64,000 bases of DNA, taken from Chitinophaga pendula. Its GTDB lineage: Bacteria; Bacteroidota; Bacteroidia; Chitinophagales; Chitinophagaceae. The notes below the pieces were generated by a model. The model worked only from the letters and a program-made list of their open reading frames with translations. It was not told where the DNA came from and did no database searches. Made by a program: the position numbers and the translations under genes. The stretch covers positions 1,984,001-2,048,000 of the forward strand of contig NZ_CP077769.1 in the NCBI RefSeq assembly GCF_020386615.1. The letters are read 5' to 3'. Below, in pieces: positions 1 through 64,000 of the stretch (positions are counted from its first letter, which is position 1; each line of letters opens with the position of its first letter).

Positions 1-1387
1 TGCCCAGCATGGTTTGGGTGCGGAGATAGTAGAGGCGTTCTTCTATGACCTGGATGGGATTGGCGCCCCCTTCCATGCCCGGGTATTTATCATTACCGAC
101 CCAGGAGCCATCGGGAAATCTTACGGGCAGGATGGGTAATGCTTCCAGTACTTGCCGCATGGTGACGATGCCGCCGCCGCCCAGTTCATCGACTTGTTTT
201 TCGTTTTGGTCAGTATATCCGAGGGTGCCACCTACTTTGAGCCAGTCTTTGATCTGGGTATCGAATACGAAGCGGCCGGCATATCTTTTCTGCCAGGAGC
301 CTCTGATGAGGCCATTTTCGTTGCGATAGTTGAGGAAGGCACCGTAGGTACCTTTTTCGTTGCCGTTGGTGAATGCCAGCTGGTGATTTTGTGTGAAGGC
401 ATTTTGGGTGGCTACTTTTTGCCAGTCGGTATCGTAGCGGGGATTTCCCTGGGCGTCGAAGAGGAGGGGATTGGTCCTTTTTGTTTTGGGGTCGACGTAT
501 TTACCGTTGGCCCAGCCTACCGGATCGTATTTCTGTGCGTTCTGATAGGCGATCTCTTCTACCTGGAGGAATTCGCGGGCGTTGAGTACGGGTATTTTAC
601 GCGGGAGGGTGCCTACGCTGAAATCGGCGTCGTAGGTGAGGCGGCCGCCGCCGGCGGTGCCTCTTTTGGTGGTGACGAGGATGACACCGTTGGCGCCTCT
701 GGCGCCGTATATGGCGGTAGAGGAGGCATCTTTGAGTACTTCTATGGAAGCGATATCATTCGGGTTGATATAATCGATGGGGGAGCTACCGTTTTGCAGG
801 CCGGTAACATTAAGGATGACGCCATCTATTACGTAGAGCGGATCGTTTTGGATATTGATGGAGCTGAAGCCGCGGATGCGGATATTGGCGCGACCGCCGG
901 GTCGGCCGGAGTTGGAGGATACGTTAACGCCGGTGACCCGTCCGGACAGTTCCTGATTGAGCGAGGAGCTGGGACGTTCCTGGAGGGCTTCACTTTTAAT
1001 GGTGCCGACGGCGCCGGTAAGGTCGGACTTTTTGCGGGTGCCATAACCTACTACTACGACGTCATTGAGATTGGAGGCTTTCGATTTGAGGGTGAGCTGG
1101 TAGCTGTCTTTCTGATCGACGGTGATGGTGGCGTTTTCGTAGCTCATGCTGGAGAGCAGCAGTACGGCGCCGGGAGTTACCTTGAGGGTGAATTTACCGG
1201 TAGCGTCGGTGACGGTGCCGGTTTTGGTGCCTTTTACGGCGACGGATACCCCTATTGCCGGTAGGCCCTGGTCATCGGTGACGGTACCGGATATTGTTCT
1301 GGTTTGCGCCATGACCCAGGAAGGGAGGACGAGCAGGAGTGCATACAGTATACAGCGTATGATCCTTTTTGATGGGATGAATTGCAT
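1..1387 (-). CDS. SusC/RagA-family TonB-dependent outer-membrane receptor, N-terminal part
   Basis: Outer-membrane, TonB-dependent importer of the SusC/RagA family, which normally works with a SusD-like lipoprotein to take up glycans or peptides. The start is the ATG at 1387-1385. The first 27 residues form a signal peptide (hydrophobic core, cleavage near WVMAQ). A carboxypeptidase-D-like beta domain follows (TISGTVTDDQGLPAIGVSV), then the plug with the family signature DVVVVGYGTRKKSDLTGAV near residues 95-113, and later PLYVIDGV and IEVLKDASSTAIYGARGANGV. About 462 codons are visible; the family is usually about 1000 residues, so the barrel lies beyond the left edge. Any SusD partner would also be outside the window, so the substrate cannot be told. 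No anti-sigma FecR-like gene adjoins it on the right. Confidence 0.95.
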   Translation of the reverse strand, partial: MQFIPSKRIIRCILYALLLVLPSWVMAQTRTISGTVTDDQGLPAIGVSVAVKGTKTGTVTDATGKFTLKVTPGAVLLLSSMSYENATITVDQKDSYQLTLKSKASNLNDVVVVGYGTRKKSDLTGAVGTIKSEALQERPSSSLNQELSGRVTGVNVSSNSGRPGGRANIRIRGFSSINIQNDPLYVIDGVILNVTGLQNGSSPIDYINPNDIASIEVLKDASSTAIYGARGANGVILVTTKRGTAGGGRLTYDADFSVGTLPRKIPVLNAREFLQVEEIAYQNAQKYDPVGWANGKYVDPKTKRTNPLLFDAQGNPRYDTDWQKVATQNAFTQNHQLAFTNGNEKGTYGAFLNYRNENGLIRGSWQKRYAGRFVFDTQIKDWLKVGGTLGYTDQNEKQVDELGGGGIVTMRQVLEALPILPVRFPDGSWVGNDKYPGMEGGANPIQVIEERLYYLRTQTMLG

Positions 1388-1882
1388 AAGGTTCTTTTTT
1401 GGAATTTGGTTTTATGTTATGGTTAGTAAATAGCAGTGCCTGTCAGCCACGGGGGGTGGTTGAAATAATTGCTGATCGTACGGTGTATGCAGCGGAGTGT
1501 GTGCCGGGTTGTTAAGGATGAAAGTTGTAAGGGTGTGTATATGCGAAGGGAGACAGGGGTGTGACCTGTAATTTTTGTTCCTGTTCCTTAGCGGCAGATA
1601 CGGATGTGTGTGTTATTTCACTTCATGTAAACGGATTACGGTGATTGGAATGTGATGCACTACTTTTTGGGTACATCATAAGGTGGAATTTATGCTACGT
1701 ATGTTTGTTGCCTGTGGCGTCGGGGCTTATCGGGTCGTACACACTGCCGGCAGGCAATTTGATTTTTATAAAGATAGGTTGCAGGGGTACTGTGATGCTA
1801 CAATTTTTCTCACTAATGCTGATGCAATATTATCTATGTGGGGGATGCGCTGAAGGGAGTGGGGGTAAAGGAGGATCGTTTT
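1388..1882. other. Intergenic region upstream of susC; no gene supported
   Basis: About 500 bp between the susC start and the hairpin downstream of the small peptide gene. The open frames seen here have no recognisable protein character. The susC promoter must lie in this stretch, but I see no clean TAnnTTTG box on the minus strand. Confidence 0.5.
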
Positions 1883-1911
1883 GGGACAACTCCGTGTGGT
1901 GGAGTTGTCCC
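1883..1911 (-). terminator. Perfect 11-bp hairpin downstream of the 1928-2149 peptide gene
   Basis: Arms at 1883-1893 and 1901-1911 (GGGACAACTCC / GGAGTTGTCCC) pair perfectly around a 7-nt loop, 17 nt past the stop codon of the minus-strand peptide gene. No clear T-tract follows on either strand, so it may be a terminator or an mRNA-stabilising 3' hairpin. Confidence 0.5.
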
Positions 1912-1927
1912 TTCAGGATAAGTGGGT

Positions 1928-2149
1928 TTATCCTACCCAAAGGCCGCAGTATCGCGGAGACATGATAGGTACGCCAACGCAATAGCATTGTATTGTCATG
2001 GCAAATGAGGCGCAGTAGTTGTTAGGATTAAATGCGTTATCACATCTAATGAATAGTGGGCATCCTGCTGCTGCAACGTTTTGACCACCACCTTTTACGT
2101 CTTTGAGGGCGGTCCTGGTAAGGGGTTGGAAATGGGGGATCTTTTTCAT
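1928..2149 (-). CDS. Cys-rich peptide with double-glycine leader (putative RiPP/bacteriocin-like precursor)
   Basis: A 73-residue peptide. Its first 22 residues look like a Bacteroidota GG-type leader: basic start, the motif LTRTALKDVKGGG, and a candidate cleavage site after GG at 20-22. The remainder carries six cysteines (positions 30, 36, 46, 55, 57, 68) including a C-Y-C pair. Leaders of this kind are normally removed by C39-peptidase ABC transporters, but neither such a transporter nor a modification enzyme is in the window. A second peptide at 23415-23591 has the same leader and also six cysteines, which argues strongly that both are real genes. The gene stands alone, with a strong hairpin after its stop. 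Function is inference only; the mature peptide could be a disulfide-bonded secreted peptide or an antimicrobial. Confidence 0.7.
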   Translation of the reverse strand: MKKIPHFQPLTRTALKDVKGGGQNVAAAGCPLFIRCDNAFNPNNYCASFAMTIQCYCVGVPIMSPRYCGLWVG

Positions 2150-2271
2150 AATTATGGATTTGGGTTAAAGAATACGGGCTACTATTGGTACAGTTTAAAT
2201 GCTATTAAAGATTGTATTATGCTGCTTAAGGGGGTGCGATGTTACGTGGGATTATACGATATGAATATACG

Positions 2272-2301
2272 AAAAAGACCAGCATACCTGCTGGTCTTTT
2301 T
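2272..2301 (-). terminator. Intrinsic terminator of prfC (symmetric, could act on both strands)
   Basis: Arms AAAAAGACCAGCA (2272-2284) and TGCTGGTCTTTTT (2289-2301) pair perfectly around a 4-nt loop. Read on the minus strand the hairpin ends in a T-tract 55 nt past the prfC stop. By symmetry it also has a T-tract on the plus strand. Confidence 0.85.
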
Positions 2302-2355
2302 GCAATTATTTATCGTGTGTGTTATTGATACCTTTCGGATATCGCGTGTATATAA

Positions 2356-3939
2356 TCATTTATGTATTTCGGAAGTGAAGTGGAATTCGATGTCCGGGTT
2401 GTTGGTACGTTCGGTGTTGAGGTACCATTCGGATTGGGCGAGGTATACGAGGTGTCCATCTTTATCTTCCACAATATTGGCCTGCTTGAAGCGGGTGAAT
2501 TCGTCGAGTTTTTGTTTGGGGCCGGTGATCCAGCAAGCTTTATAGAAAGGCAGGGTGTTGAACTGACAGGCGGCGCCGTATTCCTGGAGGAGGCGGTATT
2601 GTATTACTTCGAACTGGAGGTCGCCTACGCAGCCGATGATTTTGCGGTTACCACCGTGCTGGGTGAATAGCTGTGCGACTCCTTCGTCGGTGAGCTGGCG
2701 GATACCTTTTTCGAGCTGTTTGGTTTTGAGCGGGTCTTTATTGACCAGTTCCTTGAACAGTTCGGGGGAGAAGCTGGGGATGCCGGTGATATAGAAGTTT
2801 TCGCCTTCTGTCATGGTATCGCCGATCTTGAAGTTGCCGGTATCGAACAGGCCGACTACGTCGCCGGGATATGCGTCATCCACTACGTTTTTCTCGCGGG
2901 CGAGGAAGGAGTAGGGGTTGGAGAATCGCAGGTCTTTATCGAGGCGTACGTGGTGGTAGAATTTATTTCTTTCGAATTTTCCGGAGCAGACGCGGAGGAA
3001 GGCGATGCGGTCGCGGTGGCGTGGGTCGAGGTTGGCATGTATTTTAAAGATAAAGCCGCTGAATTTATCTTCATGTACATCGATGGTGCGGGTGCTGCCT
3101 TCTCGGTTGCGGGGGGTAGGAGCGATCTCTACGAAGGTATCGAGGAGATCTTTTACGCCGAAGTTGTTAACGGCGCTGCCGAAGAATACGGGGGCCAGTT
3201 TGCCATCGAGGTAGGCTTCATTGTCGAAGGTATCGTATACGCCTTCGATGAGTTCTACGTCGTTGCGGAGCTGGGTGGCATCGGCAGTGTTGAAAGTTTC
3301 GTCTACGAATGAGCTGCTGAGGTCATCGAGGGGGACGATATCGTCGTCGGTGGCCTTTTTATTGGGCAGGAAGGAAACGAAACTTTTGTTATAGAGGTTG
3401 TATACGCCTTTGAAGTCTTTACCCATGTTGATGGGCCAGGAGAGGGGGCGTACTTTGATATTGAGTTTTTCTTCCAGTTCGTCGAGGAGGTCGAACGGAT
3501 TTTTACCATCGCGGTCGAGTTTGTTGACGAAGATGATCACGGGGGTATCTCTCATGCGGCATACTTCCATGAGGCGTTCGGTTTGTGTTTCTACCCCTTT
3601 TACGCAGTCGATCACGAGTACTACGCTATCTACGGCGGTGAGGGTGCGGTAGGTATCTTCGGCGAAGTCTTTGTGACCGGGGGTATCGAGGAGGTTGACG
3701 AGTATGTCGCGGTATTCGAAAGTCATTACGGAGGTAGCTACGGAGATACCACGTTGTCTTTCTATTTCCATAAAGTCGGAGGTTGTATGTTTTTTGATTT
3801 TATTGGACTTTACGGCACCGGCGGTTTGGATGGCGCCACCGAACAGCAGGAATTTTTCTGTGAGGGTGGTTTTACCGGCATCCGGGTGGGCGATGATGGC
3901 GAAAGATTTTCTTTTATTGATCTCGTTTGCGTACTTCAT
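2356..3939 (-). CDS. prfC: Peptide chain release factor 3
   Basis: Translational GTPase that recycles release factors RF1/RF2 from the ribosome after peptide release. The G1 motif AHPDAGKT lies at residues 17-24, the switch II motif DTPGHKDF near 85, and the G4 motif NKLD near 139. The body and C-terminal domains follow the RF3 pattern (for example QFEVIQYRL near the end). The length of 527 residues fits the family (about 525-530). A longer reading from 3966 is possible, but it would start inside the promoter -7 box at 3964-3971, so the ATG at 3939 ([13 protein letters not shown]) is chosen. It is monocistronic, with its own promoter and terminator. Confidence 0.97.
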
Positions 3940-3963
3940 ATATGACTTCTTCGAAAATAGCTG

Positions 3964-3971
3964 CAAAGGTA
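3964..3971 (-). promoter_or_regulatory. Bacteroidota -7 promoter box of prfC
   Basis: On the minus strand the sequence reads TACCTTTG, a perfect TAnnTTTG match, with a TTG about 16 nt upstream as a possible -33 element. It lies 25 nt before the ATG at 3939, which supports that start. Confidence 0.7.
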
Positions 3972-4159
3972 GCTATTTTCGGGATGCCAACGTCAATTTG
4001 CCGGGAGGTGTTTTGCCAAGGTTGTTAAAAAATGACCGTTCTTCATATTTTCGCAATTATACATGCATTTTTTAATGTATTTTGGAGGGATTTCTGAGAC
4101 TGCGGCATGCGGATAGAAGGAAGGAAACCCAAGTTGGTATTTAGTTTTAAAACAGGACC

Positions 4160-5419
4160 ATGTTCAATACCCTGAAAATTCTCTGGAACAGTTTAAAAAT
4201 GGCCGTGCAGGAGCTGCGGGTCAATAAGCTGCGTACTTCATTATCCTTATTAGGGATCACGATCGGTATCTTTTGCATTATTGCGGTATTTACGGTAACG
4301 GATAGTCTGGAGTCGAATATCCGTTCGGAGGTGCAGTCTTTGGGTAGTGATGTGATCTATGTGCAGAAGTGGCCTTGGAGTGGTGATGAGAGTGGGGAGT
4401 ATCCGTGGTGGAAGTATATGAACCGTCCGGAGCCGCAGTTCAAGGAGTTGAAGACGATACAGGACAAGGTGCAGAGTGCTGGTGCGGTGGCGTTCCTGTT
4501 CAGTTCTACGGGTAAGAAGGTGGAGTATGGGGATGATTATATGGAGGGGGTAGAGTTGGTGGCGGTGACGCAGGATGCGGATAAGATCATTGCTTTGTCG
4601 ATAGCGGCGGGCCGGTATTTTGTGGGTGCGGAAAATGACGGGGTATCCAATGTAGCGGTGGTGGGTGCGAATATATGGGAGGGATTGTTTGGCGATGCGG
4701 ATGTGGCGTTGGGTAAGACGATCCATGTGGCGGGCCGGCCATGTAAGATTGTGGGATTGTTGAAGAAGAAGGGTAGTAGTATGATAGGTGGTGGTATCAA
4801 CAATGATAATTCGGTGTTGCTACCTTATCGTTATGCCCGTACGATAGTGGATGAGCGCCGGTATGCAGATCCTTTTATTATGGTGAAGGCCAAGACGTCG
4901 GCTTCTATTTCGCAGTTGCGGGATGAGCTGAAGGGGACGTTGCGGGCGGCGCACCATTTGCGTCCGAAGGAGGACGATGATTTTTCACTGAATGAGATCA
5001 CGGCGATCAGTGGTCAGTTGAATAGTTTGTTCAGTATGATCAATATCAGTGGTGGGGTGATTGCGATATTTGCGTTGTTGGTGGGTGGCTTTGGTATTGC
5101 GAACATTATGTTTGTGACGGTAAAGGAGCGGACGAACATTATCGGGTTGAAGAAGGCGATAGGGGCGAAGCGGAGTATTATCCTGCTGGAGTTCCTGATG
5201 GAGGCGATGATGTTATGTGTTATTGGCGGAGCGATCGGATTGTTATTCGTTTATTTGATTACGTTAGTGATCTCGGGGCCTACACTGGAGATTACGCTGA
5301 CGCTTAAAAATATTATCAAGGGGTTGACCATATCGGCGGTAGTGGGGGTTATTGCCGGCTTTACGCCTGCTTATTTCGCTTCCAAGCTGGACCCTGTAGT
5401 AGCGATCCGGTCTAACTAA
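4160..5419 (+). CDS. MacB/FtsX-type ABC transporter permease
   Basis: Inner-membrane permease of the MacB/LolC superfamily. These pair with a separate ATPase to drive efflux or lipoprotein handling by mechanotransmission rather than by a classical channel. The 419-residue protein has the standard layout: N-terminal motif ELRVNKLRTSLSLLGITIGI with TM1 near 24-45, a ~230-residue periplasmic MacB core domain, then three TM segments near 285-310, 340-365 and 385-405 (GGFGIANIMFVTVKERTNIIG, with KKAIGAKR after it), ending in DPVVAIRSN. No ATPase gene adjoins it. It stands alone on the plus strand, so its ATPase partner and substrate are unknown. Confidence 0.92.
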   Translation: MFNTLKILWNSLKMAVQELRVNKLRTSLSLLGITIGIFCIIAVFTVTDSLESNIRSEVQSLGSDVIYVQKWPWSGDESGEYPWWKYMNRPEPQFKELKTIQDKVQSAGAVAFLFSSTGKKVEYGDDYMEGVELVAVTQDADKIIALSIAAGRYFVGAENDGVSNVAVVGANIWEGLFGDADVALGKTIHVAGRPCKIVGLLKKKGSSMIGGGINNDNSVLLPYRYARTIVDERRYADPFIMVKAKTSASISQLRDELKGTLRAAHHLRPKEDDDFSLNEITAISGQLNSLFSMINISGGVIAIFALLVGGFGIANIMFVTVKERTNIIGLKKAIGAKRSIILLEFLMEAMMLCVIGGAIGLLFVYLITLVISGPTLEITLTLKNIIKGLTISAVVGVIAGFTPAYFASKLDPVVAIRSN

Positions 5420-5548
5420 TATTAAAAAAACGTTGTTGAATACCTGTTAGGGGTGAAAATGCGGTAATAATTACGCATATTTGCCCCTGTTATGTGATGA
5501 TGATGTAACAAAACCTATACTCTGGCGTTTCACAGTAAAAATTATTTC

Positions 5549-5857
5549 ATGCGTATACGCCTTTTGATGGCAATGCCAGTAATGATTGCATTGTCTTTTT
5601 CAGCCTGTAAGACTTCCCGTCAGCAAGGAGATTGTAAATATGAGGGGGTAGTAAAGGATATGAGCGGACTGGACGGCTGTAAATGGGTAATAGAACTCAA
5701 TGATGGCACTCGTTTGCAGCCAGTAGAGCTGGCCGACAGCACTTTTAAGTTGTCGAATGAGCAGCGGGTCAAGGTAAGTTATACCGAGCTTAAGGATCGG
5801 ATGTCTGTTTGTATGAATGGCAAGCTTGTACGGATAGACTGTATTTCGGCCCGATAG
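5549..5857 (+). CDS. Small hypothetical lipoprotein
   Basis: A 102-residue predicted lipoprotein. Residues 1-20 form a type II signal peptide with the lipobox LSFSAC (Cys20), so it is probably anchored in the envelope. The mature part is short and mixed alpha/beta, with three more cysteines (DCKYEG, DGCKW, and DCISAR at the end). No family is recognised. It is followed within 45 nt by an intrinsic terminator and is likely monocistronic. Confidence 0.75.
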   Translation: MRIRLLMAMPVMIALSFSACKTSRQQGDCKYEGVVKDMSGLDGCKWVIELNDGTRLQPVELADSTFKLSNEQRVKVSYTELKDRMSVCMNGKLVRIDCISAR

Positions 5858-5897
5858 CCCGGCACCCTCTACGGGAGGGTTAAAACAACCGACTACA

Positions 5898-5929
5898 GGG
5901 GTTGTCTGCGATGCAGACGACCCTTTTTT
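5898..5929 (+). terminator. Intrinsic terminator after the lipoprotein gene
   Basis: An 11-bp stem (GGGTTGTCTGC / GCAGACGACCC, one G-T wobble) with a 3-nt loop is followed directly by TTTTTT at 5924-5929. Confidence 0.88.
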
Positions 5930-6073
5930 GTGCCCGCCTGCGCCTACGTTAAAATAATATCAGGTAGCGTGTTCCTGGTGATGAATGAGAGAACAATAAG
6001 ATGTTATAACCTTCTTATTTATAGTCAATTAAGCGTAATTATGAATGGTAATATGGCATTTACTTATACAAAC

Positions 6074-6117
6074 GTTATACGAATGCTATACGAATGTTAT
6101 AGGAATGCTATAGGAAA
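6074..6117. repeat. Four tandem 11-bp repeats upstream of tsaD
   Basis: Four consecutive units of consensus G(T/C)TATA(C/G)GAAT at 6074, 6085, 6096 and 6107, the last ending in AAA. The 11-bp period matches about one DNA helical turn. The array ends about 47 bp before the putative -7 box of tsaD. It may be protein-binding DNA or simply a microsatellite-like expansion. Confidence 0.75.
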
Positions 6118-6163
6118 GTAAAACGAGGAGGCAGGTGATACTGATACTTTTATGCCCTTTTGT

Positions 6164-6171
6164 TATTTTTG
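6164..6171 (+). promoter_or_regulatory. Putative -7 box of tsaD
   Basis: TATTTTTG matches TAnnTTTG. It ends only 6 nt before the chosen ATG at 6177, so the transcript would have almost no 5' leader. No convincing -33 element was seen. Confidence 0.45.
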
Positions 6172-6176
6172 CATTT

Positions 6177-7181
6177 ATGTCAGTGAAAATATTAGCTATT
6201 GAATCTTCCTGTGACGAGACCAGTGCGGCGGTGTTGGTGGATGGGAAGATATTGTCGAATTACATTGCGAACCAGACGATCCATGAGCAATACGGAGGGG
6301 TGGTACCGGAGCTGGCTTCCAGGGCGCACCAGGAGAATATTGTGCCGGTGGTGGACCAGGCGTTGAAGAAGGCGGGGGTACGTAAGGAGGAGTTGACGGC
6401 GATTGCGTTTACGCAGGCGCCGGGATTGATCGGGGCGTTGCTGGTAGGTGGATGTTTTGCGAAGTCGATGGCGATGGCATTGGATATACCGTTGATAGCG
6501 GTGCATCATATGCAGGCGCATGTGTTGGCTAATTTTATCCAGGAGCCGGCGCCGACGTTCCCATTTTTGTGCCTGACGGTGTCGGGAGGGCATACGCAGA
6601 TCGTGCGATGCGACGGGCCGTTGGATATGCATGTAATTGGTGAGACGCTGGATGATGCGGCGGGGGAAGCTTTTGACAAGAGTGCGAAATTATTAGGTTT
6701 ACCTTATCCGGGTGGGCCATTGATCGACAAATATGCGAAGCAGGGGAATGCTGACCGTTTTAAGTTCCCGGAGCCGCAGATACCCGGTTTAAATTTCAGT
6801 TTCAGTGGGTTGAAGACGGCGATCCTGTATTTCCTGCAGGAGCACCAGGCGAAAGACCCTGTTTTCATCACCGATAATATGGCGGATATCTGTGCTTCTA
6901 TACAGCAGCGTATCGTTAGTATTCTGATGAACAAGGTGGCGAAGGCGGCGAAGGAGACGGGTATCCACCAGGTGGCCATTGCCGGCGGCGTGAGTGCCAA
7001 CAGTGGGTTGCGGAAGGCGTTGGAGGAGTACAGTGCGCGGCACGGATGGCAATCGTACATCCCGGCTTTTGAATATTGCACGGACAATGCGGCGATGATT
7101 GCGATGACGGCTTATTTCAAGTACCAGGCCGGTGAGTTTGTGGGCTTGGATGCGGTTCCTAGTCCGCGGGCGCCATTTTAG
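6177..7181 (+). CDS. tsaD: tRNA N6-adenosine threonylcarbamoyltransferase TsaD
   Basis: Catalyses the last step of t6A37 formation on ANN-decoding tRNAs: transfer of the threonylcarbamoyl group from threonylcarbamoyl-AMP, acting with TsaB and TsaE in the cytoplasm. Hallmarks: MSVKILAIESSCDETSAAV at the N-terminus, QYGGVVPELASRAH near 38-51, the metal ligands H111 and H115 in HHMQAH, LTVSGGHTQ near 146-154, GEAFDKSAKLLGLPYPGG, and NAAMIA near the C-terminus. The length of 334 residues fits. A frame extension to 6135 exists, but the family N-terminus is MxxxILAIESS. The 3' end overlaps the convergent membrane-protein gene by 23 bp. Confidence 0.97.
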   Translation: MSVKILAIESSCDETSAAVLVDGKILSNYIANQTIHEQYGGVVPELASRAHQENIVPVVDQALKKAGVRKEELTAIAFTQAPGLIGALLVGGCFAKSMAMALDIPLIAVHHMQAHVLANFIQEPAPTFPFLCLTVSGGHTQIVRCDGPLDMHVIGETLDDAAGEAFDKSAKLLGLPYPGGPLIDKYAKQGNADRFKFPEPQIPGLNFSFSGLKTAILYFLQEHQAKDPVFITDNMADICASIQQRIVSILMNKVAKAAKETGIHQVAIAGGVSANSGLRKALEEYSARHGWQSYIPAFEYCTDNAAMIAMTAYFKYQAGEFVGLDAVPSPRAPF

Positions 7182-8874
7182 GACCCATTTTCGGAGGTGG
7201 TGTTATGACTTTAAATCCCTCCTGCAAGGTCGCTCCTCTCCGGCGGATGCCCGCCGGCAGCCGGTAGGTACAGGGGAGGGGGCCATCCCAGCATTGTTCT
7301 GTCGCCTTATAATAAGGGAACGGTGTTGTTTCTTTGCTTAACGGCGGTGTAGAATAAGGTTGGGGGAACAGCCATATGGATGCGTTGGCGCTCATGTTCA
7401 CGAGGCCTCTGCTGACGAACTGCCGGTGCAGATGGTTATATAGTAGTAGCGTAATGACTGCAAAAAGTAAGGTACAGCCGACTGTTATTCCCCGTTGAAA
7501 ATGAAAGGACTTGTTTGTTTTCACTAATAATGCCACTGCCCATACGGTGCCCGGTACCAGGTAACCATAGGCGAAACGAGGGTCTGGCGCCTGTGACAGC
7601 CAGAATAACATGCCTATCCATAAGTAGCTATAGCTCTCCCATTGTGCGCGCGTCAACCGGCGGTGGTGATAAACTATTACTATTGGAGAGAGGACAAAAC
7701 CCATCAGCAGCAATTTATCATACAGGCGGAGGTTGTGAAAGAACCAGGTATACATTTTCTGTAGCCCTGCTCCTGCCTGTAATACGGCGGCATCTTTGTT
7801 CATGACGTAGGCGCAATCGTGTACGAGGGAGCGGTTGCGTATGATTTCGGCGGCAGGCGATTTCCAGTCTACCTGGCAGATATCTATTGTTTCCAGTGGG
7901 AACAGCAGGTAACCGCTGAGCATGACGTTGCGGATGATCCAGGGCGTCAGTATGATGATCCCTGTGAGGCAGACGGCGGCCGCTTTGGTCCAGGAGCGGG
8001 TGTACAGGTACTGCCATGTGGCAATAGCCGGGAGTAGTAATACCGGCATGGAAGATACCTTTACCGTTACCAGGAAGAAGGGCGCCAGTATCCGGAAGAT
8101 ACGGAGATCGCCGGAGATGTGTTCCTGTTGGGACCAGCAAAGGAAAAGCAGGCAGCCGAAATAAAATATGACGAGATCGGCGGAGGGCGCTGTGATAAAA
8201 TATACGCTGGTCTGGGGCATGTTGATGAGTAGGAGTATGCCCGCCATTATGAGTTGATGGGGCCATTGTATGTGTGGGTGCCGGAATATTTGCAGCAGGT
8301 AGACGGATACCAGCAGGTACAGTACGCCATTGAGCTGGTTGCCGGATTGCCCGGTGAGCCATGACCAGTTGAATACGGCAGCCAGCAGGTGCCAGTGGGA
8401 GTTAAATCCGAAACGTTCGTGCAGGTTGGCCAGTCCGGGTACGACGCGATAGGTTTGTATCCATTTGATGAAGGGAGCGTAATAGAGTCCTTCATCATAG
8501 TTGATACTTTGTAAGGCTGACAGGTAGAGTACATAGGCGGTGAGGAGGATGAAAAAGAGGAATGCCCACCCGCCAGCGGTTTTGTATTGCCCGTGATATT
8601 GTATCCATCTTTCCTTTATATGGCGACGTAGCAGGATGGCTATACCTATGCCGGTTGCACCCAGCAGGACGTTGCAAGTGACTGCCAGCGGCGCTACTAA
8701 AGAAAAGTAGCTGCAGATCATTCCGATGATCATCAGGCCATTGATGGCGGTAATGGCAAATGAGCCCGGCCGGTCCGGGCGTGCTGTATATTTTTGCAGT
8801 ATCCAGTCTGATGCGATCCCGAAGAGAAAGGACAGGAGGATGATATAGGCAAATTTCAGCAGCAGGTATAACAT
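7159..8874 (-). CDS. Polytopic membrane protein, LIC_10190-like / glycosyltransferase-like
   Basis: A 571-residue integral membrane protein with about a dozen hydrophobic segments. A conserved-looking extracytoplasmic stretch near residues 126-160 contains NYDEGLYYAPFIKWI, VVPGLANLHERFGFN and SHWHLL. From memory these motifs resemble the LIC_10190 membrane family, and the overall shape resembles GT-C (GT39/GT83-like) glycosyltransferases, in which an acidic residue in the first loop is catalytic (D127 of YDEG is a candidate). The gene follows the GT2 gene with a 9-bp gap on the same strand. The pair therefore suggests a polyprenyl-phosphate sugar made by the GT2 enzyme and used by this membrane protein. 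The 3' end overlaps tsaD by 23 bp. Confidence 0.7.
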   Translation of the reverse strand: MLYLLLKFAYIILLSFLFGIASDWILQKYTARPDRPGSFAITAINGLMIIGMICSYFSLVAPLAVTCNVLLGATGIGIAILLRRHIKERWIQYHGQYKTAGGWAFLFFILLTAYVLYLSALQSINYDEGLYYAPFIKWIQTYRVVPGLANLHERFGFNSHWHLLAAVFNWSWLTGQSGNQLNGVLYLLVSVYLLQIFRHPHIQWPHQLIMAGILLLINMPQTSVYFITAPSADLVIFYFGCLLFLCWSQQEHISGDLRIFRILAPFFLVTVKVSSMPVLLLPAIATWQYLYTRSWTKAAAVCLTGIIILTPWIIRNVMLSGYLLFPLETIDICQVDWKSPAAEIIRNRSLVHDCAYVMNKDAAVLQAGAGLQKMYTWFFHNLRLYDKLLLMGFVLSPIVIVYHHRRLTRAQWESYSYLWIGMLFWLSQAPDPRFAYGYLVPGTVWAVALLVKTNKSFHFQRGITVGCTLLFAVITLLLYNHLHRQFVSRGLVNMSANASIWLFPQPYSTPPLSKETTPFPYYKATEQCWDGPLPCTYRLPAGIRRRGATLQEGFKVITPPPKMGPKMAPAD

Positions 8875-8883
8875 GGGATATAG

Positions 8884-9654
8884 TTAGCTGTTCAGCAATG
8901 TACGATGTGCGTTGGCGGGCTGTGGTTTGTACCGGTAGATGTTATATTTCAGGATGCAGAAGATGGCCCTGCATCCATCTCTATAATTTATTTTTTTGCC
9001 CTCGTGGTAGGTACGGCCATAGTAGGCGATGCCTACTTCGAATATCCGTATGCCGGGGATGCGGCTGATCTTGGCGGTTATTTCGGGTTCGAAGCCGAAG
9101 CGGTTTTCCCGGAGGGGGATGTTGGCGATGATATCGCGGCGGAATAGTTTGTAGCAGGTTTCCATATCTGTCAGGTTCAGGTTGGTGAACATGTTGGAGA
9201 GGAAGGTCAGGAACTTGTTGCCGATGGTATGCCAGAAGAACAGGATGCGATGGGGGCCGAGGCCTTTGAAGCGGCTGCCGTAGACTACGTCTGCCTGGTT
9301 GAGTAATATGGGTTCCAGCAAGCGTTTATATTCTTCCGGATCATATTCCAGGTCGGCATCCTGGATGATGAGAAAATCGCCGGAGGCGATCTGTATACCT
9401 GTCCTTAATGCGGCGCCTTTGCCCTGATTCCTTTCATGGCGGATATACCGGATGTCTGCATCCGGATGTGTGTTGTGGAAGGCGGCTACCTGTGTGCCGG
9501 TCGCATCGGTGGAGTGGTCATCCACGATGATGATCTCTTTGTGCATGTTGCCCGGCAGGGAGACGGAGTAGACGCGTTCTATCACGCGGTGGATGTACAA
9601 TTCTTCGTTGTAGGCAGGTATTACGATGGAAAGTTTACATGTACTCATTGGCAT
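8884..9654 (-). CDS. Glycosyltransferase family 2, polyprenyl-phosphate sugar synthase-like
   Basis: A 256-residue GT2 enzyme with a GT-A fold, similar to dolichyl/undecaprenyl-phosphate mannosyl- or glucosyltransferases that transfer a sugar from a nucleotide donor to a lipid phosphate at the inner membrane face. Motifs: LSIVIPAYNEE near 8-18, IIIVDDHSTDAT near 40-51, NQGKGAALRTG near 76-86, the DxD-type QDADLEYDP near 97-105, and later DMETCYKLFRRD. It lacks C-terminal TM helices and so is the soluble type. It is co-transcribed with the downstream membrane protein. A second in-frame ATG at 9648 is an alternative start. Confidence 0.9.
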   Translation of the reverse strand: MPMSTCKLSIVIPAYNEELYIHRVIERVYSVSLPGNMHKEIIIVDDHSTDATGTQVAAFHNTHPDADIRYIRHERNQGKGAALRTGIQIASGDFLIIQDADLEYDPEEYKRLLEPILLNQADVVYGSRFKGLGPHRILFFWHTIGNKFLTFLSNMFTNLNLTDMETCYKLFRRDIIANIPLRENRFGFEPEITAKISRIPGIRIFEVGIAYYGRTYHEGKKINYRDGCRAIFCILKYNIYRYKPQPANAHRTLLNS

Positions 9655-9782
9655 TGCTATCTTGCTGATACGTTATAGAACAAACTTCCTCCCCGGTGAC
9701 CCTTAGGCGGTTGCCTGTTATTTTTTGGGGGGATGGGAGCAGGTGATATTGTCGGGCAATTTTTACGATCTTTGCGGCCGTC

Positions 9783-10508
9783 ATGCCGAATACTTATTTC
9801 CAATTCAAACAATTTACGGTGTACCAGGACCGATGTGCCATGAAGGTATGTACGGATGCCTGTGTACAAGGGGCGTTTACTGCCCGTTACCTGGCTGACA
9901 AAGGTTTGGGGGCGGGGGGCAGGTTGTTGGATATTGGTGCGGGTACGGGATTGCTTAGTTTGCTGCTTGCGCAGCAGGTGGCGGCGGATATTACGGCGGT
10001 GGAGCTGGATGCGGCGGCGTATGAGCAGGCCAGTGCTAACTTTGCGGCGGCGCCCTGGGCGGACCGGATGGTTGTGAACCATGGAGATATACGGGATTGG
10101 GAGGGGGGTACTCCTTTTGATTTTATTATTACGAATCCCCCTTTTTACGAAGCGGACCTGAAGAGCCAGGATCAGTTGCGTAACCAGGCGATGCATGCGA
10201 CTACGCTTAGTTATGAGCAGTTGCTGGCCGCGATCGACCGGTTGCTGGCGGCAGACGGGGCATTTTCGATCTTGTTGCCCTATCGTTATTTCAGCACTTT
10301 TCAGCAGCTGGCGGCAGCTAGCGATCTTCACCTGACGACGGCGTTACATGTGAGCCAGCGGACGGGCAAGGCGTATTTCCGTAGTATTGGTATTTTCTCC
10401 CGGCAGCGGCAGGAAGCGGATATACGGACGATGGACATTTACCAGGAGGCATCAAGTTATACCCCTGCTTTTATTACTTTATTGAAAGACTATTACCTGT
10501 ACCTGTAG
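9783..10508 (+). CDS. tRNA1(Val) A37 N6-methyltransferase TrmN6-like
   Basis: SAM-dependent class I methyltransferase of the YfiC/TrmN6 family, which makes m6A37 in tRNA-Val in enterobacteria. The protein has 241 residues. FxFKQFTVYQDRCAMKVCTD at the start is typical of the family. The SAM motif DIGAGTG is at 50-56, an acidic ribose-binding ELDAAAYEQA follows near 73-82, and the N6-adenine motif NPPFYEA lies near 118-124. The start codon lies 120 bp from the divergent GT2 gene. A box reading GATCTTTG 8 nt upstream is a weak promoter candidate. The family call is firm; the exact tRNA target in this organism is inferred. Confidence 0.88.
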   Translation: MPNTYFQFKQFTVYQDRCAMKVCTDACVQGAFTARYLADKGLGAGGRLLDIGAGTGLLSLLLAQQVAADITAVELDAAAYEQASANFAAAPWADRMVVNHGDIRDWEGGTPFDFIITNPPFYEADLKSQDQLRNQAMHATTLSYEQLLAAIDRLLAADGAFSILLPYRYFSTFQQLAAASDLHLTTALHVSQRTGKAYFRSIGIFSRQRQEADIRTMDIYQEASSYTPAFITLLKDYYLYL

Positions 10509-10509
10509 G

Positions 10510-11709
10510 TCACGCATTACTTTTCACGTATCCTTCCAGATAGCTGTAGGTAGTGGTGAGTTTTCCATTTTCTGCTATGGTGGCGTGGGCTATCATGTTG
10601 CTTTGCGGCAGCAGTAATTCTTCAAATACATATTTCATGAGCTGATCGCCGAAGTAGAGGGAGGCATCGCGTGGCAGTTCGTTGGGCAGGTTGGCTACGC
10701 ACATCATGTCGATGGAGCCAGGCAGGCCAGGTGCGGTCCTTTGGCGGGCGTGTTTATCGACGCCATATATGGGATCTTGTATGGTGCTGTCGCCGAGGTT
10801 GCAAGGTACGGAGCCATGGGTATCGTCGGTGATGTCGGCGATGGCCTGTATGCGGAATTGTGGGTTGTTGAGGTCATCCCAGCTGAACAGCGGGGGGATA
10901 TTGCGATCCCAGTAGATGCCATTCATGAGGATATCGCTGGCGGTGGTGAAGGGCAGGAACTGGCAGTCGTATTCTGCCGGGTTGGCGTGGAAGTCTTCGC
11001 GGCTGTAGGTTTTAGTTTTTTTGTGGAGGTATAGTTCGCCTGCTTTGAGTTGGGTGTATACGGGGTAGCTGAAGTGTGAGGTGTGCAGGAATTCTTCTGG
11101 GGTGATGTATTTGATGTCCAGCAGGCCCATGATCTCGAGTACGCCGGAAGCTACTCTGCCGGAGCCAGTGAGGACTATTTTGACTGGCGGCAATTTAAAA
11201 CCGAAATATTGATGGATGAGGCTTTTGAAGTCGTGGTTGGTATATACGGGCTGCATGTCGTATAGGCCTGTGCGTTTACCATAGGTGAGGAGGCCATTGT
11301 GAGCGCCAACTACGCCCGCGAAAAATCCGAATCCCAGGATACGCTGGCCATCGGGATGTACCAGGCATTCGTAGTCGATGAGTCGGATATTGTTGTTGAG
11401 GATGGTTTGCAGCATGGGTTGGTTGGCCGCCTGTTTCTTTTTGGTGTGGGAGAAGAACAGGTAGGTCTTGCCGGGGATGAGCCGGGCGGGCGGTACTTCT
11501 TTGATGCCGAGGAGGATATCGCAGTGGGTGAGGTCTTCCTGCAGGGGGATACCGGCGCGGCGGTATTCTTCATCTGTAAAGCAGCGGGAGGGGGAGGGTT
11601 GTGCAACGATATTAACCTGTTGGTGATGTTCGTTGATCCAGCGGGCCTGGCTGGGGGTGAATGCTACCCTGTTGTCATGTTCTTCTCTGATGAGTCCTAT
11701 TGTAAGCAT
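10510..11709 (-). CDS. Saccharopine/alanine dehydrogenase-like NAD(P)-dependent oxidoreductase
   Basis: A 399-residue protein of the alanine dehydrogenase/PNT N-terminal superfamily, closest in feel to lysine-forming saccharopine dehydrogenases. The N-terminal half has IGLIREEHDNRVAFTP and LLGIKEVPP. The nucleotide-binding half has VKIVLTGSGRVASGVLEIM near 186-204, and later ITDDTHGSVPCNLGDSTI. The start at 11709 (MLTIGLIREE) is preferred over 11745 because it matches the family N-terminus. The true substrate is not certain: saccharopine, alanine or another amino acid is possible. Its stop lies 1 bp from the convergent methyltransferase stop. Confidence 0.75.
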   Translation of the reverse strand: MLTIGLIREEHDNRVAFTPSQARWINEHHQQVNIVAQPSPSRCFTDEEYRRAGIPLQEDLTHCDILLGIKEVPPARLIPGKTYLFFSHTKKKQAANQPMLQTILNNNIRLIDYECLVHPDGQRILGFGFFAGVVGAHNGLLTYGKRTGLYDMQPVYTNHDFKSLIHQYFGFKLPPVKIVLTGSGRVASGVLEIMGLLDIKYITPEEFLHTSHFSYPVYTQLKAGELYLHKKTKTYSREDFHANPAEYDCQFLPFTTASDILMNGIYWDRNIPPLFSWDDLNNPQFRIQAIADITDDTHGSVPCNLGDSTIQDPIYGVDKHARQRTAPGLPGSIDMMCVANLPNELPRDASLYFGDQLMKYVFEELLLPQSNMIAHATIAENGKLTTTYSYLEGYVKSNA

Positions 11710-11822
11710 ATCGACGGCTTGAAAGATGTAACAAAGCGGGGTCAATATACTTAATTCACCGGAAGAAAGCAGGAGATGTAGGTATAAAGGAAGGCGATAG
11801 GTGTCGCCGCCCTTTATTGTAT

Positions 11823-12683
11823 TTAGTGTAAGGTATCTTGAAAAAGTTTCAGTGTGCGTTGCCAGGCGAGGGTCGCGGCCTCTTTGTTGTACCGCGTAGG
11901 GGCGGTATCGTTGTTGAAGGCATGTTGGGCGCCTTGGTAGACGAACAGTTCATATTTTACGCCTGCTGCTTTGAGGGCGGCTTCGTAGGCAGGTATGCCT
12001 GCGTTGATACGTTCGTCGAGGCCGCCATAGTGCAGTAGTACGGCGGCTTTGATCTTGGGTACATCGGCGGCATCGGGCTGTTTGCCATAATAAGCGACGG
12101 CCGCCTTGAGGGAGGGAGCGTTGACGGCCAGTTGATTGGCCATAGCGCCGCCCCAGCAGAAGCCGACGCATCCTATTTTGCCATTAGACTCCGGTAGTGA
12201 CTGGAGGTAGTCGACGGCTTTAAGGAAGTTATTCAGATTCTGTTGTGTATCCAGTTTGCCGAAGAGGTCTCTTGCCGCCTCTTCGTCTTGCGGCGTGCCG
12301 CCGAATACGGAGAGGGCGTCTGGTGCGAGGGCAATATATCCTGCCTGGGCGACACGTCGGGCGACATCCCTGATGTGCGGATTGAGGCCGCGGTTTTCGT
12401 GGATGACGATGACGGCACCTTTTTTAGCTTCCTGCCCGGCAGGTTTTACCAGGTAGGCTTTCATGGAGGTGCGATCGCCCGGGTAGGTGATATCTTCTGC
12501 GTTTAGGTCATTGGTATCTTCCGGTACGGTGGCAGCCTTGGCGTAGTTGACCTCCAGCAAGGGCAATACTGACATGGCAGCGGCCATACTGCCGGTGAGC
12601 CTGACGAGGCGGCTGATGAATTCATCCCGCTTCAGTGGTTTATGGGTGTATTCATCGAAGAGATTAATGATACGTTGATCCAT
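11823..12683 (-). CDS. Dienelactone hydrolase family protein
   Basis: Alpha/beta hydrolase of the dienelactone hydrolase family. The 286 residues begin with a helical leader and a hydrophobic segment (SMAAAMSVLPLLE, then YAKAA), which looks like a membrane anchor or signal for export. The catalytic triad is visible: nucleophile Cys in GFCWGGAMA, Asp in GGLDERI, His in QGAQHAFNN. HENRGLNPHIRD is the usual oxyanion-side motif. The physiological substrate is unknown; many such proteins do not act on dienelactone. An earlier ATG at 12704 is possible. The response-regulator gene ends 18-39 bp upstream on the same strand, so co-transcription is likely. Confidence 0.88.
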   Translation of the reverse strand: MDQRIINLFDEYTHKPLKRDEFISRLVRLTGSMAAAMSVLPLLEVNYAKAATVPEDTNDLNAEDITYPGDRTSMKAYLVKPAGQEAKKGAVIVIHENRGLNPHIRDVARRVAQAGYIALAPDALSVFGGTPQDEEAARDLFGKLDTQQNLNNFLKAVDYLQSLPESNGKIGCVGFCWGGAMANQLAVNAPSLKAAVAYYGKQPDAADVPKIKAAVLLHYGGLDERINAGIPAYEAALKAAGVKYELFVYQGAQHAFNNDTAPTRYNKEAATLAWQRTLKLFQDTLH

Positions 12684-12722
12684 TGGTGAAGGCATTAGTA
12701 CCATGAAGATAAGCGTTCTGCT

Positions 12723-13109
12723 TTACGCTTTTAACAGCTGGCTCAGTGCATCACGAAGCTGTGATTTGTTGAATGGTTTGGGCAGGAACAGGTCGGCGCC
12801 GTTTTCGAGGGCGACATCCTGCGCAGCTGCATCAAAGCCGGATATCATGATGATTCTGGTTGCCGGATATTGCTCTTTTATAAAGCTGATAAAATCGAGG
12901 CCATAGCCATCGGGGAGGCGGTTGTCGAGCAGTACGATGGAAGGCGGCTGCTGTTGAAAATATTCCACAGCATCGGAAATGGTTTTTACATGTTCTACTT
13001 CCAGTTCTTCCCCATCGAGGAGCATATTAATGAGGAGACACATCTCTCCTTCGTCTTCAATGATGAGGAGTTTCTGTTGTTGGGCAGCGGCAACGGTAGT
13101 GTTTGTCAT
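12723..13109 (-). CDS. Single-domain response regulator (receiver only)
   Basis: A 128-residue CheY-like receiver with no output domain. Acidic pocket residues E18/D19 (LLIIEDEGE), phospho-acceptor D62 (LLDNRLPDGYG), switch Ser/Thr in MISGFD near 89-92, and Lys111 in LPKPFN are all present. It may shuttle phosphate in a multistep relay or act by protein contact. No histidine kinase is adjacent. It lies just upstream of the dienelactone hydrolase gene on the same strand. Confidence 0.92.
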   Translation of the reverse strand: MTNTTVAAAQQQKLLIIEDEGEMCLLINMLLDGEELEVEHVKTISDAVEYFQQQPPSIVLLDNRLPDGYGLDFISFIKEQYPATRIIMISGFDAAAQDVALENGADLFLPKPFNKSQLRDALSQLLKA

Positions 13110-13187
13110 ATTATGTTGGTTTTACAATATCAGATTATAAAAGTTATATGAACCATATATAGTAAAAACCGTACCATTCCCTGCGGT

Positions 13188-14312
13188 TCATGAAGTGTGT
13201 GGGGAGGGGGTGAGGGTGTGTACGGCGGGATAGTCGATATATCCGGTGTCGCCCCCTTGATAGAAGGTGTTGGTATCTGGTGGGGTGAGGGAGGTGTGGT
13301 GCCGGAATCGTTCTACCAGATCGGGATTGGAGATGAAGGGGCGGCCGAAGGCGATGAGGTCAGCGTTGCCTGCTGCGATGGCTGCTGCTGCGGTGTCGGC
13401 GGTGAAGTTGCCGGCGCGTATGAGCAATCCTTTAAAGTGTGTGCGTACGTGTTGGACGAAGGTGTCGGGTATGCCAGGGCGATTGTAGGATACGGGATCG
13501 GAGAGGTCGGAGAGGTGGACATACAGGATACCCATTTGTTGTAAGGCAGCTATGATATACTTATGGCTGTCGGCTTCTTCTGCGTATGGTGGCAGGTCGT
13601 TGAGGCCGGCGAAGGGCGACAATCTTACGCCGGTACGATGGGCGCCGATGGCGGCGGCGACACCTTCCATTATTTCGAGCAGGAAGCGGCTGCGGTTGGC
13701 GATGTTACCACCATATTGGTCGGTCCTGTTGTTGGTATGGGGGTGGAGGAACTGTTCGGGCAGGAATCCATGTGCGCCATGTATTTCGACGCCGTCGAAG
13801 CCCAGTGCTATGGCGGTGACAGCCGCTTCGATATGCGCGGTTATCATTTCCCGGGTACCGGCGGTACTTAATACTTCGGGTATGGGCATGGGGAGGTGCA
13901 GATCGCCCGGCACACGGATGATCTCATTGGCTTTGATGGCGGAAGGAGCTACCAGCGCGGTTTGGCCTTCGTTGTTGAGCGGGTGGCCGATGCGGCCGGT
14001 GTGTACCAGCTGGATGAAGATCTTTCCGTGGCGGGCATGTACTGCATCTACTATTTTTTTCCAGGCAGCCTGCTGTGTTTTGTTATAGATGGCCGGTGCG
14101 TTGAGGTAGCCGATGCCGCTCTTGTGTACGGCGGTATTTTCTGCGATGATCAACCCGGCGCCGGCACGTTGTCCGTAGTAGATATGTGCATTCGGGGAAG
14201 GGATGCCATGATCGGATCTACGTCTGCTCATGGGTGCCATGACCACGCGATTGTCCAGTTGTAAGGAAGGGGTATCTAGCGGTGACAGTAGTGTATTATG
14301 TATCGTCTTCAT
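13188..14312 (-). CDS. Old Yellow Enzyme family alkene reductase (NemA-like)
   Basis: FMN-dependent ene-reductase that reduces activated C=C bonds (enones, nitroesters, maleimides) with NAD(P)H. The 374-residue TIM barrel has RVVMAPMSRRRS near 22-33, GLIIAENTAV near 53-62, QLVHTGRIGH near 101-110, the substrate-binding pair H178/H181 in HGAHGFLPEQF, and the LIAFGRPFISNPDL FMN-phosphate region near the C-terminus. It is divergent from an AraC-family gene 89 bp away, which is the typical layout for an electrophile-responsive regulator and its target. Its promoter carries a perfect -7 box. Confidence 0.95.
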   Translation of the reverse strand: MKTIHNTLLSPLDTPSLQLDNRVVMAPMSRRRSDHGIPSPNAHIYYGQRAGAGLIIAENTAVHKSGIGYLNAPAIYNKTQQAAWKKIVDAVHARHGKIFIQLVHTGRIGHPLNNEGQTALVAPSAIKANEIIRVPGDLHLPMPIPEVLSTAGTREMITAHIEAAVTAIALGFDGVEIHGAHGFLPEQFLHPHTNNRTDQYGGNIANRSRFLLEIMEGVAAAIGAHRTGVRLSPFAGLNDLPPYAEEADSHKYIIAALQQMGILYVHLSDLSDPVSYNRPGIPDTFVQHVRTHFKGLLIRAGNFTADTAAAAIAAGNADLIAFGRPFISNPDLVERFRHHTSLTPPDTNTFYQGGDTGYIDYPAVHTLTPSPHTS

Positions 14313-14330
14313 TGTTTTCCTTTTATGTCA

Positions 14331-14338
14331 CAAAATTA
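14331..14338 (-). promoter_or_regulatory. -7 box of the ene-reductase gene
   Basis: Reads TAATTTTG on the minus strand, a perfect TAnnTTTG match, 19 nt upstream of the ATG at 14312. It lies in the 89-bp divergent region shared with the araC-type gene. Confidence 0.65.
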
Positions 14339-14401
14339 GCTGGGGGGTGGAGGTGGGAACAGTGACAAAGCGGGGTTTGTTTTGTAATTTTACGGGTTAT
14401 T

Positions 14402-15265
14402 ATGGAGCGGAAAGCTTTACATCAGCCATTTGAGCTTTATGTATCTGACCTGGAGTGCTGGAATGAGCGTCCATTGATCTATCATTTCTTCGAGATCGTG
14501 CAGATACTGGAGGGAGACGGTGTGCGTCATGTGAACAACAACTATTATCCTTACGTGCAGGGTAACATTTATTTATTTACGCCATTGGATTGCCGGGGTT
14601 TTGACAGTACGGTGCCGACCCGGTTTTGTTCTATCCGTTTTTCGGAGGTGTTCTTATCACAGTTCAGGGGGAAGCAGGAGCGGGAGCGTATTACGCAGTG
14701 GCTGAAGCAGCTGGAGCATATCTTTTATCATCATAACCGTTTCCAGGAGGTGTTGATCCGGCGGCCGGAGGACTGTAATATGATCGCTACGCTGATTGCT
14801 GGTATGATAGCGGAGTATGAGGGGCGGCAGTTGCATCATGAAGAGAACCTGCAGTCTTTTGTAACGTTGATACTGAATATACTGGCGCGTAATGTATCGG
14901 GAGACAGCGAGTATATTGATCCTGTTGCGGCGGGGGATACGGAGCCATTGATCAACAAGATGCTGGTGCATATACAACAGCATATCAGCAGTCCTGATCG
15001 ATTGCGGGTGGATTACCTGGCGCAGCATTTTAATCTCAGTACGAACTATGTAGGGGAGTATTTCCGGAAGTTTACCGGGGAGAGTTTACAGCATTATATT
15101 ACTCACTATAAGATCCGGTTGGTGCAGCAGCGGCTAACGTATAGCCATCGTACGATCGGGGAGATCGCGGATGAGCTGGGCTTTACGGATGAGAGTCACT
15201 TGAGCCGTCAATTCAAGAAGTATAGCGGGGTGAGTCCTGCAGCTTACCGTAAGGCCCGTAAATAG
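14402..15265 (+). CDS. AraC-family transcriptional regulator
   Basis: A 287-residue regulator. An N-terminal cupin-like sensor (about residues 1-150) is followed by two AraC helix-turn-helix motifs (about 185-285). The second recognition motif is IGEIADELGFTDESHLSRQFKKYSG with SPAAYRKARK at the end. The first HTH reads VDYLAQHFNLSTNYVGEYFRK. It is divergent from the ene-reductase gene and likely controls it. The ligand is unknown. Confidence 0.93.
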   Translation: MERKALHQPFELYVSDLECWNERPLIYHFFEIVQILEGDGVRHVNNNYYPYVQGNIYLFTPLDCRGFDSTVPTRFCSIRFSEVFLSQFRGKQERERITQWLKQLEHIFYHHNRFQEVLIRRPEDCNMIATLIAGMIAEYEGRQLHHEENLQSFVTLILNILARNVSGDSEYIDPVAAGDTEPLINKMLVHIQQHISSPDRLRVDYLAQHFNLSTNYVGEYFRKFTGESLQHYITHYKIRLVQQRLTYSHRTIGEIADELGFTDESHLSRQFKKYSGVSPAAYRKARK

Positions 15266-15267
15266 GG

Positions 15268-15295
15268 GCGGCCTCCTGTGAGAGCAGGAAGCCGC
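15268..15295. terminator. Hairpin between convergent araC-type and GxGYxYP genes
   Basis: GCGGCCTCCTG pairs with CAGGAAGCCGC (one mismatch) around a short loop, 4 nt past the araC-type stop. It lacks a T-tract. It sits between convergent genes and could terminate either one. Confidence 0.45.
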
Positions 15296-15312
15296 AATGA
15301 GTGGGCAGGAGA

Positions 15313-18300
15313 TCAGTTGCCTGCTTGTTTTATGAATGGCCGGGTTGTTTTCACGCCCTCTATTTCCATCTGTACGAAGTACATTCCTTCTTTCAACCGG
15401 GATATATCTATTGGTGTGTCTGGCCGTACGTTGTGGGCGGTCAGTACTTCTTTACCTGTTACATCGCATATGCTGATATTAGCCTGTTGTCCTTTGAACC
15501 GGAGCTTTATGTGGGCCGCTGCCGGATTGGGATATATGGCGCCTGTGCCTATTGTCGTGAGAGGTGTATTGCCTTTTGCCAGGAGCAATTTTTGTTGGGC
15601 AGCAGGTGTGGATGCGGAGTAGAGTTGTTGTTGCGGGATGATCTCTTTAGGTTGTTGTGCGCTGGACCATCTGAGCCGGCAGTTGGCGCCGCCGTAGTCT
15701 TCGAAGTATTCCAGTTTGATATCGTATTGTTGTCCGGCGGTCAGGGAGATGTTGCCGCTATATTCGATGTCCCAGTCGTTGAGCCATTTATCTATTACCA
15801 GCTGGTTGTTGATCCAGAGGCGGCGGCCGTTGTCGCTGGTGAGGTAGAAGGTGTATTCCCCTGAGTATCTTGGTGCTATTTTGCCGGTCCACCTGATGGA
15901 GTAGCCATCGTTGGGGATGCCGGCGCCGGGAGCGCCATTACCCCAGTCGAAGTCGATATTGGCATCTGTGCGGACGAATACGAGGGAGTCGAATTGCAAG
16001 CCTTTGTAATAGGCGCCGTTGAGGCCATTGCCATTACCTACCGGCGGCAGCGAGGTGAGTGTCCAGCAGGCGGAGCGCTGGCCGGTATCGCTGCGTTGTA
16101 CGAGGCGGGCTTCGGGGGATTGGTTTTCGCCTTCTACGGACAGCACTTTATTACTCAATACGGAGATGAACTTATAGCGGCTGCTGTCGGTGCGTACGGC
16201 GATGAACTGTTGTCCGCTGGCTTGCCTGGGTGTCCATTGCCAGATGTAGGCATTTTCTGCATCGGCGGGGGGAGCGACATCTAATGTTTTGGCGCTGTGG
16301 TAGGCATTGATGGTGTAGACGCCATCGCCCAGGTGTTTTAGATTAAAGGTTTGGTTGGCCTGGCCGGTGCCCTGCCATAGCTGGAGGGGGACGCCTTCTC
16401 CCAGTCCGCCGACGCCACCTCTCACATCCATGAACAGGTTGTTGACGGCATTTTTGAACGTATAGGAGCCGGCGATATCAGGATCACCATTGGCTATTAC
16501 TTTGAGGGAGCTGACCTTGTTATCCCATCCCGGGAGGGTGCTTTTATTGGCCGTGAGGGTGATGGAGCGACCCTGGAAGTGATCCTTTTCAAAGAGGATC
16601 ACCTTGTAGCCGGTATTTACTTTCACGGAGGAAATTTCATCGTCGTTAATACCTTTTTGTTGTAAGGCGGACAGTGTGTACTGGCCGATGGTCAGTCCGG
16701 CATGGAAGCCATTGAAGTCGCAATGCTGGTAGGCGGTAACGGGGCCGCTGGTGTTGGCGGGCCGGCTGTACAACTGGGCTTTAGGGATGACCTGCCGTAT
16801 TTGGGAGGCGCTTTCCCATTCCAGCTGGCAATAGGCATTACCGGTACGTTCTATATACTTTACTTCGATATCATACTGTTTGCCTGACTGTAAGGTGATC
16901 TTTGCGGAGCGGGTTGTAGGGCCGGTTGCGTGGAGTTCATTGATCAAGGTGCGGCCATTGACGATGAGTTTAACGCCATCGTCTGCACGGAGGTGGAAGG
17001 TATATTGGCCGCTATAGAGTGGTTGTACTTTTCCGGTCCACCTGATGGAGAACTGATCGGTGCCCAGCCGGGAGGTGTCTGGTGATCCTTGTGCCCAGTC
17101 GAAGTCGATGTTGCGATCTGTCTGCTGGTATTTGAGGTGGTTGAAGCTGGCGCCTTTATAGTAGGAGGCCTGCAGACCGTTGCCAGTGCCAGCGGGGAGG
17201 TTACGGAGGTTTTTACGGACGAGCCAGACGAATTCATCGGGAGCGACCACCCTTACGTTAGGGCCCAGTTGACGGATACATTCCAATATATCGTTTACGC
17301 TGCGGGACCAGATATGTACGGGGATGAGGCTGTATCCATTTTCTGAGTGGATATCCGTAGGCATCTGGTTGAGCTTGGCGGCCAGTGTGGCAGGGGAGGA
17401 AAGGTCGCCCCAGAGGGTAAAGCGGCCGCCAATGGAAGGTTTGTCCTTATACCAGTCGATCTTACCATTCCTGCCGGTGTAATTAGCGCCGTAGCTGTAG
17501 TAGAATAAGGCATCTATGTTATCCTGTTTCAGATAGGCATCCGGGTTATTGTCGCTATCGTCGGCATCGATGATATTGACGATGCGGAGGTCGGCTTTTT
17601 TCATGTACCGGTTGAGTAATGTATTGGCGGTGTCGAGGTCTGCGTCGGGGTATCTGCCCGGGAGGTAATATCCTCTGCCGGAGGGGCCGGCGATCAGGAC
17701 ATTCCGGCCATCGGGGGTGGTAAGGCAGTTGTCGACATACTTTTCGTATATGATGGGTGCCAGTTCGGTGAGGGCGGGGGAGATAGTCCAGCCGACATGG
17801 AGGCGTGCTCTGTCTGGATTGTTCCAGTTGGCGGGGTTGTCGTGTGTACCCAGCAGCCATTGTACGTTGTCGCCATCGCTGATGACGAAGCAGACGGTGT
17901 GTACGTTGGGGACTACTTCGAACGGTTTGATAGGGTCTTTCTGTCGGAAGGCCGGTGTACGGGCGGGGATGTTGGTGAGGGTGGACATATTGGGTGCCCA
18001 GTCGGAGGGATGTATCATCATGGAGTGGCGGGACAGCTGTTCTACGGTCTCGTATTCTTGTGGTCCCCAACCGAAGAAGGTGGCGCCTTTGTTCATCCTG
18101 CCGTATACGCTGTTGGCCAGTGCGCCTGTGGGGGCGTCATCCCAGAACTGGAATGCTTTGGTGTAGGCGCTGTAGTCGCCCAGGAAGTAGATACGATCGT
18201 CGCTACTCTGTTGATAGGAGGCGATGCTACGGCTGAACTGGTCGCCATAGTTGGCCAATGTCCAGGTTTCGTCTTTACCTCTTACATCGAGCAGGCGGGA

Positions 18301-18744
18301 GAGGCCGGCGTTGACGGCCATCTGCTCTATGTCTGCCGGGATGGCCACTGCGTTCATGATACCGGCCAGGGAGATAGCGACGTTAGTGGACCTGTCTTTT
18401 GGATTACAGAGGATGTAGCCGGTGAGCCTGCCTGCGAAATGGGTGAGGAGGCCGCTGAAGTCCATATAATAGCGATCGTCGACGGTAATGCCCGCTTTTT
18501 CTACCAGCTGCCGGTGTCCGTACATGTCGCGAAGTATCTCCGGTTTGGTACGCGCGGTGACGCCCATAAGTGTTTGCAGGGCGATACGTTGCGAAGCGGT
18601 ATAGTTTTCGGAGGTAAGGAACAGCCGGTCGGGTACGGCTGTGGCGGGGTAGGGACTACCCGGTACTCTTGCGGGTGTTTGCTGTGCTTTTACCAGCGGG
18701 GCTGATAGGAGACACAGCAACGTGTACAGGAAGAATTGTTTCAT
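15313..18744 (-). CDS. Secreted multidomain GxGYxYP-type protein with PA14, crystallin, ricin-like and T9SS domains
   Basis: A 1143-residue secreted protein, probably surface-bound or extracellular and acting on carbohydrate. Order seen: signal peptide 1-20; a GxGYxYP-type putative glycoside-hydrolase region about 30-530 (VCFVISDGDNVQW, SGRGYYLPGRYPDADLD, LFYYSYGANY, LIPVHIWS); PA14 domain about 540-665 (SGQYTFHLRADDGVKLIVNG); beta/gamma-crystallin domain about 675-765 with two calcium-type sites (DDEISS, DNKVSS); ricin-like QxW lectin about 770-905; a second PA14 about 915-1050; a T9SS type A sorting domain about 1065-1143 (IYPNPA, ISICDVTGKEV, GMYFVQM). Domain calls are by eye; enzymatic activity is inferred from the family. 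It is monocistronic on the minus strand. Confidence 0.88.
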   Translation of the reverse strand: MKQFFLYTLLCLLSAPLVKAQQTPARVPGSPYPATAVPDRLFLTSENYTASQRIALQTLMGVTARTKPEILRDMYGHRQLVEKAGITVDDRYYMDFSGLLTHFAGRLTGYILCNPKDRSTNVAISLAGIMNAVAIPADIEQMAVNAGLSRLLDVRGKDETWTLANYGDQFSRSIASYQQSSDDRIYFLGDYSAYTKAFQFWDDAPTGALANSVYGRMNKGATFFGWGPQEYETVEQLSRHSMMIHPSDWAPNMSTLTNIPARTPAFRQKDPIKPFEVVPNVHTVCFVISDGDNVQWLLGTHDNPANWNNPDRARLHVGWTISPALTELAPIIYEKYVDNCLTTPDGRNVLIAGPSGRGYYLPGRYPDADLDTANTLLNRYMKKADLRIVNIIDADDSDNNPDAYLKQDNIDALFYYSYGANYTGRNGKIDWYKDKPSIGGRFTLWGDLSSPATLAAKLNQMPTDIHSENGYSLIPVHIWSRSVNDILECIRQLGPNVRVVAPDEFVWLVRKNLRNLPAGTGNGLQASYYKGASFNHLKYQQTDRNIDFDWAQGSPDTSRLGTDQFSIRWTGKVQPLYSGQYTFHLRADDGVKLIVNGRTLINELHATGPTTRSAKITLQSGKQYDIEVKYIERTGNAYCQLEWESASQIRQVIPKAQLYSRPANTSGPVTAYQHCDFNGFHAGLTIGQYTLSALQQKGINDDEISSVKVNTGYKVILFEKDHFQGRSITLTANKSTLPGWDNKVSSLKVIANGDPDIAGSYTFKNAVNNLFMDVRGGVGGLGEGVPLQLWQGTGQANQTFNLKHLGDGVYTINAYHSAKTLDVAPPADAENAYIWQWTPRQASGQQFIAVRTDSSRYKFISVLSNKVLSVEGENQSPEARLVQRSDTGQRSACWTLTSLPPVGNGNGLNGAYYKGLQFDSLVFVRTDANIDFDWGNGAPGAGIPNDGYSIRWTGKIAPRYSGEYTFYLTSDNGRRLWINNQLVIDKWLNDWDIEYSGNISLTAGQQYDIKLEYFEDYGGANCRLRWSSAQQPKEIIPQQQLYSASTPAAQQKLLLAKGNTPLTTIGTGAIYPNPAAAHIKLRFKGQQANISICDVTGKEVLTAHNVRPDTPIDISRLKEGMYFVQMEIEGVKTTRPFIKQAGN

Positions 18745-18866
18745 TGTGACCTGAGTTTAAACGTGAAAAGTGGAATTTGAAAATATGTCGTGGAATCATT
18801 TCGGGTTCAAAGGGTTTTCGCAGGTGGTAGCTCAAGATATGGATTTGGGCGGAATCTTTGGGTGCT

Positions 18867-18921
18867 AAAAAAAAGGTCCCGTTAGCTGATGTATGGGTAT
18901 TGTCAGCTATGCAGGCGGGAT
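18867..18921 (-). terminator. Intrinsic terminator of the DinB gene at 18940
   Basis: On the minus strand, TAGCTGA and TCAGCTA arms plus outer CCCG/CGGG pairs form a hairpin followed by a run of eight T (the A-run at 18867-18874). It lies about 20 nt past the DinB stop. Confidence 0.85.
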
Positions 18922-18939
18922 CGGGCAGGTTATTTTTTA

Positions 18940-19470
18940 TCAGGGGCGATTGGCCTCATTATAGCGTTTAGCCAATTCTGTTATTCTTGCGAGGTGGTGA
19001 TCGTCATGATCGGCTACGAACATGAAATGATCCAGGGTGCGCATGGGCGTGAGCAGCCGGGGGTGCAGGGCGGACCTGAATATGACTGATTCATCGACGG
19101 TGCTGAGCATATCGATGGTTTGCTGCCTGATCTGCCGGAAACGCTGTAGCAGTTCTTCCGTAGGTACGTCGTCATGATTGGCGGTGGTGGTCCTGGTGTT
19201 CTGCAGGTCGGTGACGCTTAGTTTTTCCTTGCCTTCGAGGATATCGTTGAAGCGTTGTTGCCAAAGGGGTTCCAGATCGCTGAGGTGGCCTATATTTTCT
19301 TTGATGGTCCAGGAGTTGTCTGTGCGGAAGAGCTGTTGTGCAGGGGGTATGCTACGCAGCTTTTCTTCGAGGCGGGCGGGGGTACCCATCAGGCGTTCCA
19401 GTATACCAGGGAAGATATTTTGTGTGATGGTGAAGTCGAACTGGCGTTCGAACCATTTTACCTGTGACAT
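18940..19470 (-). CDS. DinB family protein
   Basis: A 176-residue four-helix-bundle protein of the DinB/YfiT superfamily, whose members bind a metal through three histidines and include thiol-S-transferases and many uncharacterised proteins. Candidate ligands: the His in WTIKENIGHLSDLE near residue 62 and the HDDHH cluster near 154-158. The protein starts MSQVKWFERQFDF, typical of Bacteroidota DinB proteins. Function unknown. It has its own terminator. Two more DinB genes and a DUF1569 gene lie within 12 kb. Confidence 0.88.
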   Translation of the reverse strand: MSQVKWFERQFDFTITQNIFPGILERLMGTPARLEEKLRSIPPAQQLFRTDNSWTIKENIGHLSDLEPLWQQRFNDILEGKEKLSVTDLQNTRTTTANHDDVPTEELLQRFRQIRQQTIDMLSTVDESVIFRSALHPRLLTPMRTLDHFMFVADHDDHHLARITELAKRYNEANRP

Positions 19471-19549
19471 GAGTAACTAGTTTAAAGGCAAGGTACATAA
19501 AATGTGGGGACGGAAGCGGGGTGGGGGCATAAAAACAGACAATTTTGTC

Positions 19550-19557
19550 TAAATTTG
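19550..19557 (+). promoter_or_regulatory. -7 box of the thiolase operon
   Basis: TAAATTTG is a perfect TAnnTTTG match 36 nt before the ATG at 19594. The -33 element is not obvious. Confidence 0.6.
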
Positions 19558-19593
19558 ATTCGCAACAAATTTATTCCACATAAACCTGTTATT

Positions 19594-20769
19594 ATGAAAG
19601 ACGTATTTATTGTAGCCGCTTTCCGGACCCCAACGGGCGGTTACCTCGGAAGTCTGTCAGGCATTGCAGCTCCGCAACTGGCTACTTATCCGATACAGCA
19701 TAGCTATCAGCACTGTAATATCTCACCGGAGCATATCGATGCCGTTTATTTTGGTAATGTGCTCAGTGCGGGCGTAGGACAATCGCCTGCCCGGCAGGCA
19801 GCGATATTAAGCAAGATACCTGTAACGACGGATGCGACGACTATCAACAAAGTATGCGCCTCCGGGATGAAGGCGACGATGCTCGGTGCGCAGCAGATAC
19901 AACTGGGATTGGGTCAGCTGGTGCTGACGGGGGGTATGGAGAGTATGAGTAATGTACCGCACTACAGTTATTTCAGGAAGGGACATAAATATGGTGATGT
20001 GACGTCGATGGACGGGGTATTGAAGGACGGATTGACGGATGCTTATGACCAGGCGCACATGGGGGTGTCTGCCGAGTTATGCGCCCGTACCTATCAATTG
20101 TCGAGGGAGGTGCAGGATGCGTATGCATTGGCCTCTTATGAGCGGGCTATTGCGGCTACCAAGCGAGGGAAATTCAGTCAGGAGATCGTGCCGGTGCCGG
20201 TAGTGCAGAAGAAGGAAACGATATTGGTATCGGAGGATGAAGATATTTATAAGGTGATACCGGAGAAAGTGGGACAGTTGCCTCCGGTATTTGTGCCCGG
20301 CGGTACGGTAACGGCTGCTAATGCCAGCAATCTGAATGACGGTGCGGCGGCGTTGTTGCTGGCCTCTGCCGGCAGTGTGGCGAAGTATGGGCTGCAACCT
20401 ATTGCGCGTATATTATCGTATGCGGATGCGGCGCAGGCACCGGAATGGTTTACGACAGCTCCCTCACAGGCTATTCCCAAAGCATTGGAGCTGGCGGGGC
20501 TGCGCGGCGATCAGATCGATTATTATGAGATCAATGAGGCTTATGCTGCTGTAGCGTTAGCCAATCAGCAGCTGTTGGGCATTCCGGCAGACAAATTGAA
20601 TGTTTACGGTGGGGCGGTGGCCATCGGGCATCCGCTAGGCGCTTCCGGCGCGCGTATATTGGTGACGCTAACTTCTGTATTAAGGCAGGAAGGCGGGCGT
20701 TATGGAGTAGCGGCTATTTGTAATGGCGGCGGTGGGGCTTCAGCTATTGTTATTGAATCGCTGGTATAA
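19594..20769 (+). CDS. Acetyl-CoA acetyltransferase (thiolase)
   Basis: Thiolase-family enzyme catalysing acetoacetyl-CoA formation or thiolysis of 3-ketoacyl-CoA in the cytoplasm. The 391 residues match biosynthetic thiolases in length. The start at 19594 gives the family N-terminus MKDVFIVAAFRTPTGGY. The nucleophile is C88 in NKVCASGMKA; GGMESMSNVPHY lies near 113-124; the acid-base His is in AIGHPLGASGARI near 347; and the second Cys is in ICNGGGGASA near 377. Dot-like spacing (13 bp) to a TetR gene and then 10 bp to a hypothetical gene indicates a three-gene operon. Confidence 0.95.
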   Translation: MKDVFIVAAFRTPTGGYLGSLSGIAAPQLATYPIQHSYQHCNISPEHIDAVYFGNVLSAGVGQSPARQAAILSKIPVTTDATTINKVCASGMKATMLGAQQIQLGLGQLVLTGGMESMSNVPHYSYFRKGHKYGDVTSMDGVLKDGLTDAYDQAHMGVSAELCARTYQLSREVQDAYALASYERAIAATKRGKFSQEIVPVPVVQKKETILVSEDEDIYKVIPEKVGQLPPVFVPGGTVTAANASNLNDGAAALLLASAGSVAKYGLQPIARILSYADAAQAPEWFTTAPSQAIPKALELAGLRGDQIDYYEINEAYAAVALANQQLLGIPADKLNVYGGAVAIGHPLGASGARILVTLTSVLRQEGGRYGVAAICNGGGGASAIVIESLV

Positions 20770-20782
20770 TTACAACGCATAT

Positions 20783-21385
20783 ATGAAGAAAGGAGAGAAA
20801 ACACGTCAGCATATCATTGAGCAGGCAGCGCCTATATTTAATGAAAGGGGTATTGCGGGGACGACGGTAGATGATGTGCTGGCGGCTGCCAGTGTGGCCA
20901 GGGGCTGCCTGTATAACCTGTTTGACGACCGGGAGGACCTGGCCCGGCAGACAGTGGATCACTTGCTGCAGCTGGCGGCTGACAATATCCGTGCCCGGTT
21001 ACGATCGGCGACGACAGCCAAGAAAAAGATCTATGCTTACCTGGATCTGCACAAGGCACCTTTGGACTTTCATGTGAAAGGCGGTTGTCCGATCTTAAAC
21101 ATCGGCGTGGAGGTAGACGATCATCACCCGGTTATCCGGCAACGGGTGAAGGAGGCCGTACTGGAGGCACAGCAGGCATTTGCCGGTATCCTGAAAAAAG
21201 GTATTCAGGCAGGAGAGTGGTTGCCCGCCTTAAAGGCGGATGCATTTGCCTTTAAGATGTTTGCTGCAATGGAGGGGGCTATTGTATTGTGCCGTATACT
21301 GGAGACCAATAAGCCTATGCAGGCATTGATCAAAGGATTTAAAGAAGAACTGGCCTCCTTTGAGCCAGGTAATACGATCAAATGA
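20783..21385 (+). CDS. TetR/AcrR-family transcriptional regulator
   Basis: A 200-residue regulator. The start at 20783 (MKKGEKTRQHIIEQAAPIF) is chosen because it opens directly on the TetR helix 1; an earlier frame start at 20723 would lie inside the thiolase gene. The HTH spans about residues 8-50 (GIAGTTVDDVLAAASVARGCLYNLFDDREDL). The C-terminal ligand domain contains GGCPILNIGVEVDD, characteristic of the YcdC/TetR_C subgroup that controls redox or aldehyde genes. It is probably autoregulatory for the thiolase operon. The ligand is unknown. Confidence 0.92.
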   Translation: MKKGEKTRQHIIEQAAPIFNERGIAGTTVDDVLAAASVARGCLYNLFDDREDLARQTVDHLLQLAADNIRARLRSATTAKKKIYAYLDLHKAPLDFHVKGGCPILNIGVEVDDHHPVIRQRVKEAVLEAQQAFAGILKKGIQAGEWLPALKADAFAFKMFAAMEGAIVLCRILETNKPMQALIKGFKEELASFEPGNTIK

Positions 21386-21395
21386 AAACAATATT

Positions 21396-22052
21396 ATGGC
21401 ATCGCTTAGTTTATATGAAGATATCCGGGAGATGATCGCACGTCATTTTGGTTTTCTGGCGGCGTATGGATTTGGTGCTTTTGAAGAGCGGCAGATCGCT
21501 TATGAATATCATTTTGAAGCAAGTAGTTTACAAGTGACTATTGATATCTGGTTTGAGTTCACGTATGAGACACCTGTCTGGGTAAAGCTCAACGGGTATT
21601 TTGTACAGTTGATCGATCCTTCCTTACCGCTGTTTACCGATTATATCCGGCAATTAGAGGCCCTGTATACTTCGCCGGGCGATGTGATCCGTTGTAGTGA
21701 TCTGGCGGATGGATATCTGCAAGGCGGGTATGAGGTATATGATCGTTATTTGTGCGGTATAGCTGAATTATTGCAGCGACATACCACGATATTGGCAGGT
21801 GATATGTCGCTGTTGGAAGTCAATGCGGCCATCGCTGCGGAGGAGCAGGAGCAGCGACGGATAGCTGAGCAACGGGAAAGAGGTGTCTTCGTATGTACAT
21901 TTTCTATGGATGATGTAGCGATCTATGAGCAGGAGGCTTCGTCGTTGGAAGAATTGCGGACCATCCTGCAAGAGATATGGCGCTCCGGAATGGAGATCAT
22001 AGAAGTACTGGATGGTAATGGTCAACCGATACCTTTTACGATGGATGCGTAG
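21396..22052 (+). CDS. Hypothetical protein in the thiolase-tetR operon
   Basis: A 218-residue soluble protein with no family I recognise. It begins MASLSLYEDIREMIARHFGF, is rich in aromatic and acidic residues, has a charged helix near 150-170 (AAEEQEQRRIAEQRERG) and ends in EVLDGNGQPIPFTMDA. No signal peptide or membrane segment is seen. The start at 21396 is preferred over 21360, which overlaps the TetR gene. The 10-bp gap to the TetR gene implies co-transcription. It converges with the next DinB gene, with only 3 bp between stops. Confidence 0.75.
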   Translation: MASLSLYEDIREMIARHFGFLAAYGFGAFEERQIAYEYHFEASSLQVTIDIWFEFTYETPVWVKLNGYFVQLIDPSLPLFTDYIRQLEALYTSPGDVIRCSDLADGYLQGGYEVYDRYLCGIAELLQRHTTILAGDMSLLEVNAAIAAEEQEQRRIAEQRERGVFVCTFSMDDVAIYEQEASSLEELRTILQEIWRSGMEIIEVLDGNGQPIPFTMDA

Positions 22053-22055
22053 CTG

Positions 22056-22646
22056 TTATCCTGCTGTATTTGTCGGCAACTTTGTTAATCCCTTCCAGTA
22101 TATATTTTGTATCTGTAGGAAATGTCTTTGTTGATGGGCGATAACGAAACGTAAGGTATCGCCCAGTTTCAGCCTGATCATACGACTGATAGAGATAGGT
22201 ATTCTGATCTTTTGGAGATCGGCGGTAGCGGCTACCTGTAACAATAGGAGCAGCTGATGCTGATGATTAATAAATTCTTCCAGCATCTGATGTGCATCGG
22301 GATGGCTGGCTGGGATGGCGTTTTTAGGCGCTTTCATTTTACGGGCGATGGTATTATCCTGGCGGGGGAGCATTAGTTTGGTGAAGTAGTCGCCCAGCCA
22401 GCCAGGTTTGAATTGCGGGCGGGATTGATTCTGGTGCAGGTGTAGTTTGTTTTCGATGGCGGGAAGATAGAACCTGCAATAGATATTGAGATGTTCCAGC
22501 ACCTGTGCGACGCTCCATTGGCCTGGTGCAGATTGTGCTTCCAGTGTCATCATAGATCGTTGTTTCAGTTCGCCGGCGGCGGTGATAATACGGCGGACAT
22601 CTGCCTGCAGGTCTTCGAGGAGCACCTTACTGTTAATAGTTTTCAT
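22056..22646 (-). CDS. DinB family protein
   Basis: A 196-residue DinB-superfamily protein. Candidate metal ligands: the His in WSVAQVLEHLNIYCRFY near residue 52 and a C-terminal RFVIAHQQRHFLQIQNI (His near 170 and 174), the pattern expected for this fold. Function is not known. It lies downstream (minus strand) of the Crp/Fnr-like gene with a 69-bp gap, and may be read with it. Confidence 0.85.
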   Translation of the reverse strand: MKTINSKVLLEDLQADVRRIITAAGELKQRSMMTLEAQSAPGQWSVAQVLEHLNIYCRFYLPAIENKLHLHQNQSRPQFKPGWLGDYFTKLMLPRQDNTIARKMKAPKNAIPASHPDAHQMLEEFINHQHQLLLLLQVAATADLQKIRIPISISRMIRLKLGDTLRFVIAHQQRHFLQIQNIYWKGLTKLPTNTAG

Positions 22647-22715
22647 ATTAATGCTGTATTTGACTATACAAAGGTCTGACGTAATGTCTGGTTAAACATT
22701 GGTATTTACCAAGAT

Positions 22716-23303
22716 TCAGATCTTTACGCTGCTATATAGTTTACTGAAGTTAGTGGCGTCGATGCCGAGATAGGAGGCGATGTATTTGTGAGGTACGAGT
22801 TGCAGCAGCTGCGGGCTTCTGCGGAGGAGGGTGGTGAACTTTTCTTCATTGCTGTAGCACTGTAGTTCTACCTGGCGTGCGAGTACGCCTTTTAGCACGT
22901 GGGCGGTAGTTTGCAGCAGCATATCCCTGATGGAGGTGTATTGTTGGGATAGCTGGGTGATCGTGTCGTAGTTGATACGTAGTAGCCTGCTGGCGGTGAG
23001 TGTTTCTAGGAAATAGGCGGAAGGGGTTTGGGTGAGGAAGCTATCTGCTATGCCGCTGAAGGAGGGAGGGTATGTAAATACGACGGTAGCTTCTTTGTGA
23101 TCTTCTCCGAGGTAGAAGGCTCTTTGTACGCCATCTACTACGAAGTAGAGGTGTTTTTCTGTTTCTCCGGCTACGGTCAGGACGGTCTTACGTTTTACGG
23201 TGAGAGGTTGCCAGCCGGAGCAGAATGCTGACAATGCTGCAGGAGGGAGCGGGTAAAGTTGGGTGATAAAGATTTGTAATTGCTTTTCTTCCTGCGCTTG
23301 CAT
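22716..23303 (-). CDS. Crp/Fnr-family transcriptional regulator
   Basis: A 195-residue regulator with an N-terminal cyclic-nucleotide-binding-like beta roll (KTVLTVAGETEKHLYFVVDGVQRAFY, about 35-60) and a C-terminal winged helix (LVPHKYIASYLGIDATNFSKLYSS). It lacks an Fnr-like Cys cluster, and this Bacteroidota subgroup usually does not bind cAMP in the classical way. The start at 23303 (MQAQEEKQL) is chosen because the longer frame start at 23354 lies inside the terminator hairpin of the upstream peptide gene. Confidence 0.9.
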   Translation of the reverse strand: MQAQEEKQLQIFITQLYPLPPAALSAFCSGWQPLTVKRKTVLTVAGETEKHLYFVVDGVQRAFYLGEDHKEATVVFTYPPSFSGIADSFLTQTPSAYFLETLTASRLLRINYDTITQLSQQYTSIRDMLLQTTAHVLKGVLARQVELQCYSNEEKFTTLLRRSPQLLQLVPHKYIASYLGIDATNFSKLYSSVKI

Positions 23304-23344
23304 GTTTTTTAGGAATAAAAGTAAGGATACTTTGGCAGGATGTA

Positions 23345-23378
23345 AAACGGCCATCTTCCGGGAGGAAGGCGGCCGTTC
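23345..23378 (-). terminator. Intrinsic terminator of the 23415-23591 peptide gene
   Basis: On the minus strand, AACGGCC pairs with GGCCGTT and CTTCC with GGAAG, separated by 2-nt bulges, followed by TTTT. It starts 37 nt past the peptide stop. Confidence 0.8.
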
Positions 23379-23414
23379 TGTAAATGCATTTACGTGAATT
23401 TTAGCATGCTTTGG

Positions 23415-23591
23415 TTATCGCCATTGGCAGAGGAAGATGTTATCCTGCTGGCAATAGCACCAAGTTGGGCATACCTGTATGCCGCGGCAGGTGTATGCCT
23501 GGCAATAAGGTGCCGGGGTGGGAGTGCCACCGCCTTTGATTGTTTTCAGCGCTGTACGCGGCACTGATGTGAAGCCGGTTAGTGTACGCAT
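23415..23591 (-). CDS. Cys-rich peptide with double-glycine leader (second member)
   Basis: A 58-residue peptide starting at the ATG 23591-23589. The leader contains PRTALKTIKGGG with GGG at positions 20-22, the same position as in the 1928-2149 peptide. The core has six cysteines (30, 35, 41, 45, 47, 55), also with a first Cys at 30 and a C-Y-C pair. It ends in FLCQWR. It is embedded in a longer open frame from 23795 that overlaps the VOC gene in another frame; the ATG at 23591 is supported by leader similarity. A near-consensus -7 box TACCTTCG lies at 23614-23621. It has its own terminator. No maturation enzyme or C39 transporter is nearby. Confidence 0.72.
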   Translation of the reverse strand: MRTLTGFTSVPRTALKTIKGGGTPTPAPYCQAYTCRGIQVCPTWCYCQQDNIFLCQWR

Positions 23592-23652
23592 CGTGATATG
23601 ATTTGGTGAGGCACGAAGGTATTCCGGTGAGCAGGTAATATCATCGCACTGC

Positions 23653-24006
23653 TTATCCGAGATGTGTGAGTATATTGACCAGTTTGCCGAAGGGATCGAT
23701 GACATAGAATCGGCGGACGCCCCAGGGCTCGTCGGTGAGCGGGTAGGTAATATGAAAGCCTGCTTGCTGCATTTGTTGAAAGGCGGCTTCAACATCGTCT
23801 ACCTCTATTGATAAGTCCGGTGTAGGTGTATCGTTGCCTCCGTGATTAGCGATACTTATCTGTACGTCCATATGATGTTTATTGCCATAGGTGGTGATCC
23901 AGCCATGGTCCATCAATATATCCAGTCCCAGTATGTCGCCGTAAAAGGAGCTGGCAGCGTGGATGTCTGCAGCATTGATATTGGCCACTATTCTTTTAAC
24001 GTTCAT
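23653..24006 (-). CDS. VOC (glyoxalase/bleomycin-resistance) superfamily protein
   Basis: A 117-residue vicinal-oxygen-chelate fold protein made of two beta-alpha-beta-beta-beta units: KRIVANINAADIHAASSFYGDILGLD (first) and SIEVDDVEAAFQQMQQAGFHITYP with RFYVIDPFGKLVNILTH (second). The start at 24006 gives the family N-terminus; a longer frame to 24189 has no family character. Enzymatic, resistance or binding roles are all possible. A perfect 18-bp palindrome lies 30 bp upstream of the start and looks like an operator. Confidence 0.9.
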   Translation of the reverse strand: MNVKRIVANINAADIHAASSFYGDILGLDILMDHGWITTYGNKHHMDVQISIANHGGNDTPTPDLSIEVDDVEAAFQQMQQAGFHITYPLTDEPWGVRRFYVIDPFGKLVNILTHLG

Positions 24007-24035
24007 GCGGAGTGGGTTTGTATAAGGTGGTTTGC

Positions 24036-24053
24036 TGTGTAATATATTACACA
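24036..24053. promoter_or_regulatory. Perfect 18-bp palindrome, putative operator
   Basis: TGTGTAATATATTACACA is its own reverse complement over all 18 bases. It lies 30 bp upstream of the VOC gene start and 148 bp upstream of the ferritin gene on the other strand. The size and symmetry suit a dimeric HTH repressor such as ArsR- or MarR-type, but no such gene is adjacent. Confidence 0.7.
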
Positions 24054-24200
24054 ATTGTTGAAATTCAAGTACTGTCTGCTGTTGGAAAAGGCGGTGTAGC
24101 GGGGTTATTGGCTTTGGTACAGATGTTGAGCACGGTTTGGAGACACATCTTGTAGTCCCTATGAGCGGGACGGTATCGATCACACTCAAAAACAGAAATT

Positions 24201-24755
24201 ATGCTTGAAAAGAAACGTATTTCGGCAACCATGGAGAAATCGCTGAATGAGCAGATGACCAGAGAAGCACATGCAGCGGAAGTATACCTGGCATTGGCAT
24301 CCTGGGCAGAGAACCAGGGATATGCCGGGGTCGCCGATTTTATGTACCGGCACTCAGCGGAAGAGCGGAATCATATGATGAAATTTTTGAAGTATATCAA
24401 TACGCGCCAGGGGTATTGCCGGATTAACCAGATCCCTGCGGTGTTGCCGGAGCCTAAAGATTTGAAGGATCTTTTCGAGATGGCAATACAACATGAATTT
24501 GATAATTCAGCTTCGATCAATAAGCTGGTATCGCTGGCGTTGAGAGAGGAGGACTGGGCTACGTGGAACTTCCTGCAATGGTTTGTGAAAGAGCAGATAG
24601 AGGAAGAGACGCTGGTACTGGAACTGTTCGATAAATATGAACTAGCCAGCACGGATAAGAAAAATAACGTTAACCTGTATGAATTTGACCGGGACCTTTC
24701 CGGTGCGCCACAGGAAGTTTCGTTGCCGGAGGATGCTACGCAAACGAATCCTTAA
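24201..24755 (+). CDS. Ferritin
   Basis: A 184-residue bacterial non-haem ferritin that oxidises and stores iron in a 24-mer shell. Ferroxidase residues are visible in REAHAAEVYLALASWAE (about 22-38), in SAEERNHMMKFLKYIN (about 52-67) and in EEDWATWNFLQWFVKEQIEEE (about 113-133). A C-terminal tail of about 20 residues beyond the helix bundle is rich in acidic and polar residues. A terminator hairpin follows. Iron-dependent control is likely, but I see no clear Fur box. Confidence 0.94.
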   Translation: MLEKKRISATMEKSLNEQMTREAHAAEVYLALASWAENQGYAGVADFMYRHSAEERNHMMKFLKYINTRQGYCRINQIPAVLPEPKDLKDLFEMAIQHEFDNSASINKLVSLALREEDWATWNFLQWFVKEQIEEETLVLELFDKYELASTDKKNNVNLYEFDRDLSGAPQEVSLPEDATQTNP

Positions 24756-24770
24756 GGGGCTTAGATATGC

Positions 24771-24817
24771 AAGGAGAGATGCGGTTACAACATCTCTCCT
24801 TGTCATATCCTTTTTGT
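24771..24817 (+). terminator. Hairpin terminator between convergent ferritin and DinB genes
   Basis: AAGGAGAGATG (24771-24781) pairs perfectly with CATCTCTCCTT (24791-24801). A TTTTT tract follows at 24810-24814, slightly offset. Confidence 0.75.
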
Positions 24818-24821
24818 ACCA

Positions 24822-25301
24822 TTAAACGGGCGAATTATTTTCGTTCAGGATCTTTTTGATCAATACGATCTGACCGAGATGATAATGTGTATGTTCAACA
24901 ATGCCCGTAATATTTCTGTAATAATTGCCATATTTAGGATCGGCAAAATCTGTTAACAAGCGTTGCTCTTCCAATTTTTCTATTTCCGCTGAGAATGCTG
25001 CTGCATCTTGCAGTGCTTTCTGTACCAGTTGTTGCCATTCTGCTTCCGAGTTAATGGGAGGTAGGTCGAAGCTAAATTTATCATTTGCTTCCAGCGGTTG
25101 TCCTTTTAGTACTTTCAGTACGGCATCTACGTAATAGTTAATATGAAATACCAGTACGGCGATCGTGTTCAGGTTATGGACGCGGGTAGTTGCCTGTTGC
25201 CAGGAGATACCTGTCAGCGTATCTTTCAAGTTGACGCTGGTCCAGTTGCCACCGGTGTGTACATCCCGGAAGTGTTTGGCGATTTGCGGTACAATGTTCA
25301 T
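24822..25301 (-). CDS. DinB-like protein (DUF1572-type)
   Basis: A 159-residue DinB-superfamily protein starting at 25301 (MNIVPQIAKHFRDVHTGGNW). Conserved-looking motifs: GGNWTSVNLKDTLTGISWQQA near 17-37, HINYYVDAVL near 54-63, and IVEHTHYHLGQIVLIKK near 133-149 with candidate metal histidines. A longer frame from 25367 would overlap the upstream lipoprotein gene and is less likely. It is probably co-transcribed with that gene (25-bp gap). Function unknown. Confidence 0.85.
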   Translation of the reverse strand: MNIVPQIAKHFRDVHTGGNWTSVNLKDTLTGISWQQATTRVHNLNTIAVLVFHINYYVDAVLKVLKGQPLEANDKFSFDLPPINSEAEWQQLVQKALQDAAAFSAEIEKLEEQRLLTDFADPKYGNYYRNITGIVEHTHYHLGQIVLIKKILNENNSPV

Positions 25302-25326
25302 AGCGGGGGGTATTTGTTTGTGGGTA

Positions 25327-26394
25327 TTAATTAGTAAATATGATATCTGATACAGCGTAGCCGACATTCTTTATCACGCGTTTACTTTTACCATTTTTGT
25401 CGAAGATGTACAGGTGGCTATATAGGTCTCCGGAGAATAGGTCGGGCGTATCTGCGATGTAAATATCGCCATTCCGGGGATCTATTTTCCAGGCGGTGGC
25501 GTACATGATACCAGCAGTAGGGTGGTCGATCAGTTTCTCTGCCACTTTGGTGAGGGTATTAAAGCGACATAATACGCCCAGCGAAGTTTCCTGCCAGTAG
25601 ATGAATTCGTCGGTACCAGAAGCGGTCAGTATGCCATTGGCCGGTAACTTGAAATTATTATTATCGAGTTCTACGGAGTCAACAGCGATAAGGGTCTGAT
25701 CCAGTTTTATGAATTTAGGTTTGTTAGTGAAACCCTGTACCCCTATCCATACGGTTTTACCGGCTGTTTTAACTACACCGGCTACGTTCTCTTTATAGGT
25801 ATATAATGTCTGCAGCTGGTTATTGTCAACTTTTACCAGGCGTTTGCCGGCGCCGGTCACCACGCTATTGTTGACGGTGCTAATTGGAATGAGGGGTACG
25901 TCTTTGCTGTCCGGGATGCTGGTACCGGTGATGGTCTTAGCGGAGAGATCTACGGCATATAGACCCGCTTTGCGTTTGTCAGTGACATTCACATATCCTG
26001 TTTTGCCATCTGTGGTGGTAAAGTAGGCTACTTTCGCGATCCCGGATTGGGTAATGGTATAGTCCAGCTTCAGGGTTTGTTCGTCGATCACTGTCAGGTG
26101 ATTAGGACCATCGATAGAAGTAATATAGTAGCGGTTATTAAAGTGAGTGATGCTCGTGGCGGCAGCGGACAATGTTTTCCCGGTATTAATGGTCGAGAAG
26201 ATATTTAATGTAAGCTTGCCCTGCTCGTCTATGAAGGAGAGTTCGGAAGGCCCATTTGTTTCTTTGCTGCTGTTGCTCAGGAGTAATACACCATTGGCAT
26301 AGGGCTTTTTGATCACTTGCCTTACTTCGTCTTTTTTGCAGGCAGTAAGGGACAATACAGTGGCTATAAAGATAAATAACGTTCTTGCTCTCAT
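25327..26394 (-). CDS. Beta-propeller-like lipoprotein (DUF5074-like)
   Basis: A 355-residue predicted lipoprotein with the lipobox SLTAC at Cys19 followed by KKDE. The mature part has repeating blade-like segments (ITHFNNRYYITSIDGPNHLTVID, KLVKVDNN-like turns, MYATAWKIDPRNGDIYIAD), which suggests a seven-bladed propeller of the surface-lipoprotein DUF5074/YncE-like type. In Bacteroidota such proteins often accompany TonB-dependent receptors for corrinoids or metals, but none is adjacent. It has a perfect -7 box 30 bp upstream. Confidence 0.8.
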   Translation of the reverse strand: MRARTLFIFIATVLSLTACKKDEVRQVIKKPYANGVLLLSNSSKETNGPSELSFIDEQGKLTLNIFSTINTGKTLSAAATSITHFNNRYYITSIDGPNHLTVIDEQTLKLDYTITQSGIAKVAYFTTTDGKTGYVNVTDKRKAGLYAVDLSAKTITGTSIPDSKDVPLIPISTVNNSVVTGAGKRLVKVDNNQLQTLYTYKENVAGVVKTAGKTVWIGVQGFTNKPKFIKLDQTLIAVDSVELDNNNFKLPANGILTASGTDEFIYWQETSLGVLCRFNTLTKVAEKLIDHPTAGIMYATAWKIDPRNGDIYIADTPDLFSGDLYSHLYIFDKNGKSKRVIKNVGYAVSDIIFTN

Positions 26395-26423
26395 AAGTTT
26401 TTAGGTTGTTTGCAGAATGGCCG

Positions 26424-26431
26424 CAAAGGTA
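26424..26431 (-). promoter_or_regulatory. -7 box of the propeller lipoprotein gene
   Basis: Reads TACCTTTG on the minus strand, a perfect TAnnTTTG match, 30 nt upstream of the ATG at 26394. Confidence 0.7.
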
Positions 26432-26513
26432 CGTATATACGAAGACTATCTGTTATGTCTGCTGTATAATTCTCCGGGAGCGTTCCCATTGTGACGGTTG
26501 CTAATTGCTGCTA

Positions 26514-26533
26514 AACGTTAAATAACGTTAAAT
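26514..26533. repeat. Tandem 10-bp direct repeat upstream of the cupin gene
   Basis: AACGTTAAAT occurs twice in tandem. The inner CGTTAAATAACG is also palindromic. It lies about 85 bp before the cupin start and may be an activator or repressor site. Confidence 0.5.
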
Positions 26534-26618
26534 ACTTTCTTTGCCGGACCAGCCTGTTTTTCAGTATCAATAAACCGTTGCAGTTTTGAGCATTGGCATA
26601 AACTTTTAACCAACTACT

Positions 26619-27068
26619 ATGCAACAATCGTTTTGGATCTTTAATGGAAAACTTACTATCCTGATAGATGAACAGGATACGAATGGCAGTTATGACCTGA
26701 TAGAGGGCACGTTTGCGCCCGGGATAGATGTGCCGCCTCACCAGCATCACCAGTACTCTGAATTGATCATGGTAAAAGAGGGAGAGCTGTCCGTTTATCA
26801 GAAAGGGCAGGTTACGGTTCTGCAGCCAGGTGAATTTGTTTTTATACCCAAGTCCACTCCTCATGCGGTATGTAATACGGGTACTACCGAGGCGATCGCC
26901 ACCTGTATAGCTAGCCCCAGTGGTTTTGCGCGGTTGATCCGCGAAGTAGGGCTCCCAGGTAAAGCAGATGGGAGTGCCCCAGATGAAATGAATGATATGG
27001 AGTTATTCCTGCGTATCTCCGCCGAGTTGGGTGATGAGATGCTGGGAGCGCCCGGTACCCGGCCATAG
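26619..27068 (+). CDS. Cupin domain-containing protein
   Basis: A 149-residue single-cupin protein. The metal motif is visible: H41, H43/H44 and E48 in PPHQHHQYSE, and H82 in KSTPHAVCN. The beta-barrel core is FAPGIDVPPH, VKEGELSVYQKG and LQPGEFVFIP. A helical C-terminal extension (about 100-149; DEMNDMELFLRISAELGDEML) resembles cupins of the quercetinase/tetracenomycin type. Substrate unknown. No gene lies within 400 bp downstream on the same strand. Confidence 0.88.
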   Translation: MQQSFWIFNGKLTILIDEQDTNGSYDLIEGTFAPGIDVPPHQHHQYSELIMVKEGELSVYQKGQVTVLQPGEFVFIPKSTPHAVCNTGTTEAIATCIASPSGFARLIREVGLPGKADGSAPDEMNDMELFLRISAELGDEMLGAPGTRP

Positions 27069-27470
27069 GTAGGCGTCTTACGCTGATGAGACCCGACTCG
27101 CTCTTTTCTTGAAGTCACTGGCATTTATGCCATGGAAGTAACGTTCCAGGTAGTGGGCGGAGATATGCACCGCTGTGCAGATCGATACGATAGGTGGGGA
27201 GGTATTCAGCCATCCACCGCTAACGGCCGTATTACCATCTGCGCTCCATGCAACGGCAATGGTGCCGATCGTAGCGGTGCTGACATTGGAAAGGGTTCGG
27301 AGGGTATTACCGATGATTTGTTACAGGCGAAAAAGACAGTATCAATGGCGCATGCCATAAAAAAGAGGTTGACATACCTGGATGTGTACAGGGGGTAATG
27401 TTTTGGAGGTTTGTAAAAGGAGTCTTTATAAAAGTAGGAAAATGTGTGTATGCATCCTAGTTAAGGATTT
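27069..27470. other. Intergenic region between cupin and SDR genes; no gene supported
   Basis: About 400 bp. Both strands have short open frames. A minus-strand frame ending at 27078 stays open for about 80 codons without a good start, and a plus-strand frame runs 27132-27398, but neither shows family motifs. The region may hold a decayed gene. Confidence 0.4.
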
Positions 27471-27502
27471 TAAAAAAGCCTCTTGTTTTGGCAAGAGGCT
27501 TA
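27471..27502 (-). terminator. Intrinsic terminator of the SDR gene
   Basis: On the minus strand AAGCCTCTTG and CAAGAGGCTT form a perfect stem around CCAAAA, followed by a run of T. It lies 13 nt past the SDR stop. Confidence 0.88.
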
Positions 27503-27514
27503 TGTACCATATCG

Positions 27515-28402
27515 TTAAAAATATATTCCGGGGACCAGCTCTGCTGACAGCTCCGGGTGTTGAGGTATCCAACCCAGTGTCTGACGTGTTTGTTCACTGG
27601 ATGCCGGACAATCTATGGCCGCGAAATGAGTAAACCATTCGAAAAAGGCAGTTGCTGCCTGCGTGTCCAGGCCCGTAACGGGTACTTGGAGGGCTTCTCC
27701 GATGCTGGTCGCTATCTGCCGGAATGGGATTCCTTCTTCGGCGACAGCATGGAAAACCCTTTGTGTAGGTTGTTTTTCTATGATCAGCCGGTAGAGGTTC
27801 GCGGCATCATACCGGTGTACGGCAGGCCAGCGGTTGAGGCCTTCTCCAATATATGCCGCTTGGCCTTTCTCTCTGGCGATATTGATGATCATCGATATAA
27901 AGCCATGATCGCCGGGGCCATGTACGGTGGGAGGGAGCCTTACAATGTAAGTGTTCACACCTTTGGCGGCGAGTGCATTGGCTGCTTCCTCTGTAGCAGC
28001 ACGGGGAATGGTGTCGGATGAGGCTGGCTGATCCTTTTCCGTTACCAACCGGCCATAGTTCAACAGGCCTACTCCGGAGGTGATCACCAGGGGACGGTCG
28101 GTGCCAGTCAGGGCTTCGCCCAATGTCTCGATGACCTGTCGATCTTCTTCACAACTGGCTTTGAAGCGACTGAAATCATGGTTAAACGCGGTATGAATGA
28201 CGGCATCGCAATCTGCAGCACCTTCTTTGATTGTTCTGAGGTCATCAAGATTTCCGCGATGTACGTTGGCGCCGGCCGCCAATAGTTTTTCCGCTGCATT
28301 GTCTGTGCGGGCCAAGCCGAGTACCTGGTGACCTGCCTGTAATAGTTCTTTGACGATAGCGGAGCCTACGAATCCAGAAGCTCCTGTAACAAATACTTGC
28401 AT
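27515..28402 (-). CDS. Atypical/extended SDR family NAD(P)-binding protein
   Basis: A 295-residue NAD-dependent epimerase/dehydratase-like protein. The Rossmann glycine motif TGASGFVG is at 6-13, followed by LGLARTDNAAEKLLAAGA. TSGVGLLNYG near 108-117 is where a YxxxK is expected; I see no canonical YxxxK, which suggests an atypical SDR of the NmrA-like or divergent-epimerase type. VRLPPTVHGPGDHGFI near 158-173 is the usual substrate-side motif. The promoter region contains a long dyad (28409-28438). The upstream Crp/Fnr-like gene on the same strand may control it. Confidence 0.88.
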   Translation of the reverse strand: MQVFVTGASGFVGSAIVKELLQAGHQVLGLARTDNAAEKLLAAGANVHRGNLDDLRTIKEGAADCDAVIHTAFNHDFSRFKASCEEDRQVIETLGEALTGTDRPLVITSGVGLLNYGRLVTEKDQPASSDTIPRAATEEAANALAAKGVNTYIVRLPPTVHGPGDHGFISMIINIAREKGQAAYIGEGLNRWPAVHRYDAANLYRLIIEKQPTQRVFHAVAEEGIPFRQIATSIGEALQVPVTGLDTQAATAFFEWFTHFAAIDCPASSEQTRQTLGWIPQHPELSAELVPGIYF

Positions 28403-28408
28403 AATGAA

Positions 28409-28438
28409 TGACTTATTTTGATTATCAAAATTGAGTCA
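28409..28438. promoter_or_regulatory. Dyad-symmetric operator candidate in the SDR promoter
   Basis: The core ATTTTGAT-T-ATCAAAAT (28415-28431) is a perfect 17-bp palindrome. Outer arms TGACT (28409-28413) and AGTCA (28434-28438) extend it with a small asymmetric gap. It starts 7 bp upstream of the SDR ATG and contains TTGAT/ATCAA half-sites like those of Crp/Fnr-family sites, but with a shorter spacer. Confidence 0.6.
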
Positions 28439-28478
28439 ATACATGCCGGAAAACGTGGTCATTTGACCATATTTTGAA

Positions 28479-29054
28479 CTAGCGATGTAGTTGTGCGTGG
28501 CGGATGCGGGTGAGTGTCTTTAAGGAAAGGCCAAGATAAGCAGCGATCATATGTAAGGGGAGCCTGTTCAGCAAATCGGGATATGCACGGATAAAAGCGC
28601 TGTATTTTTCTTCAGGAGTTGCACTCAGCGTAGTGAATAGTCGCTGACGGTTATCATAGATATTCAGTTGTACCAGCTGTTGGGAAAAAAAAGCCAGTTG
28701 GGGAATATCGGCTAACAGCTGGTCGAAGTCTGTTTTTGTCCAGAGTAATATCTGGCTGGGTTCTACTGCGGAGATATTAAATGCTGAGGGATTCTGGCGA
28801 TGATAACTTTCGGCATCCACCGTCCAGTGACCTTCCTGTGAGAACTGCAGGATATGTTCGCCACCGTCATTTGTGGTACCATAGATCCGGAGCAACCCCT
28901 TGGCAACAAAGGTCTTATGCCTGCATATCTGACCTTGTTGCAGCAGCCATTCATTACGACGAAGGGACCTGGGAGTAGCGGCAGCAATGATCCGTTCGAT
29001 GTGTTCATCGTTAAGGGTGGTCTGAGAGCGAAGGTAGCTGTCTATTCCTGTCAT
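28479..29054 (-). CDS. Crp/Fnr-family transcriptional regulator
   Basis: A 191-residue regulator with a cyclic-nucleotide-binding-like N-domain (RRNEWLLQQGQICRHKTFVAKGLLRIY, about 32-58) and a C-terminal winged HTH (PLHMIAAYLGLSLKTLTRIRHAQ, about 166-188). No Fnr-type Fe-S cysteine set is seen. It lies 77 bp upstream of the SDR gene on the same strand, and the dyad between them makes this SDR its likely target (inference). Confidence 0.9.
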   Translation of the reverse strand: MTGIDSYLRSQTTLNDEHIERIIAAATPRSLRRNEWLLQQGQICRHKTFVAKGLLRIYGTTNDGGEHILQFSQEGHWTVDAESYHRQNPSAFNISAVEPSQILLWTKTDFDQLLADIPQLAFFSQQLVQLNIYDNRQRLFTTLSATPEEKYSAFIRAYPDLLNRLPLHMIAAYLGLSLKTLTRIRHAQLHR

Positions 29055-29081
29055 AATCGATCCAAAGATAATTTATTGCGA

Positions 29082-30101
29082 TCATACGAAAGGCTGATCT
29101 TGCCGGAAGTCTGTATATTTATCCCGTTTGATATTATAGCTATTGCGGTATTCGACAGGTGTTAGTCCGGTGATCCTTTTAAATACCGTTCTAAATGTTC
29201 GCAGGTCGTTATAACCGACATCATAGGTGACCGCAGCTATATTGGTTTCTCCTTCTTCCAGCGCTCTCTTGGCGGCTTCTACTTTTATGCGCTGAATGAA
29301 GGTGATGGGATTCGAGGACGTCGCGTTTTTAAAGCGTCGTATAAAATTCCGTTTGCTCATATTCACATGCCTGGCGACTTCCTCTACAGACAGGTCTACT
29401 TTAAAATGTGCTTCAATATAACTTTGCGCTTCGTGTATCTCTTCATCATCATGGGAGCGCTGGCCTGAAAAAACAGAAAATATCTGCTGTGAGGTGCGGC
29501 TATAGTCCAGTGCGTAGAATTTGCTGAGCTCCACGGCTATCTCTTTACCACAATGGCCCTCTATGAAGTACAGTAATGTATTGAGAGAAGAGAATCCACC
29601 CCCACCGGTAAGTATACCTTTCGAGTGAGTGATGACTTTATCTGCCTGGAAGTTGATAAGCGGATATCTCTTTTGCAGATCTTCCAATGCACCCCAATGC
29701 GAGGTGGCAGGCATGCCATCCAATAAACCACATGCTGCCAGTATATAAGCACCTGTACAAAGGCTGATGACCTGTGCGTGGCTAGCATACTGCTCCTGTA
29801 TCCAGCTGATAAGTTGGTTATTGCGAGACAATAGTGCATCGACGGTTACCGATGTCGTATTCATCGGTGGGATAATGACCACATCTGTATCAAAGTGGTC
29901 TGATATGGTCTTGCTGCAACAAAGCTGGACGAGCATGCCCGATTGTACTTGTTTATCTCCGGCACTTACCAGTTCGATATCGAAGGGGAGCGGGCGTCCT
30001 TTTCCGGCCGCCGCTTCATTGGCGCTGGTCAGTAAGGCAGTAGTATTGGCCACTGCTGTCGGTAAAACATCTTCATATATAATAATGGAAATGTGTTTCA
30101 T
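29082..30101 (-). CDS. GlxA-type transcriptional regulator (DJ-1/PfpI plus AraC HTH)
   Basis: A 339-residue regulator. Residues 1-190 form a DJ-1/PfpI amidase-like sensor domain (ISIIIYEDVLPTAV at the start; ISLCTGAYILAACGLLDG near 113-130 with the nucleophile-elbow Cys; ATSHWG). Residues about 225-325 hold two AraC helix-turn-helices (VEEVARHVNMSKRNFIRRFKN; ITGLTPVEYRNSYN). It is divergent from the DUF1569 gene 127 bp away and may control it. The ligand is unknown. Confidence 0.93.
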   Translation of the reverse strand: MKHISIIIYEDVLPTAVANTTALLTSANEAAAGKGRPLPFDIELVSAGDKQVQSGMLVQLCCSKTISDHFDTDVVIIPPMNTTSVTVDALLSRNNQLISWIQEQYASHAQVISLCTGAYILAACGLLDGMPATSHWGALEDLQKRYPLINFQADKVITHSKGILTGGGGFSSLNTLLYFIEGHCGKEIAVELSKFYALDYSRTSQQIFSVFSGQRSHDDEEIHEAQSYIEAHFKVDLSVEEVARHVNMSKRNFIRRFKNATSSNPITFIQRIKVEAAKRALEEGETNIAAVTYDVGYNDLRTFRTVFKRITGLTPVEYRNSYNIKRDKYTDFRQDQPFV

Positions 30102-30228
30102 ATTCCCTGGACTTTACTAGGTCAAAAGTATATAGAAAAATGGCACGAAACGCACCCCTTGATGTCACTTTTGCACAGTGATGGAATTTTAGCGCTGAGA
30201 TACTTTTACAGTACAAACAAGCAATGTT

Positions 30229-30678
30229 ATGAAAACAGTATTCGACAAAGCCGTTAGGGATGAATTAGTTACCAGGATCAACACGCTTACCCCGCAAAGT
30301 AAAGCGCAATGGGGTAAAATGAATATCCATCAGATGATCAGGCATTGTGTGATCTGGAATAACTGGGTATTGGGCAGGGGATCATATCGTTATAAACAGG
30401 GGTTGTTAGGGAAGATATTTGGGAAAATGGCATTGAAAGGTCAGGTGAAAGATGACCGGCCGATGGGTAAAAATATGCCTGCGGGAGATTTTGCCATTAA
30501 AGAGAAGATGGGAGGTGCAGAGCTGGAGAAAGATATACTGATGGAGCAGGTAACTGCATATGGGCATTTCTCAAATCCGGCTTTCGTCCATGATTTCTTT
30601 GGTAAAATGCAAGTAGCAGAGATTGGTATTTTTGTATACAAGCATTTGGATCACCACTTACGGCAGTTTAATGCATAG
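30229..30678 (+). CDS. DUF1569 domain protein (DinB-like)
   Basis: A 149-residue DUF1569-family protein with a four-helix DinB-like fold. Motifs: WGKMNIHQMIRHCVIWN near 29-45, DDRPMGKNMPAGDF near 76-89, and a C-terminal VYKHLDHHLRQFNA with histidines suited to metal binding. Function not known. A plus-strand terminator follows at 30763-30793. It is divergent from the GlxA-type regulator. Confidence 0.88.
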   Translation: MKTVFDKAVRDELVTRINTLTPQSKAQWGKMNIHQMIRHCVIWNNWVLGRGSYRYKQGLLGKIFGKMALKGQVKDDRPMGKNMPAGDFAIKEKMGGAELEKDILMEQVTAYGHFSNPAFVHDFFGKMQVAEIGIFVYKHLDHHLRQFNA

Positions 30679-30762
30679 AAACGGTTGCCGGTTAGCTGTC
30701 CTCCGCCTACTGCAGCCGTCAGTTGTCTGGGTGTCCTCCCTCAACTGTACGTTGTTAACGTT

Positions 30763-30793
30763 GAAAGGCTTCCTTACGAGGGAGCCTTTTTGT
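30763..30793 (+). terminator. Intrinsic terminator after the DUF1569 gene
   Basis: AGGCTTCC and GGGAGCCT pair (one mismatch) around TTACGA, followed by TTTT on the plus strand. Confidence 0.75.
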
Positions 30794-30796
30794 TGA

Positions 30797-31072
30797 TTAC
30801 TTGCTGGCAGCCATTCGAGGCGCAGCATATTTCAGCAGTTGCCCGATCATTTTATCTAATAGCTGCCTGTTCCCAGCTTCTCCATATAGCGGGCCAGGCG
30901 TCGCCGGGTCCCATATCGAGCAGTGTACCGGGGAGAATATTTTCATTTACCAGACTGATAATTTCGCAATCGACTTTTTGTGATCCTAGTTTTCTGCAAA
31001 GAAGTCGGTTAACGTTGCTGTATTGGAAAGATCGCTCTTTTTGAGTGTACCTAGTAAGATGACTGCTTTCAT
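30797..31072 (-). pseudogene. Decayed NADPH-dependent FMN-reductase/flavodoxin-like gene
   Basis: On the minus strand an ATG at 31072 opens MKAVILLGTLKKSDLSNTAT, the start of a flavodoxin-like NAD(P)H oxidoreductase, but a TAG stops it after 28 codons. Coding sense resumes after a frame change (GSQKVDCEIISLVNENILPG, then DMGPGDAWPAIW) and changes frame again to QLLDKMIGQLLKYAAPR, ending at a TAA at 30797-30799. Intact relatives are about 200 residues; here about 90 codons remain, so the middle of the protein (the flavin-binding GSQSS-like region) is deleted as well as frameshifted. Reading of the family is from memory and by eye. Confidence 0.7.
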
Positions 31073-31216
31073 AGTTTTCCTTTGTATGGTTAGCCGATAC
31101 CTATAGATCGTAAAAAAACTTGCCAATACTGCTTTATCCGGACTGAGCAAAAACCGCAGGAGAGAGCAGCGGACAGATCGTCAATAGGATATCAAGCTGT
31201 ACATTAATATCCTTCG

Positions 31217-31224
31217 TATTTTTG
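31217..31224 (+). promoter_or_regulatory. -7 box of the AraC-type gene at 31250
   Basis: TATTTTTG is a perfect TAnnTTTG match, 25 nt before the ATG at 31250. Confidence 0.6.
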
Positions 31225-31249
31225 CATCAGATAATTATAATGTTCTTCG

Positions 31250-32080
31250 ATGAAAAAAAATACGATAGCACTACATAAACATGAGTTGAAAAGTATATAC
31301 GTAGCAATTAAGGCGGTAAGCGGGATCAACAGTTCAGTGCAGGTACCCCATCGGGATGATCATTATATGTTTATTATCCAACGGAAAGGCTATTCTTTAT
31401 GGGAGCTGGATTTTAACGAGGTGGCGCTGGAAGGTGCCTGCCTGTGTTATGTTACACCAGGGCAGGTGCATCGATACATTGAGAAGAAACATTGTGAAGG
31501 ATGGATCACCTTTGTAGAGACCGGGATGATCTCAAAACAATGCCGGGAGATCTTCGATACCTACCTTAATACACAGCAGGCAGCTATCGCACAGGCAGAT
31601 GACATTTCTTTTAAAATTGCGCCGCTGATAGAAGAGGTCGTTCAAGAGCAGGGCCCCCTTCAGAAATCCCTGCTCAAATCACTGGCAGAGGCGCTGATTA
31701 CAGAGATCGCATCGAAAATCGTTCAGACGCAAAATTCAATAACGCACATGGCTGGACAAAAGTATAATACAATTGTCCGGTTTAAACAAATGATAGTTGC
31801 TAACTTCAAGGAGTTAAAACAAGTAAAGGCTTATGCCGCATTGCTTAATATTACGCCGTTGTATCTCAATGAAATAGTCAAGGAGGCGACCGGGTTCCCG
31901 GCAAGCTATTGGATAACACAGGAAATTGTACTGGAGGCGAAGAGATTACTGCACTATACACCACTCGATATTAAACAGATCGCGTACGAGTTGGGATACG
32001 AAGATCATACTTACTTTTCACGGTTCTTTAAAAAGAACACCGGCATGACGGCTTCTGTATTCCGGAGCCGAAAACCATGA
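31250..32080 (+). CDS. AraC-family transcriptional regulator
   Basis: A 276-residue regulator with an N-terminal cupin-like sensor (about 1-150; VPHRDDHYMFIIQRKGYSLWELD) and a C-terminal double HTH (AYAALLNITPLYLNEIVKEATG; IKQIAYELGYEDHTYFSRFFKKNTG). It starts MKKNTIALHKHELKS. It sits 96 bp upstream of an MFS transporter on the same strand, the usual layout for an AraC regulator and a drug-type exporter. Confidence 0.93.
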   Translation: MKKNTIALHKHELKSIYVAIKAVSGINSSVQVPHRDDHYMFIIQRKGYSLWELDFNEVALEGACLCYVTPGQVHRYIEKKHCEGWITFVETGMISKQCREIFDTYLNTQQAAIAQADDISFKIAPLIEEVVQEQGPLQKSLLKSLAEALITEIASKIVQTQNSITHMAGQKYNTIVRFKQMIVANFKELKQVKAYAALLNITPLYLNEIVKEATGFPASYWITQEIVLEAKRLLHYTPLDIKQIAYELGYEDHTYFSRFFKKNTGMTASVFRSRKP

Positions 32081-32132
32081 TTTGTCCTATTATAACCATT
32101 GGATACCCGTCGTTCAGCGTACGCTGTCTTTC

Positions 32133-32140
32133 TAATTTTG
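32133..32140 (+). promoter_or_regulatory. -7 box of the MFS transporter gene
   Basis: TAATTTTG is a perfect TAnnTTTG match, 36 nt before the ATG at 32177. The MFS gene therefore has its own promoter downstream of the AraC-type gene. Confidence 0.65.
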
Positions 32141-32176
32141 CACCGTTCATATTCGACGTAATAAAAACGATACAAA

Positions 32177-33379
32177 ATGTCAGAAAGAAATACTTTAACA
32201 TTACCGGTCACACAGAACGACAAAACCGACGCCGCATTTTTTAGTATAATAGTACCAATCATCATTTCGGTATTTGCGATATACCTCACGATCGGAATGA
32301 TGCTGGGAGTACTACCCGCCTTCATAAAAAGCGATTTAAAGTATGGAAGTCTGGCGGTAGGCATTGTCATTGGGATACAATCACTGGCTACTTTATTAAC
32401 GAGAGCCTCTGCCGGTAAGATGACAGATACCAGAGGTGCCAGAGCGAGCAGTTATACGGGGATATCGCTGGTAATGGTATCTGGCATTTTATACCTGGCA
32501 GTAGCTACTTTTAGCCAGCATCGATCGCTGGCATTGGGGATGATCCTGTTGGCGAGGATAGTGCATGGCGTAGCAGAGAGTATGTCTGTAACCGGGGCGC
32601 TGACCTGGGGAATAGGATTGGTAGGCATCCAGAAATCGGGAAAAGTCATGACATGGAATGGCATTGCTATGTATGCAGGTATCGCGATCGGCGCCCCTCT
32701 TGCGATCTGGATGAAAGAGACGCAGGGCATTACCTATGTGTTTGGGACTATTCTTGCATTGTCTGTTATCAGCTGGCTCTCTACCACTAAACTCCCTGAT
32801 CTGCCCGTGGACAAGTCACATATCAGAACACCGTTTTACAAGGTGATTGGTGTGATTGCCGGACAGGGGCTGGGATTAGCTTTTGCTTCGATAGGTTTTG
32901 CCTGCATCTCTTCTTTCATCGCCCTCTTATTCGCAGAGAGAAATTGGGGGAATCCTTCTATGGCTTTTATGGCATTTGGGATGTTTTATGTACTTACCCG
33001 TGTGTTTTTCTCTTCATTCCCGGATAAATATGGCGGCTATCAGGTCGCACTGTTTTCCCTGTTCATCGAGGTTATCGGACAGCTTTTAATTGGATTTGCC
33101 AGCTCCGAATCCGTTGCATTGATCGGGTGTAGCCTTACAGGGGCAGGTTTTTCTCTTATTTTCCCTGCTTTAGGGGTGCTGGCGATAAAAAAAGTATCTC
33201 CTCAAATGCGAGGGACGGCACTGGGGTCTTATGCCGCCTTTTTTGATATTTCATTGGGAATAGCCGGACCGGTTGCCGGGCTGATCGCCGGGTGGTTCAG
33301 TTATGGTGCAATCTATCAATTTGGAGCTATTAGCGGTTTGCTGGCTATATTGATCGTATTCCTGCAGAAAAATGATTAA
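32177..33379 (+). CDS. MFS transporter (YhhS/YfcJ-like)
   Basis: A 400-residue major facilitator with 12 predicted TM segments. It starts with a polar tail (about 1-20), then IIVPIIISVFAIYLTIGMML. The loop 2-3 motif A-like sequence RASAGKMTDTRGAR near 76-89 and HGVAESMSVTGALTWGI near 128-144 match the YhhS/YfcJ subgroup (arabinose-type or glyphosate exporters in E. coli). The substrate is unknown; efflux is the likely direction. It is probably controlled by the preceding AraC protein. Confidence 0.92.
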   Translation: MSERNTLTLPVTQNDKTDAAFFSIIVPIIISVFAIYLTIGMMLGVLPAFIKSDLKYGSLAVGIVIGIQSLATLLTRASAGKMTDTRGARASSYTGISLVMVSGILYLAVATFSQHRSLALGMILLARIVHGVAESMSVTGALTWGIGLVGIQKSGKVMTWNGIAMYAGIAIGAPLAIWMKETQGITYVFGTILALSVISWLSTTKLPDLPVDKSHIRTPFYKVIGVIAGQGLGLAFASIGFACISSFIALLFAERNWGNPSMAFMAFGMFYVLTRVFFSSFPDKYGGYQVALFSLFIEVIGQLLIGFASSESVALIGCSLTGAGFSLIFPALGVLAIKKVSPQMRGTALGSYAAFFDISLGIAGPVAGLIAGWFSYGAIYQFGAISGLLAILIVFLQKND

Positions 33380-33468
33380 CCTACGTTATAATAACATTGT
33401 AGCGATAAGGAGCATTTCTTTACATGCTTGAATTTTTTATCTTACATCAGTATTTGAAATTATCTGCC

Positions 33469-33963
33469 ATGCAACCCTTTGAGACTGCGGTAACATTTAT
33501 TCGTTCTATCGGTATCCCGGTAATTTTCCGGAAATTATCCGATCCCACTTTCCTGCCTGGCTTGCAGATCGATGGCGGCTGTATCCTGGTAGATAAGCAG
33601 CAACTGCAACACCCGGGAGATTTGCTGCACGAGGCAGGTCATATTGCCGTGGTACCTCCTGCAGAAAGAACAATGCTGAGACAAGACAATATTGGAGGCC
33701 GAGAGAACCATGCAGCAGAAGAAATGATGGCGATCGCGTGGTCATTTGCTGCTTGTAAACATCTAAAGATTGACCCTGCCTTTGTTTTTCATGAACAAGG
33801 GTATAAAGGGGAAGGGCGTAATATCGCTGAACAATTTGAAGCAGGACATACTTTCGGAGTCCCAATGTTGCAATGGGCCGGAATGACAGCTGAACCTCAT
33901 CAGTCAAAAAATATCGGCTTAGCGCCCTATCCGCTTATGAGCCACTGGCTAAGACCACTGTAA
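33469..33963 (+). CDS. Hypothetical HEAGH-motif protein (zincin-like)
   Basis: A 164-residue soluble protein with a zinc-protease-like motif LLHEAGH near residues 55-61, followed by a second acidic motif NHAAEEMMAIAW near 83-94 that could supply a third metal ligand. This resembles the metallopeptidase fold of ImmA/IrrE-type proteins but lacks their usual partner HTH. No family is firmly recognised. The start at 33469 (MQPFETAVTFIRS) is chosen; an upstream in-frame ATG at 33424 would add a hydrophobic 15-residue lead. Confidence 0.7.
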   Translation: MQPFETAVTFIRSIGIPVIFRKLSDPTFLPGLQIDGGCILVDKQQLQHPGDLLHEAGHIAVVPPAERTMLRQDNIGGRENHAAEEMMAIAWSFAACKHLKIDPAFVFHEQGYKGEGRNIAEQFEAGHTFGVPMLQWAGMTAEPHQSKNIGLAPYPLMSHWLRPL

Positions 33964-34491
33964 CGATCCGACTTCTACACTTACTATTATTTCTCTGATA
34001 CAAAGGAATAACTGAGGTCATTTGAATATCACACTATGCATATTGATTTTTCACTAGCTAACCAGGAAATTTTAAAATGCAGAAAAATTAAAATATTGCT
34101 GGTAATTATGATGTTGCGCCATCTTAGCTTTCAAATGTATAATATCCAACCAGGCGAACAGGCCGGCCAGAAGGTATGGAAGTGCTTGTTCATTCTGAGC
34201 CAACCATTGTATGTGGGGGGCTACACAAGTGATTGTTAATCCTCTTGGAATCCACTAACAAGTCTTAAGTTAAACTATAATGATCAGCCCGGACGATTTT
34301 ATACGTCCGGGCTGATGTCTTTTATGTCAATTATCAATCTCAGGTTGTCAAATTTTATTGACTAGCTTTAGTAGCATAATAAACTGTCACCATTGAGCGC
34401 TTGAAATGTCTGTAGCGGATAGTCTTGACCAGTAACGGCAAGCAAATGTTAACAATGAGTTCCGTAATAATGTATTGAAATATAATTTCTT
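33964..34491. other. AT-rich intergenic region with one strong hairpin
   Basis: About 530 bp between the HEAGH gene and the M28 peptidase gene. Open frames here (for example 34036-34239 plus strand) lack family motifs. The one clear structure is the hairpin at 34283-34316, listed separately. Confidence 0.5.
34283..34320. terminator. Perfect 13-bp stem-loop, probable intrinsic terminator
   Basis: ATCAGCCCGGACG (34283-34295) pairs perfectly with CGTCCGGGCTGAT (34304-34316) around an 8-nt A/T loop. The sequence GTCTTTT follows on the plus strand. No clear gene ends just before it, so it may mark the end of a lost or unseen transcript. Confidence 0.65.
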
Positions 34492-35790
34492 ATGAGGAGG
34501 GTCGTACTCTTTGTTATGCTGTATGTCTTGTGGGCTCCACATGCAAATGCGACCAGGCATTTAACGGAGATAAAAAACCTTCGTGCCTTCGTCGACACAC
34601 TCAAAAGGGAGGTCAGGATAAATTATAGCTTGTTAGGCCAACAAGATGCTTCATTTACAGTCATTCCATTTTTACAGACAGATCAGGGGGAGATCATTAT
34701 CCTCAAAGGAGGGGACTTATCAGGAGACGTAGGAACAACTATACGAGCCGGATCGGCAAAACAGATTGTCTGGCGCTACACACCAGCAGATAGTGAAATA
34801 TGGAAGTATCAAATGGGCGTAATAGTAGATGACCATACCAAGGTGGACCTGAAAGAATTGCTGACACAGGTCGATTCTAACAATATTAGAAAGCACTTAC
34901 AGGAATTGTCAGTGAAGCGGCATTTTACGAATGGAAGGGAAAATTTGGAGACAATAAAGCTATACTTAGAGAGCGCATTCAGGATGGGACACCTGCGGAC
35001 ACAAAGACAACGTTTTAATTTTAATGCTTACAAAGCTGATAATGTTATCGGGCAATTGGATGGTATAATGGCTGGTAAGGGGAAAATTGTACTCGGGGCT
35101 CATTTCGATGCTGTTAAAGGCTCATGGGGCGGAGATGATAATGCGTCAGGTGTGGCAGGGATGTTGGAAGTGATGCGGGTATTATCTAAATACCGGTTGA
35201 ACAACGATGTAGCCTTTGTAGGATTCGACCAGGAGGAAGCTGGAATGTTGGGCAGTAAATTTTATGTTTCTGCGCTTGGAGAACATAAGAATATAGACTA
35301 TATGATCAATTTTGACATGATCGGGTGCTATATGGATAAGGTCGGTAGCCAGCCTTTTCCGGAAGGATTGAAAGAAGGATTCCCTGTTGCATATAAGAAG
35401 GTTGCAGACAATCACTTCAAAGGAGATTTTATCCTGCTTGTGGCTAACGAGCAGTCTGCTGAAATGGTTGCTGCTTTCGAGCAAGCGAGTTCTGAAAATG
35501 TGGCCACGCTTGCTGTCGTATCACTGGTGGTGCCAGATGATGGTAGATTTGCCCCGGAATATTTCAGGGCTTCTGATTTTGTTAGTTTTTGGGATGCAGG
35601 CTTTAAAGCACTTTCAATTGGTGACACCGGAGATGTACGCAATTCAAATTATCATTCTCCCCGTGATGTATACCGCACCGTCAATGTTTCATTTGTTTAT
35701 GACGTAGTAAAGGCGACGATCGCTGCGATTGCTGATATGGGAGGAATCAGGAACGTCGTATCACAGACATGTAACGTTAAAATGTTGTGA
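34492..35790 (+). CDS. M28-family zinc aminopeptidase, secreted
   Basis: A 432-residue exported peptidase. Signal peptide 1-20 ending near ANATRH. Residues about 25-115 form a beta-rich domain with the Bacteroidota pattern SGDVGTTIRAGSAKQIVW. The M28 catalytic domain follows with two-zinc ligands H204 (GAHFDAV), D216 (GGDDNASG), catalytic E248/E249 (FDQEEAG), D275 (NFDMIG) and H388 (NYHSPRD). It likely removes N-terminal residues from peptides in the periplasm or outside the cell. It is not an obvious part of the peptide-synthetase locus 650 bp downstream, though a peptidase could process its product. Confidence 0.93.
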   Translation: MRRVVLFVMLYVLWAPHANATRHLTEIKNLRAFVDTLKREVRINYSLLGQQDASFTVIPFLQTDQGEIIILKGGDLSGDVGTTIRAGSAKQIVWRYTPADSEIWKYQMGVIVDDHTKVDLKELLTQVDSNNIRKHLQELSVKRHFTNGRENLETIKLYLESAFRMGHLRTQRQRFNFNAYKADNVIGQLDGIMAGKGKIVLGAHFDAVKGSWGGDDNASGVAGMLEVMRVLSKYRLNNDVAFVGFDQEEAGMLGSKFYVSALGEHKNIDYMINFDMIGCYMDKVGSQPFPEGLKEGFPVAYKKVADNHFKGDFILLVANEQSAEMVAAFEQASSENVATLAVVSLVVPDDGRFAPEYFRASDFVSFWDAGFKALSIGDTGDVRNSNYHSPRDVYRTVNVSFVYDVVKATIAAIADMGGIRNVVSQTCNVKML

Positions 35791-36160
35791 CTTTTTATTT
35801 TTACAATGCTTTCAAAAAGCTATTACAGATGAGAACAATCCTGAATCGGAGCGGCATTACAAAGAAGTGAGTAACAAAATGATCCGAAGGAAAAGTAAGG
35901 AAACTAAAACGTATTTACAATGGTGTTAATAATAATATATTTTTTTGATTCAGATAAAAATTCTTAATTTCATTTGGTGCAGGTGGTATACATATCAGCA
36001 ATATATCCATCAGTACAAAATACTGTTTGCAGTTACCTGAGTTTTGTTTGTTTTAGTTTGTTCACCTTAACGTAATTGCCAACAACGAAGTAATCGAACC
36101 CTAAGCTAGCTAGATTAAAAACTGTCTCTTTTGCACATGCTAAACTGAACTCCAAGTATT
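35791..36160. other. AT-rich intergenic region upstream of the synthetase locus
   Basis: Very AT-rich. A plus-strand segment 35814-35927 reads like the C-terminal end of some protein (AITDENNPESERHYKEVSNK) but has no start and no family I recognise. It could be a gene remnant. No promoter box is clear. Confidence 0.4.
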
Positions 36161-36322
36161 ATGTCTGATGGTACCACCAGTACCATATTAATACCTATGG
36201 CTCGGGTAAATAATATACCACAACCCAAGCTCAGCAATTTAGGATATGTATTTACGCTCAAGCCCTTTATGAATAGAATAGACAAGGATGCAGAGTATGG
36301 TCCCCGTATATATGAGCTATAA
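36161..36322 (+). CDS. Possible 53-residue ORF upstream of the antiterminator gene
   Basis: An ATG at 36161 opens a 53-codon frame (MSDGTTSTILIPMARVNN at the start, AEYGPRIYEL at the end), 120 bp upstream of the UpxY-type gene on the same strand. Base usage by codon position is compatible with coding (purine-rich first positions), but there is no ribosome-binding or family evidence. It may be a real small protein, a leader peptide in the 5' region controlled by the antiterminator, or chance. Confidence 0.3.
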   Translation: MSDGTTSTILIPMARVNNIPQPKLSNLGYVFTLKPFMNRIDKDAEYGPRIYEL

Positions 36323-36442
36323 TCTATCTTAAAAATCAAGAATTATCAGATCGGAAAGAAATTGCAATGAGTAAAATGTGACTCACTGTAGCGGGAGCTG
36401 TTTTTTTGTATCATCAGGACATGTACAACCCAAGCTTTCTCT

Positions 36443-36949
36443 ATGATAACGCTTTTTAACAGTTGGTACTTAGTCTATACTATGCCTAAGCAGGAAGGAA
36501 AAGTGGTACAACGGCTTACCAAACAAAAGGTCGAACTACTGTTTCCTCTGGTCAGAAAACTCAGCCAATGGAGTGACCGGCGTAAGTACATCGATGTTCC
36601 ACTTTTTCCTTCTTATGTTTTTGTAAAAGTACATAACCTGAAAGAGTACTATGACATACAGGATACGGATGGCGTTTTATCTTATGTCAGATTTGGTAAA
36701 GAGATTGCCTCCGTAAATGAGCAGATCATTAATAGCCTTCGAATAGTCATGCACCAGGGAGAAGACATAAAGGTATTAACAGAACATTTTAGTCCATCTG
36801 ATACCCTGCAAATTCTCGAAGGACCACTAAAAGGATTAACATGCGAAGTCGTCAAACATAATGGGACAAAAAATGTATTGGTCAGGGTAAATATTTTAAA
36901 CCGGGTCGTATTAGCCCATGTGCCGATACCTTATCTGGCCGCCGAATAA
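36443..36949 (+). CDS. UpxY/NusG-like transcription antiterminator
   Basis: A 168-residue NusG paralogue of the UpxY/RfaH/LoaP type. The NGN domain is clear (WYLVYTMPKQEGKVVQRLTKQ near 8-28; DVPLFPSYVFVKV near 51-63; SYVRFGKEIASV near 80-91), followed by a KOW-like C-terminal domain (QILEGPLKGLTCEVV near 123-137). Such paralogues load on RNA polymerase at the start of one long operon and suppress premature termination; UpxY does so for capsule operons in Bacteroides and LoaP for polyketide operons in Firmicutes. Placed just before about 27 kb of same-strand synthetase genes, it probably serves this locus (inference). Confidence 0.9.
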   Translation: MITLFNSWYLVYTMPKQEGKVVQRLTKQKVELLFPLVRKLSQWSDRRKYIDVPLFPSYVFVKVHNLKEYYDIQDTDGVLSYVRFGKEIASVNEQIINSLRIVMHQGEDIKVLTEHFSPSDTLQILEGPLKGLTCEVVKHNGTKNVLVRVNILNRVVLAHVPIPYLAAE

Positions 36950-37211
36950 TATATGCATCCGGTGGCGGACAAACCATCCTGTCCATGCTTATATTCTTAA
37001 GGGGAACAATAATATAGATGTACAGGTATTTTAGTATATTGCTTTTTATAATCTCCGAGCGAGGATGTAAAAATTGAAGAGCTGACCTGTTCTTTTTTAG
37101 CTAAATTACTGACTAATAGATAGATAAAGTGACGATCCCTCAATATATCCGGAATTATTGAAAACCTTTAACTAACTTATCGACCACTAACTCTACCCTT
37201 AATCCCGATAT

Positions 37212-39674
37212 ATGTTCATACCCTACCTTAAGATCGCATGGCGTAATATTGTCAAAGACAGACTATTTTCCGGCATTAATATTATAGGATTGGCTATCGG
37301 AATTGCAGCCTGCTTGCTGATATTACAGTATGTAGCCTTTAAGCTGAGTTTCGATCAATTCAACAAAAATGTAGATAATTTATACAGGGTCGTAAATGAC
37401 AGGTATCAGAATGGGAAGCTGGTGCAGCATGGCACTATTACCTATTCCGCTATCGGAAAAGCTATGAAAGACGACTACGAAGAGGTGATTGCCAATTCGC
37501 GTGTTGAACCCTTTCGTCAACAGATAGTTACCTATAATGAAACAAAAATCGGAGACCAGGAAGTATTAGCGGTGGATAATGCTTTTCTGACGATGTTCTC
37601 CTATCCACTGATAGCCGGAGATCAGACCGCTGCTCTTAAGGAACCGAATACGATCGTTGTTACCGAGAGTTTGGCAAAAAAACTTTTCGGTATAAAAGAT
37701 GATAACCTTCAGGCGGCTCTTGGCAAACCCATTATCATGTCCCGGGATTCTCTTCCATATAGGGTGACCGGCGTCGTTAAAGATGTGCCAGAGAATTCCC
37801 ATCTCCAGTTTGATATGTTAATGTCATATGTATCTTTGTATAGTGGAGGAAACATTAACTGGACCGCTGCTGATTACGACTTCAAAGAGTCTGATTTCTG
37901 GCACTATGTGCAATTAAAACCAGGTACTGATTATCACCAGCTGGAAAATAAATTAACCGGATTCAGTCAGAAATATTTTGATGGCATCAAGGTATCGGGC
38001 AGTATCGAGAAATTTTACCTGCAACCCTTATCAAATGCACATCTGTATTCCGACTTCGAATACGAGATCGGTAAGACGGATAGCTCTACCATAGTATGGG
38101 GACTTCTTATCATCGCTGTCTTAATCATTGTTATCGCCATCGTTAACTATACCAATCTGTCAACTGCCAGATCCATGAACCGGGCCAAAGAAGTAGGCGT
38201 GAGAAAAGCAGTAGGGGCAACGAGAGAGCTACTCATCCAACAGTTTATGATCGAATCCCTGCTCGTAAACGTTATTGCAATCCTGCTGGCGATTGTTATC
38301 ATCTTTTCTGTGCAGAATGCATTCAATAATCTTATTCAAACAAAGCTTTCATTGCCCTACCTTTTAGCAGCGGGTATGGGTAATTATAAACTCACTTTTG
38401 CGCTCATCGGTTTATGCCTGTTGAGCGTATTGGGTGCTGGCTTCTATCCTGCATTTGTACTTTCCGCCTTTAAGCCGATCCTGGTCCTGAAAGGTAACTA
38501 TGTCAGCTCCGGGAAAGGCATTTTCATGAGAAAGGCGTTGATGGTAGGGCAGTTTACTATCACCGCAGGCCTGATAATAGGTTCTATCGTCATCTACAGA
38601 CAACTGAGTTATATGAATAACCAGAAGTTGGGGATGGATATAGAGCAGGTATTAATAGTAAAGCCTCCTATACTCACCGGCGCAGATTCCAGTTTTGCTG
38701 ATAAAACCAATAGTTTTAAAGGAGAGGTTAAAAATATCCCTAACGTGCTGAATGCTGTTACATCAAGAAGGGTGCCCGGAGAGGAGATGGGCAGAGCATT
38801 TAATGTACATCGTGCAGACATGGATACCAGGGCTAACCTGACTATGAGACATATGAATATTGACGAGGGGTTTATTAAACTTTATGATGTAAAACTAGTT
38901 GCTGGCAGGAACTTCACCACCATTGATAACAGTACGAAGGCAGTAGCATCACATAATATTATTCTTAACGAAGCGGCAGTGAAACTATTAGGATTTAATA
39001 ACGATGAGGATGCAATCGGGAAAAAAGTGGTGGTATTCAACAATGAACGGGATGTCGTGGGGGTCGTTAAAGACTTCCATCAGAAATCCTTAAGATATAA
39101 AGTAGAACCGACAATATTACTTCCCAATAACTACAGTACCGAATCTCCCATATCCATCAAGGTAAATACCAAGGATCTGAATACGACAATAGCAGCAGTT
39201 AAAGAGCGATATCTCCAGTTTTTCCCTGGCAATTTGTTTGAGTTTTACTTCTTGGATGAACAATTTAATAATCAATACAGCAATGAGAGATTGTTCAGCA
39301 GGGTATTCACGATATTCACGGGACTGGCTATTTTTACCGCCTGCCTCGGCCTGATGGGACTTTCCATTTTTACATCTGCACAACGGGCAAAAGAAATAAG
39401 CGTACGCAAAGTTTTGGGCGCTTCCGATACAACGATCTTTATGCTGTTGTCAAGAGACTTTGTAAGACTATCAGCTATCGCATTTGTAATCGCTTCACCG
39501 GTAGCCTGGTTCGTAATGAACCAATGGTTGCTCAATTTTGCATACAGGGTAGATATCTCCTGGTGGATCTTCGTTCTATCTGGTATACTACTCGTAATTA
39601 TTACATTAGTCACCATAAGTATGCAGACAATAAAGGCAGCCCAGGTCGCTGCTATTAAGAATCTGCGCAGCTAA
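37212..39674 (+). CDS. MacB/FtsX-type ABC permease, two-repeat form
   Basis: An 820-residue membrane permease with two MacB-FtsX repeats, a form common in Bacteroidota. Each half has an N-terminal TM (NIIGLAIGIAACLLILQYV), a large periplasmic MacB core domain and three TM segments. AKEVGVRKAVGATRELLIQQF near 323-343 and AKEISVRKVLGASDTTIFML near 721-740 are the signature loops after the TMs. No ATPase is encoded alongside. Its position between the antiterminator and the first synthetase suggests a role in export, self-protection or envelope response to the product, but this is inference from context only. Confidence 0.9.
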   Translation: MFIPYLKIAWRNIVKDRLFSGINIIGLAIGIAACLLILQYVAFKLSFDQFNKNVDNLYRVVNDRYQNGKLVQHGTITYSAIGKAMKDDYEEVIANSRVEPFRQQIVTYNETKIGDQEVLAVDNAFLTMFSYPLIAGDQTAALKEPNTIVVTESLAKKLFGIKDDNLQAALGKPIIMSRDSLPYRVTGVVKDVPENSHLQFDMLMSYVSLYSGGNINWTAADYDFKESDFWHYVQLKPGTDYHQLENKLTGFSQKYFDGIKVSGSIEKFYLQPLSNAHLYSDFEYEIGKTDSSTIVWGLLIIAVLIIVIAIVNYTNLSTARSMNRAKEVGVRKAVGATRELLIQQFMIESLLVNVIAILLAIVIIFSVQNAFNNLIQTKLSLPYLLAAGMGNYKLTFALIGLCLLSVLGAGFYPAFVLSAFKPILVLKGNYVSSGKGIFMRKALMVGQFTITAGLIIGSIVIYRQLSYMNNQKLGMDIEQVLIVKPPILTGADSSFADKTNSFKGEVKNIPNVLNAVTSRRVPGEEMGRAFNVHRADMDTRANLTMRHMNIDEGFIKLYDVKLVAGRNFTTIDNSTKAVASHNIILNEAAVKLLGFNNDEDAIGKKVVVFNNERDVVGVVKDFHQKSLRYKVEPTILLPNNYSTESPISIKVNTKDLNTTIAAVKERYLQFFPGNLFEFYFLDEQFNNQYSNERLFSRVFTIFTGLAIFTACLGLMGLSIFTSAQRAKEISVRKVLGASDTTIFMLLSRDFVRLSAIAFVIASPVAWFVMNQWLLNFAYRVDISWWIFVLSGILLVIITLVTISMQTIKAAQVAAIKNLRS

Positions 39675-39701
39675 CATAGAGAAATTCCAATAGAACCATT
39701 C

Positions 39702-39739
39702 AATAATCAGGAGGCTTCGGCCAGCCTCCCTCGATTATT
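39702..39739. other. Stem-loop between permease and synthetase genes
   Basis: AATAATC/GATTATT outer and GGAGGC/GCCTCC inner arms form an interrupted stem in the 204-bp gap before the A-PCP-C gene. There is no T-tract, so it may be a processing or antitermination-sensitive site instead of a terminator. Confidence 0.45.
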
Positions 39740-39878
39740 ATGCATGCCCGGCCGTCAATAGCCCAACAAGTAATTCCCGGATTTTATCAGTAAGGACAAT
39801 GCTCAGTTAAAAGCTGGGTCAGGATATTCCATGCCCGAAAAATAGTTTTCCCTGAATTGATCTGAAATTCATCTGAAT

Positions 39879-42800
39879 ATGATAAAAGAACTGTTATATA
39901 CGGTATTCGAAGCGACGGCAAACGAATACCCTTCCCTTATTGCTATTGAAGAAGATAACGAACAATGTAGTTACGAACGGCTGAATACAGAAATCAACGA
40001 CCTATGCCGTTACCTCGAAGTATTGCAATTGAAGACCGGAGAGGTAGTAGGCGTGGCGTTGCATGCTGGTATAAGATCAATAGCCAGCCTGTTGGCCTGC
40101 TTTAAAAGAGGACAGGTATACATGCCTGTCAGCTTTGATCTGCCGGACAAACAGCTCTCGCATATCTTTGAACAAACCCACCCCAGCGTACTGATTGTTA
40201 ACGCGGAACAGGTCGAAAGAATTACAAGTTTCTTCCACTCATCAGGAATATATGCTCCCTATCTCATCTCCATCGCTGCTACAGCAATACTCAATGAACT
40301 ACATCTCGACGATCTGGCTGGCATAACCATGGAAGCCTCAGGCTGGACTTGCTGGAAATGGAATGGCGACAGCTACGTGTCCATTCCTCAGGAAGATATC
40401 TTACTACGTGAACCCCCACAATACCCGGAAATAGACAAGCAGGATAATGCTTATATATATTATACTTCCGGTTCGACAGGGCTGAATAAAGGAATTATCG
40501 GGACGCATAACAGCCTTGCTCACTATATACACTGGCATCGCAATGCATTTGAGATAAAACCCGGAGATCGGATCAGCCAGTTGGCGCCCCTTACCTTTGA
40601 CGCTTCATTGAAAGATATATTAGTTGCGCTGACAGCCGGCGCTACACTTTGTGTGCCGGCAAAGAGCGTTCGCCAGCATACAGATCAACTCTCCGAATGG
40701 TTATTTAATAAGAATATTACAATACTCCAAACAGTGCCCTCTCTATTCAGGGTACTGATGAAATCATTAAAGGAGTCCGGAAAGGATCTCCCGGCATTGC
40801 GGCATATTGCATTGGCAGGAGAAAGGTTATATGGGCAAGACGTACTCAACTGGAAACACATAAATGGTGATAAATGCTTGCTGTCTAATCTATATGGCCT
40901 CACAGAAACTACCATACTCAAATCCAGGTACCTGATAACACATTCAGACTGGTTACCGGGAGATATCATACCAGTAGGGCAACCCATCAGTAATACCAGC
41001 ATTGCCGTGATTAATTACGATCAGATCTGCGCTCCTGGTGAAATTGGAGATATTTATATTAAGAGCCCTTTTGTAACTAAAGGATACATTGATAAACAGC
41101 TGAATGAACAGCTATTCGTCCAGAATCCGGTAGTGAAGGATAAAGCGGATATTGTCTGCCGTACAGGAGACATTGGGCGTTATCGGAGCGATGGTAACCT
41201 GGAATTGCTGGGAAGAAAAGATGATCAGGTTAAATTCAATGGCATTCGTATTGAGTTGGACATGGTAAAAAGTGCGTTGTTGAATGTGCAGGGAATAGAT
41301 CAGGTGGAAATATTGTTGATCACAGTGGAAGACCTGCAGCAATCGCTGGTTTGCTATTATACAGGTGAAGAGACGAACGGTACCACATTGGTAGAGATCC
41401 TCAGGAGAGCACTGCCCGTCTCCCATATACCAGGTTATTACGTCTGGTTAAAGGAGTTTCCACTCAATGTCAACGGAAAAGTCGATAGGAAGCAATTGCC
41501 TAAACTGGCTACCATGCTCGTACTTGGTGAAGAACAACATCCCCGGCCGGGAGACGAGCAAACTATTGCCGGCATCTGGCAGCAGATACTTGGTATAGAA
41601 CAGATCAGCAGGTCCGCGTCCTTTTTTACACTGGGAGGGTCTTCCTTGAAGGCAATTCAATTGATATCAAAGATCTATAAGCAACTTGATACCCAGCTGA
41701 CCATCGTCGACATTTTTAATCATGCTACGATTGAAGCACAGGCAAAATTATTACAGCGATCTGATAAATCTGATTTTGTACCTATCCCTACTATAGCTGT
41801 GCAGGACAGGTATCCACTATCCCATGCACAACAGCGGATATGGGTGTTGGAAGAGCGTATTAAAGGACAACCAACATTCAATATGTTTATGTCCTACAGG
41901 CTGATCGGTCATATAGTACCTACAGCCATTGAAACCGCAATAAACAAAGTGATAGCCCGTCACGAAAGCCTGCGTACCTCTTTTTTTATGGAGGAGGGTA
42001 TCGCCTGGCAGCGTATTCAGGATAACATAAATTTTTACATCACTCAGCTGGACTTTTGTGGAAGAGCCGATGTTAAACACCTCATTTCCGCAGAAATTGA
42101 AAAAGCCGCGCTTCATCCCTTTGAGTTGCAGCAAGCACCCCTGCTCCGGATCGTATTACTCAAGTTGGATATCCAGGAATATCTGCTGTTGTATTGTATG
42201 CACCACATAATTGCGGATGAATGGTCGCTTCAGATATTTATGAGGGAGGTAGTACAACTGTATAATGCAGCAGTATTGGAGAGAACTATTCAACTTCCCG
42301 CCCTGACCATACAGTATAAGGATTTCACCCACTGGCAGCAGGAAGAGCTTTCGGGCGAGAGATTATTGGCCCATCGGAATTATTGGCTCCAAAAATTATC
42401 CGGAGAGATACCGGTTCTGAAATTACCAGGCGAAAAGAAAAGGCCGGATATACAGACATATAGTGGTGCACAGTATCCCTTCGATATTGATAATGTTTTG
42501 TATGATAAGTGGAAAACGTTATTGCATGAACAACAGGTAACTCCTTTTATGGGGCTGACCGCTTTAGTAAAAGCACTTCTGTTCCGTTACTCTGGTCAGG
42601 AAGATATCATTATCGGGACACCCGTTGCGGGAAGAGAGCATCCGGATCTGGAGTACCAGATCGGGTATTACCTGAATACCCTGGCACTGAGAGATAAGAT
42701 CGATAAACAGGCTTCTTTCCTTGCCTTACTTCAACAGGTAAAAACGACTGCTTTAGAGGCATTTGAGCATCAGGTATATCCTTTTGACCGGCTTGTAGAA

Positions 42801-43193
42801 GAACTGGGTGTATCCAGGGATATGAGCCGGTCTCCGTTGTTTGACGTAGTAGTTGTTTTTCAGAATATCCAGGTAGCAGCCAGCGACCTGCCGCGTATGC
42901 ATGATCTGGAAATATATCCGGAAGGGATAGATGCGGGTATCAGCAAAGGTGATATCAGGTTCGAATTTGAGGAAACAGCCGATGGCCTGTTGTGTGGAAT
43001 AGAGTTCAATACGGACCTGTATGATCTGGAGAGGATAAAAAAGATGTCCGGGCACTTTATTTCACTTATGACCGATGTACTGAAAAACCCGGATCATCCG
43101 CTCCACGGTCTGAACTACCTGACCCCTGCAGAAATATCTGTTAAAAAAGAGCAGCTGAGTGCATTCAATGCAACAATGGAAAAGGGTTTTTAA
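39879..43193 (+). CDS. Nonribosomal peptide synthetase, A-PCP-C
   Basis: A 1104-residue synthetase. Adenylation domain about 8-525: A3 YYTSGSTGLNKG near 194-205, A4 LTFDASLKDI, A5 NLYGLTETT, A8 GRKDDQVKFNGIRIE, A10 NVNGKVDRK. Pocket residues read by eye are D-A-K-Q-A-A-L-I-L-K, which I cannot match to a known substrate. PCP about 550-615 with the carrier Ser in LGGSSLKA near 587. Condensation domain about 643-1090 with C1 YPLSHAQQRIWVL and C3 HHIIADEW, where Glu replaces the usual Gly of HHxxxDG. The protein stops right after the C domain (FNATMEKGF), at the normal C/A boundary. No starter C domain and no thioesterase. Confidence 0.95.
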   Translation: MIKELLYTVFEATANEYPSLIAIEEDNEQCSYERLNTEINDLCRYLEVLQLKTGEVVGVALHAGIRSIASLLACFKRGQVYMPVSFDLPDKQLSHIFEQTHPSVLIVNAEQVERITSFFHSSGIYAPYLISIAATAILNELHLDDLAGITMEASGWTCWKWNGDSYVSIPQEDILLREPPQYPEIDKQDNAYIYYTSGSTGLNKGIIGTHNSLAHYIHWHRNAFEIKPGDRISQLAPLTFDASLKDILVALTAGATLCVPAKSVRQHTDQLSEWLFNKNITILQTVPSLFRVLMKSLKESGKDLPALRHIALAGERLYGQDVLNWKHINGDKCLLSNLYGLTETTILKSRYLITHSDWLPGDIIPVGQPISNTSIAVINYDQICAPGEIGDIYIKSPFVTKGYIDKQLNEQLFVQNPVVKDKADIVCRTGDIGRYRSDGNLELLGRKDDQVKFNGIRIELDMVKSALLNVQGIDQVEILLITVEDLQQSLVCYYTGEETNGTTLVEILRRALPVSHIPGYYVWLKEFPLNVNGKVDRKQLPKLATMLVLGEEQHPRPGDEQTIAGIWQQILGIEQISRSASFFTLGGSSLKAIQLISKIYKQLDTQLTIVDIFNHATIEAQAKLLQRSDKSDFVPIPTIAVQDRYPLSHAQQRIWVLEERIKGQPTFNMFMSYRLIGHIVPTAIETAINKVIARHESLRTSFFMEEGIAWQRIQDNINFYITQLDFCGRADVKHLISAEIEKAALHPFELQQAPLLRIVLLKLDIQEYLLLYCMHHIIADEWSLQIFMREVVQLYNAAVLERTIQLPALTIQYKDFTHWQQEELSGERLLAHRNYWLQKLSGEIPVLKLPGEKKRPDIQTYSGAQYPFDIDNVLYDKWKTLLHEQQVTPFMGLTALVKALLFRYSGQEDIIIGTPVAGREHPDLEYQIGYYLNTLALRDKIDKQASFLALLQQVKTTALEAFEHQVYPFDRLVEELGVSRDMSRSPLFDVVVVFQNIQVAASDLPRMHDLEIYPEGIDAGISKGDIRFEFEETADGLLCGIEFNTDLYDLERIKKMSGHFISLMTDVLKNPDHPLHGLNYLTPAEISVKKEQLSAFNATMEKGF

Positions 43194-43238
43194 ATTCTAA
43201 ATACGTAAATAATATTCACAACTAAAATTATTCTGATA

Positions 43239-44996
43239 ATGAGCTTTAATGTAGTAGGGATCTCTGCTTTTTATCACGATTCTGCCTGTTGTATCTTAAA
43301 AGATGGCGTGTTGATGGCGGCTGTCCAGGAAGAACGCTTTAGCAGAAAAAAGAATGACCCGGATCTGCCTAAGGCAGCTTTTCTCTATTGCCTGGAGACG
43401 GCAGGTATCGGTATTGCAGATATCAATTGCATTGCTTATTACGAAGATCCGGTTAAGAAAATGGCACGTCAGTTATGGAGTGGCAAAGATCAGTGGGATA
43501 GAAGTACGGCCCTTAACCTGAGTTCGGGAAATGTAACTGCCCGCATATTAGAAGAACTCGGATATAATGGTCCCGTAAAATATTATGACCATCACCATTC
43601 ACACGCTGCCAGTAGTTTTTTCTATTCCGGATTTGAAGACGCAGCGGTATTTACCATTGATGGAGTAGGAGAGTGGGCTACTACGACGTACGGGATAGGT
43701 CGTGGACAAAAGCTCGACATCTTCGAGGAAGTGATCTTCCCTGACTCGCTGGGTCTTTTGTATAGTACTATCACCAGCTATCTTGGCTTTAGCGTAAACA
43801 GTGGTGAGTATAAGGTGATGGGATTGGCACCTTATGGTACACCTCGCTATGTAGACGCAGTCAGAGCCCTTGTTGAGCAGGATGAGAAAGGACAGTATAG
43901 GCTAAATATGAAATACTTCGATTTCCTCAAGGGAGAGAAGATGTTTGCAGATACGCTATCCGATCTGTTCGGTGTTCCGCCACGGAAGAAGGAAACAGAA
44001 ATATTACAGATACATCAGGATATCGCCAAAAGCCTGCAGGTGGTATTAGAGGAAATATTGATAGCCAAAGCATGTTATTTACATGAGCAGACCGGATCCG
44101 ACAACCTTTGTATGGCGGGCGGGGTCGCGCTTAATTGCGTGGCAAATGGTAAGGTACTGAAGCACAGCCCGTTTAAAAATCTTTTCGTTCAGCCGGCTGC
44201 AAATGATGCCGGATGCGCTTTGGGTGCTGCTGCACTGGCATATACAGAACTGACAGGTTTACCCATGAAAAAGCGATTGGAACATGTCTATCTGGGTCCA
44301 TCCTTTGATGATAATAGAATTGCACGGTTGTTAAAGTCGACGGCATTGAAACATCATTCATTTAATAATGACGAGGGAGAATTGCTGAGAGAGATAGCAC
44401 GCCGAATTGGGGAGGGAAAGGTTATCGGATGGTTTCATGGAAGAATGGAGTTTGGCCCTAGATCTCTTGGAGCAAGATCGATTCTGGCCGATCCCCGAGG
44501 CCCTGAAATGAGAGACCGCATAAATGCAATGGTGAAAAAAAGAGAAGCTTTCCGCCCATTTGCGCCGGCAATACTAAGCTCAGAAACCACGAAACACTTC
44601 GATCTGGATCATGAATCTCCATTCATGTTAGAAACATGTCAGGTTATATCTTCTCTGGATCTCCCTGCTATTACCCACGTGGATGGTTCTGCCAGGGTAC
44701 AGACCGTATCCAGAGATACCAATCCGCGGTTTGCCGGATTGCTGAAGGCCTTTAAGGACCTTACGGGGTGCCCTATCTTATTGAACACATCTTTTAATGT
44801 GAGAGACGAACCTATCGTATGTACACCTGAAGAAGCATTGGTCTGTTTTATTACAACAGATATTGACTGCCTGGTGCTCGAGAATTATATAATCGATGCC
44901 AGTGATAACGATACCAGTATGCTGAAGATGATTAATCTCAATCTGGTAGAACGCCCGGAATTCGAAGTGAACCCCAACGTTTATACATTTATCTAA
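43239..44996 (+). CDS. Carbamoyltransferase (NodU/CmcH family)
   Basis: A 585-residue O-carbamoyltransferase that transfers a carbamoyl group from carbamoyl phosphate (through carbamoyl-AMP) to a hydroxyl. N-terminal Kae1-like half: MSFNVVGISAFYHDSA, then the metal motif HHHSHA at 118-123 and TIDGVGEWATTTYGIG. C-terminal half: GRMEFGPRSLGARSILADPR near 400-419, and PILLNTSFNVRDEPIVCTPEEAL near 508-530. Same family as enzymes that decorate Nod factors, cephamycins and novobiocin. In this locus it likely carbamoylates a hydroxyl of the peptide or its acyl chain. It starts 45 bp after the A-PCP-C gene and 21 bp before the SGNH gene. Confidence 0.95.
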   Translation: MSFNVVGISAFYHDSACCILKDGVLMAAVQEERFSRKKNDPDLPKAAFLYCLETAGIGIADINCIAYYEDPVKKMARQLWSGKDQWDRSTALNLSSGNVTARILEELGYNGPVKYYDHHHSHAASSFFYSGFEDAAVFTIDGVGEWATTTYGIGRGQKLDIFEEVIFPDSLGLLYSTITSYLGFSVNSGEYKVMGLAPYGTPRYVDAVRALVEQDEKGQYRLNMKYFDFLKGEKMFADTLSDLFGVPPRKKETEILQIHQDIAKSLQVVLEEILIAKACYLHEQTGSDNLCMAGGVALNCVANGKVLKHSPFKNLFVQPAANDAGCALGAAALAYTELTGLPMKKRLEHVYLGPSFDDNRIARLLKSTALKHHSFNNDEGELLREIARRIGEGKVIGWFHGRMEFGPRSLGARSILADPRGPEMRDRINAMVKKREAFRPFAPAILSSETTKHFDLDHESPFMLETCQVISSLDLPAITHVDGSARVQTVSRDTNPRFAGLLKAFKDLTGCPILLNTSFNVRDEPIVCTPEEALVCFITTDIDCLVLENYIIDASDNDTSMLKMINLNLVERPEFEVNPNVYTFI

Positions 44997-45017
44997 TCGC
45001 TGTAAAATAGATTTATC

Positions 45018-47129
45018 ATGTCGATAAGATCCACCGAACATACTCGAAAAATCGCAGCAGAACTGGCTACCCGCATAGCAGAAAGTAGTCCGGATACCCA
45101 GCGGATGAACGAATTACTGGACGAGCTGGGATACGATACTGTGCCGAAAGAAAACAAACAGGCTCCCACCGCAGATAATGCTGACAGGATAGGAATATAT
45201 ATACCTGATACACAAAGCGATGGTACTTACTATGTACGGGATATAGCAATGAAAGATCGTTGGAGCTTTTTCGCGGATATCCCTTCCATACCGCCTAAAA
45301 GCGAAAGAAAAAGAGTAGTGCTGTTGGGAGAATCTGTAGCAAGAGGGTTTTTACTGGACCCGGGATTTACTCCTGCAGGTGTACTGGAGCAATATATAAA
45401 TGCAAACGCAGGCGTGAACAAATATGAAGTGATAGACCTGGCGGAAACCAATTTGGGTATGTCCGGACTGAAGGAGAGATGTAAGCAGGCGTTAGCATTG
45501 CAACCAGACATAATATTGATACTTGCCGGTAATAACTGGAGGGATGATCTGGTCGAGCTGATTGCCACTGATAGTACCTATTATCAAACGATCGGGGAGG
45601 CATTATCCCGGCGAGAAGACACCCAATACCTGAAAGCGAAACTAGAAGAGATATTTTCTGAATTAGTGCGTTCCTTCCTTTCCTATCTAAACGAAATCGT
45701 GTCGGGCAAAAATATCCCGGTCATCTTTGCTATTCCGGAATTTAACCTGCTTCACTGCAGAAGTACTCCCGGCGAGAAATTTGTTTCAAGATTAGCTGGT
45801 AGCAATATTGCGGATTGGCTCAATGCCAGGACGGGTGCCGAAGCTGCACTGGCTGAAAATGAGCTGGATCGTTGCATCACGTATGCTACAGAGATGATAT
45901 CGCTCGACCCCAGTCACCCATACGGATATGAATTGCTGGCAGAATGTAATATGAAAATGGAAAAATGGGATGAAGCCAGGCAATACCTTGAGCAAGGAAG
46001 GGATACTGCTATTTTTTGCCGCACTAATAGTAAACCCCGGATGTACAGCATCATCAGGGAGACAATCCTGAAGGAAGCTGCCCGGTATAATATCAACGTA
46101 CTCGACATTGCTGCACTCTTCAAATCTCACCTTAAAGGGAAAATACCAGGGAGTGATCTCTTTCTAGATTACTGCCACTTTACTGCGGAAGGTACCCAAT
46201 TGGTGGCTGAAGCGATCGCCGGACATATTTTTGAATTGAATAATGAGGAAAACAAACGTGCCGTTGCCGCAACTGCAATAAAACCGGAGAAAGACGTGAG
46301 TGCCCGTGCACATTTCTTTGCGGCTATCCATAATGCCCATTGGGGGCAATCATATGATATCCTGTATCACCATTGTATTAAGGCCTTGTATGCTTCACAG
46401 CATATCAGCCGGTTTATGATCTATTACTGTGACATGATCAGCCGCAGCACGCCTAATAACCTTTGTAAAACATTGGCGACCATCCTGACGGAAAGCACAG
46501 GACTAGATAGATATGTACATGCGTTGATCCATCCCAGGAATGCAAAGTCGATGGAACTGGAATTGGTGGATGCTATCATAGCCGCATTAAAGAAGGTAGG
46601 GGTTAACATTCAGACCTATATAGATGACCTGAGAAAAAAAGAGCATAGTGTCGAAGAGCAGCAGATCAACCTGCTGGATTCATTGTATCATGCTACCTCA
46701 TACGACGAATACCAGGGTACAAAGACTGCGTGTTTCCAGGCGAGAGACAATTATACCAGATTTTACCTCGTAGCAAGTAAAGGTGTACCGGTTTCATTTA
46801 ATATTTCGCTAAGGATGCCTGAACAGGGAAATGCACCGGTAAGAATACCGCTTACATTGAATGACCAGCTTATCAGTGAGCTAGAGATTGACGGAAGCTG
46901 GACCACCTGTACTCTCACCGCGGCAGGAGATCTGTGCAAGGATGGTATCAATACGATCGGTTTACACTGGCCGGCGCCTGCACAAGTGCAGGCTATAAAC
47001 AACGGAAGTAAAAGGCAGATAGTTCATAATATCGGCACCGCGATGCTGGATACGATATACTATGTATTCGGAGAAATAGCCGCTTTTACAGTCGTATCCG
47101 GAAAACAAAATCATCTCGAATTGAACTAA
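45018..47129 (+). CDS. SGNH/GDSL-type hydrolase with TPR-like insertion
   Basis: A 703-residue protein. SGNH motifs: block I VVLLGESVARG with Ser106, block III GNNW at 171-174, and block V DYCHFT with D384 and H387, giving a Ser-Asp-His triad. Between blocks III and V, residues about 275-330 are TPR-like helices (AALAENELDRCITYATEMI, SLDPSHPYGYELLAECNMKME). A C-terminal region about 410-700 ends in a beta-rich part with LTLNDQLISELEIDGSW and INTIGLHWP. No signal peptide, so cytoplasmic. A role as esterase, acyltransferase or deacetylase on a carrier-bound intermediate is plausible; the exact role is unknown. Tightly spaced in the operon (21 and 15 bp). Confidence 0.85.
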   Translation: MSIRSTEHTRKIAAELATRIAESSPDTQRMNELLDELGYDTVPKENKQAPTADNADRIGIYIPDTQSDGTYYVRDIAMKDRWSFFADIPSIPPKSERKRVVLLGESVARGFLLDPGFTPAGVLEQYINANAGVNKYEVIDLAETNLGMSGLKERCKQALALQPDIILILAGNNWRDDLVELIATDSTYYQTIGEALSRREDTQYLKAKLEEIFSELVRSFLSYLNEIVSGKNIPVIFAIPEFNLLHCRSTPGEKFVSRLAGSNIADWLNARTGAEAALAENELDRCITYATEMISLDPSHPYGYELLAECNMKMEKWDEARQYLEQGRDTAIFCRTNSKPRMYSIIRETILKEAARYNINVLDIAALFKSHLKGKIPGSDLFLDYCHFTAEGTQLVAEAIAGHIFELNNEENKRAVAATAIKPEKDVSARAHFFAAIHNAHWGQSYDILYHHCIKALYASQHISRFMIYYCDMISRSTPNNLCKTLATILTESTGLDRYVHALIHPRNAKSMELELVDAIIAALKKVGVNIQTYIDDLRKKEHSVEEQQINLLDSLYHATSYDEYQGTKTACFQARDNYTRFYLVASKGVPVSFNISLRMPEQGNAPVRIPLTLNDQLISELEIDGSWTTCTLTAAGDLCKDGINTIGLHWPAPAQVQAINNGSKRQIVHNIGTAMLDTIYYVFGEIAAFTVVSGKQNHLELN

Positions 47130-47144
47130 TGTAATTAAAGCATT

Positions 47145-49022
47145 ATGTGCGGTATAACAGGAATAGTATATAAAGATACAGACAGGTCCATCGCCAAGGA
47201 AACACTCCTGAATATGGCGGAGACTATTGAGCATCGTGGTCCGGATGATATGAGTATACATATTGATGGACACGTAGGCCTGGGGTTCAAACGTTTAAGT
47301 ATAATAGATCTGAAAGGGGGACAACAACCGTTTATCTCGCGGGATGGTAACTTGATGATGATCTGTAACGGTGAGATCTATAATTACCGTGAACTGAGGG
47401 CCGGATTAGAAGCCAAAGGACATGTGTTCAGATCAGATTGTGACGTGGAAGTTATTCTCCATCTGTACAGAGAGTACGGCACAGATAGTGTTAACAAGTT
47501 AAATGGCCAGTTCGCTTTTGCGCTTTATGACAAAAATGAGCAAAGCCTGTTTTTTTCCCGTGACCATTTTGGTATCTGTCCGTTTTTCTATAGTCATCAG
47601 GACAATTTCTTTCTGTTCGGTTCTGAAATGAAAGCGATTTTGGCTTACCCGGAATTGGACCGCCGTATCGATCTAAGCGGGCTGGATCAGATATTTTCCT
47701 ATCCTGCTATCATTGCACCTACTACGCTTTTTGCACAGATCCGCAGCCTGGAACCGGGATATTTTGGGATCTACCAAAAAGGAGAACTCAAGTTGAAGCA
47801 GTATTGGGACCTCGAATATCCTACACCAGAACAGCAGGTTGAACAGAAGAGTGAATCCTACTATATAGAAAGACTGAATGAATTAGTGCTGAAATCTGTT
47901 AAGCAAAGACTGCAGGCGGATGTACCTGTGGGATTCTATCTTAGCGGCGGATTGGATTCATCTATCATCGGAGGTACCATGAGACATCTTATCGGTAGTG
48001 GTGAAGTCAATTCATTCTCGATCTGTTTTTCCGGTGCTGCAGACAATAAAGACATAAATGAACAGCGTTTTCAACGTATTATGAGCCGACATGTTAACTC
48101 TGTGCATAACGAGATTGAGTTTGACTGGAATGAGTTTGACAAGAAACTGAAAGATGTTGTCTATTTTTCTGAGTCACCACTGAAAGAAACATATAATGTA
48201 TGCTCTCTGGCTTTATCCCAGCGGGCAAAGGAAAAAAATATAAAGGTTGTACTTTCCGGTGAAGGTGCTGATGAGCTGTTCGGAGGCTACGCAGGATATA
48301 AGTTTGATAGCCAGAGAGCCGGTAAGAAAGTGGTAAAGGATCTGGAACATTTGATGGAGGACCAGGTACGTAAGACGATCTGGGGAGACCCCGATTTTTC
48401 CTATGAAAAGAATGAGTACGAATTCAAAAGCACCAAAGAAGCACTCTATTCTTCACAGGTAAATACGGTGTATCCTCAATTTGATTGCCTCAAGTATCCA
48501 GCTGTCAACCACAGCAGAATAAAAGGACGGCACGTCTTTCATCAACGTTCATATGTAGATTTTAAATTGAGATTGGCAGGACACCTGATCGCTGACCATG
48601 GTGATAGAATGACTATGGCAAATAATGTTGAAGGCAGATATCCCTTTTTGGACCCGGACCTTGTAAGTTTTGTAAGGGAGATTCCGCCGCAAATGATGCT
48701 CAAAGACATGAAGGAAAAGTACCTGCTAAAACAATTAGCAGGGCGATATATTCCTCAGGAAATCATATCCCGGGAAAAATTTGGCTTTGTAGCGCCCGGA
48801 AGCCCGCAGCTGCTAAAGCAAGGTAATGAATGGGTAAATGATATGCTGTCTTACGACTACATCAAAAGACGGGGATATTTTAATCCGGATACTATTGAGC
48901 GCCTTAAAAAGATGTATGCCAGGAAAGACTTTATCCTAAATCCCCCCTATGATATGGATTTGTTGATCATAGTACTTACGTTCAACGTGTTTACATCGTT
49001 ATTTAATGTCCCCAATTATTGA
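47145..49022 (+). CDS. Asparagine synthase-like glutamine amidotransferase (AsnB type)
   Basis: A 625-residue two-domain enzyme. The N-terminal Ntn glutaminase domain (Cys2 in MCGITGIVY; RGPDD near 31-35; CNGEIYNYRELR near 74-85; SDCDVEVILHLY) releases ammonia from glutamine. The C-terminal synthetase domain has the PP-loop SGGLDSS at 267-273 and GEGADELFGGY near 371-381. It turns a carboxyl into an amide through an acyl-AMP. Length and motifs are normal for AsnB. In a synthetase locus it may amidate a side chain or the C-terminus of the peptide, or supply asparagine (inference). It starts 15 bp after the SGNH gene. Confidence 0.95.
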   Translation: MCGITGIVYKDTDRSIAKETLLNMAETIEHRGPDDMSIHIDGHVGLGFKRLSIIDLKGGQQPFISRDGNLMMICNGEIYNYRELRAGLEAKGHVFRSDCDVEVILHLYREYGTDSVNKLNGQFAFALYDKNEQSLFFSRDHFGICPFFYSHQDNFFLFGSEMKAILAYPELDRRIDLSGLDQIFSYPAIIAPTTLFAQIRSLEPGYFGIYQKGELKLKQYWDLEYPTPEQQVEQKSESYYIERLNELVLKSVKQRLQADVPVGFYLSGGLDSSIIGGTMRHLIGSGEVNSFSICFSGAADNKDINEQRFQRIMSRHVNSVHNEIEFDWNEFDKKLKDVVYFSESPLKETYNVCSLALSQRAKEKNIKVVLSGEGADELFGGYAGYKFDSQRAGKKVVKDLEHLMEDQVRKTIWGDPDFSYEKNEYEFKSTKEALYSSQVNTVYPQFDCLKYPAVNHSRIKGRHVFHQRSYVDFKLRLAGHLIADHGDRMTMANNVEGRYPFLDPDLVSFVREIPPQMMLKDMKEKYLLKQLAGRYIPQEIISREKFGFVAPGSPQLLKQGNEWVNDMLSYDYIKRRGYFNPDTIERLKKMYARKDFILNPPYDMDLLIIVLTFNVFTSLFNVPNY

Positions 49023-49069
49023 TTTGCTCCTTGCAGGTTAGAGGTTGTAATCTGTCTAAAATTACAGGA

Positions 49070-50725
49070 ATGAACTTTTTGAATACCCTACTGAAAAAAT
49101 CCATGAAATCCATAGGATACATCGCGATACTGGGTGTCTTCAACAGCTTACTGAATGGAGGATTGCTCATATTTATCAATAGTGCTGTATCCGGAAAGAA
49201 GATACCTTTCCTGTCAGCCTATGACTGGCAGATATATGTGGTGTTGACACTGTCTGCGTTGATCTGTGCAAGGACTTTTCAGAGATACATGATCAAGATT
49301 ACCAATAATATACTGTTTGATTTTGAGCTGGAAGTGCTGAATAAACTCCGTTACGCTAATTATCAGGACTTCCAGGAGCTTGGAAATGAAAAGATATATA
49401 CTGCCATCAATGATACAAGGACATTGGCGCATGCACCGGAAGTCTTTATGAATGCTTTTAACGCGATGATCGTGATCATATGTTGCTTTGGATATTTGTT
49501 TTGGATATCTCCAATGGGCGCCGCTTTTATATTATTGGTGATGGCAGCATTGCTCGTCTTTTACATAGTCAGAAATAATTCGATTGAAAAGGATTTGAAC
49601 CGGCAGCGGGATTTGCAGAATGTCTACTACCGTTACCTGGATGACTTACTGAATGGGTTTAAGGAATTGAAAATGAGTCTGCGACGTAGTCGTAATATCT
49701 TTGAGGATTTTATTATCTCAAATAGGAAGAAAGGACGGGATATAGCGATCAGCACATCTTCCAGATACATGGACAATGAGCTCACTGGTAGCTATAGCTG
49801 GTATATCGTATTGGGCGTCATAATGTTCCTGTTGCCGCGATTGTTTAATGCGGATACCGGCATTTCAACTGCATTCCTGGTTTCCATACTTTATCTCATC
49901 GGACCTATTGCTATATTGATCACATTGATCCCGACATATACAGCTGTCAAGATAGCCATTGGAAGACTTAATGTATTTGATCATCTTGTAGAGTCGATAG
50001 AGCAGGATACCCCAAAAAATACATTGGAATCGTCCCGCGAGCCTTTTAACAGTATTCGCATGGAAGGCGTGAGCTATCGATATTATAATGAAAGAGATGA
50101 GCCTTTCTTATTGGAAAAAATTGATCTGACAATCCGTAAAGGAGAGGTGGTTTTTGTTACCGGAGGAAATGGTAGTGGCAAAAGTACTTTTGGATACCTG
50201 TTGGCCGGCCTTTATAAACCATATGATGGCACGATTTATATGAATGAAAAACCCGTCTCCGATCAGGATTATCCGCACTATAGTAATATGATCAGTGCCG
50301 TGTTTACAAGCGGGCACCTGTTCAATGAGAACTATGATCAGTTTGATCTCACTACCTCGAATAAGAAACTACAGGATCTGATCCGGACGATGGATCTGAC
50401 CGGTATCATAAAACCTAAAGCGGATCAGGCCACCATTTTTGGACGTAACTTTTCGAAAGGGCAGCAGAAAAGGTTGGCATTAGTATACGCATTATTGGAA
50501 GATAAGGAAGTGATCGTATTGGATGAGTGGGCCGCGGAACAGGATCCTTCTTTCCGGGGATTCTTTTATAAGGAATTACTGCCCAGGTTAAAACGGGAAG
50601 GTAAAACCATTATAGCGATTACTCATGATGATGAATATTATAACTGCGCGACGAGGGTCATCAAGTTCAACTTCGGAAAAATTGTCGCAGATGTTACTAA
50701 AGAAAACAGCCTACTAAACGCATGA
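49070..50725 (+). CDS. Cyclic-peptide-export-type ABC transporter (SyrD/PvdE family)
   Basis: A 551-residue fused exporter half-transporter. Six TM segments span about 1-290 and the ATPase about 320-551: Walker A GGNGSGKST, signature FSKGQQKRLALV, and Walker B EVIVLDEWAAEQDPSFR. The DEWAAxQDPxFR form is characteristic of the SyrD/PvdE exporters that move nonribosomal peptides across the inner membrane. The start at 49070 (MNFLNTLLKK) is chosen; a TTG-started extension to 49019 would overlap the preceding stop and add a non-hydrophobic lead. It probably exports this locus's product. Confidence 0.93.
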   Translation: MNFLNTLLKKSMKSIGYIAILGVFNSLLNGGLLIFINSAVSGKKIPFLSAYDWQIYVVLTLSALICARTFQRYMIKITNNILFDFELEVLNKLRYANYQDFQELGNEKIYTAINDTRTLAHAPEVFMNAFNAMIVIICCFGYLFWISPMGAAFILLVMAALLVFYIVRNNSIEKDLNRQRDLQNVYYRYLDDLLNGFKELKMSLRRSRNIFEDFIISNRKKGRDIAISTSSRYMDNELTGSYSWYIVLGVIMFLLPRLFNADTGISTAFLVSILYLIGPIAILITLIPTYTAVKIAIGRLNVFDHLVESIEQDTPKNTLESSREPFNSIRMEGVSYRYYNERDEPFLLEKIDLTIRKGEVVFVTGGNGSGKSTFGYLLAGLYKPYDGTIYMNEKPVSDQDYPHYSNMISAVFTSGHLFNENYDQFDLTTSNKKLQDLIRTMDLTGIIKPKADQATIFGRNFSKGQQKRLALVYALLEDKEVIVLDEWAAEQDPSFRGFFYKELLPRLKREGKTIIAITHDDEYYNCATRVIKFNFGKIVADVTKENSLLNA

Positions 50726-50780
50726 CATAACTAGCGGCATATACTAGATTGCCTTAGTGTGTCCAGTTCTGTTTACTACT

Positions 50781-53700
50781 ATGCAACAGCAGACCACGTT
50801 AATCACCATATTGGAGCAGGCTTCGCAGCGTAATACCGGTATCACCTTCATAAGCGGATCAGGCGAAGAAAAGTATTTATCCTATGCTGCTTTGAAAAAA
50901 GAAGCAACGGCAGCATTATGTTATTTCCGGAAGCTGGGCGTGAATAAAGGAGATGAACTGATCATAAGATTGGAACGTAATGATTTACTCCTAAAGGCTT
51001 TTTGGGGATGTCTGCTAGGAGGGATCATTCCCGTACCGGTATCTTTAGGTAGTCAGGAAGGTCACAAACAGAAGCTTTTTAACATATGGAATAAACTGAA
51101 CCATCCCTTTATTATTGGAGAAAAGGATTGGAAAGAGGATACAGGCATATTAGCGGCAGGGAAAGATCATGAAGACGTTTTTTCCTTCATGCAATCAAGA
51201 TATATCAATGCTTCGCTATTGCCTGATCAGGGTAACGCTGAAGCCGAAGATATCAATCCGGACGATATCGCATATATCCAATTCTCGTCCGGTTCTACAG
51301 GAAATCCTAAAGGTGTTGCACTGACGCATCGCAATCTGCTGGCCAATATGTCAGATATAGCAGAACGATCCTGCACTACCGGTATAGATAAAGCACTTAG
51401 CTGGCTGCCGCTGACACATGATATGGGGCTGATATGTTTTCACCTGACAACCCTCTATACTGGTATTATGCAATACCTGATGCCAGTTAATCTATTCATT
51501 CGGCGCCCACTCATTTGGATGGATAAAGCGAGTGAACATCAGATCACTCAATTGTATGCTCCCAATTTTGGATATCAATATTTGCTCTCGGCGTTGAATA
51601 ACGTAGGGGATGCTCCCGCATGGAAACTGCATAATGTCAGAATTATCTATAATGGAGCGGAACCCATCAATAAAATGCTTTGTGAGGAATTCGCTGCGAG
51701 GATGGAAAGATATGGTCTTCCGGGTAATACCATGTATCCTGGATATGGTTTGGCGGAAGCATGTGTTGCAGTAACGCTGCCGGAACCGGGAGAGGCTGTG
51801 CGATTTGTTGCATTGGACCGAAACTATCTGCAAGTCGGAGAAAGGGTCAGAAATGTAGTGCCGGGAAATAACACACAACCCGTCTATTTCGCTTGTGTAG
51901 GAAAGGCGGTGTCGAACTGCCGGATCAAAATTGGTGATATTCATGGAAATATTTTACCAGATGAGCATATTGGCATAATATGGATAAAAGGAGAGAATGT
52001 AACAAAGGGATATTACAACGATGCGGTTGTAACCAATGAAGTGATCGATAGAGAAAACTGGCTCAATACAGGCGACCTCGGATACCTGGTAAATAACACC
52101 TTGGTAATAACCGGGCGGAAAAAGAATATCATTATAATTAATGGACAGAACTACTATCCTCAGGATATAGAATATTTTGCACAGCAGGCGGAGGGCGTAA
52201 GACCGGGCACTGTAGTAGCCTGTGCTGCCAAAGAACGTCTTAACGACCAGCAGCAGCTGATTGTTTTTGTACAATTCAAAGGAAAAGCGGCAGATTTCCG
52301 GTTGCTGATGATGCGTATCAGGGATAAGATAGAGAATGCGATGAACCTCCTGCCAGATAATATCGTACCGGTCAAAACAATACCCAAAACAACCAGTGGT
52401 AAAATACAACACTATCTATTAGTCGAGGCATATCAGCAGGGGGCGTTTGATCAGCAATTAATGGAAATTGAACGCCTGCATCCGATAACAGCAGATCAAG
52501 GAGTCGATGAGTGTTGGCAGAAATTAGTAATAATTGTTGCGGATCTCCTCAATACAGTGCCCAAACTGATAGGCCCGGATGTCGATCTCTTTGCGGGAGG
52601 GCTTAATAGCCTCAAGGCTATTAAATTGATAAGCAGGTTGGAAAGGGAAGGATATCATCTTACCCCGAAAGAAGTATTTGAAAACACTACCGTTGGAAAA
52701 TTGCATCAACGTTTGGCAAACGAGGTACCAGGTCAGACAGTTGCCGGCATCAACGTGAGTCCGGATTATCATCATTACAGGTTAAGTCGGGGACAACTTC
52801 GCTTCTGGTTATTAGAGCAGGTACAACCGGGAAATGCAGCAGCAAATATCGTGAGCGTTAATAAGATAGCAGGAAAATTTGACTATTCCTCCTTTAATAA
52901 TGCTTTTAAGGAACTGGTTCGTCGCCATGAAAGCCTCCGGACTGTTTTTCGCCAACAGGATACCGCGGTGGTACAGGTAGTCCTTCCCTTTGAAGAGATT
53001 TGTTTTGAAGTAGCATACACAGATCTGTCGAAGTCACCAGACGGCCGTCAACAGGCAGTGGAGTATGCACATACCCAGAGCCGTCAGCCCTTTGACCTGG
53101 AGCAGGGACCGTTGTTACGGGTATCTTTATTGCAGCTGTCAGCTTCGGAATATGTTTTTATTCTGGTGATCCACCATATTGTCAGCGATGGTTGGTCCAT
53201 AGAGGTGCTGAGCCGTGAGCTCCGTACGCTGTACCATATATACAGGAATGGGGGAGCTCTTCCTTCATTGCCCCGGCTACAGTATAAAGATTACCTGCAT
53301 TGGCGCAGTGACCGCTTCCAGGCGGGTGCCGGTGCGGGATCTGTCGATTATTGGCAGCGGCAGCTTTCCGGTCCGCTGCCGGTGTTAGATCTGCCGGTTC
53401 TGCATAATGGTGCCGCTGCCACCTGGCTTCGAGGACATATTATTTGTCGTCGTCTGCCGGCACCTGTATGGAAGGGGCTGAAGCAATTAAGTGAATCGGG
53501 TCATCAGACGGTGTTTACAACACTGATGTCCGTAATGGCGTTGCAGCTATACCGCTACACCGGGCAGGAAGACCTGGTGATCAGTACAGATACGGCGGGC
53601 CGTTATCATCGTGACCTGGAAGATCAGATAGGCTACTATTTGCAGTTATTACCTATCCGTATCCGCCTGTCAGGGGGGATGTCGTTTATGGAGCTGCAGC

Positions 53701-56700
53701 AACAGGTGCAGTCGTTATTACTGGACGCTTATGATCACCAGGAGTTCAGTGATGAAGCGTTGGAAGGGCTATCGGTGGCACCAGGAACCGGTCGTTCCCC
53801 CTTATTTGACTTGCTGTTCTTATATCAGCAGTTTGATCAGGCCCATGGTTTTGCGCTGGAGCTGCCAGATGTGGACGTAACGGCCGTAGACATAGATAAT
53901 GGGAGCAGCCTGACACCCTTACAGTTGGAATGCTGGCCGCGAGGGGAAGAGCTGGAGTTGAAACTGCGTTACAATAGCGACATGTTCGGTGTATTGCAGA
54001 TGGAGAGCCTGCTGGATCACTTCGTCAATTTATGTAGTGGTGTGCTCTCATCTCCGGATGCCTCCCTGTCATTTTATGATCTGCTGGGAGAAGGAGAACG
54101 AGCATTGCTATCCGGTTTTAATGCGACGTCTGTTTCTTATGATACCGGTTATACGGATATCAGTTCATTATTATCGGCTCAATGCTATGAATGGGGAGAT
54201 CGTACTGCTTTGGTGTACGAAGGTGCCTGCTGGAGTTATGCTGAACTGGGGGATCAGGTTACCCGTTTATCGCACCGCCTGCAATCTGATTGCCAGGTAC
54301 GGGTAGGCGCATTGATAGGTCTTTTATCAGACCGGAGCCCGTTACAGATAATTGCAATGTTGGGGATATTAAAGGCCGGTTGTGCCTATGTTCCATTAGA
54401 TGGTAGTTATCCATCCTCCCGTATCGATTATATGATATCAGACAGTGGTCTGACCACGCTGTTGGTTCCTGATGATCAGTATGATCATTACAGCGTTACA
54501 GTTCAGGATCGCTGCCAGGTGTTTGCTATATCGCCCCTTCTTTCTGCTCGGGTGAGAGATGAAGTAATTGTAACACCAGCTATATCGGGTGATATGCTGG
54601 CTTATGTGATGTATACTTCCGGCTCTACCGGTCATCCTAAAGGAGTGATGATCAGTCATGCATCACTACTTGATTATGTCTATACCTTCCGGAATTACTT
54701 TGAGTTACGGCCTGATGATGTAGTAATACAACAATCATCTTTATCTTTTGATACCGCAGTGGAGGAGATCTATCCTGTGTTATCTGTTGGAGGCCGGCTG
54801 GTGTTGTTACGAGGCGGTGGTGCCGATGTCGACGGGCTGAGTGCGGCTATTGAAGAGGAGCAGGTTACCTTATTAAGTACGACGCCGCTGGTGCTGGATG
54901 CATTAAGAGGGTATACATCCCGGTTGGCTAGTCTGCGTATAGCGATCAGTGGCGGCGATCAGTTACAGCGTAGTCATATCTCCCATATGCCTGCTCATGT
55001 GCGGCTTTATAATAGTTATGGACCGACAGAGAGTACGGTATGTGCCAGTTATCATCGTATAGAAGATTTATCAGAAGCAGGTATAATAGGCCGTCCGATA
55101 GCTAATCGCCAGGTATATGTGCTGGATGGAGCGCTTCGGGAGCAACCGGTGGGGATCATTGGAGAGCTTTATCTTGGTGGTAAAGGTCTGAGCCTGGGCT
55201 ATTATGGACGTCCCTCACTGACGGCAGCGCGATTTATAGCGCATCCGGATGGTACAGGTCTTTTATATCGTAGTGGTGATTATGGTCGCTGGCGTGCTGA
55301 TGGTACCTTGGAGTTCACCGGCCGGGCGGATGACCAGTTGAAGATCCATGGCTACCGTGTGGAGCCTGGAGAAGTAGCTTATATGCTGTCTCAATATGAA
55401 GGGATTGCGCAGGTGGAGGTGATAGGTTTACGTTTAGGGGAGGGTAGCCGCCTGGCAGCTTACTATACCTCGTCGGTTCCCTTATCAGCTAGTTCGTTGC
55501 GTAGCTGGTTAAGTCATCGCGTGCCTTCTTATATGGTGCCGACTTATTTTGTGGAGTTACCGCAATTGCCGATGACTGCACATGGTAAGGTCGCGCGGGA
55601 TCTTTTACCAGCACCCGGGGATACGATACTCCAAAGTTATGTAGCCCCGTCGACTGCGACAGAACGGTTGTTATCTGCTATCTGGTCAGAGGTATTGGGA
55701 GTAGCTACGATTAGTGTGACAGATAACTTTTTTGAATTAGGAGGCCAGTCGCTGAAGGCGATGCAGGTGTTAACACGTTTATATCAGCAGCATGGTGTTA
55801 AGCAGGGTTTAGGAGAGATGTTCAGCTATCCGGATCTCCGTTCTCAGGCAGCCGCAGCATCTCAACAGCAGCAGGATATCCATGTGTCTATTCCGCTGGC
55901 TCCATTCCAATCGCATTATCCACTTTCTCCTGCGCAACGCAGATTGTGGATACTGGAGCAAATGCATAGTGGAACCGTGGCACTTAATCTGTCATGGTTA
56001 TGCCAGCTTAATGATCTTAAGGAGGGAAGTTTTGACTATTCCTCCTTCAATAATGCTTTTAAGGAACTGGTTCGCCGCCATGAAAGCCTCCGGACTGTTT
56101 TTCGCCAACAGGATACCGCGGTGGTACAGGTAGTCCTTCCCTTTGAAGAGATTTGTTTTGAAGTAGCATACACAGATCTGTCGAAGTCACCAGACGGCCG
56201 TCAACAGGCAGTGGAGTATGCACATACCCAGAGCCGTCAGCCCTTTGACCTGGAGCAGGGACCGTTGTTACGGGTATCTTTATTGCAGCTGTCAGCTTCG
56301 GAATATGTTTTTATTCTGGTGATCCACCATATTGTCAGCGATGGTTGGTCCATAGAGGTGCTGAGCCGTGAGCTCCGTACGCTATACCATATATACAGGA
56401 ATGGGGGAGCTCTTCCTTCATTGCCCCGGCTACAGTATAAAGATTACCTGCATTGGCGCAGTGACCGCTTCCAGGCGGGTGCCGGTGCGGGATCTGTCGA
56501 TTATTGGCAGCGGCAGCTTTCCGGTCCGCTGCCGGTGTTAGATCTGCCGGTTCTGCATAATGGTGCCGCTGCCACCTGGCTTCGAGGACATATTATTTGC
56601 CGTCGTCTGCCGGCACCTGTATGGAAGGGGCTGAAGCAATTAAGTGAATCGGGTCATCAGACGGTGTTTACAACACTGATGTCCGTAATGGCGTTGCAGC

Positions 56701-59700
56701 TATACCGCTACACCGGGCAGGAAGACCTGGTGATCAGTACAGATACGGCGGGTCGTTATCATCGTGACCTGGAAGATCAGATAGGCTACTATTTGCAGTT
56801 ATTACCTATCCGTATCCGCCTGTCAGGGGGGATGTCGTTTATGGAGCTGCAGCAACAGGTGCAGTCGTTATTACTGGACGCTTATGATCACCAGGAGTTC
56901 AGTGATGAAGCGTTGGAAGGGCTATCGGTGGCACCAGGAACCGGTCGTTCCCCCTTATTTGACTTGCTGTTCTTATATCAGCAGTTTGATCAGGCCCATG
57001 GTTTTGCGCTGGAGCTGCCAGATGTGGACGTAACGGCCGTAGACATAGATAATGGGAGCAGCCTGACACCCTTACAGTTGGAATGTTGGCCGCGAGGGGA
57101 AGAGCTGGAGTTGAAACTGCGTTACAATAGCGACATGTTCGGTGTATTGCAGATGGAGAGCCTGCTGGATCACTTCGTCAATTTATGTAGTGGTGTGCTC
57201 TCATCTCCGGATGCCTCCCTGTCATTTTATGATCTGTTGGGAGAAGGAGAACGAGCATTGCTATCCGGTTTTAATGCGACGTCTGTTTCTTATGATACCG
57301 GTTATACGGATATCAGTTCATTATTATCGGCTCAATGCTATGAATGGGGAGATCGTACTGCTTTGGTGTACGAAGGTGCCTGCTGGAGTTATGCTGAACT
57401 GGGGGATCAGGTTACCCGTTTATCGCACCGCCTGCAATCTGATTGCCAGGTACGGGTAGGCGCATTGATAGGTCTTTTATCAGACCGGAGCCCGTTACAG
57501 ATAATTGCAATGTTGGGAATATTAAAGGCCGGTTGTGCCTATGTTCCATTAGATGGTAGTTATCCATCCTCCCGTATCGATTATATGATATCAGACAGTG
57601 GTCTGACCACGCTGTTGGTTCCTGATGATCAGTATGATCATTACAGCGTTACAGTTCAGGATCGCTGCCAGGTGTTTGCTATATCGCCCCTTCTTTCTGC
57701 TCGGGTGAGAGATGAAGTAATTGTAACACCAGCTATATCGGGTGATATGCTGGCTTATGTGATGTATACTTCCGGCTCTACCGGTCATCCTAAAGGAGTG
57801 ATGATCAGTCATGCATCACTACTTGATTATGTCTATACCTTCCGGAATTACTTTGAGTTACGGCCTGATGATGTAGTAATACAACAATCATCTTTATCTT
57901 TTGATACCGCAGTGGAGGAGATCTATCCTGTGTTATCTGTTGGAGGCCGGCTGGTGTTGTTACGAGGCGGTGGTGCCGATGTCGACGGGCTGAGTGCGGC
58001 TATTGAAGAGGAGCAGGTTACCTTATTAAGTACGACGCCGCTGGTGCTGGATGCATTAAGAGGGTATACATCCCGGTTGGCTAGTCTGCGTATAGCGATC
58101 AGTGGCGGCGATCAGTTACAGCGTAGTCATATCTCCCATATGCCTGCTCATGTGCGGCTTTATAATAGTTATGGACCGACAGAGAGTACGGTATGTGCCA
58201 GTTATCATCGTATAGAAGATTTATCAGAAGCGGGTATAATAGGCCGTCCGATAGCTAATCGCCAGGTATATGTGCTGGATGGAGCGCTTCGGGAGCAACC
58301 GGTGGGGATCATTGGAGAGCTTTATCTTGGTGGTAAAGGTCTGAGCCTGGGCTATTATGGACGTCCCTCACTGACGGCAGCGCGATTTATAGCGCATCCG
58401 GATGGTACAGGTCTTTTATATCGTAGTGGTGATTATGGTCGCTGGCGTGCTGATGGTACCTTGGAGTTCACCGGCCGGGCGGATGACCAGTTGAAGATCC
58501 ATGGCTACCGTGTGGAGCCTGGAGAAGTAGCTTATATGCTGTCTCAATATGAAGGGATTGCGCAGGTGGAGGTGATAGGTTTACGTTTAGGGGAGGGTAG
58601 CCGCCTGGCAGCTTATTATACCTCGTCGGTTCCCTTATCAGCTAGTTCGTTGCGTAGCTGGTTAAGTCATCGCGTGCCTTCTTATATGGTGCCGACTTAT
58701 TTTGTGGAGTTACCGCAATTGCCGATGACTGCACATGGTAAGGTCGCGCGGGATCTTTTACCAGCACCCGGGGATACGATACTCCAAAGTTATGTAGCCC
58801 CGTCGACTGCGACAGAACGGTTGTTATCTGCTATCTGGTCAGAGGTATTGGGAGTAGCTACGATTAGTGTGACAGATAACTTTTTTGAATTAGGAGGCCA
58901 GTCGCTGAAGGCGATGCAGGTGTTAGCACGTTTATATCAGCAGCATGGTGTTAAGCAGGGTTTAGGAGAGATGTTCAGCTATCCGGACCTCCGTTCTCAG
59001 GCAGCCGCAGCATCTCAACAGCAGCGGGATATCCATGTGTCCATTCCGCTGGCTCCATTCCAATCGCATTATCCACTTTCTCCTGCGCAACGCAGATTGT
59101 GGATACTGGAGCAGTTTGAAGGGGCCGGTAATGCATATAACATACTGGTGCATTATAAAATACAGGGGAGCCTGGACCCTCATCTGATGGAAGCGTCCCT
59201 CAATAAGTTAGTCGCAAGACATGAAAGCCTGCGTACTACTTTCGGAGAGATCAATGGAGAGCCTTACCAATGTATAGGAGCACCGGAAGAAAGCAGCGGG
59301 ATTATCAACTATAAAGATTTAAGTGATATAGCCGACCAGGAGGTTGCTCTCTCAAATGGAGTACTACAAGCTATTACATGGACATTTGATATCGGCAAAA
59401 CGCCATTACTGCACGTTTGGTTATGGAAGCTTTCCACAACTACTTACCAATGTTTATTCGCTATTCATCATATAATAGCAGATGAATGGTCTGTAAATGT
59501 ACTGGTCAGAGAATGGCTGTCCACCTACAGTAAGTTAATGGAAGGTCGGGTAGAGCAGCTGCCGCCTTTAACACACCAGTATAAAGATTATGCATATTGG
59601 CAATTGGAGCTCCTCGCGGGAGATGAAATGGCCATACATCGGACATACTGGCTGGAACGCCTTCATGACCTGCCTCCTGTATTGGAATTGCCGTCTGATT

Positions 59701-62192
59701 TTTCAAGGCCAGTCCTTCCGCAGTATAAAGGTAACAGACAGACTTTTGAACTGCCAACGGCAACTACAGCAATACTCATCGACTTACTGAAGAAACAACA
59801 GGTCAGTCTTTTCGCAGGACTCCTCTCCCTTGTACATGCGATCTTATTCCGTTATACCGGTCAGGCAGACCAGATAATCGGAATACCGGTTGCAGGGAGA
59901 GATCATCCGGATACTGAAAATCAGATCGGTTTTTTTGTGAATACATTGGCCTTACGCAGCAGGTTGTCAGGACAGATGAATTTGCTCGAATTGCTGGCCG
60001 AAGTGAATGGTAATTTATTAAATGCCTATGGCCATCAGGCCTATCCTTTTGATCTGCTGGTTCAGGACCTTCAATTACCACGTGATACCGGACATGCTCC
60101 CCTTTTCGATATTATGGTAGTGTTACAGCATGTGTGGCAGCAAGAAACAACGGGACAGCTAACATTTGAAGAATTACCCGTACATGCCGGCGTTAGTAAA
60201 TTCGATCTTACTTTTTTGTTCCGGGAAACAGATAAAGGAATATCATTTACACTCGAGTATAATGATAGCTTATTTGAGTATGGCCGTATAACGAGGCTGG
60301 GGCAGCATATCATAAATCTTACGGAAAGTTTGGTGAATGATCCTTCTAAATCATTGCATACGGCACAATTGCTTTCCGATACAGAAAAAGAGATATTGTT
60401 ATTCGGATTTAATCCGGCAGTTCCTGCATCGACCAGATCTACATTGGTCGAACTGTTCGAAAGGCAAGTAAGATGTTCTCCGGAGCTCCTTGCCTTTAAG
60501 GACGGAAACAAAGAGATAAGTTACCGGGAGCTGAATATTATGTCCAACCGGCTGGCACAGTACATATACACCCAATATGAGGTTAAAAAGGGGGCAGTTA
60601 TTCCATTGTTATGTACGCACAGTGAGTGGCTGCTTGCAGGTATGCTGGCTATTCTAAAATTAGGCGCTTCTTATTTGCCAATTGATCCTTTACTACCAGT
60701 GGAAAGGATCCGTTATATAGCAAAGGATGCGAACGTGAAAATCGCATTGACAGACACGGATATTACGCTGTTCGATGTCGAAATGATATATGTACCGGAC
60801 AATTGGAAGGAGGTAGTGACATATCCGGAAATAGAGATACCGTTGGCTCCCCAAAGTACGGACACTGCGTATGTAATTTATACATCCGGTTCCACAGGAC
60901 ACCCCAAAGGGGTAGTGATCGCTCATGAGAGTATCGTACAATTATGTCAATGGCATAACAAAACGTTTGAGGTGTCGGAAAAGAGTAAAGCCACATTGTA
61001 CGCAGGCATCAGTTTTGACGCTTCAGGATGGGAGATATGGCCCTACCTGCTTTCCGGCGCGTGTCTCATGCCGATACCTGAACATATTAAACTGGATATG
61101 CCATTGCTGGGGCAGTTCATAACAATACAACACATTACACATTGTTTTTTACCAACTGCTGTCTGCAGATTGTTCCTGAATAGTCAAATTCCTGTGAGCA
61201 AAGACCTGGTTCTGCTGACAGGGGGAGAAGAACTGGGCGCTGTTACTACTCCTCCCTGTAAATTATATAATAACTATGGTCCTACTGAGTCAACGGTGGT
61301 GACTACTTCCTGCCGGGTAGTTGATACAGCGGGCAAGCCGGCCGCTATCGGAACGCCAATTACCGGGCGAAGCATCTATATACTGGACGATATGCTCCAA
61401 TTACAACCTATAGGTATTAAGGGAAAGCTCTATATAGGAGGTAGCGGTCTGGCAAAGGGGTACCTGAATCGCCCTGAACTGACCGCGGAAAAGTTTACCG
61501 GTCAGTTGTACGGACAAGATGTTTTGTATAATACAGGAGACCTTGCACGATGGCTGCCGGATGGTAATATCGAATTCCTCGGGCGTGCGGATACACAGGT
61601 CAAAGTAAGAGGATATCGCATAGAACTGTCGGAAATAGAACGGGTACTACTGAAAGAGGAGCATATACAACAGGTCATCGTAACGGCATTAGGAAAGGAT
61701 AACGACAAATATTTAGTTGCATACTATATCTCCCCAATAACACATGACCCGGCAGTGCTTCGTGATAATTTGTCAAAATATTTGCCGGTATATATGTTGC
61801 CTGGCTATTTCATTCAATTAGATAAGCTACCCCTGACGGCAAATGGTAAAATCGATACTGTCCAACTTCCTATGCCTCAAAGAAACATCGTAACGTATAT
61901 TCCGCCACGTACTGAAACCGAGGCAAAACTGGCAGAAATATGGAAGGATATACTAGGTATTGAGCAGGTGGGCATATACGACAATTTCTTTTTGTTAGGT
62001 GGGCATTCACTGAATGCATTAAAAATACTGTCGCGCATTCAACAGGAAATGACTGTTAAAATTGAGTTGAAACATATTTTCCTTAAGCCCGTATTGGCAG
62101 AACTATATGATCAGATCTGCCTGCTGGAATGGGCAAAGGACTTGCAGGATGAAGCAATCAGCAGTACCCATGTCGATAAAATTGTAATATGA
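50781..62192 (+). CDS. Nonribosomal peptide synthetase: acyl-AMP ligase-ACP-(C-A-PCP)x3
   Basis: About 3803 residues (a GTG at 50757 could add eight). Approximate DNA spans: fatty-acyl-AMP-ligase-like domain 50800-52480 (FSSGSTGNPKGVALTHRN; LPLTHDMGLICF); ACP 52500-52735 (GGLNSLKA); C1 52770-54090; A1 54140-55620; PCP1 55640-55860 (LGGQSLKA); C2 55915-57240; A2 57290-58770; PCP2 58790-59010; C3 59068-60390; A3 60430-61890; PCP3 61910-62130 (LGGHSLNA). Pocket residues: A1 and A2 D-T-E-S-I-G-S-V-C-K (near a remembered Lys code), A3 D-A-W-F-L-G-N-V-V-K (a Leu code). C1 and C2 carry HHIVSDG, C3 HHIIADE. No E, MT or TE domains. Likely product segment: acyl-basic-basic-Leu. The stop overlaps the next gene by 4 bp. 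Confidence 0.95.
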   Translation: MQQQTTLITILEQASQRNTGITFISGSGEEKYLSYAALKKEATAALCYFRKLGVNKGDELIIRLERNDLLLKAFWGCLLGGIIPVPVSLGSQEGHKQKLFNIWNKLNHPFIIGEKDWKEDTGILAAGKDHEDVFSFMQSRYINASLLPDQGNAEAEDINPDDIAYIQFSSGSTGNPKGVALTHRNLLANMSDIAERSCTTGIDKALSWLPLTHDMGLICFHLTTLYTGIMQYLMPVNLFIRRPLIWMDKASEHQITQLYAPNFGYQYLLSALNNVGDAPAWKLHNVRIIYNGAEPINKMLCEEFAARMERYGLPGNTMYPGYGLAEACVAVTLPEPGEAVRFVALDRNYLQVGERVRNVVPGNNTQPVYFACVGKAVSNCRIKIGDIHGNILPDEHIGIIWIKGENVTKGYYNDAVVTNEVIDRENWLNTGDLGYLVNNTLVITGRKKNIIIINGQNYYPQDIEYFAQQAEGVRPGTVVACAAKERLNDQQQLIVFVQFKGKAADFRLLMMRIRDKIENAMNLLPDNIVPVKTIPKTTSGKIQHYLLVEAYQQGAFDQQLMEIERLHPITADQGVDECWQKLVIIVADLLNTVPKLIGPDVDLFAGGLNSLKAIKLISRLEREGYHLTPKEVFENTTVGKLHQRLANEVPGQTVAGINVSPDYHHYRLSRGQLRFWLLEQVQPGNAAANIVSVNKIAGKFDYSSFNNAFKELVRRHESLRTVFRQQDTAVVQVVLPFEEICFEVAYTDLSKSPDGRQQAVEYAHTQSRQPFDLEQGPLLRVSLLQLSASEYVFILVIHHIVSDGWSIEVLSRELRTLYHIYRNGGALPSLPRLQYKDYLHWRSDRFQAGAGAGSVDYWQRQLSGPLPVLDLPVLHNGAAATWLRGHIICRRLPAPVWKGLKQLSESGHQTVFTTLMSVMALQLYRYTGQEDLVISTDTAGRYHRDLEDQIGYYLQLLPIRIRLSGGMSFMELQQQVQSLLLDAYDHQEFSDEALEGLSVAPGTGRSPLFDLLFLYQQFDQAHGFALELPDVDVTAVDIDNGSSLTPLQLECWPRGEELELKLRYNSDMFGVLQMESLLDHFVNLCSGVLSSPDASLSFYDLLGEGERALLSGFNATSVSYDTGYTDISSLLSAQCYEWGDRTALVYEGACWSYAELGDQVTRLSHRLQSDCQVRVGALIGLLSDRSPLQIIAMLGILKAGCAYVPLDGSYPSSRIDYMISDSGLTTLLVPDDQYDHYSVTVQDRCQVFAISPLLSARVRDEVIVTPAISGDMLAYVMYTSGSTGHPKGVMISHASLLDYVYTFRNYFELRPDDVVIQQSSLSFDTAVEEIYPVLSVGGRLVLLRGGGADVDGLSAAIEEEQVTLLSTTPLVLDALRGYTSRLASLRIAISGGDQLQRSHISHMPAHVRLYNSYGPTESTVCASYHRIEDLSEAGIIGRPIANRQVYVLDGALREQPVGIIGELYLGGKGLSLGYYGRPSLTAARFIAHPDGTGLLYRSGDYGRWRADGTLEFTGRADDQLKIHGYRVEPGEVAYMLSQYEGIAQVEVIGLRLGEGSRLAAYYTSSVPLSASSLRSWLSHRVPSYMVPTYFVELPQLPMTAHGKVARDLLPAPGDTILQSYVAPSTATERLLSAIWSEVLGVATISVTDNFFELGGQSLKAMQVLTRLYQQHGVKQGLGEMFSYPDLRSQAAAASQQQQDIHVSIPLAPFQSHYPLSPAQRRLWILEQMHSGTVALNLSWLCQLNDLKEGSFDYSSFNNAFKELVRRHESLRTVFRQQDTAVVQVVLPFEEICFEVAYTDLSKSPDGRQQAVEYAHTQSRQPFDLEQGPLLRVSLLQLSASEYVFILVIHHIVSDGWSIEVLSRELRTLYHIYRNGGALPSLPRLQYKDYLHWRSDRFQAGAGAGSVDYWQRQLSGPLPVLDLPVLHNGAAATWLRGHIICRRLPAPVWKGLKQLSESGHQTVFTTLMSVMALQLYRYTGQEDLVISTDTAGRYHRDLEDQIGYYLQLLPIRIRLSGGMSFMELQQQVQSLLLDAYDHQEFSDEALEGLSVAPGTGRSPLFDLLFLYQQFDQAHGFALELPDVDVTAVDIDNGSSLTPLQLECWPRGEELELKLRYNSDMFGVLQMESLLDHFVNLCSGVLSSPDASLSFYDLLGEGERALLSGFNATSVSYDTGYTDISSLLSAQCYEWGDRTALVYEGACWSYAELGDQVTRLSHRLQSDCQVRVGALIGLLSDRSPLQIIAMLGILKAGCAYVPLDGSYPSSRIDYMISDSGLTTLLVPDDQYDHYSVTVQDRCQVFAISPLLSARVRDEVIVTPAISGDMLAYVMYTSGSTGHPKGVMISHASLLDYVYTFRNYFELRPDDVVIQQSSLSFDTAVEEIYPVLSVGGRLVLLRGGGADVDGLSAAIEEEQVTLLSTTPLVLDALRGYTSRLASLRIAISGGDQLQRSHISHMPAHVRLYNSYGPTESTVCASYHRIEDLSEAGIIGRPIANRQVYVLDGALREQPVGIIGELYLGGKGLSLGYYGRPSLTAARFIAHPDGTGLLYRSGDYGRWRADGTLEFTGRADDQLKIHGYRVEPGEVAYMLSQYEGIAQVEVIGLRLGEGSRLAAYYTSSVPLSASSLRSWLSHRVPSYMVPTYFVELPQLPMTAHGKVARDLLPAPGDTILQSYVAPSTATERLLSAIWSEVLGVATISVTDNFFELGGQSLKAMQVLARLYQQHGVKQGLGEMFSYPDLRSQAAAASQQQRDIHVSIPLAPFQSHYPLSPAQRRLWILEQFEGAGNAYNILVHYKIQGSLDPHLMEASLNKLVARHESLRTTFGEINGEPYQCIGAPEESSGIINYKDLSDIADQEVALSNGVLQAITWTFDIGKTPLLHVWLWKLSTTTYQCLFAIHHIIADEWSVNVLVREWLSTYSKLMEGRVEQLPPLTHQYKDYAYWQLELLAGDEMAIHRTYWLERLHDLPPVLELPSDFSRPVLPQYKGNRQTFELPTATTAILIDLLKKQQVSLFAGLLSLVHAILFRYTGQADQIIGIPVAGRDHPDTENQIGFFVNTLALRSRLSGQMNLLELLAEVNGNLLNAYGHQAYPFDLLVQDLQLPRDTGHAPLFDIMVVLQHVWQQETTGQLTFEELPVHAGVSKFDLTFLFRETDKGISFTLEYNDSLFEYGRITRLGQHIINLTESLVNDPSKSLHTAQLLSDTEKEILLFGFNPAVPASTRSTLVELFERQVRCSPELLAFKDGNKEISYRELNIMSNRLAQYIYTQYEVKKGAVIPLLCTHSEWLLAGMLAILKLGASYLPIDPLLPVERIRYIAKDANVKIALTDTDITLFDVEMIYVPDNWKEVVTYPEIEIPLAPQSTDTAYVIYTSGSTGHPKGVVIAHESIVQLCQWHNKTFEVSEKSKATLYAGISFDASGWEIWPYLLSGACLMPIPEHIKLDMPLLGQFITIQHITHCFLPTAVCRLFLNSQIPVSKDLVLLTGGEELGAVTTPPCKLYNNYGPTESTVVTTSCRVVDTAGKPAAIGTPITGRSIYILDDMLQLQPIGIKGKLYIGGSGLAKGYLNRPELTAEKFTGQLYGQDVLYNTGDLARWLPDGNIEFLGRADTQVKVRGYRIELSEIERVLLKEEHIQQVIVTALGKDNDKYLVAYYISPITHDPAVLRDNLSKYLPVYMLPGYFIQLDKLPLTANGKIDTVQLPMPQRNIVTYIPPRTETEAKLAEIWKDILGIEQVGIYDNFFLLGGHSLNALKILSRIQQEMTVKIELKHIFLKPVLAELYDQICLLEWAKDLQDEAISSTHVDKIVI
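52878..55960 (+). repeat. Intragenic tandem duplication, copy A (C-A-PCP module 1)
   Basis: This 3083-bp stretch and the one at 56031-59113 are nearly identical, offset by 3153 bp (1051 codons). It runs from about 35 residues into the C domain, through A and PCP, to the C1 motif of the following C domain. By eye I counted 14 differences, all transitions, two changing an amino acid (Thr/Ala and Gln/Arg near the PCP end). Confidence 0.95.
56031..59113 (+). repeat. Intragenic tandem duplication, copy B (C-A-PCP module 2)
   Basis: Second copy of the module. The 70 bp between the copies (55961-56030) encode the N-terminal lobe start of the module 2 C domain and are unrelated to the matching place in module 1. 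The near-identity extends through synonymous sites, so the duplication or a conversion event is recent. Confidence 0.95.
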
Positions 62193-64000
62193 CTATAAAC
62201 GATCTCTTAGTCAAACTGAGGGAGCTACGAGTGAACATCCGCCTGGAGAATGGTCAATTAAATATAACGGCGCCGGAAGGAGCTCTTACTCCCGAACTAA
62301 TTAAGATAATCAAAACGCATAAGGAGGGTATTGTTACGCTCCTTGAAAGCGTACACACCGCAGCCAGTGATCGGATAACACCGGCACCTGTACAAGCCGA
62401 TTACCCCCTGTCTCATGCGCAACAAAGGCTTTGGATGCTGCAGCAGATGGGGGGAGATGCCAGTGCATATACTATACCCATGCTGTCGGATATTAATGGT
62501 GAGGTCGATCCGAATATTGTGAAAAAGGTGTTTGAAGAATTGATAGAACGTCATGAAAGCCTCCGTACATCTTTTGTGGTGGTGAATAACGAAGTGCGCC
62601 AGAAGATACTTGATACGAAACAAGTTAATTTTACAGTGTTAGTTAAAGACTTTCGCGGGTTGCCTGATCCGCTAATTGCTGCAAGAGAGCATGTTAGTCA
62701 AATAATAAAAGAGCCCTTAGATATACAATCTGGCCAATTAGTAAAAGTCGCCCTATACCAGCTTCATACAGCACATTATTACCTGCTGCTTTACATTCAT
62801 CATATAGTGACGGATGAATGGTCTATGCAGTTACTGATAAAGGAGTTTTTATCCGGCTATGATAAATATCGTAATGCAACGCAAAATGAGAGGCAGCCGT
62901 TACGAATACAGTATAAGGATTATGCTGTTTGGCAGCGGTCGTTACTTAAAGAGAATAAATACAAAAAGAGCCGGGAATACTGGATGGATAAACTTGCAGG
63001 TGATATCCCGGTGCTGGACATGCCATCGGATTTTGCTCGTCCGGCTATACAGACATATAATGGGACTACGCTGACATGGAATATCCCGGAAGCGGCTGCG
63101 AAAAAACTAGTCACTTTCACACAGGAGTACAATACCTCGCTATTTATAGGCTTACTAGCTGTCGTAAAGCTATTGTTGTTCAGGTATACCGGCATAACAG
63201 ATTTGTTGGTAGGCATCCCGGTGACGGGAAGAGAACATGCTGATCTGGCTGGGCAGGTAGGGTTATTTATCAATACCCTGGTGGTCCGCACGGATATAGA
63301 TCCGGGTAAGGGACTATCTGCATTATTGGCGGCGGTAAAAGAAAATGCTCTCCAGGCTTACTCGCATAAGGAATATCCCTTTGATCTGCTGGTCGAAGAA
63401 CTTCCTATCAAACGCGACCTGAGCCGCTCCCCTTTGTTTAACGTAATGGTAGTACTGGTTGATGCTGATGCAGGGGAACCTCAAGTGGTGTCTGGTGATA
63501 TAAGGATCAGCGAGGTGCGTGTACCGGATGCAGGGAGCAAATTTGATTTGACGTTCTATTTCAAAAATAGTAAAGAGGGATTAGCACTTATTATTGAGTA
63601 TAACACGGATATATACAAGCATGCCCGGATAGAAAGGATAGCGCAGCACTTGCATTCGTTAATGGATGTGGCGTTGGATATGCCGGAAATGAGAATAGAT
63701 AAACTCGATTATTTGTCGGAAAAGGAAAGAACACAACTGTTATACGATTTCAGTAATACAGGTGGCGAAGTGCAGTATGAAGCGCCTTTTTATCAACTCA
63801 TTGCCGACAATGCAGTCTTATATCCCGATAAAATAGCGCTGATCTGCGGAGGAAGGGAATTAACCTATAGTTTATTGAATCGGTATGCGAGCACGTTAGC
63901 TACATATTTGCATACTCAATATGGAATTGGAGAAGGTCGTCTTGTAGGTGTTTTATTAGAACGGAGCGAGTGGCTTGTAATTGCAATGTTGGCGGTCCTG
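62189..64000 (+). CDS. Nonribosomal peptide synthetase with TubC docking domain, partial (docking-C-A...)
   Basis: The ATG at 62189 overlaps the previous stop in an ATGA. Residues 1-53 form a TubC-type N-terminal docking domain (MTINDLLVKLRELRVNIRLE; KEGIVTLLE), which pairs with the C-terminal tail of the upstream synthetase and so fixes the order of the two proteins. The condensation domain spans about 70-510 (YPLSHAQQRLWML; HHIVTDEW, again Glu for Gly; PFDLLVEELPI). An adenylation domain begins near 525 (ADNAVLYPDKIALICGGRELTYSLLNRYA) and is cut by the window edge before any core motif that would reveal its substrate. 604 codons are visible. Confidence 0.96.
   Translation, partial: MTINDLLVKLRELRVNIRLENGQLNITAPEGALTPELIKIIKTHKEGIVTLLESVHTAASDRITPAPVQADYPLSHAQQRLWMLQQMGGDASAYTIPMLSDINGEVDPNIVKKVFEELIERHESLRTSFVVVNNEVRQKILDTKQVNFTVLVKDFRGLPDPLIAAREHVSQIIKEPLDIQSGQLVKVALYQLHTAHYYLLLYIHHIVTDEWSMQLLIKEFLSGYDKYRNATQNERQPLRIQYKDYAVWQRSLLKENKYKKSREYWMDKLAGDIPVLDMPSDFARPAIQTYNGTTLTWNIPEAAAKKLVTFTQEYNTSLFIGLLAVVKLLLFRYTGITDLLVGIPVTGREHADLAGQVGLFINTLVVRTDIDPGKGLSALLAAVKENALQAYSHKEYPFDLLVEELPIKRDLSRSPLFNVMVVLVDADAGEPQVVSGDIRISEVRVPDAGSKFDLTFYFKNSKEGLALIIEYNTDIYKHARIERIAQHLHSLMDVALDMPEMRIDKLDYLSEKERTQLLYDFSNTGGEVQYEAPFYQLIADNAVLYPDKIALICGGRELTYSLLNRYASTLATYLHTQYGIGEGRLVGVLLERSEWLVIAMLAVL

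Follow-up and report, generated by a model that had tools for sequence, protein, structure and literature searches.

Two neighbouring modules of a peptide synthetase that are almost identical in DNA can be read as a module recently gained or as an old pair whose sequences have been kept alike, and the question is which of these histories lies behind one such pair in Chitinophaga pendula. The pair belongs to a predicted lipopeptide synthetase gene in the window analysed here, a stretch of 64,000 nucleotides (assembly GCF_020386615.1, contig NZ_CP077769.1, positions 1,984,001 to 2,048,000). A first-pass annotation had described two 3083-bp blocks with about 14 differences within one synthetase gene and had called them a recent tandem duplication of a whole C-A-PCP module, a snapshot of module gain or of gene conversion. 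Its account of the repeat, the block edges and the shared A-domain pocket proved accurate, as did its doubts about random sequencing error; of its two options gene conversion is the more probable, while recent tandem duplication and module gain are contradicted by the evidence presented below.

From its sequence the synthetase is laid out as a FAAL-like domain and an ACP followed by three C-A-PCP modules (Pfam: AMP-binding four times, Condensation three times and PP-binding four times, with AMP-binding and PP-binding domains ahead of the first C domain). The FAAL name comes from the fatty acyl-AMP ligase model NF006624 of NCBIfam, which scores 519.9 bits, below its cut-off of 600. Module 1 would join a residue to the fatty acid on the ACP and module 2 would add a second like residue; by a motif rule, both A domains carry the code DTESASSVCK. 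The pocket positions in this rule and the residue volumes used further on are general background values, and no substrate is assigned to the A domains. Coordinates are collected in the table. Upstream, the asparagine synthase-like gene and the ABC transporter gene recur in G027, G103, G102, G025, Kordia, L032 and G007 among the 13 loci compared, some of the remaining loci being short upstream. Chitinopeptins were considered as product class and set aside, carbamoyl and FAAL being absent from the main text of PMC9248904 as far as the available part goes, and no product is named.

Features of the window that bear on the module pair (positions within the window)
Feature	Position	Strand	Remark
Carbamoyltransferase gene	43239..44996	+	Upstream; common to related clusters
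Asparagine synthase-like gene	47145..49022	+	Present in 7/13 compared loci
ABC transporter gene	49019..50725	+	Cyclic peptide export type (TIGR01194, just above cut-off); present in 7/13 loci
Predicted lipopeptide synthetase gene	50757..62192	+	3811 aa from a GTG start; FAAL-like and ACP domains, then C-A-PCP three times
Position-specific segment after motif C1 of C domain 1	52821..52877	+	Residues 689-707; spared from homogenisation
Ser700	52854..52856	+	Aligned to SrfA-C pocket residue 39; correspondence inferred from alignment
Copy 1 of homogenised module body	52878..55960	+	Most of C1, A1, PCP1, first residues of C2
Non-repeated spacer	55961..56030	+	70 bp; encodes the position-specific part of C domain 2 that follows motif C1 (residues 1736-1758, approximately)
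Trp1747	55995..55997	+	Aligned to SrfA-C pocket residue 39; correspondence inferred from alignment
Copy 2 of homogenised module body	56031..59113	+	Most of C2, A2, PCP2, first residues of C3
Rest of module 3 (C3-A3-PCP3)	59114..62192	+	Outside repeat; from repeat comparison and Pfam

Both blocks lie in a single open frame of 3811 aa and repeat with a period of 3153. Their 14 differences over 3083 bp per copy are all transitions, and 12 are silent, which leaves T1673A and Q1706R as replacements (numbering starts at the GTG, position 50757). Identity drops immediately beyond the edges, which fall about 35 residues inside the C domain on the left and just past motif C1 of the next C domain on the right, and the spacer between the blocks occurs once. 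A search of the genome, which is a single 7.66-Mb contig, listed 43 matches, and of these just the two blocks are full-length. Of all transitions that the block allows, 35.6% would be silent; at this rate the chance of at least 12 in 14 is 1.7e-4, an excess which argues against sequencing error and for two copies that are both real and constrained. An apparent clustering of the differences toward the block ends (p 3e-4 with ends picked by eye) was dropped, the scan test being not significant (p 0.23).

The same pair is found well outside this genome. The FAAL part, used as query, matched several Chitinophaga (best identity 49-51%). In the genus search 19 of 79 genomes had a match at 1e-150 or better, and the phylum search of 395 genomes yielded one at 1e-170 or better besides the genome studied. 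Comparison with homologous loci for one or two copies, suggested at the outset, gave two copies in each of the four relatives that share the FAAL-ACP start and the upstream genes and in which both modules are readable, namely three of the same genus (G007, G102, G027) and Kordia aestuariivivens. In all four the two modules are near-identical in DNA (97.3% in G007, 94.9% in G102, 94.5% in G027, 94.1% in Kordia), whereas between species the proteins are 44-84% identical. Taken as whole modules, the first and second are 91-97% identical within the C. pendula, G007, G102 and G027 genomes; across species the values are about 44-45% for C. pendula vs G007 and 81-83% for G102 vs G027. The A-code pairs, by the same motif rule, are equal also in G007, G102 and G027 and differ at one position in Kordia.

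Homogenisation is absent from ten other FAAL-led synthetases compared. No repeat between modules 1 and 2 was seen in G010, G056, G046, G023 or G049 at 75% over at least 100 bp, and at that threshold the repeat in G047 is limited to a 111-bp piece; L034, L035, L037 and L041 showed none at 80% over at least 400 bp. Four further loci (G103, G025, G289, L032) break off within module 1, at a contig end or beside one, in the manner of short-read assemblies that meet a repeat.

Silent divergence separates the age of the pair from the age of its likeness. Between modules 1 and 2 the body dS is 0.013 in C. pendula, 0.054 in G007, 0.145 in G102, 0.149 in G027 and 0.184 in Kordia; between G102 and G027 it is 0.99-1.07. 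C-body and A-domain trees, built from 15 of the 20 synthetases laid out (G115, L032, L033, L036 and L044 left out), pair module 1 with module 2 inside each of five species (support 0.91-1.0 where printed, none being printed for the C. pendula pair). Paralogous modules are closer to each other than to their orthologues in all five homogenised synthetases, and the presence of both modules in five lineages places the duplication before the lineages compared, with support limited by the short N segments. Since two modules stand at the same start and each pair is separately near-identical while the species diverge, an old pair probably homogenised again and again, that is, concerted evolution and most simply gene conversion, is the history to which these sequences point.

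Traces of such exchange are seen in several forms. Along the body, silent differences are spread unevenly in four pairs (p at most 0.0064 for G007, G102, G027 and Kordia); the C. pendula pair has too few differences for this mosaic test (p 0.79 and 0.93). A single clade takes in the A domains of G007 modules 1 to 4, so homogenisation extends further there, and modules 3 to 5 of that gene are tandem copies with 97-98% DNA identity. The C. pendula genome holds 21 pairs of at least 500 bp at 85% or more, the focal pair included, in three of eight NRPS stretches; some of these near-identical tracts connect modules that belong to different genes and lie as far as 17.8 kb from each other, which suits gene conversion. 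Flush tandem copies also occur elsewhere in the genome, e.g., 2539600-2544173 and 2544160-2548730. A twin at 90% or more is found for 21 of its 76 A domains, and in the stretches taken from G106, G041 and G054 for 6/65, 8/58 and 10/76. The edges of homogenised tracts fall in one zone, the left 4-17 residues before RHESLRT and the right between some 7 residues ahead of the next C1 motif and 15 past the motif start.

A short segment just past motif C1 escapes this process. In a 25-column window after the motif, identity between the two modules of the same species is 19-33%, and G102 and G027 share 79% of their first and 87% of their second segments. The second segment of C. pendula is 58% identical to that of G007; its first segment is 33% identical to the first and 38% to the second of G007, so the position signal between these two synthetases stems from the second segment. 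Within the quartet formed by G102 and G027, position-grouping sites are confined to codons 0-60 (39 sites), codons 330-360 (12) and the last window (4), species-grouping sites appear in every window, and six sites in total fit the third grouping. The second of these spared islands, codons 330-360 near the latch loop, is present in G102 and G027 only, the stretch being homogenised in C. pendula and G007. Over five species and 16 possible labellings, the position labels rank first for same-position identity in the N segment; the same labelling test on the module body of the five species gave no signal. In an N-segment tree (24 columns) the five second C domains fall together at 0.66, and the first C domains occupy two places with C3 domains among them. 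The second segment has 2-4 extra residues, with NL[SC]W in three of five, common by position. Such position-specific starts of the C domains, shared across species, speak against the module gain first proposed.

The spared strand contains, by alignment, the equivalents of SrfA-C residues 37, 39 and 41; the structure positions depend on a model and the numbering on alignment. Those residues were chosen as lining the fatty-acyl donor pocket in the available part of the SrfA-C work (PMC11142918), and they and the latch are described at a fatty-acyl pocket there and for the RzmA-Cs domain (PMC7804268, likewise in part), a likeness to the islands seen here. Counted on unique segments, the five homogenised synthetases carry S, T or C at residue 39 of the first C domain and W or K at that of the second; the residue is larger in the second C domain in 13 of 15 pairs, with non-homogenised synthetases included. 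First C domains are not smaller at this residue than later ones (p 0.77); the second ones are the outliers. The N[LIVM]xW count among second C domains takes in one NMPW (L057).

These patterns offer hints that the strand, which is predicted to line the donor-substrate pocket, perhaps encodes donor choice, a fatty acid or the growing peptide. A stronger proposal is that the ~20 residues after motif C1 could act as a natural donor-selector cassette, allowing the same C-A-PCP body to serve a fatty-acyl-ACP or an acyl-aminoacyl-PCP donor according to the strand it carries (S/T/C or W/K at residue 39), sometimes aided by the latch, so that homogenisation of all else would amount to a natural experiment repeated in several lineages; we hold this to be possible though doubtful. 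Counting against it are the small residues at 39 in later C domains and the changes named for the reprogrammed SrfA-C variant, W143T, Y145V and F155I. Unlike the strand spared here, those changes lie at body positions: the SrfA-C library additionally included 143, 145, 155 and 159, the equivalents of which in the C. pendula gene are inside the homogenised body and identical in both modules. The best SrfA-C variant has no Glu37 change in the part of PMC11142918 available. The lack of smaller residues at 39 in first C domains, together with the SrfA-C changes elsewhere, lowered our already tentative estimate for the cassette slightly further.

In the explanation that we favour, the sequences show that the pair predates the split of the compared lineages and that recombination between modules, most simply gene conversion, repeatedly rewrites the ~3-kb body in each lineage, with the segment just past motif C1 remaining position-specific throughout. 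Overwriting of the strand would be selected against if the strand suits every C domain to the donor it receives, fatty acyl in one case and acyl-aminoacyl in the other, which is the economical account of its sparing. The rest of the body would be interchangeable because the activated residue and the acceptor side would be the same: with one residue predicted for modules 1 and 2, body and acceptor side could be exchanged, and the donor is what differs.

Other histories account for parts of the pattern. Recent tandem duplication of one module would explain the very high identity and the dS of 0.013, and true flush tandems do exist elsewhere in the genome, as do the three tandem modules in G007; yet here the copies are not head to tail, being separated by a 70-bp spacer that is unrepeated, both modules are already present in G007, G102, G027 and Kordia with each pair homogenised separately, and the second N segment, with its extra residues and its NL[SC]W motif, is shared by position, so that we judge this reading very improbable. 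Still less credence, almost none, goes to an assembly artefact: repeats trouble assemblers, as the four loci that break off in module 1 (G103, G025, G289, L032) may illustrate, but this genome is one contig, the spacer is unique, the silent bias is strong (p 1.7e-4) and the same layout appears in the one-contig genomes G007 and G102.

Concerted evolution might instead proceed by unequal crossing-over, through expansion and contraction of an array. Crossovers within the body would also leave segment 1 in front and segment 2 behind, and array growth is visible in modules 3 to 5 of the same G007 gene; double events would be needed, however, for the spared island inside the G102/G027 body and for tracts common to distant modules in different genes, and we regard this route as unlikely. 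A more serious contender, though one we would not back, is that the N segment is spared mechanically, having already diverged, indel included, so that conversion tracts stop there and no selection for donor fit is needed. Tracts would be expected to end at heterology, and pairing would be blocked by the additional residues of the second segment. Against this, the segment is kept by position between G102 and G027 (dN 0.138 and 0.052; dS 1.55 and 0.54), and the residue-39 difference is consistent even in synthetases that are not homogenised.

That NRPSs evolve in concert is already known. In the part of Medema 2014 available (PMC4256081), domains of NRPS and PKS modules resemble same-cluster neighbours over counterparts in related clusters, and daptomycin, A54145 and CDA are reported as cases, for their A and most of their C domains; in the present case, in Bacteroidota, two whole C-A-PCP bodies are homogenised save for one short position-specific strand of the C domain. 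Intragenomic NRPS recombination is likewise established (PMC9205934, PMC8097286, each as far as the text at hand goes). The intragenic recombination between modules described by Baunach 2021 (PMC8097286) is of the same kind, although exchange in the available portion of that work is mainly in the A core with C domains spared, whereas the tract here begins within one C domain and reaches motif C1 of the following one.

The repeat also resembles GRINS of polyketide synthases, defined in the accessible part of PMC10394414 by about 1 kb or more at >90% identity inside one assembly line; the repeat has such a tract elsewhere in the same synthase, which is an NRPS and not a PKS. A reading as GRINS was rejected, as GC and TA skew both exceeded 25% in 0 of 52 windows (500 bp, copy 1; best joint values 0.215 and 0.183). 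In the C. pendula genome GC and TA skew do run higher in near-identical A domains than in the remaining A domains of their clusters (10 vs 30 families; TA skew p 0.0002, GC skew p 0.0015), in a test that takes one value per near-identical family within clusters and can use only clusters with both near-identical and other domains. The TA skew link recurs in G054 (p 0.0027), the A-domain skew link is absent in G106 and G041, and G007 provides 3 vs 2 families. Among C domains of C. pendula, TA skew (p 0.0012) and GC (p 0.026) differ over all sites and no four-fold-site measure differs. GC is higher in near-identical A domains of G000 (p 0.0005), G106 (0.017), G041 (0.001) and G054 (0.045), and at four-fold sites in G041 only among these (p 0.0135).

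Near identity of modules is no clock for the time of module gain. Whether and where condensation domains read the donor is disputed, and their role as strict selectivity filters has been argued against (PMC8097286, in part). A natural module pair that is identical save for one short strand, in several lineages, comes near to a controlled comparison. Among the open-licence papers listed by our searches we found no precedent for a spared donor-pocket strand; if it is true that the strand sets donor choice, it would provide an exchange point for starting lipopeptides, distinct from the fusion points (C-A-linker and C-subdomain) given in the available part of PMC7804268.

As to the direction of conversion, comparisons of the C body and of the A body point different ways. 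The C. pendula C body is closer to the second than to the first C domain of G010, G046, G056, G047, G049 and G115; its A body is closer to the first A domain in G046, G056, G047, G049 and G115, not in G010. The tree attaches the C. pendula C clade to a second C domain, at a weak support of 0.58.

The homogenised bodies of modules 1 and 2 of the lipopeptide synthetase stand apart from the remainder of the gene in base composition, with a GC content of 49.8-49.9% vs 43.7-43.9% and with T exceeding A where the rest of the gene has A exceeding T. The near-identical A domains of the C. pendula genome are unlike its other A domains in both skew and GC, a skew difference that is reproduced only in part in other genomes.

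Near-identity of this kind recurs in the NRPS stretches of the same genome, which hold 20 more pairs of at least 500 bp in addition to the focal pair. One of these, a two-module repeat whose copies are separated by a 266-bp spacer, belongs to the same cluster as the focal pair and lies just outside the window. Another, of 4.6 kb, is a true flush tandem, its copies sharing an overlap of ~14 bp; the focal pair differs in not being flush. Among relatives of the same genus, G007 (loci L138/L139) carries three tandem modules at 97-98% DNA identity as modules 3 to 5 of the same gene, and an 876-bp tract of its module 1 matches module 5 too (94.7%). For G027, another relative with its own pair, a second contig (C22, whose first 20 kb form locus L140) begins within a similar module and bears similar genes; a second strain may be present in this assembly, since its listed contamination is 7%.

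Features in the C. pendula genome (G000, single contig C1)
Feature	Position	Remarks
703-aa protein	window 45018-47129	TPR and GDSL matches only, both sub-threshold
Homogenised bodies	window 52878-59113	
NL[SCN]W motif, example	window 55989-55997	beta1 of second C domain
Two-module repeat, 6.06 kb	G000:C1:2062824-2068881 vs 2069148-2075184	96.4% identity
4.6-kb repeat	G000:C1:2539600-2544173 vs 2544160-2548730	97.6% identity

By the motif rule, the pocket code DTESxS(T/S)VCK appears repeatedly at the first module of many FAAL-led synthetases, homogenised and non-homogenised, and this recurrence suggests that they would share a common first residue. The motif NL[SCN]W is frequent in second C domains of FAAL-led synthetases and was not found in the first or later C domains of those examined. 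The 703-aa protein gave no match in an NCBIfam comparison; it is encoded upstream in 8 of the 13 loci compared.
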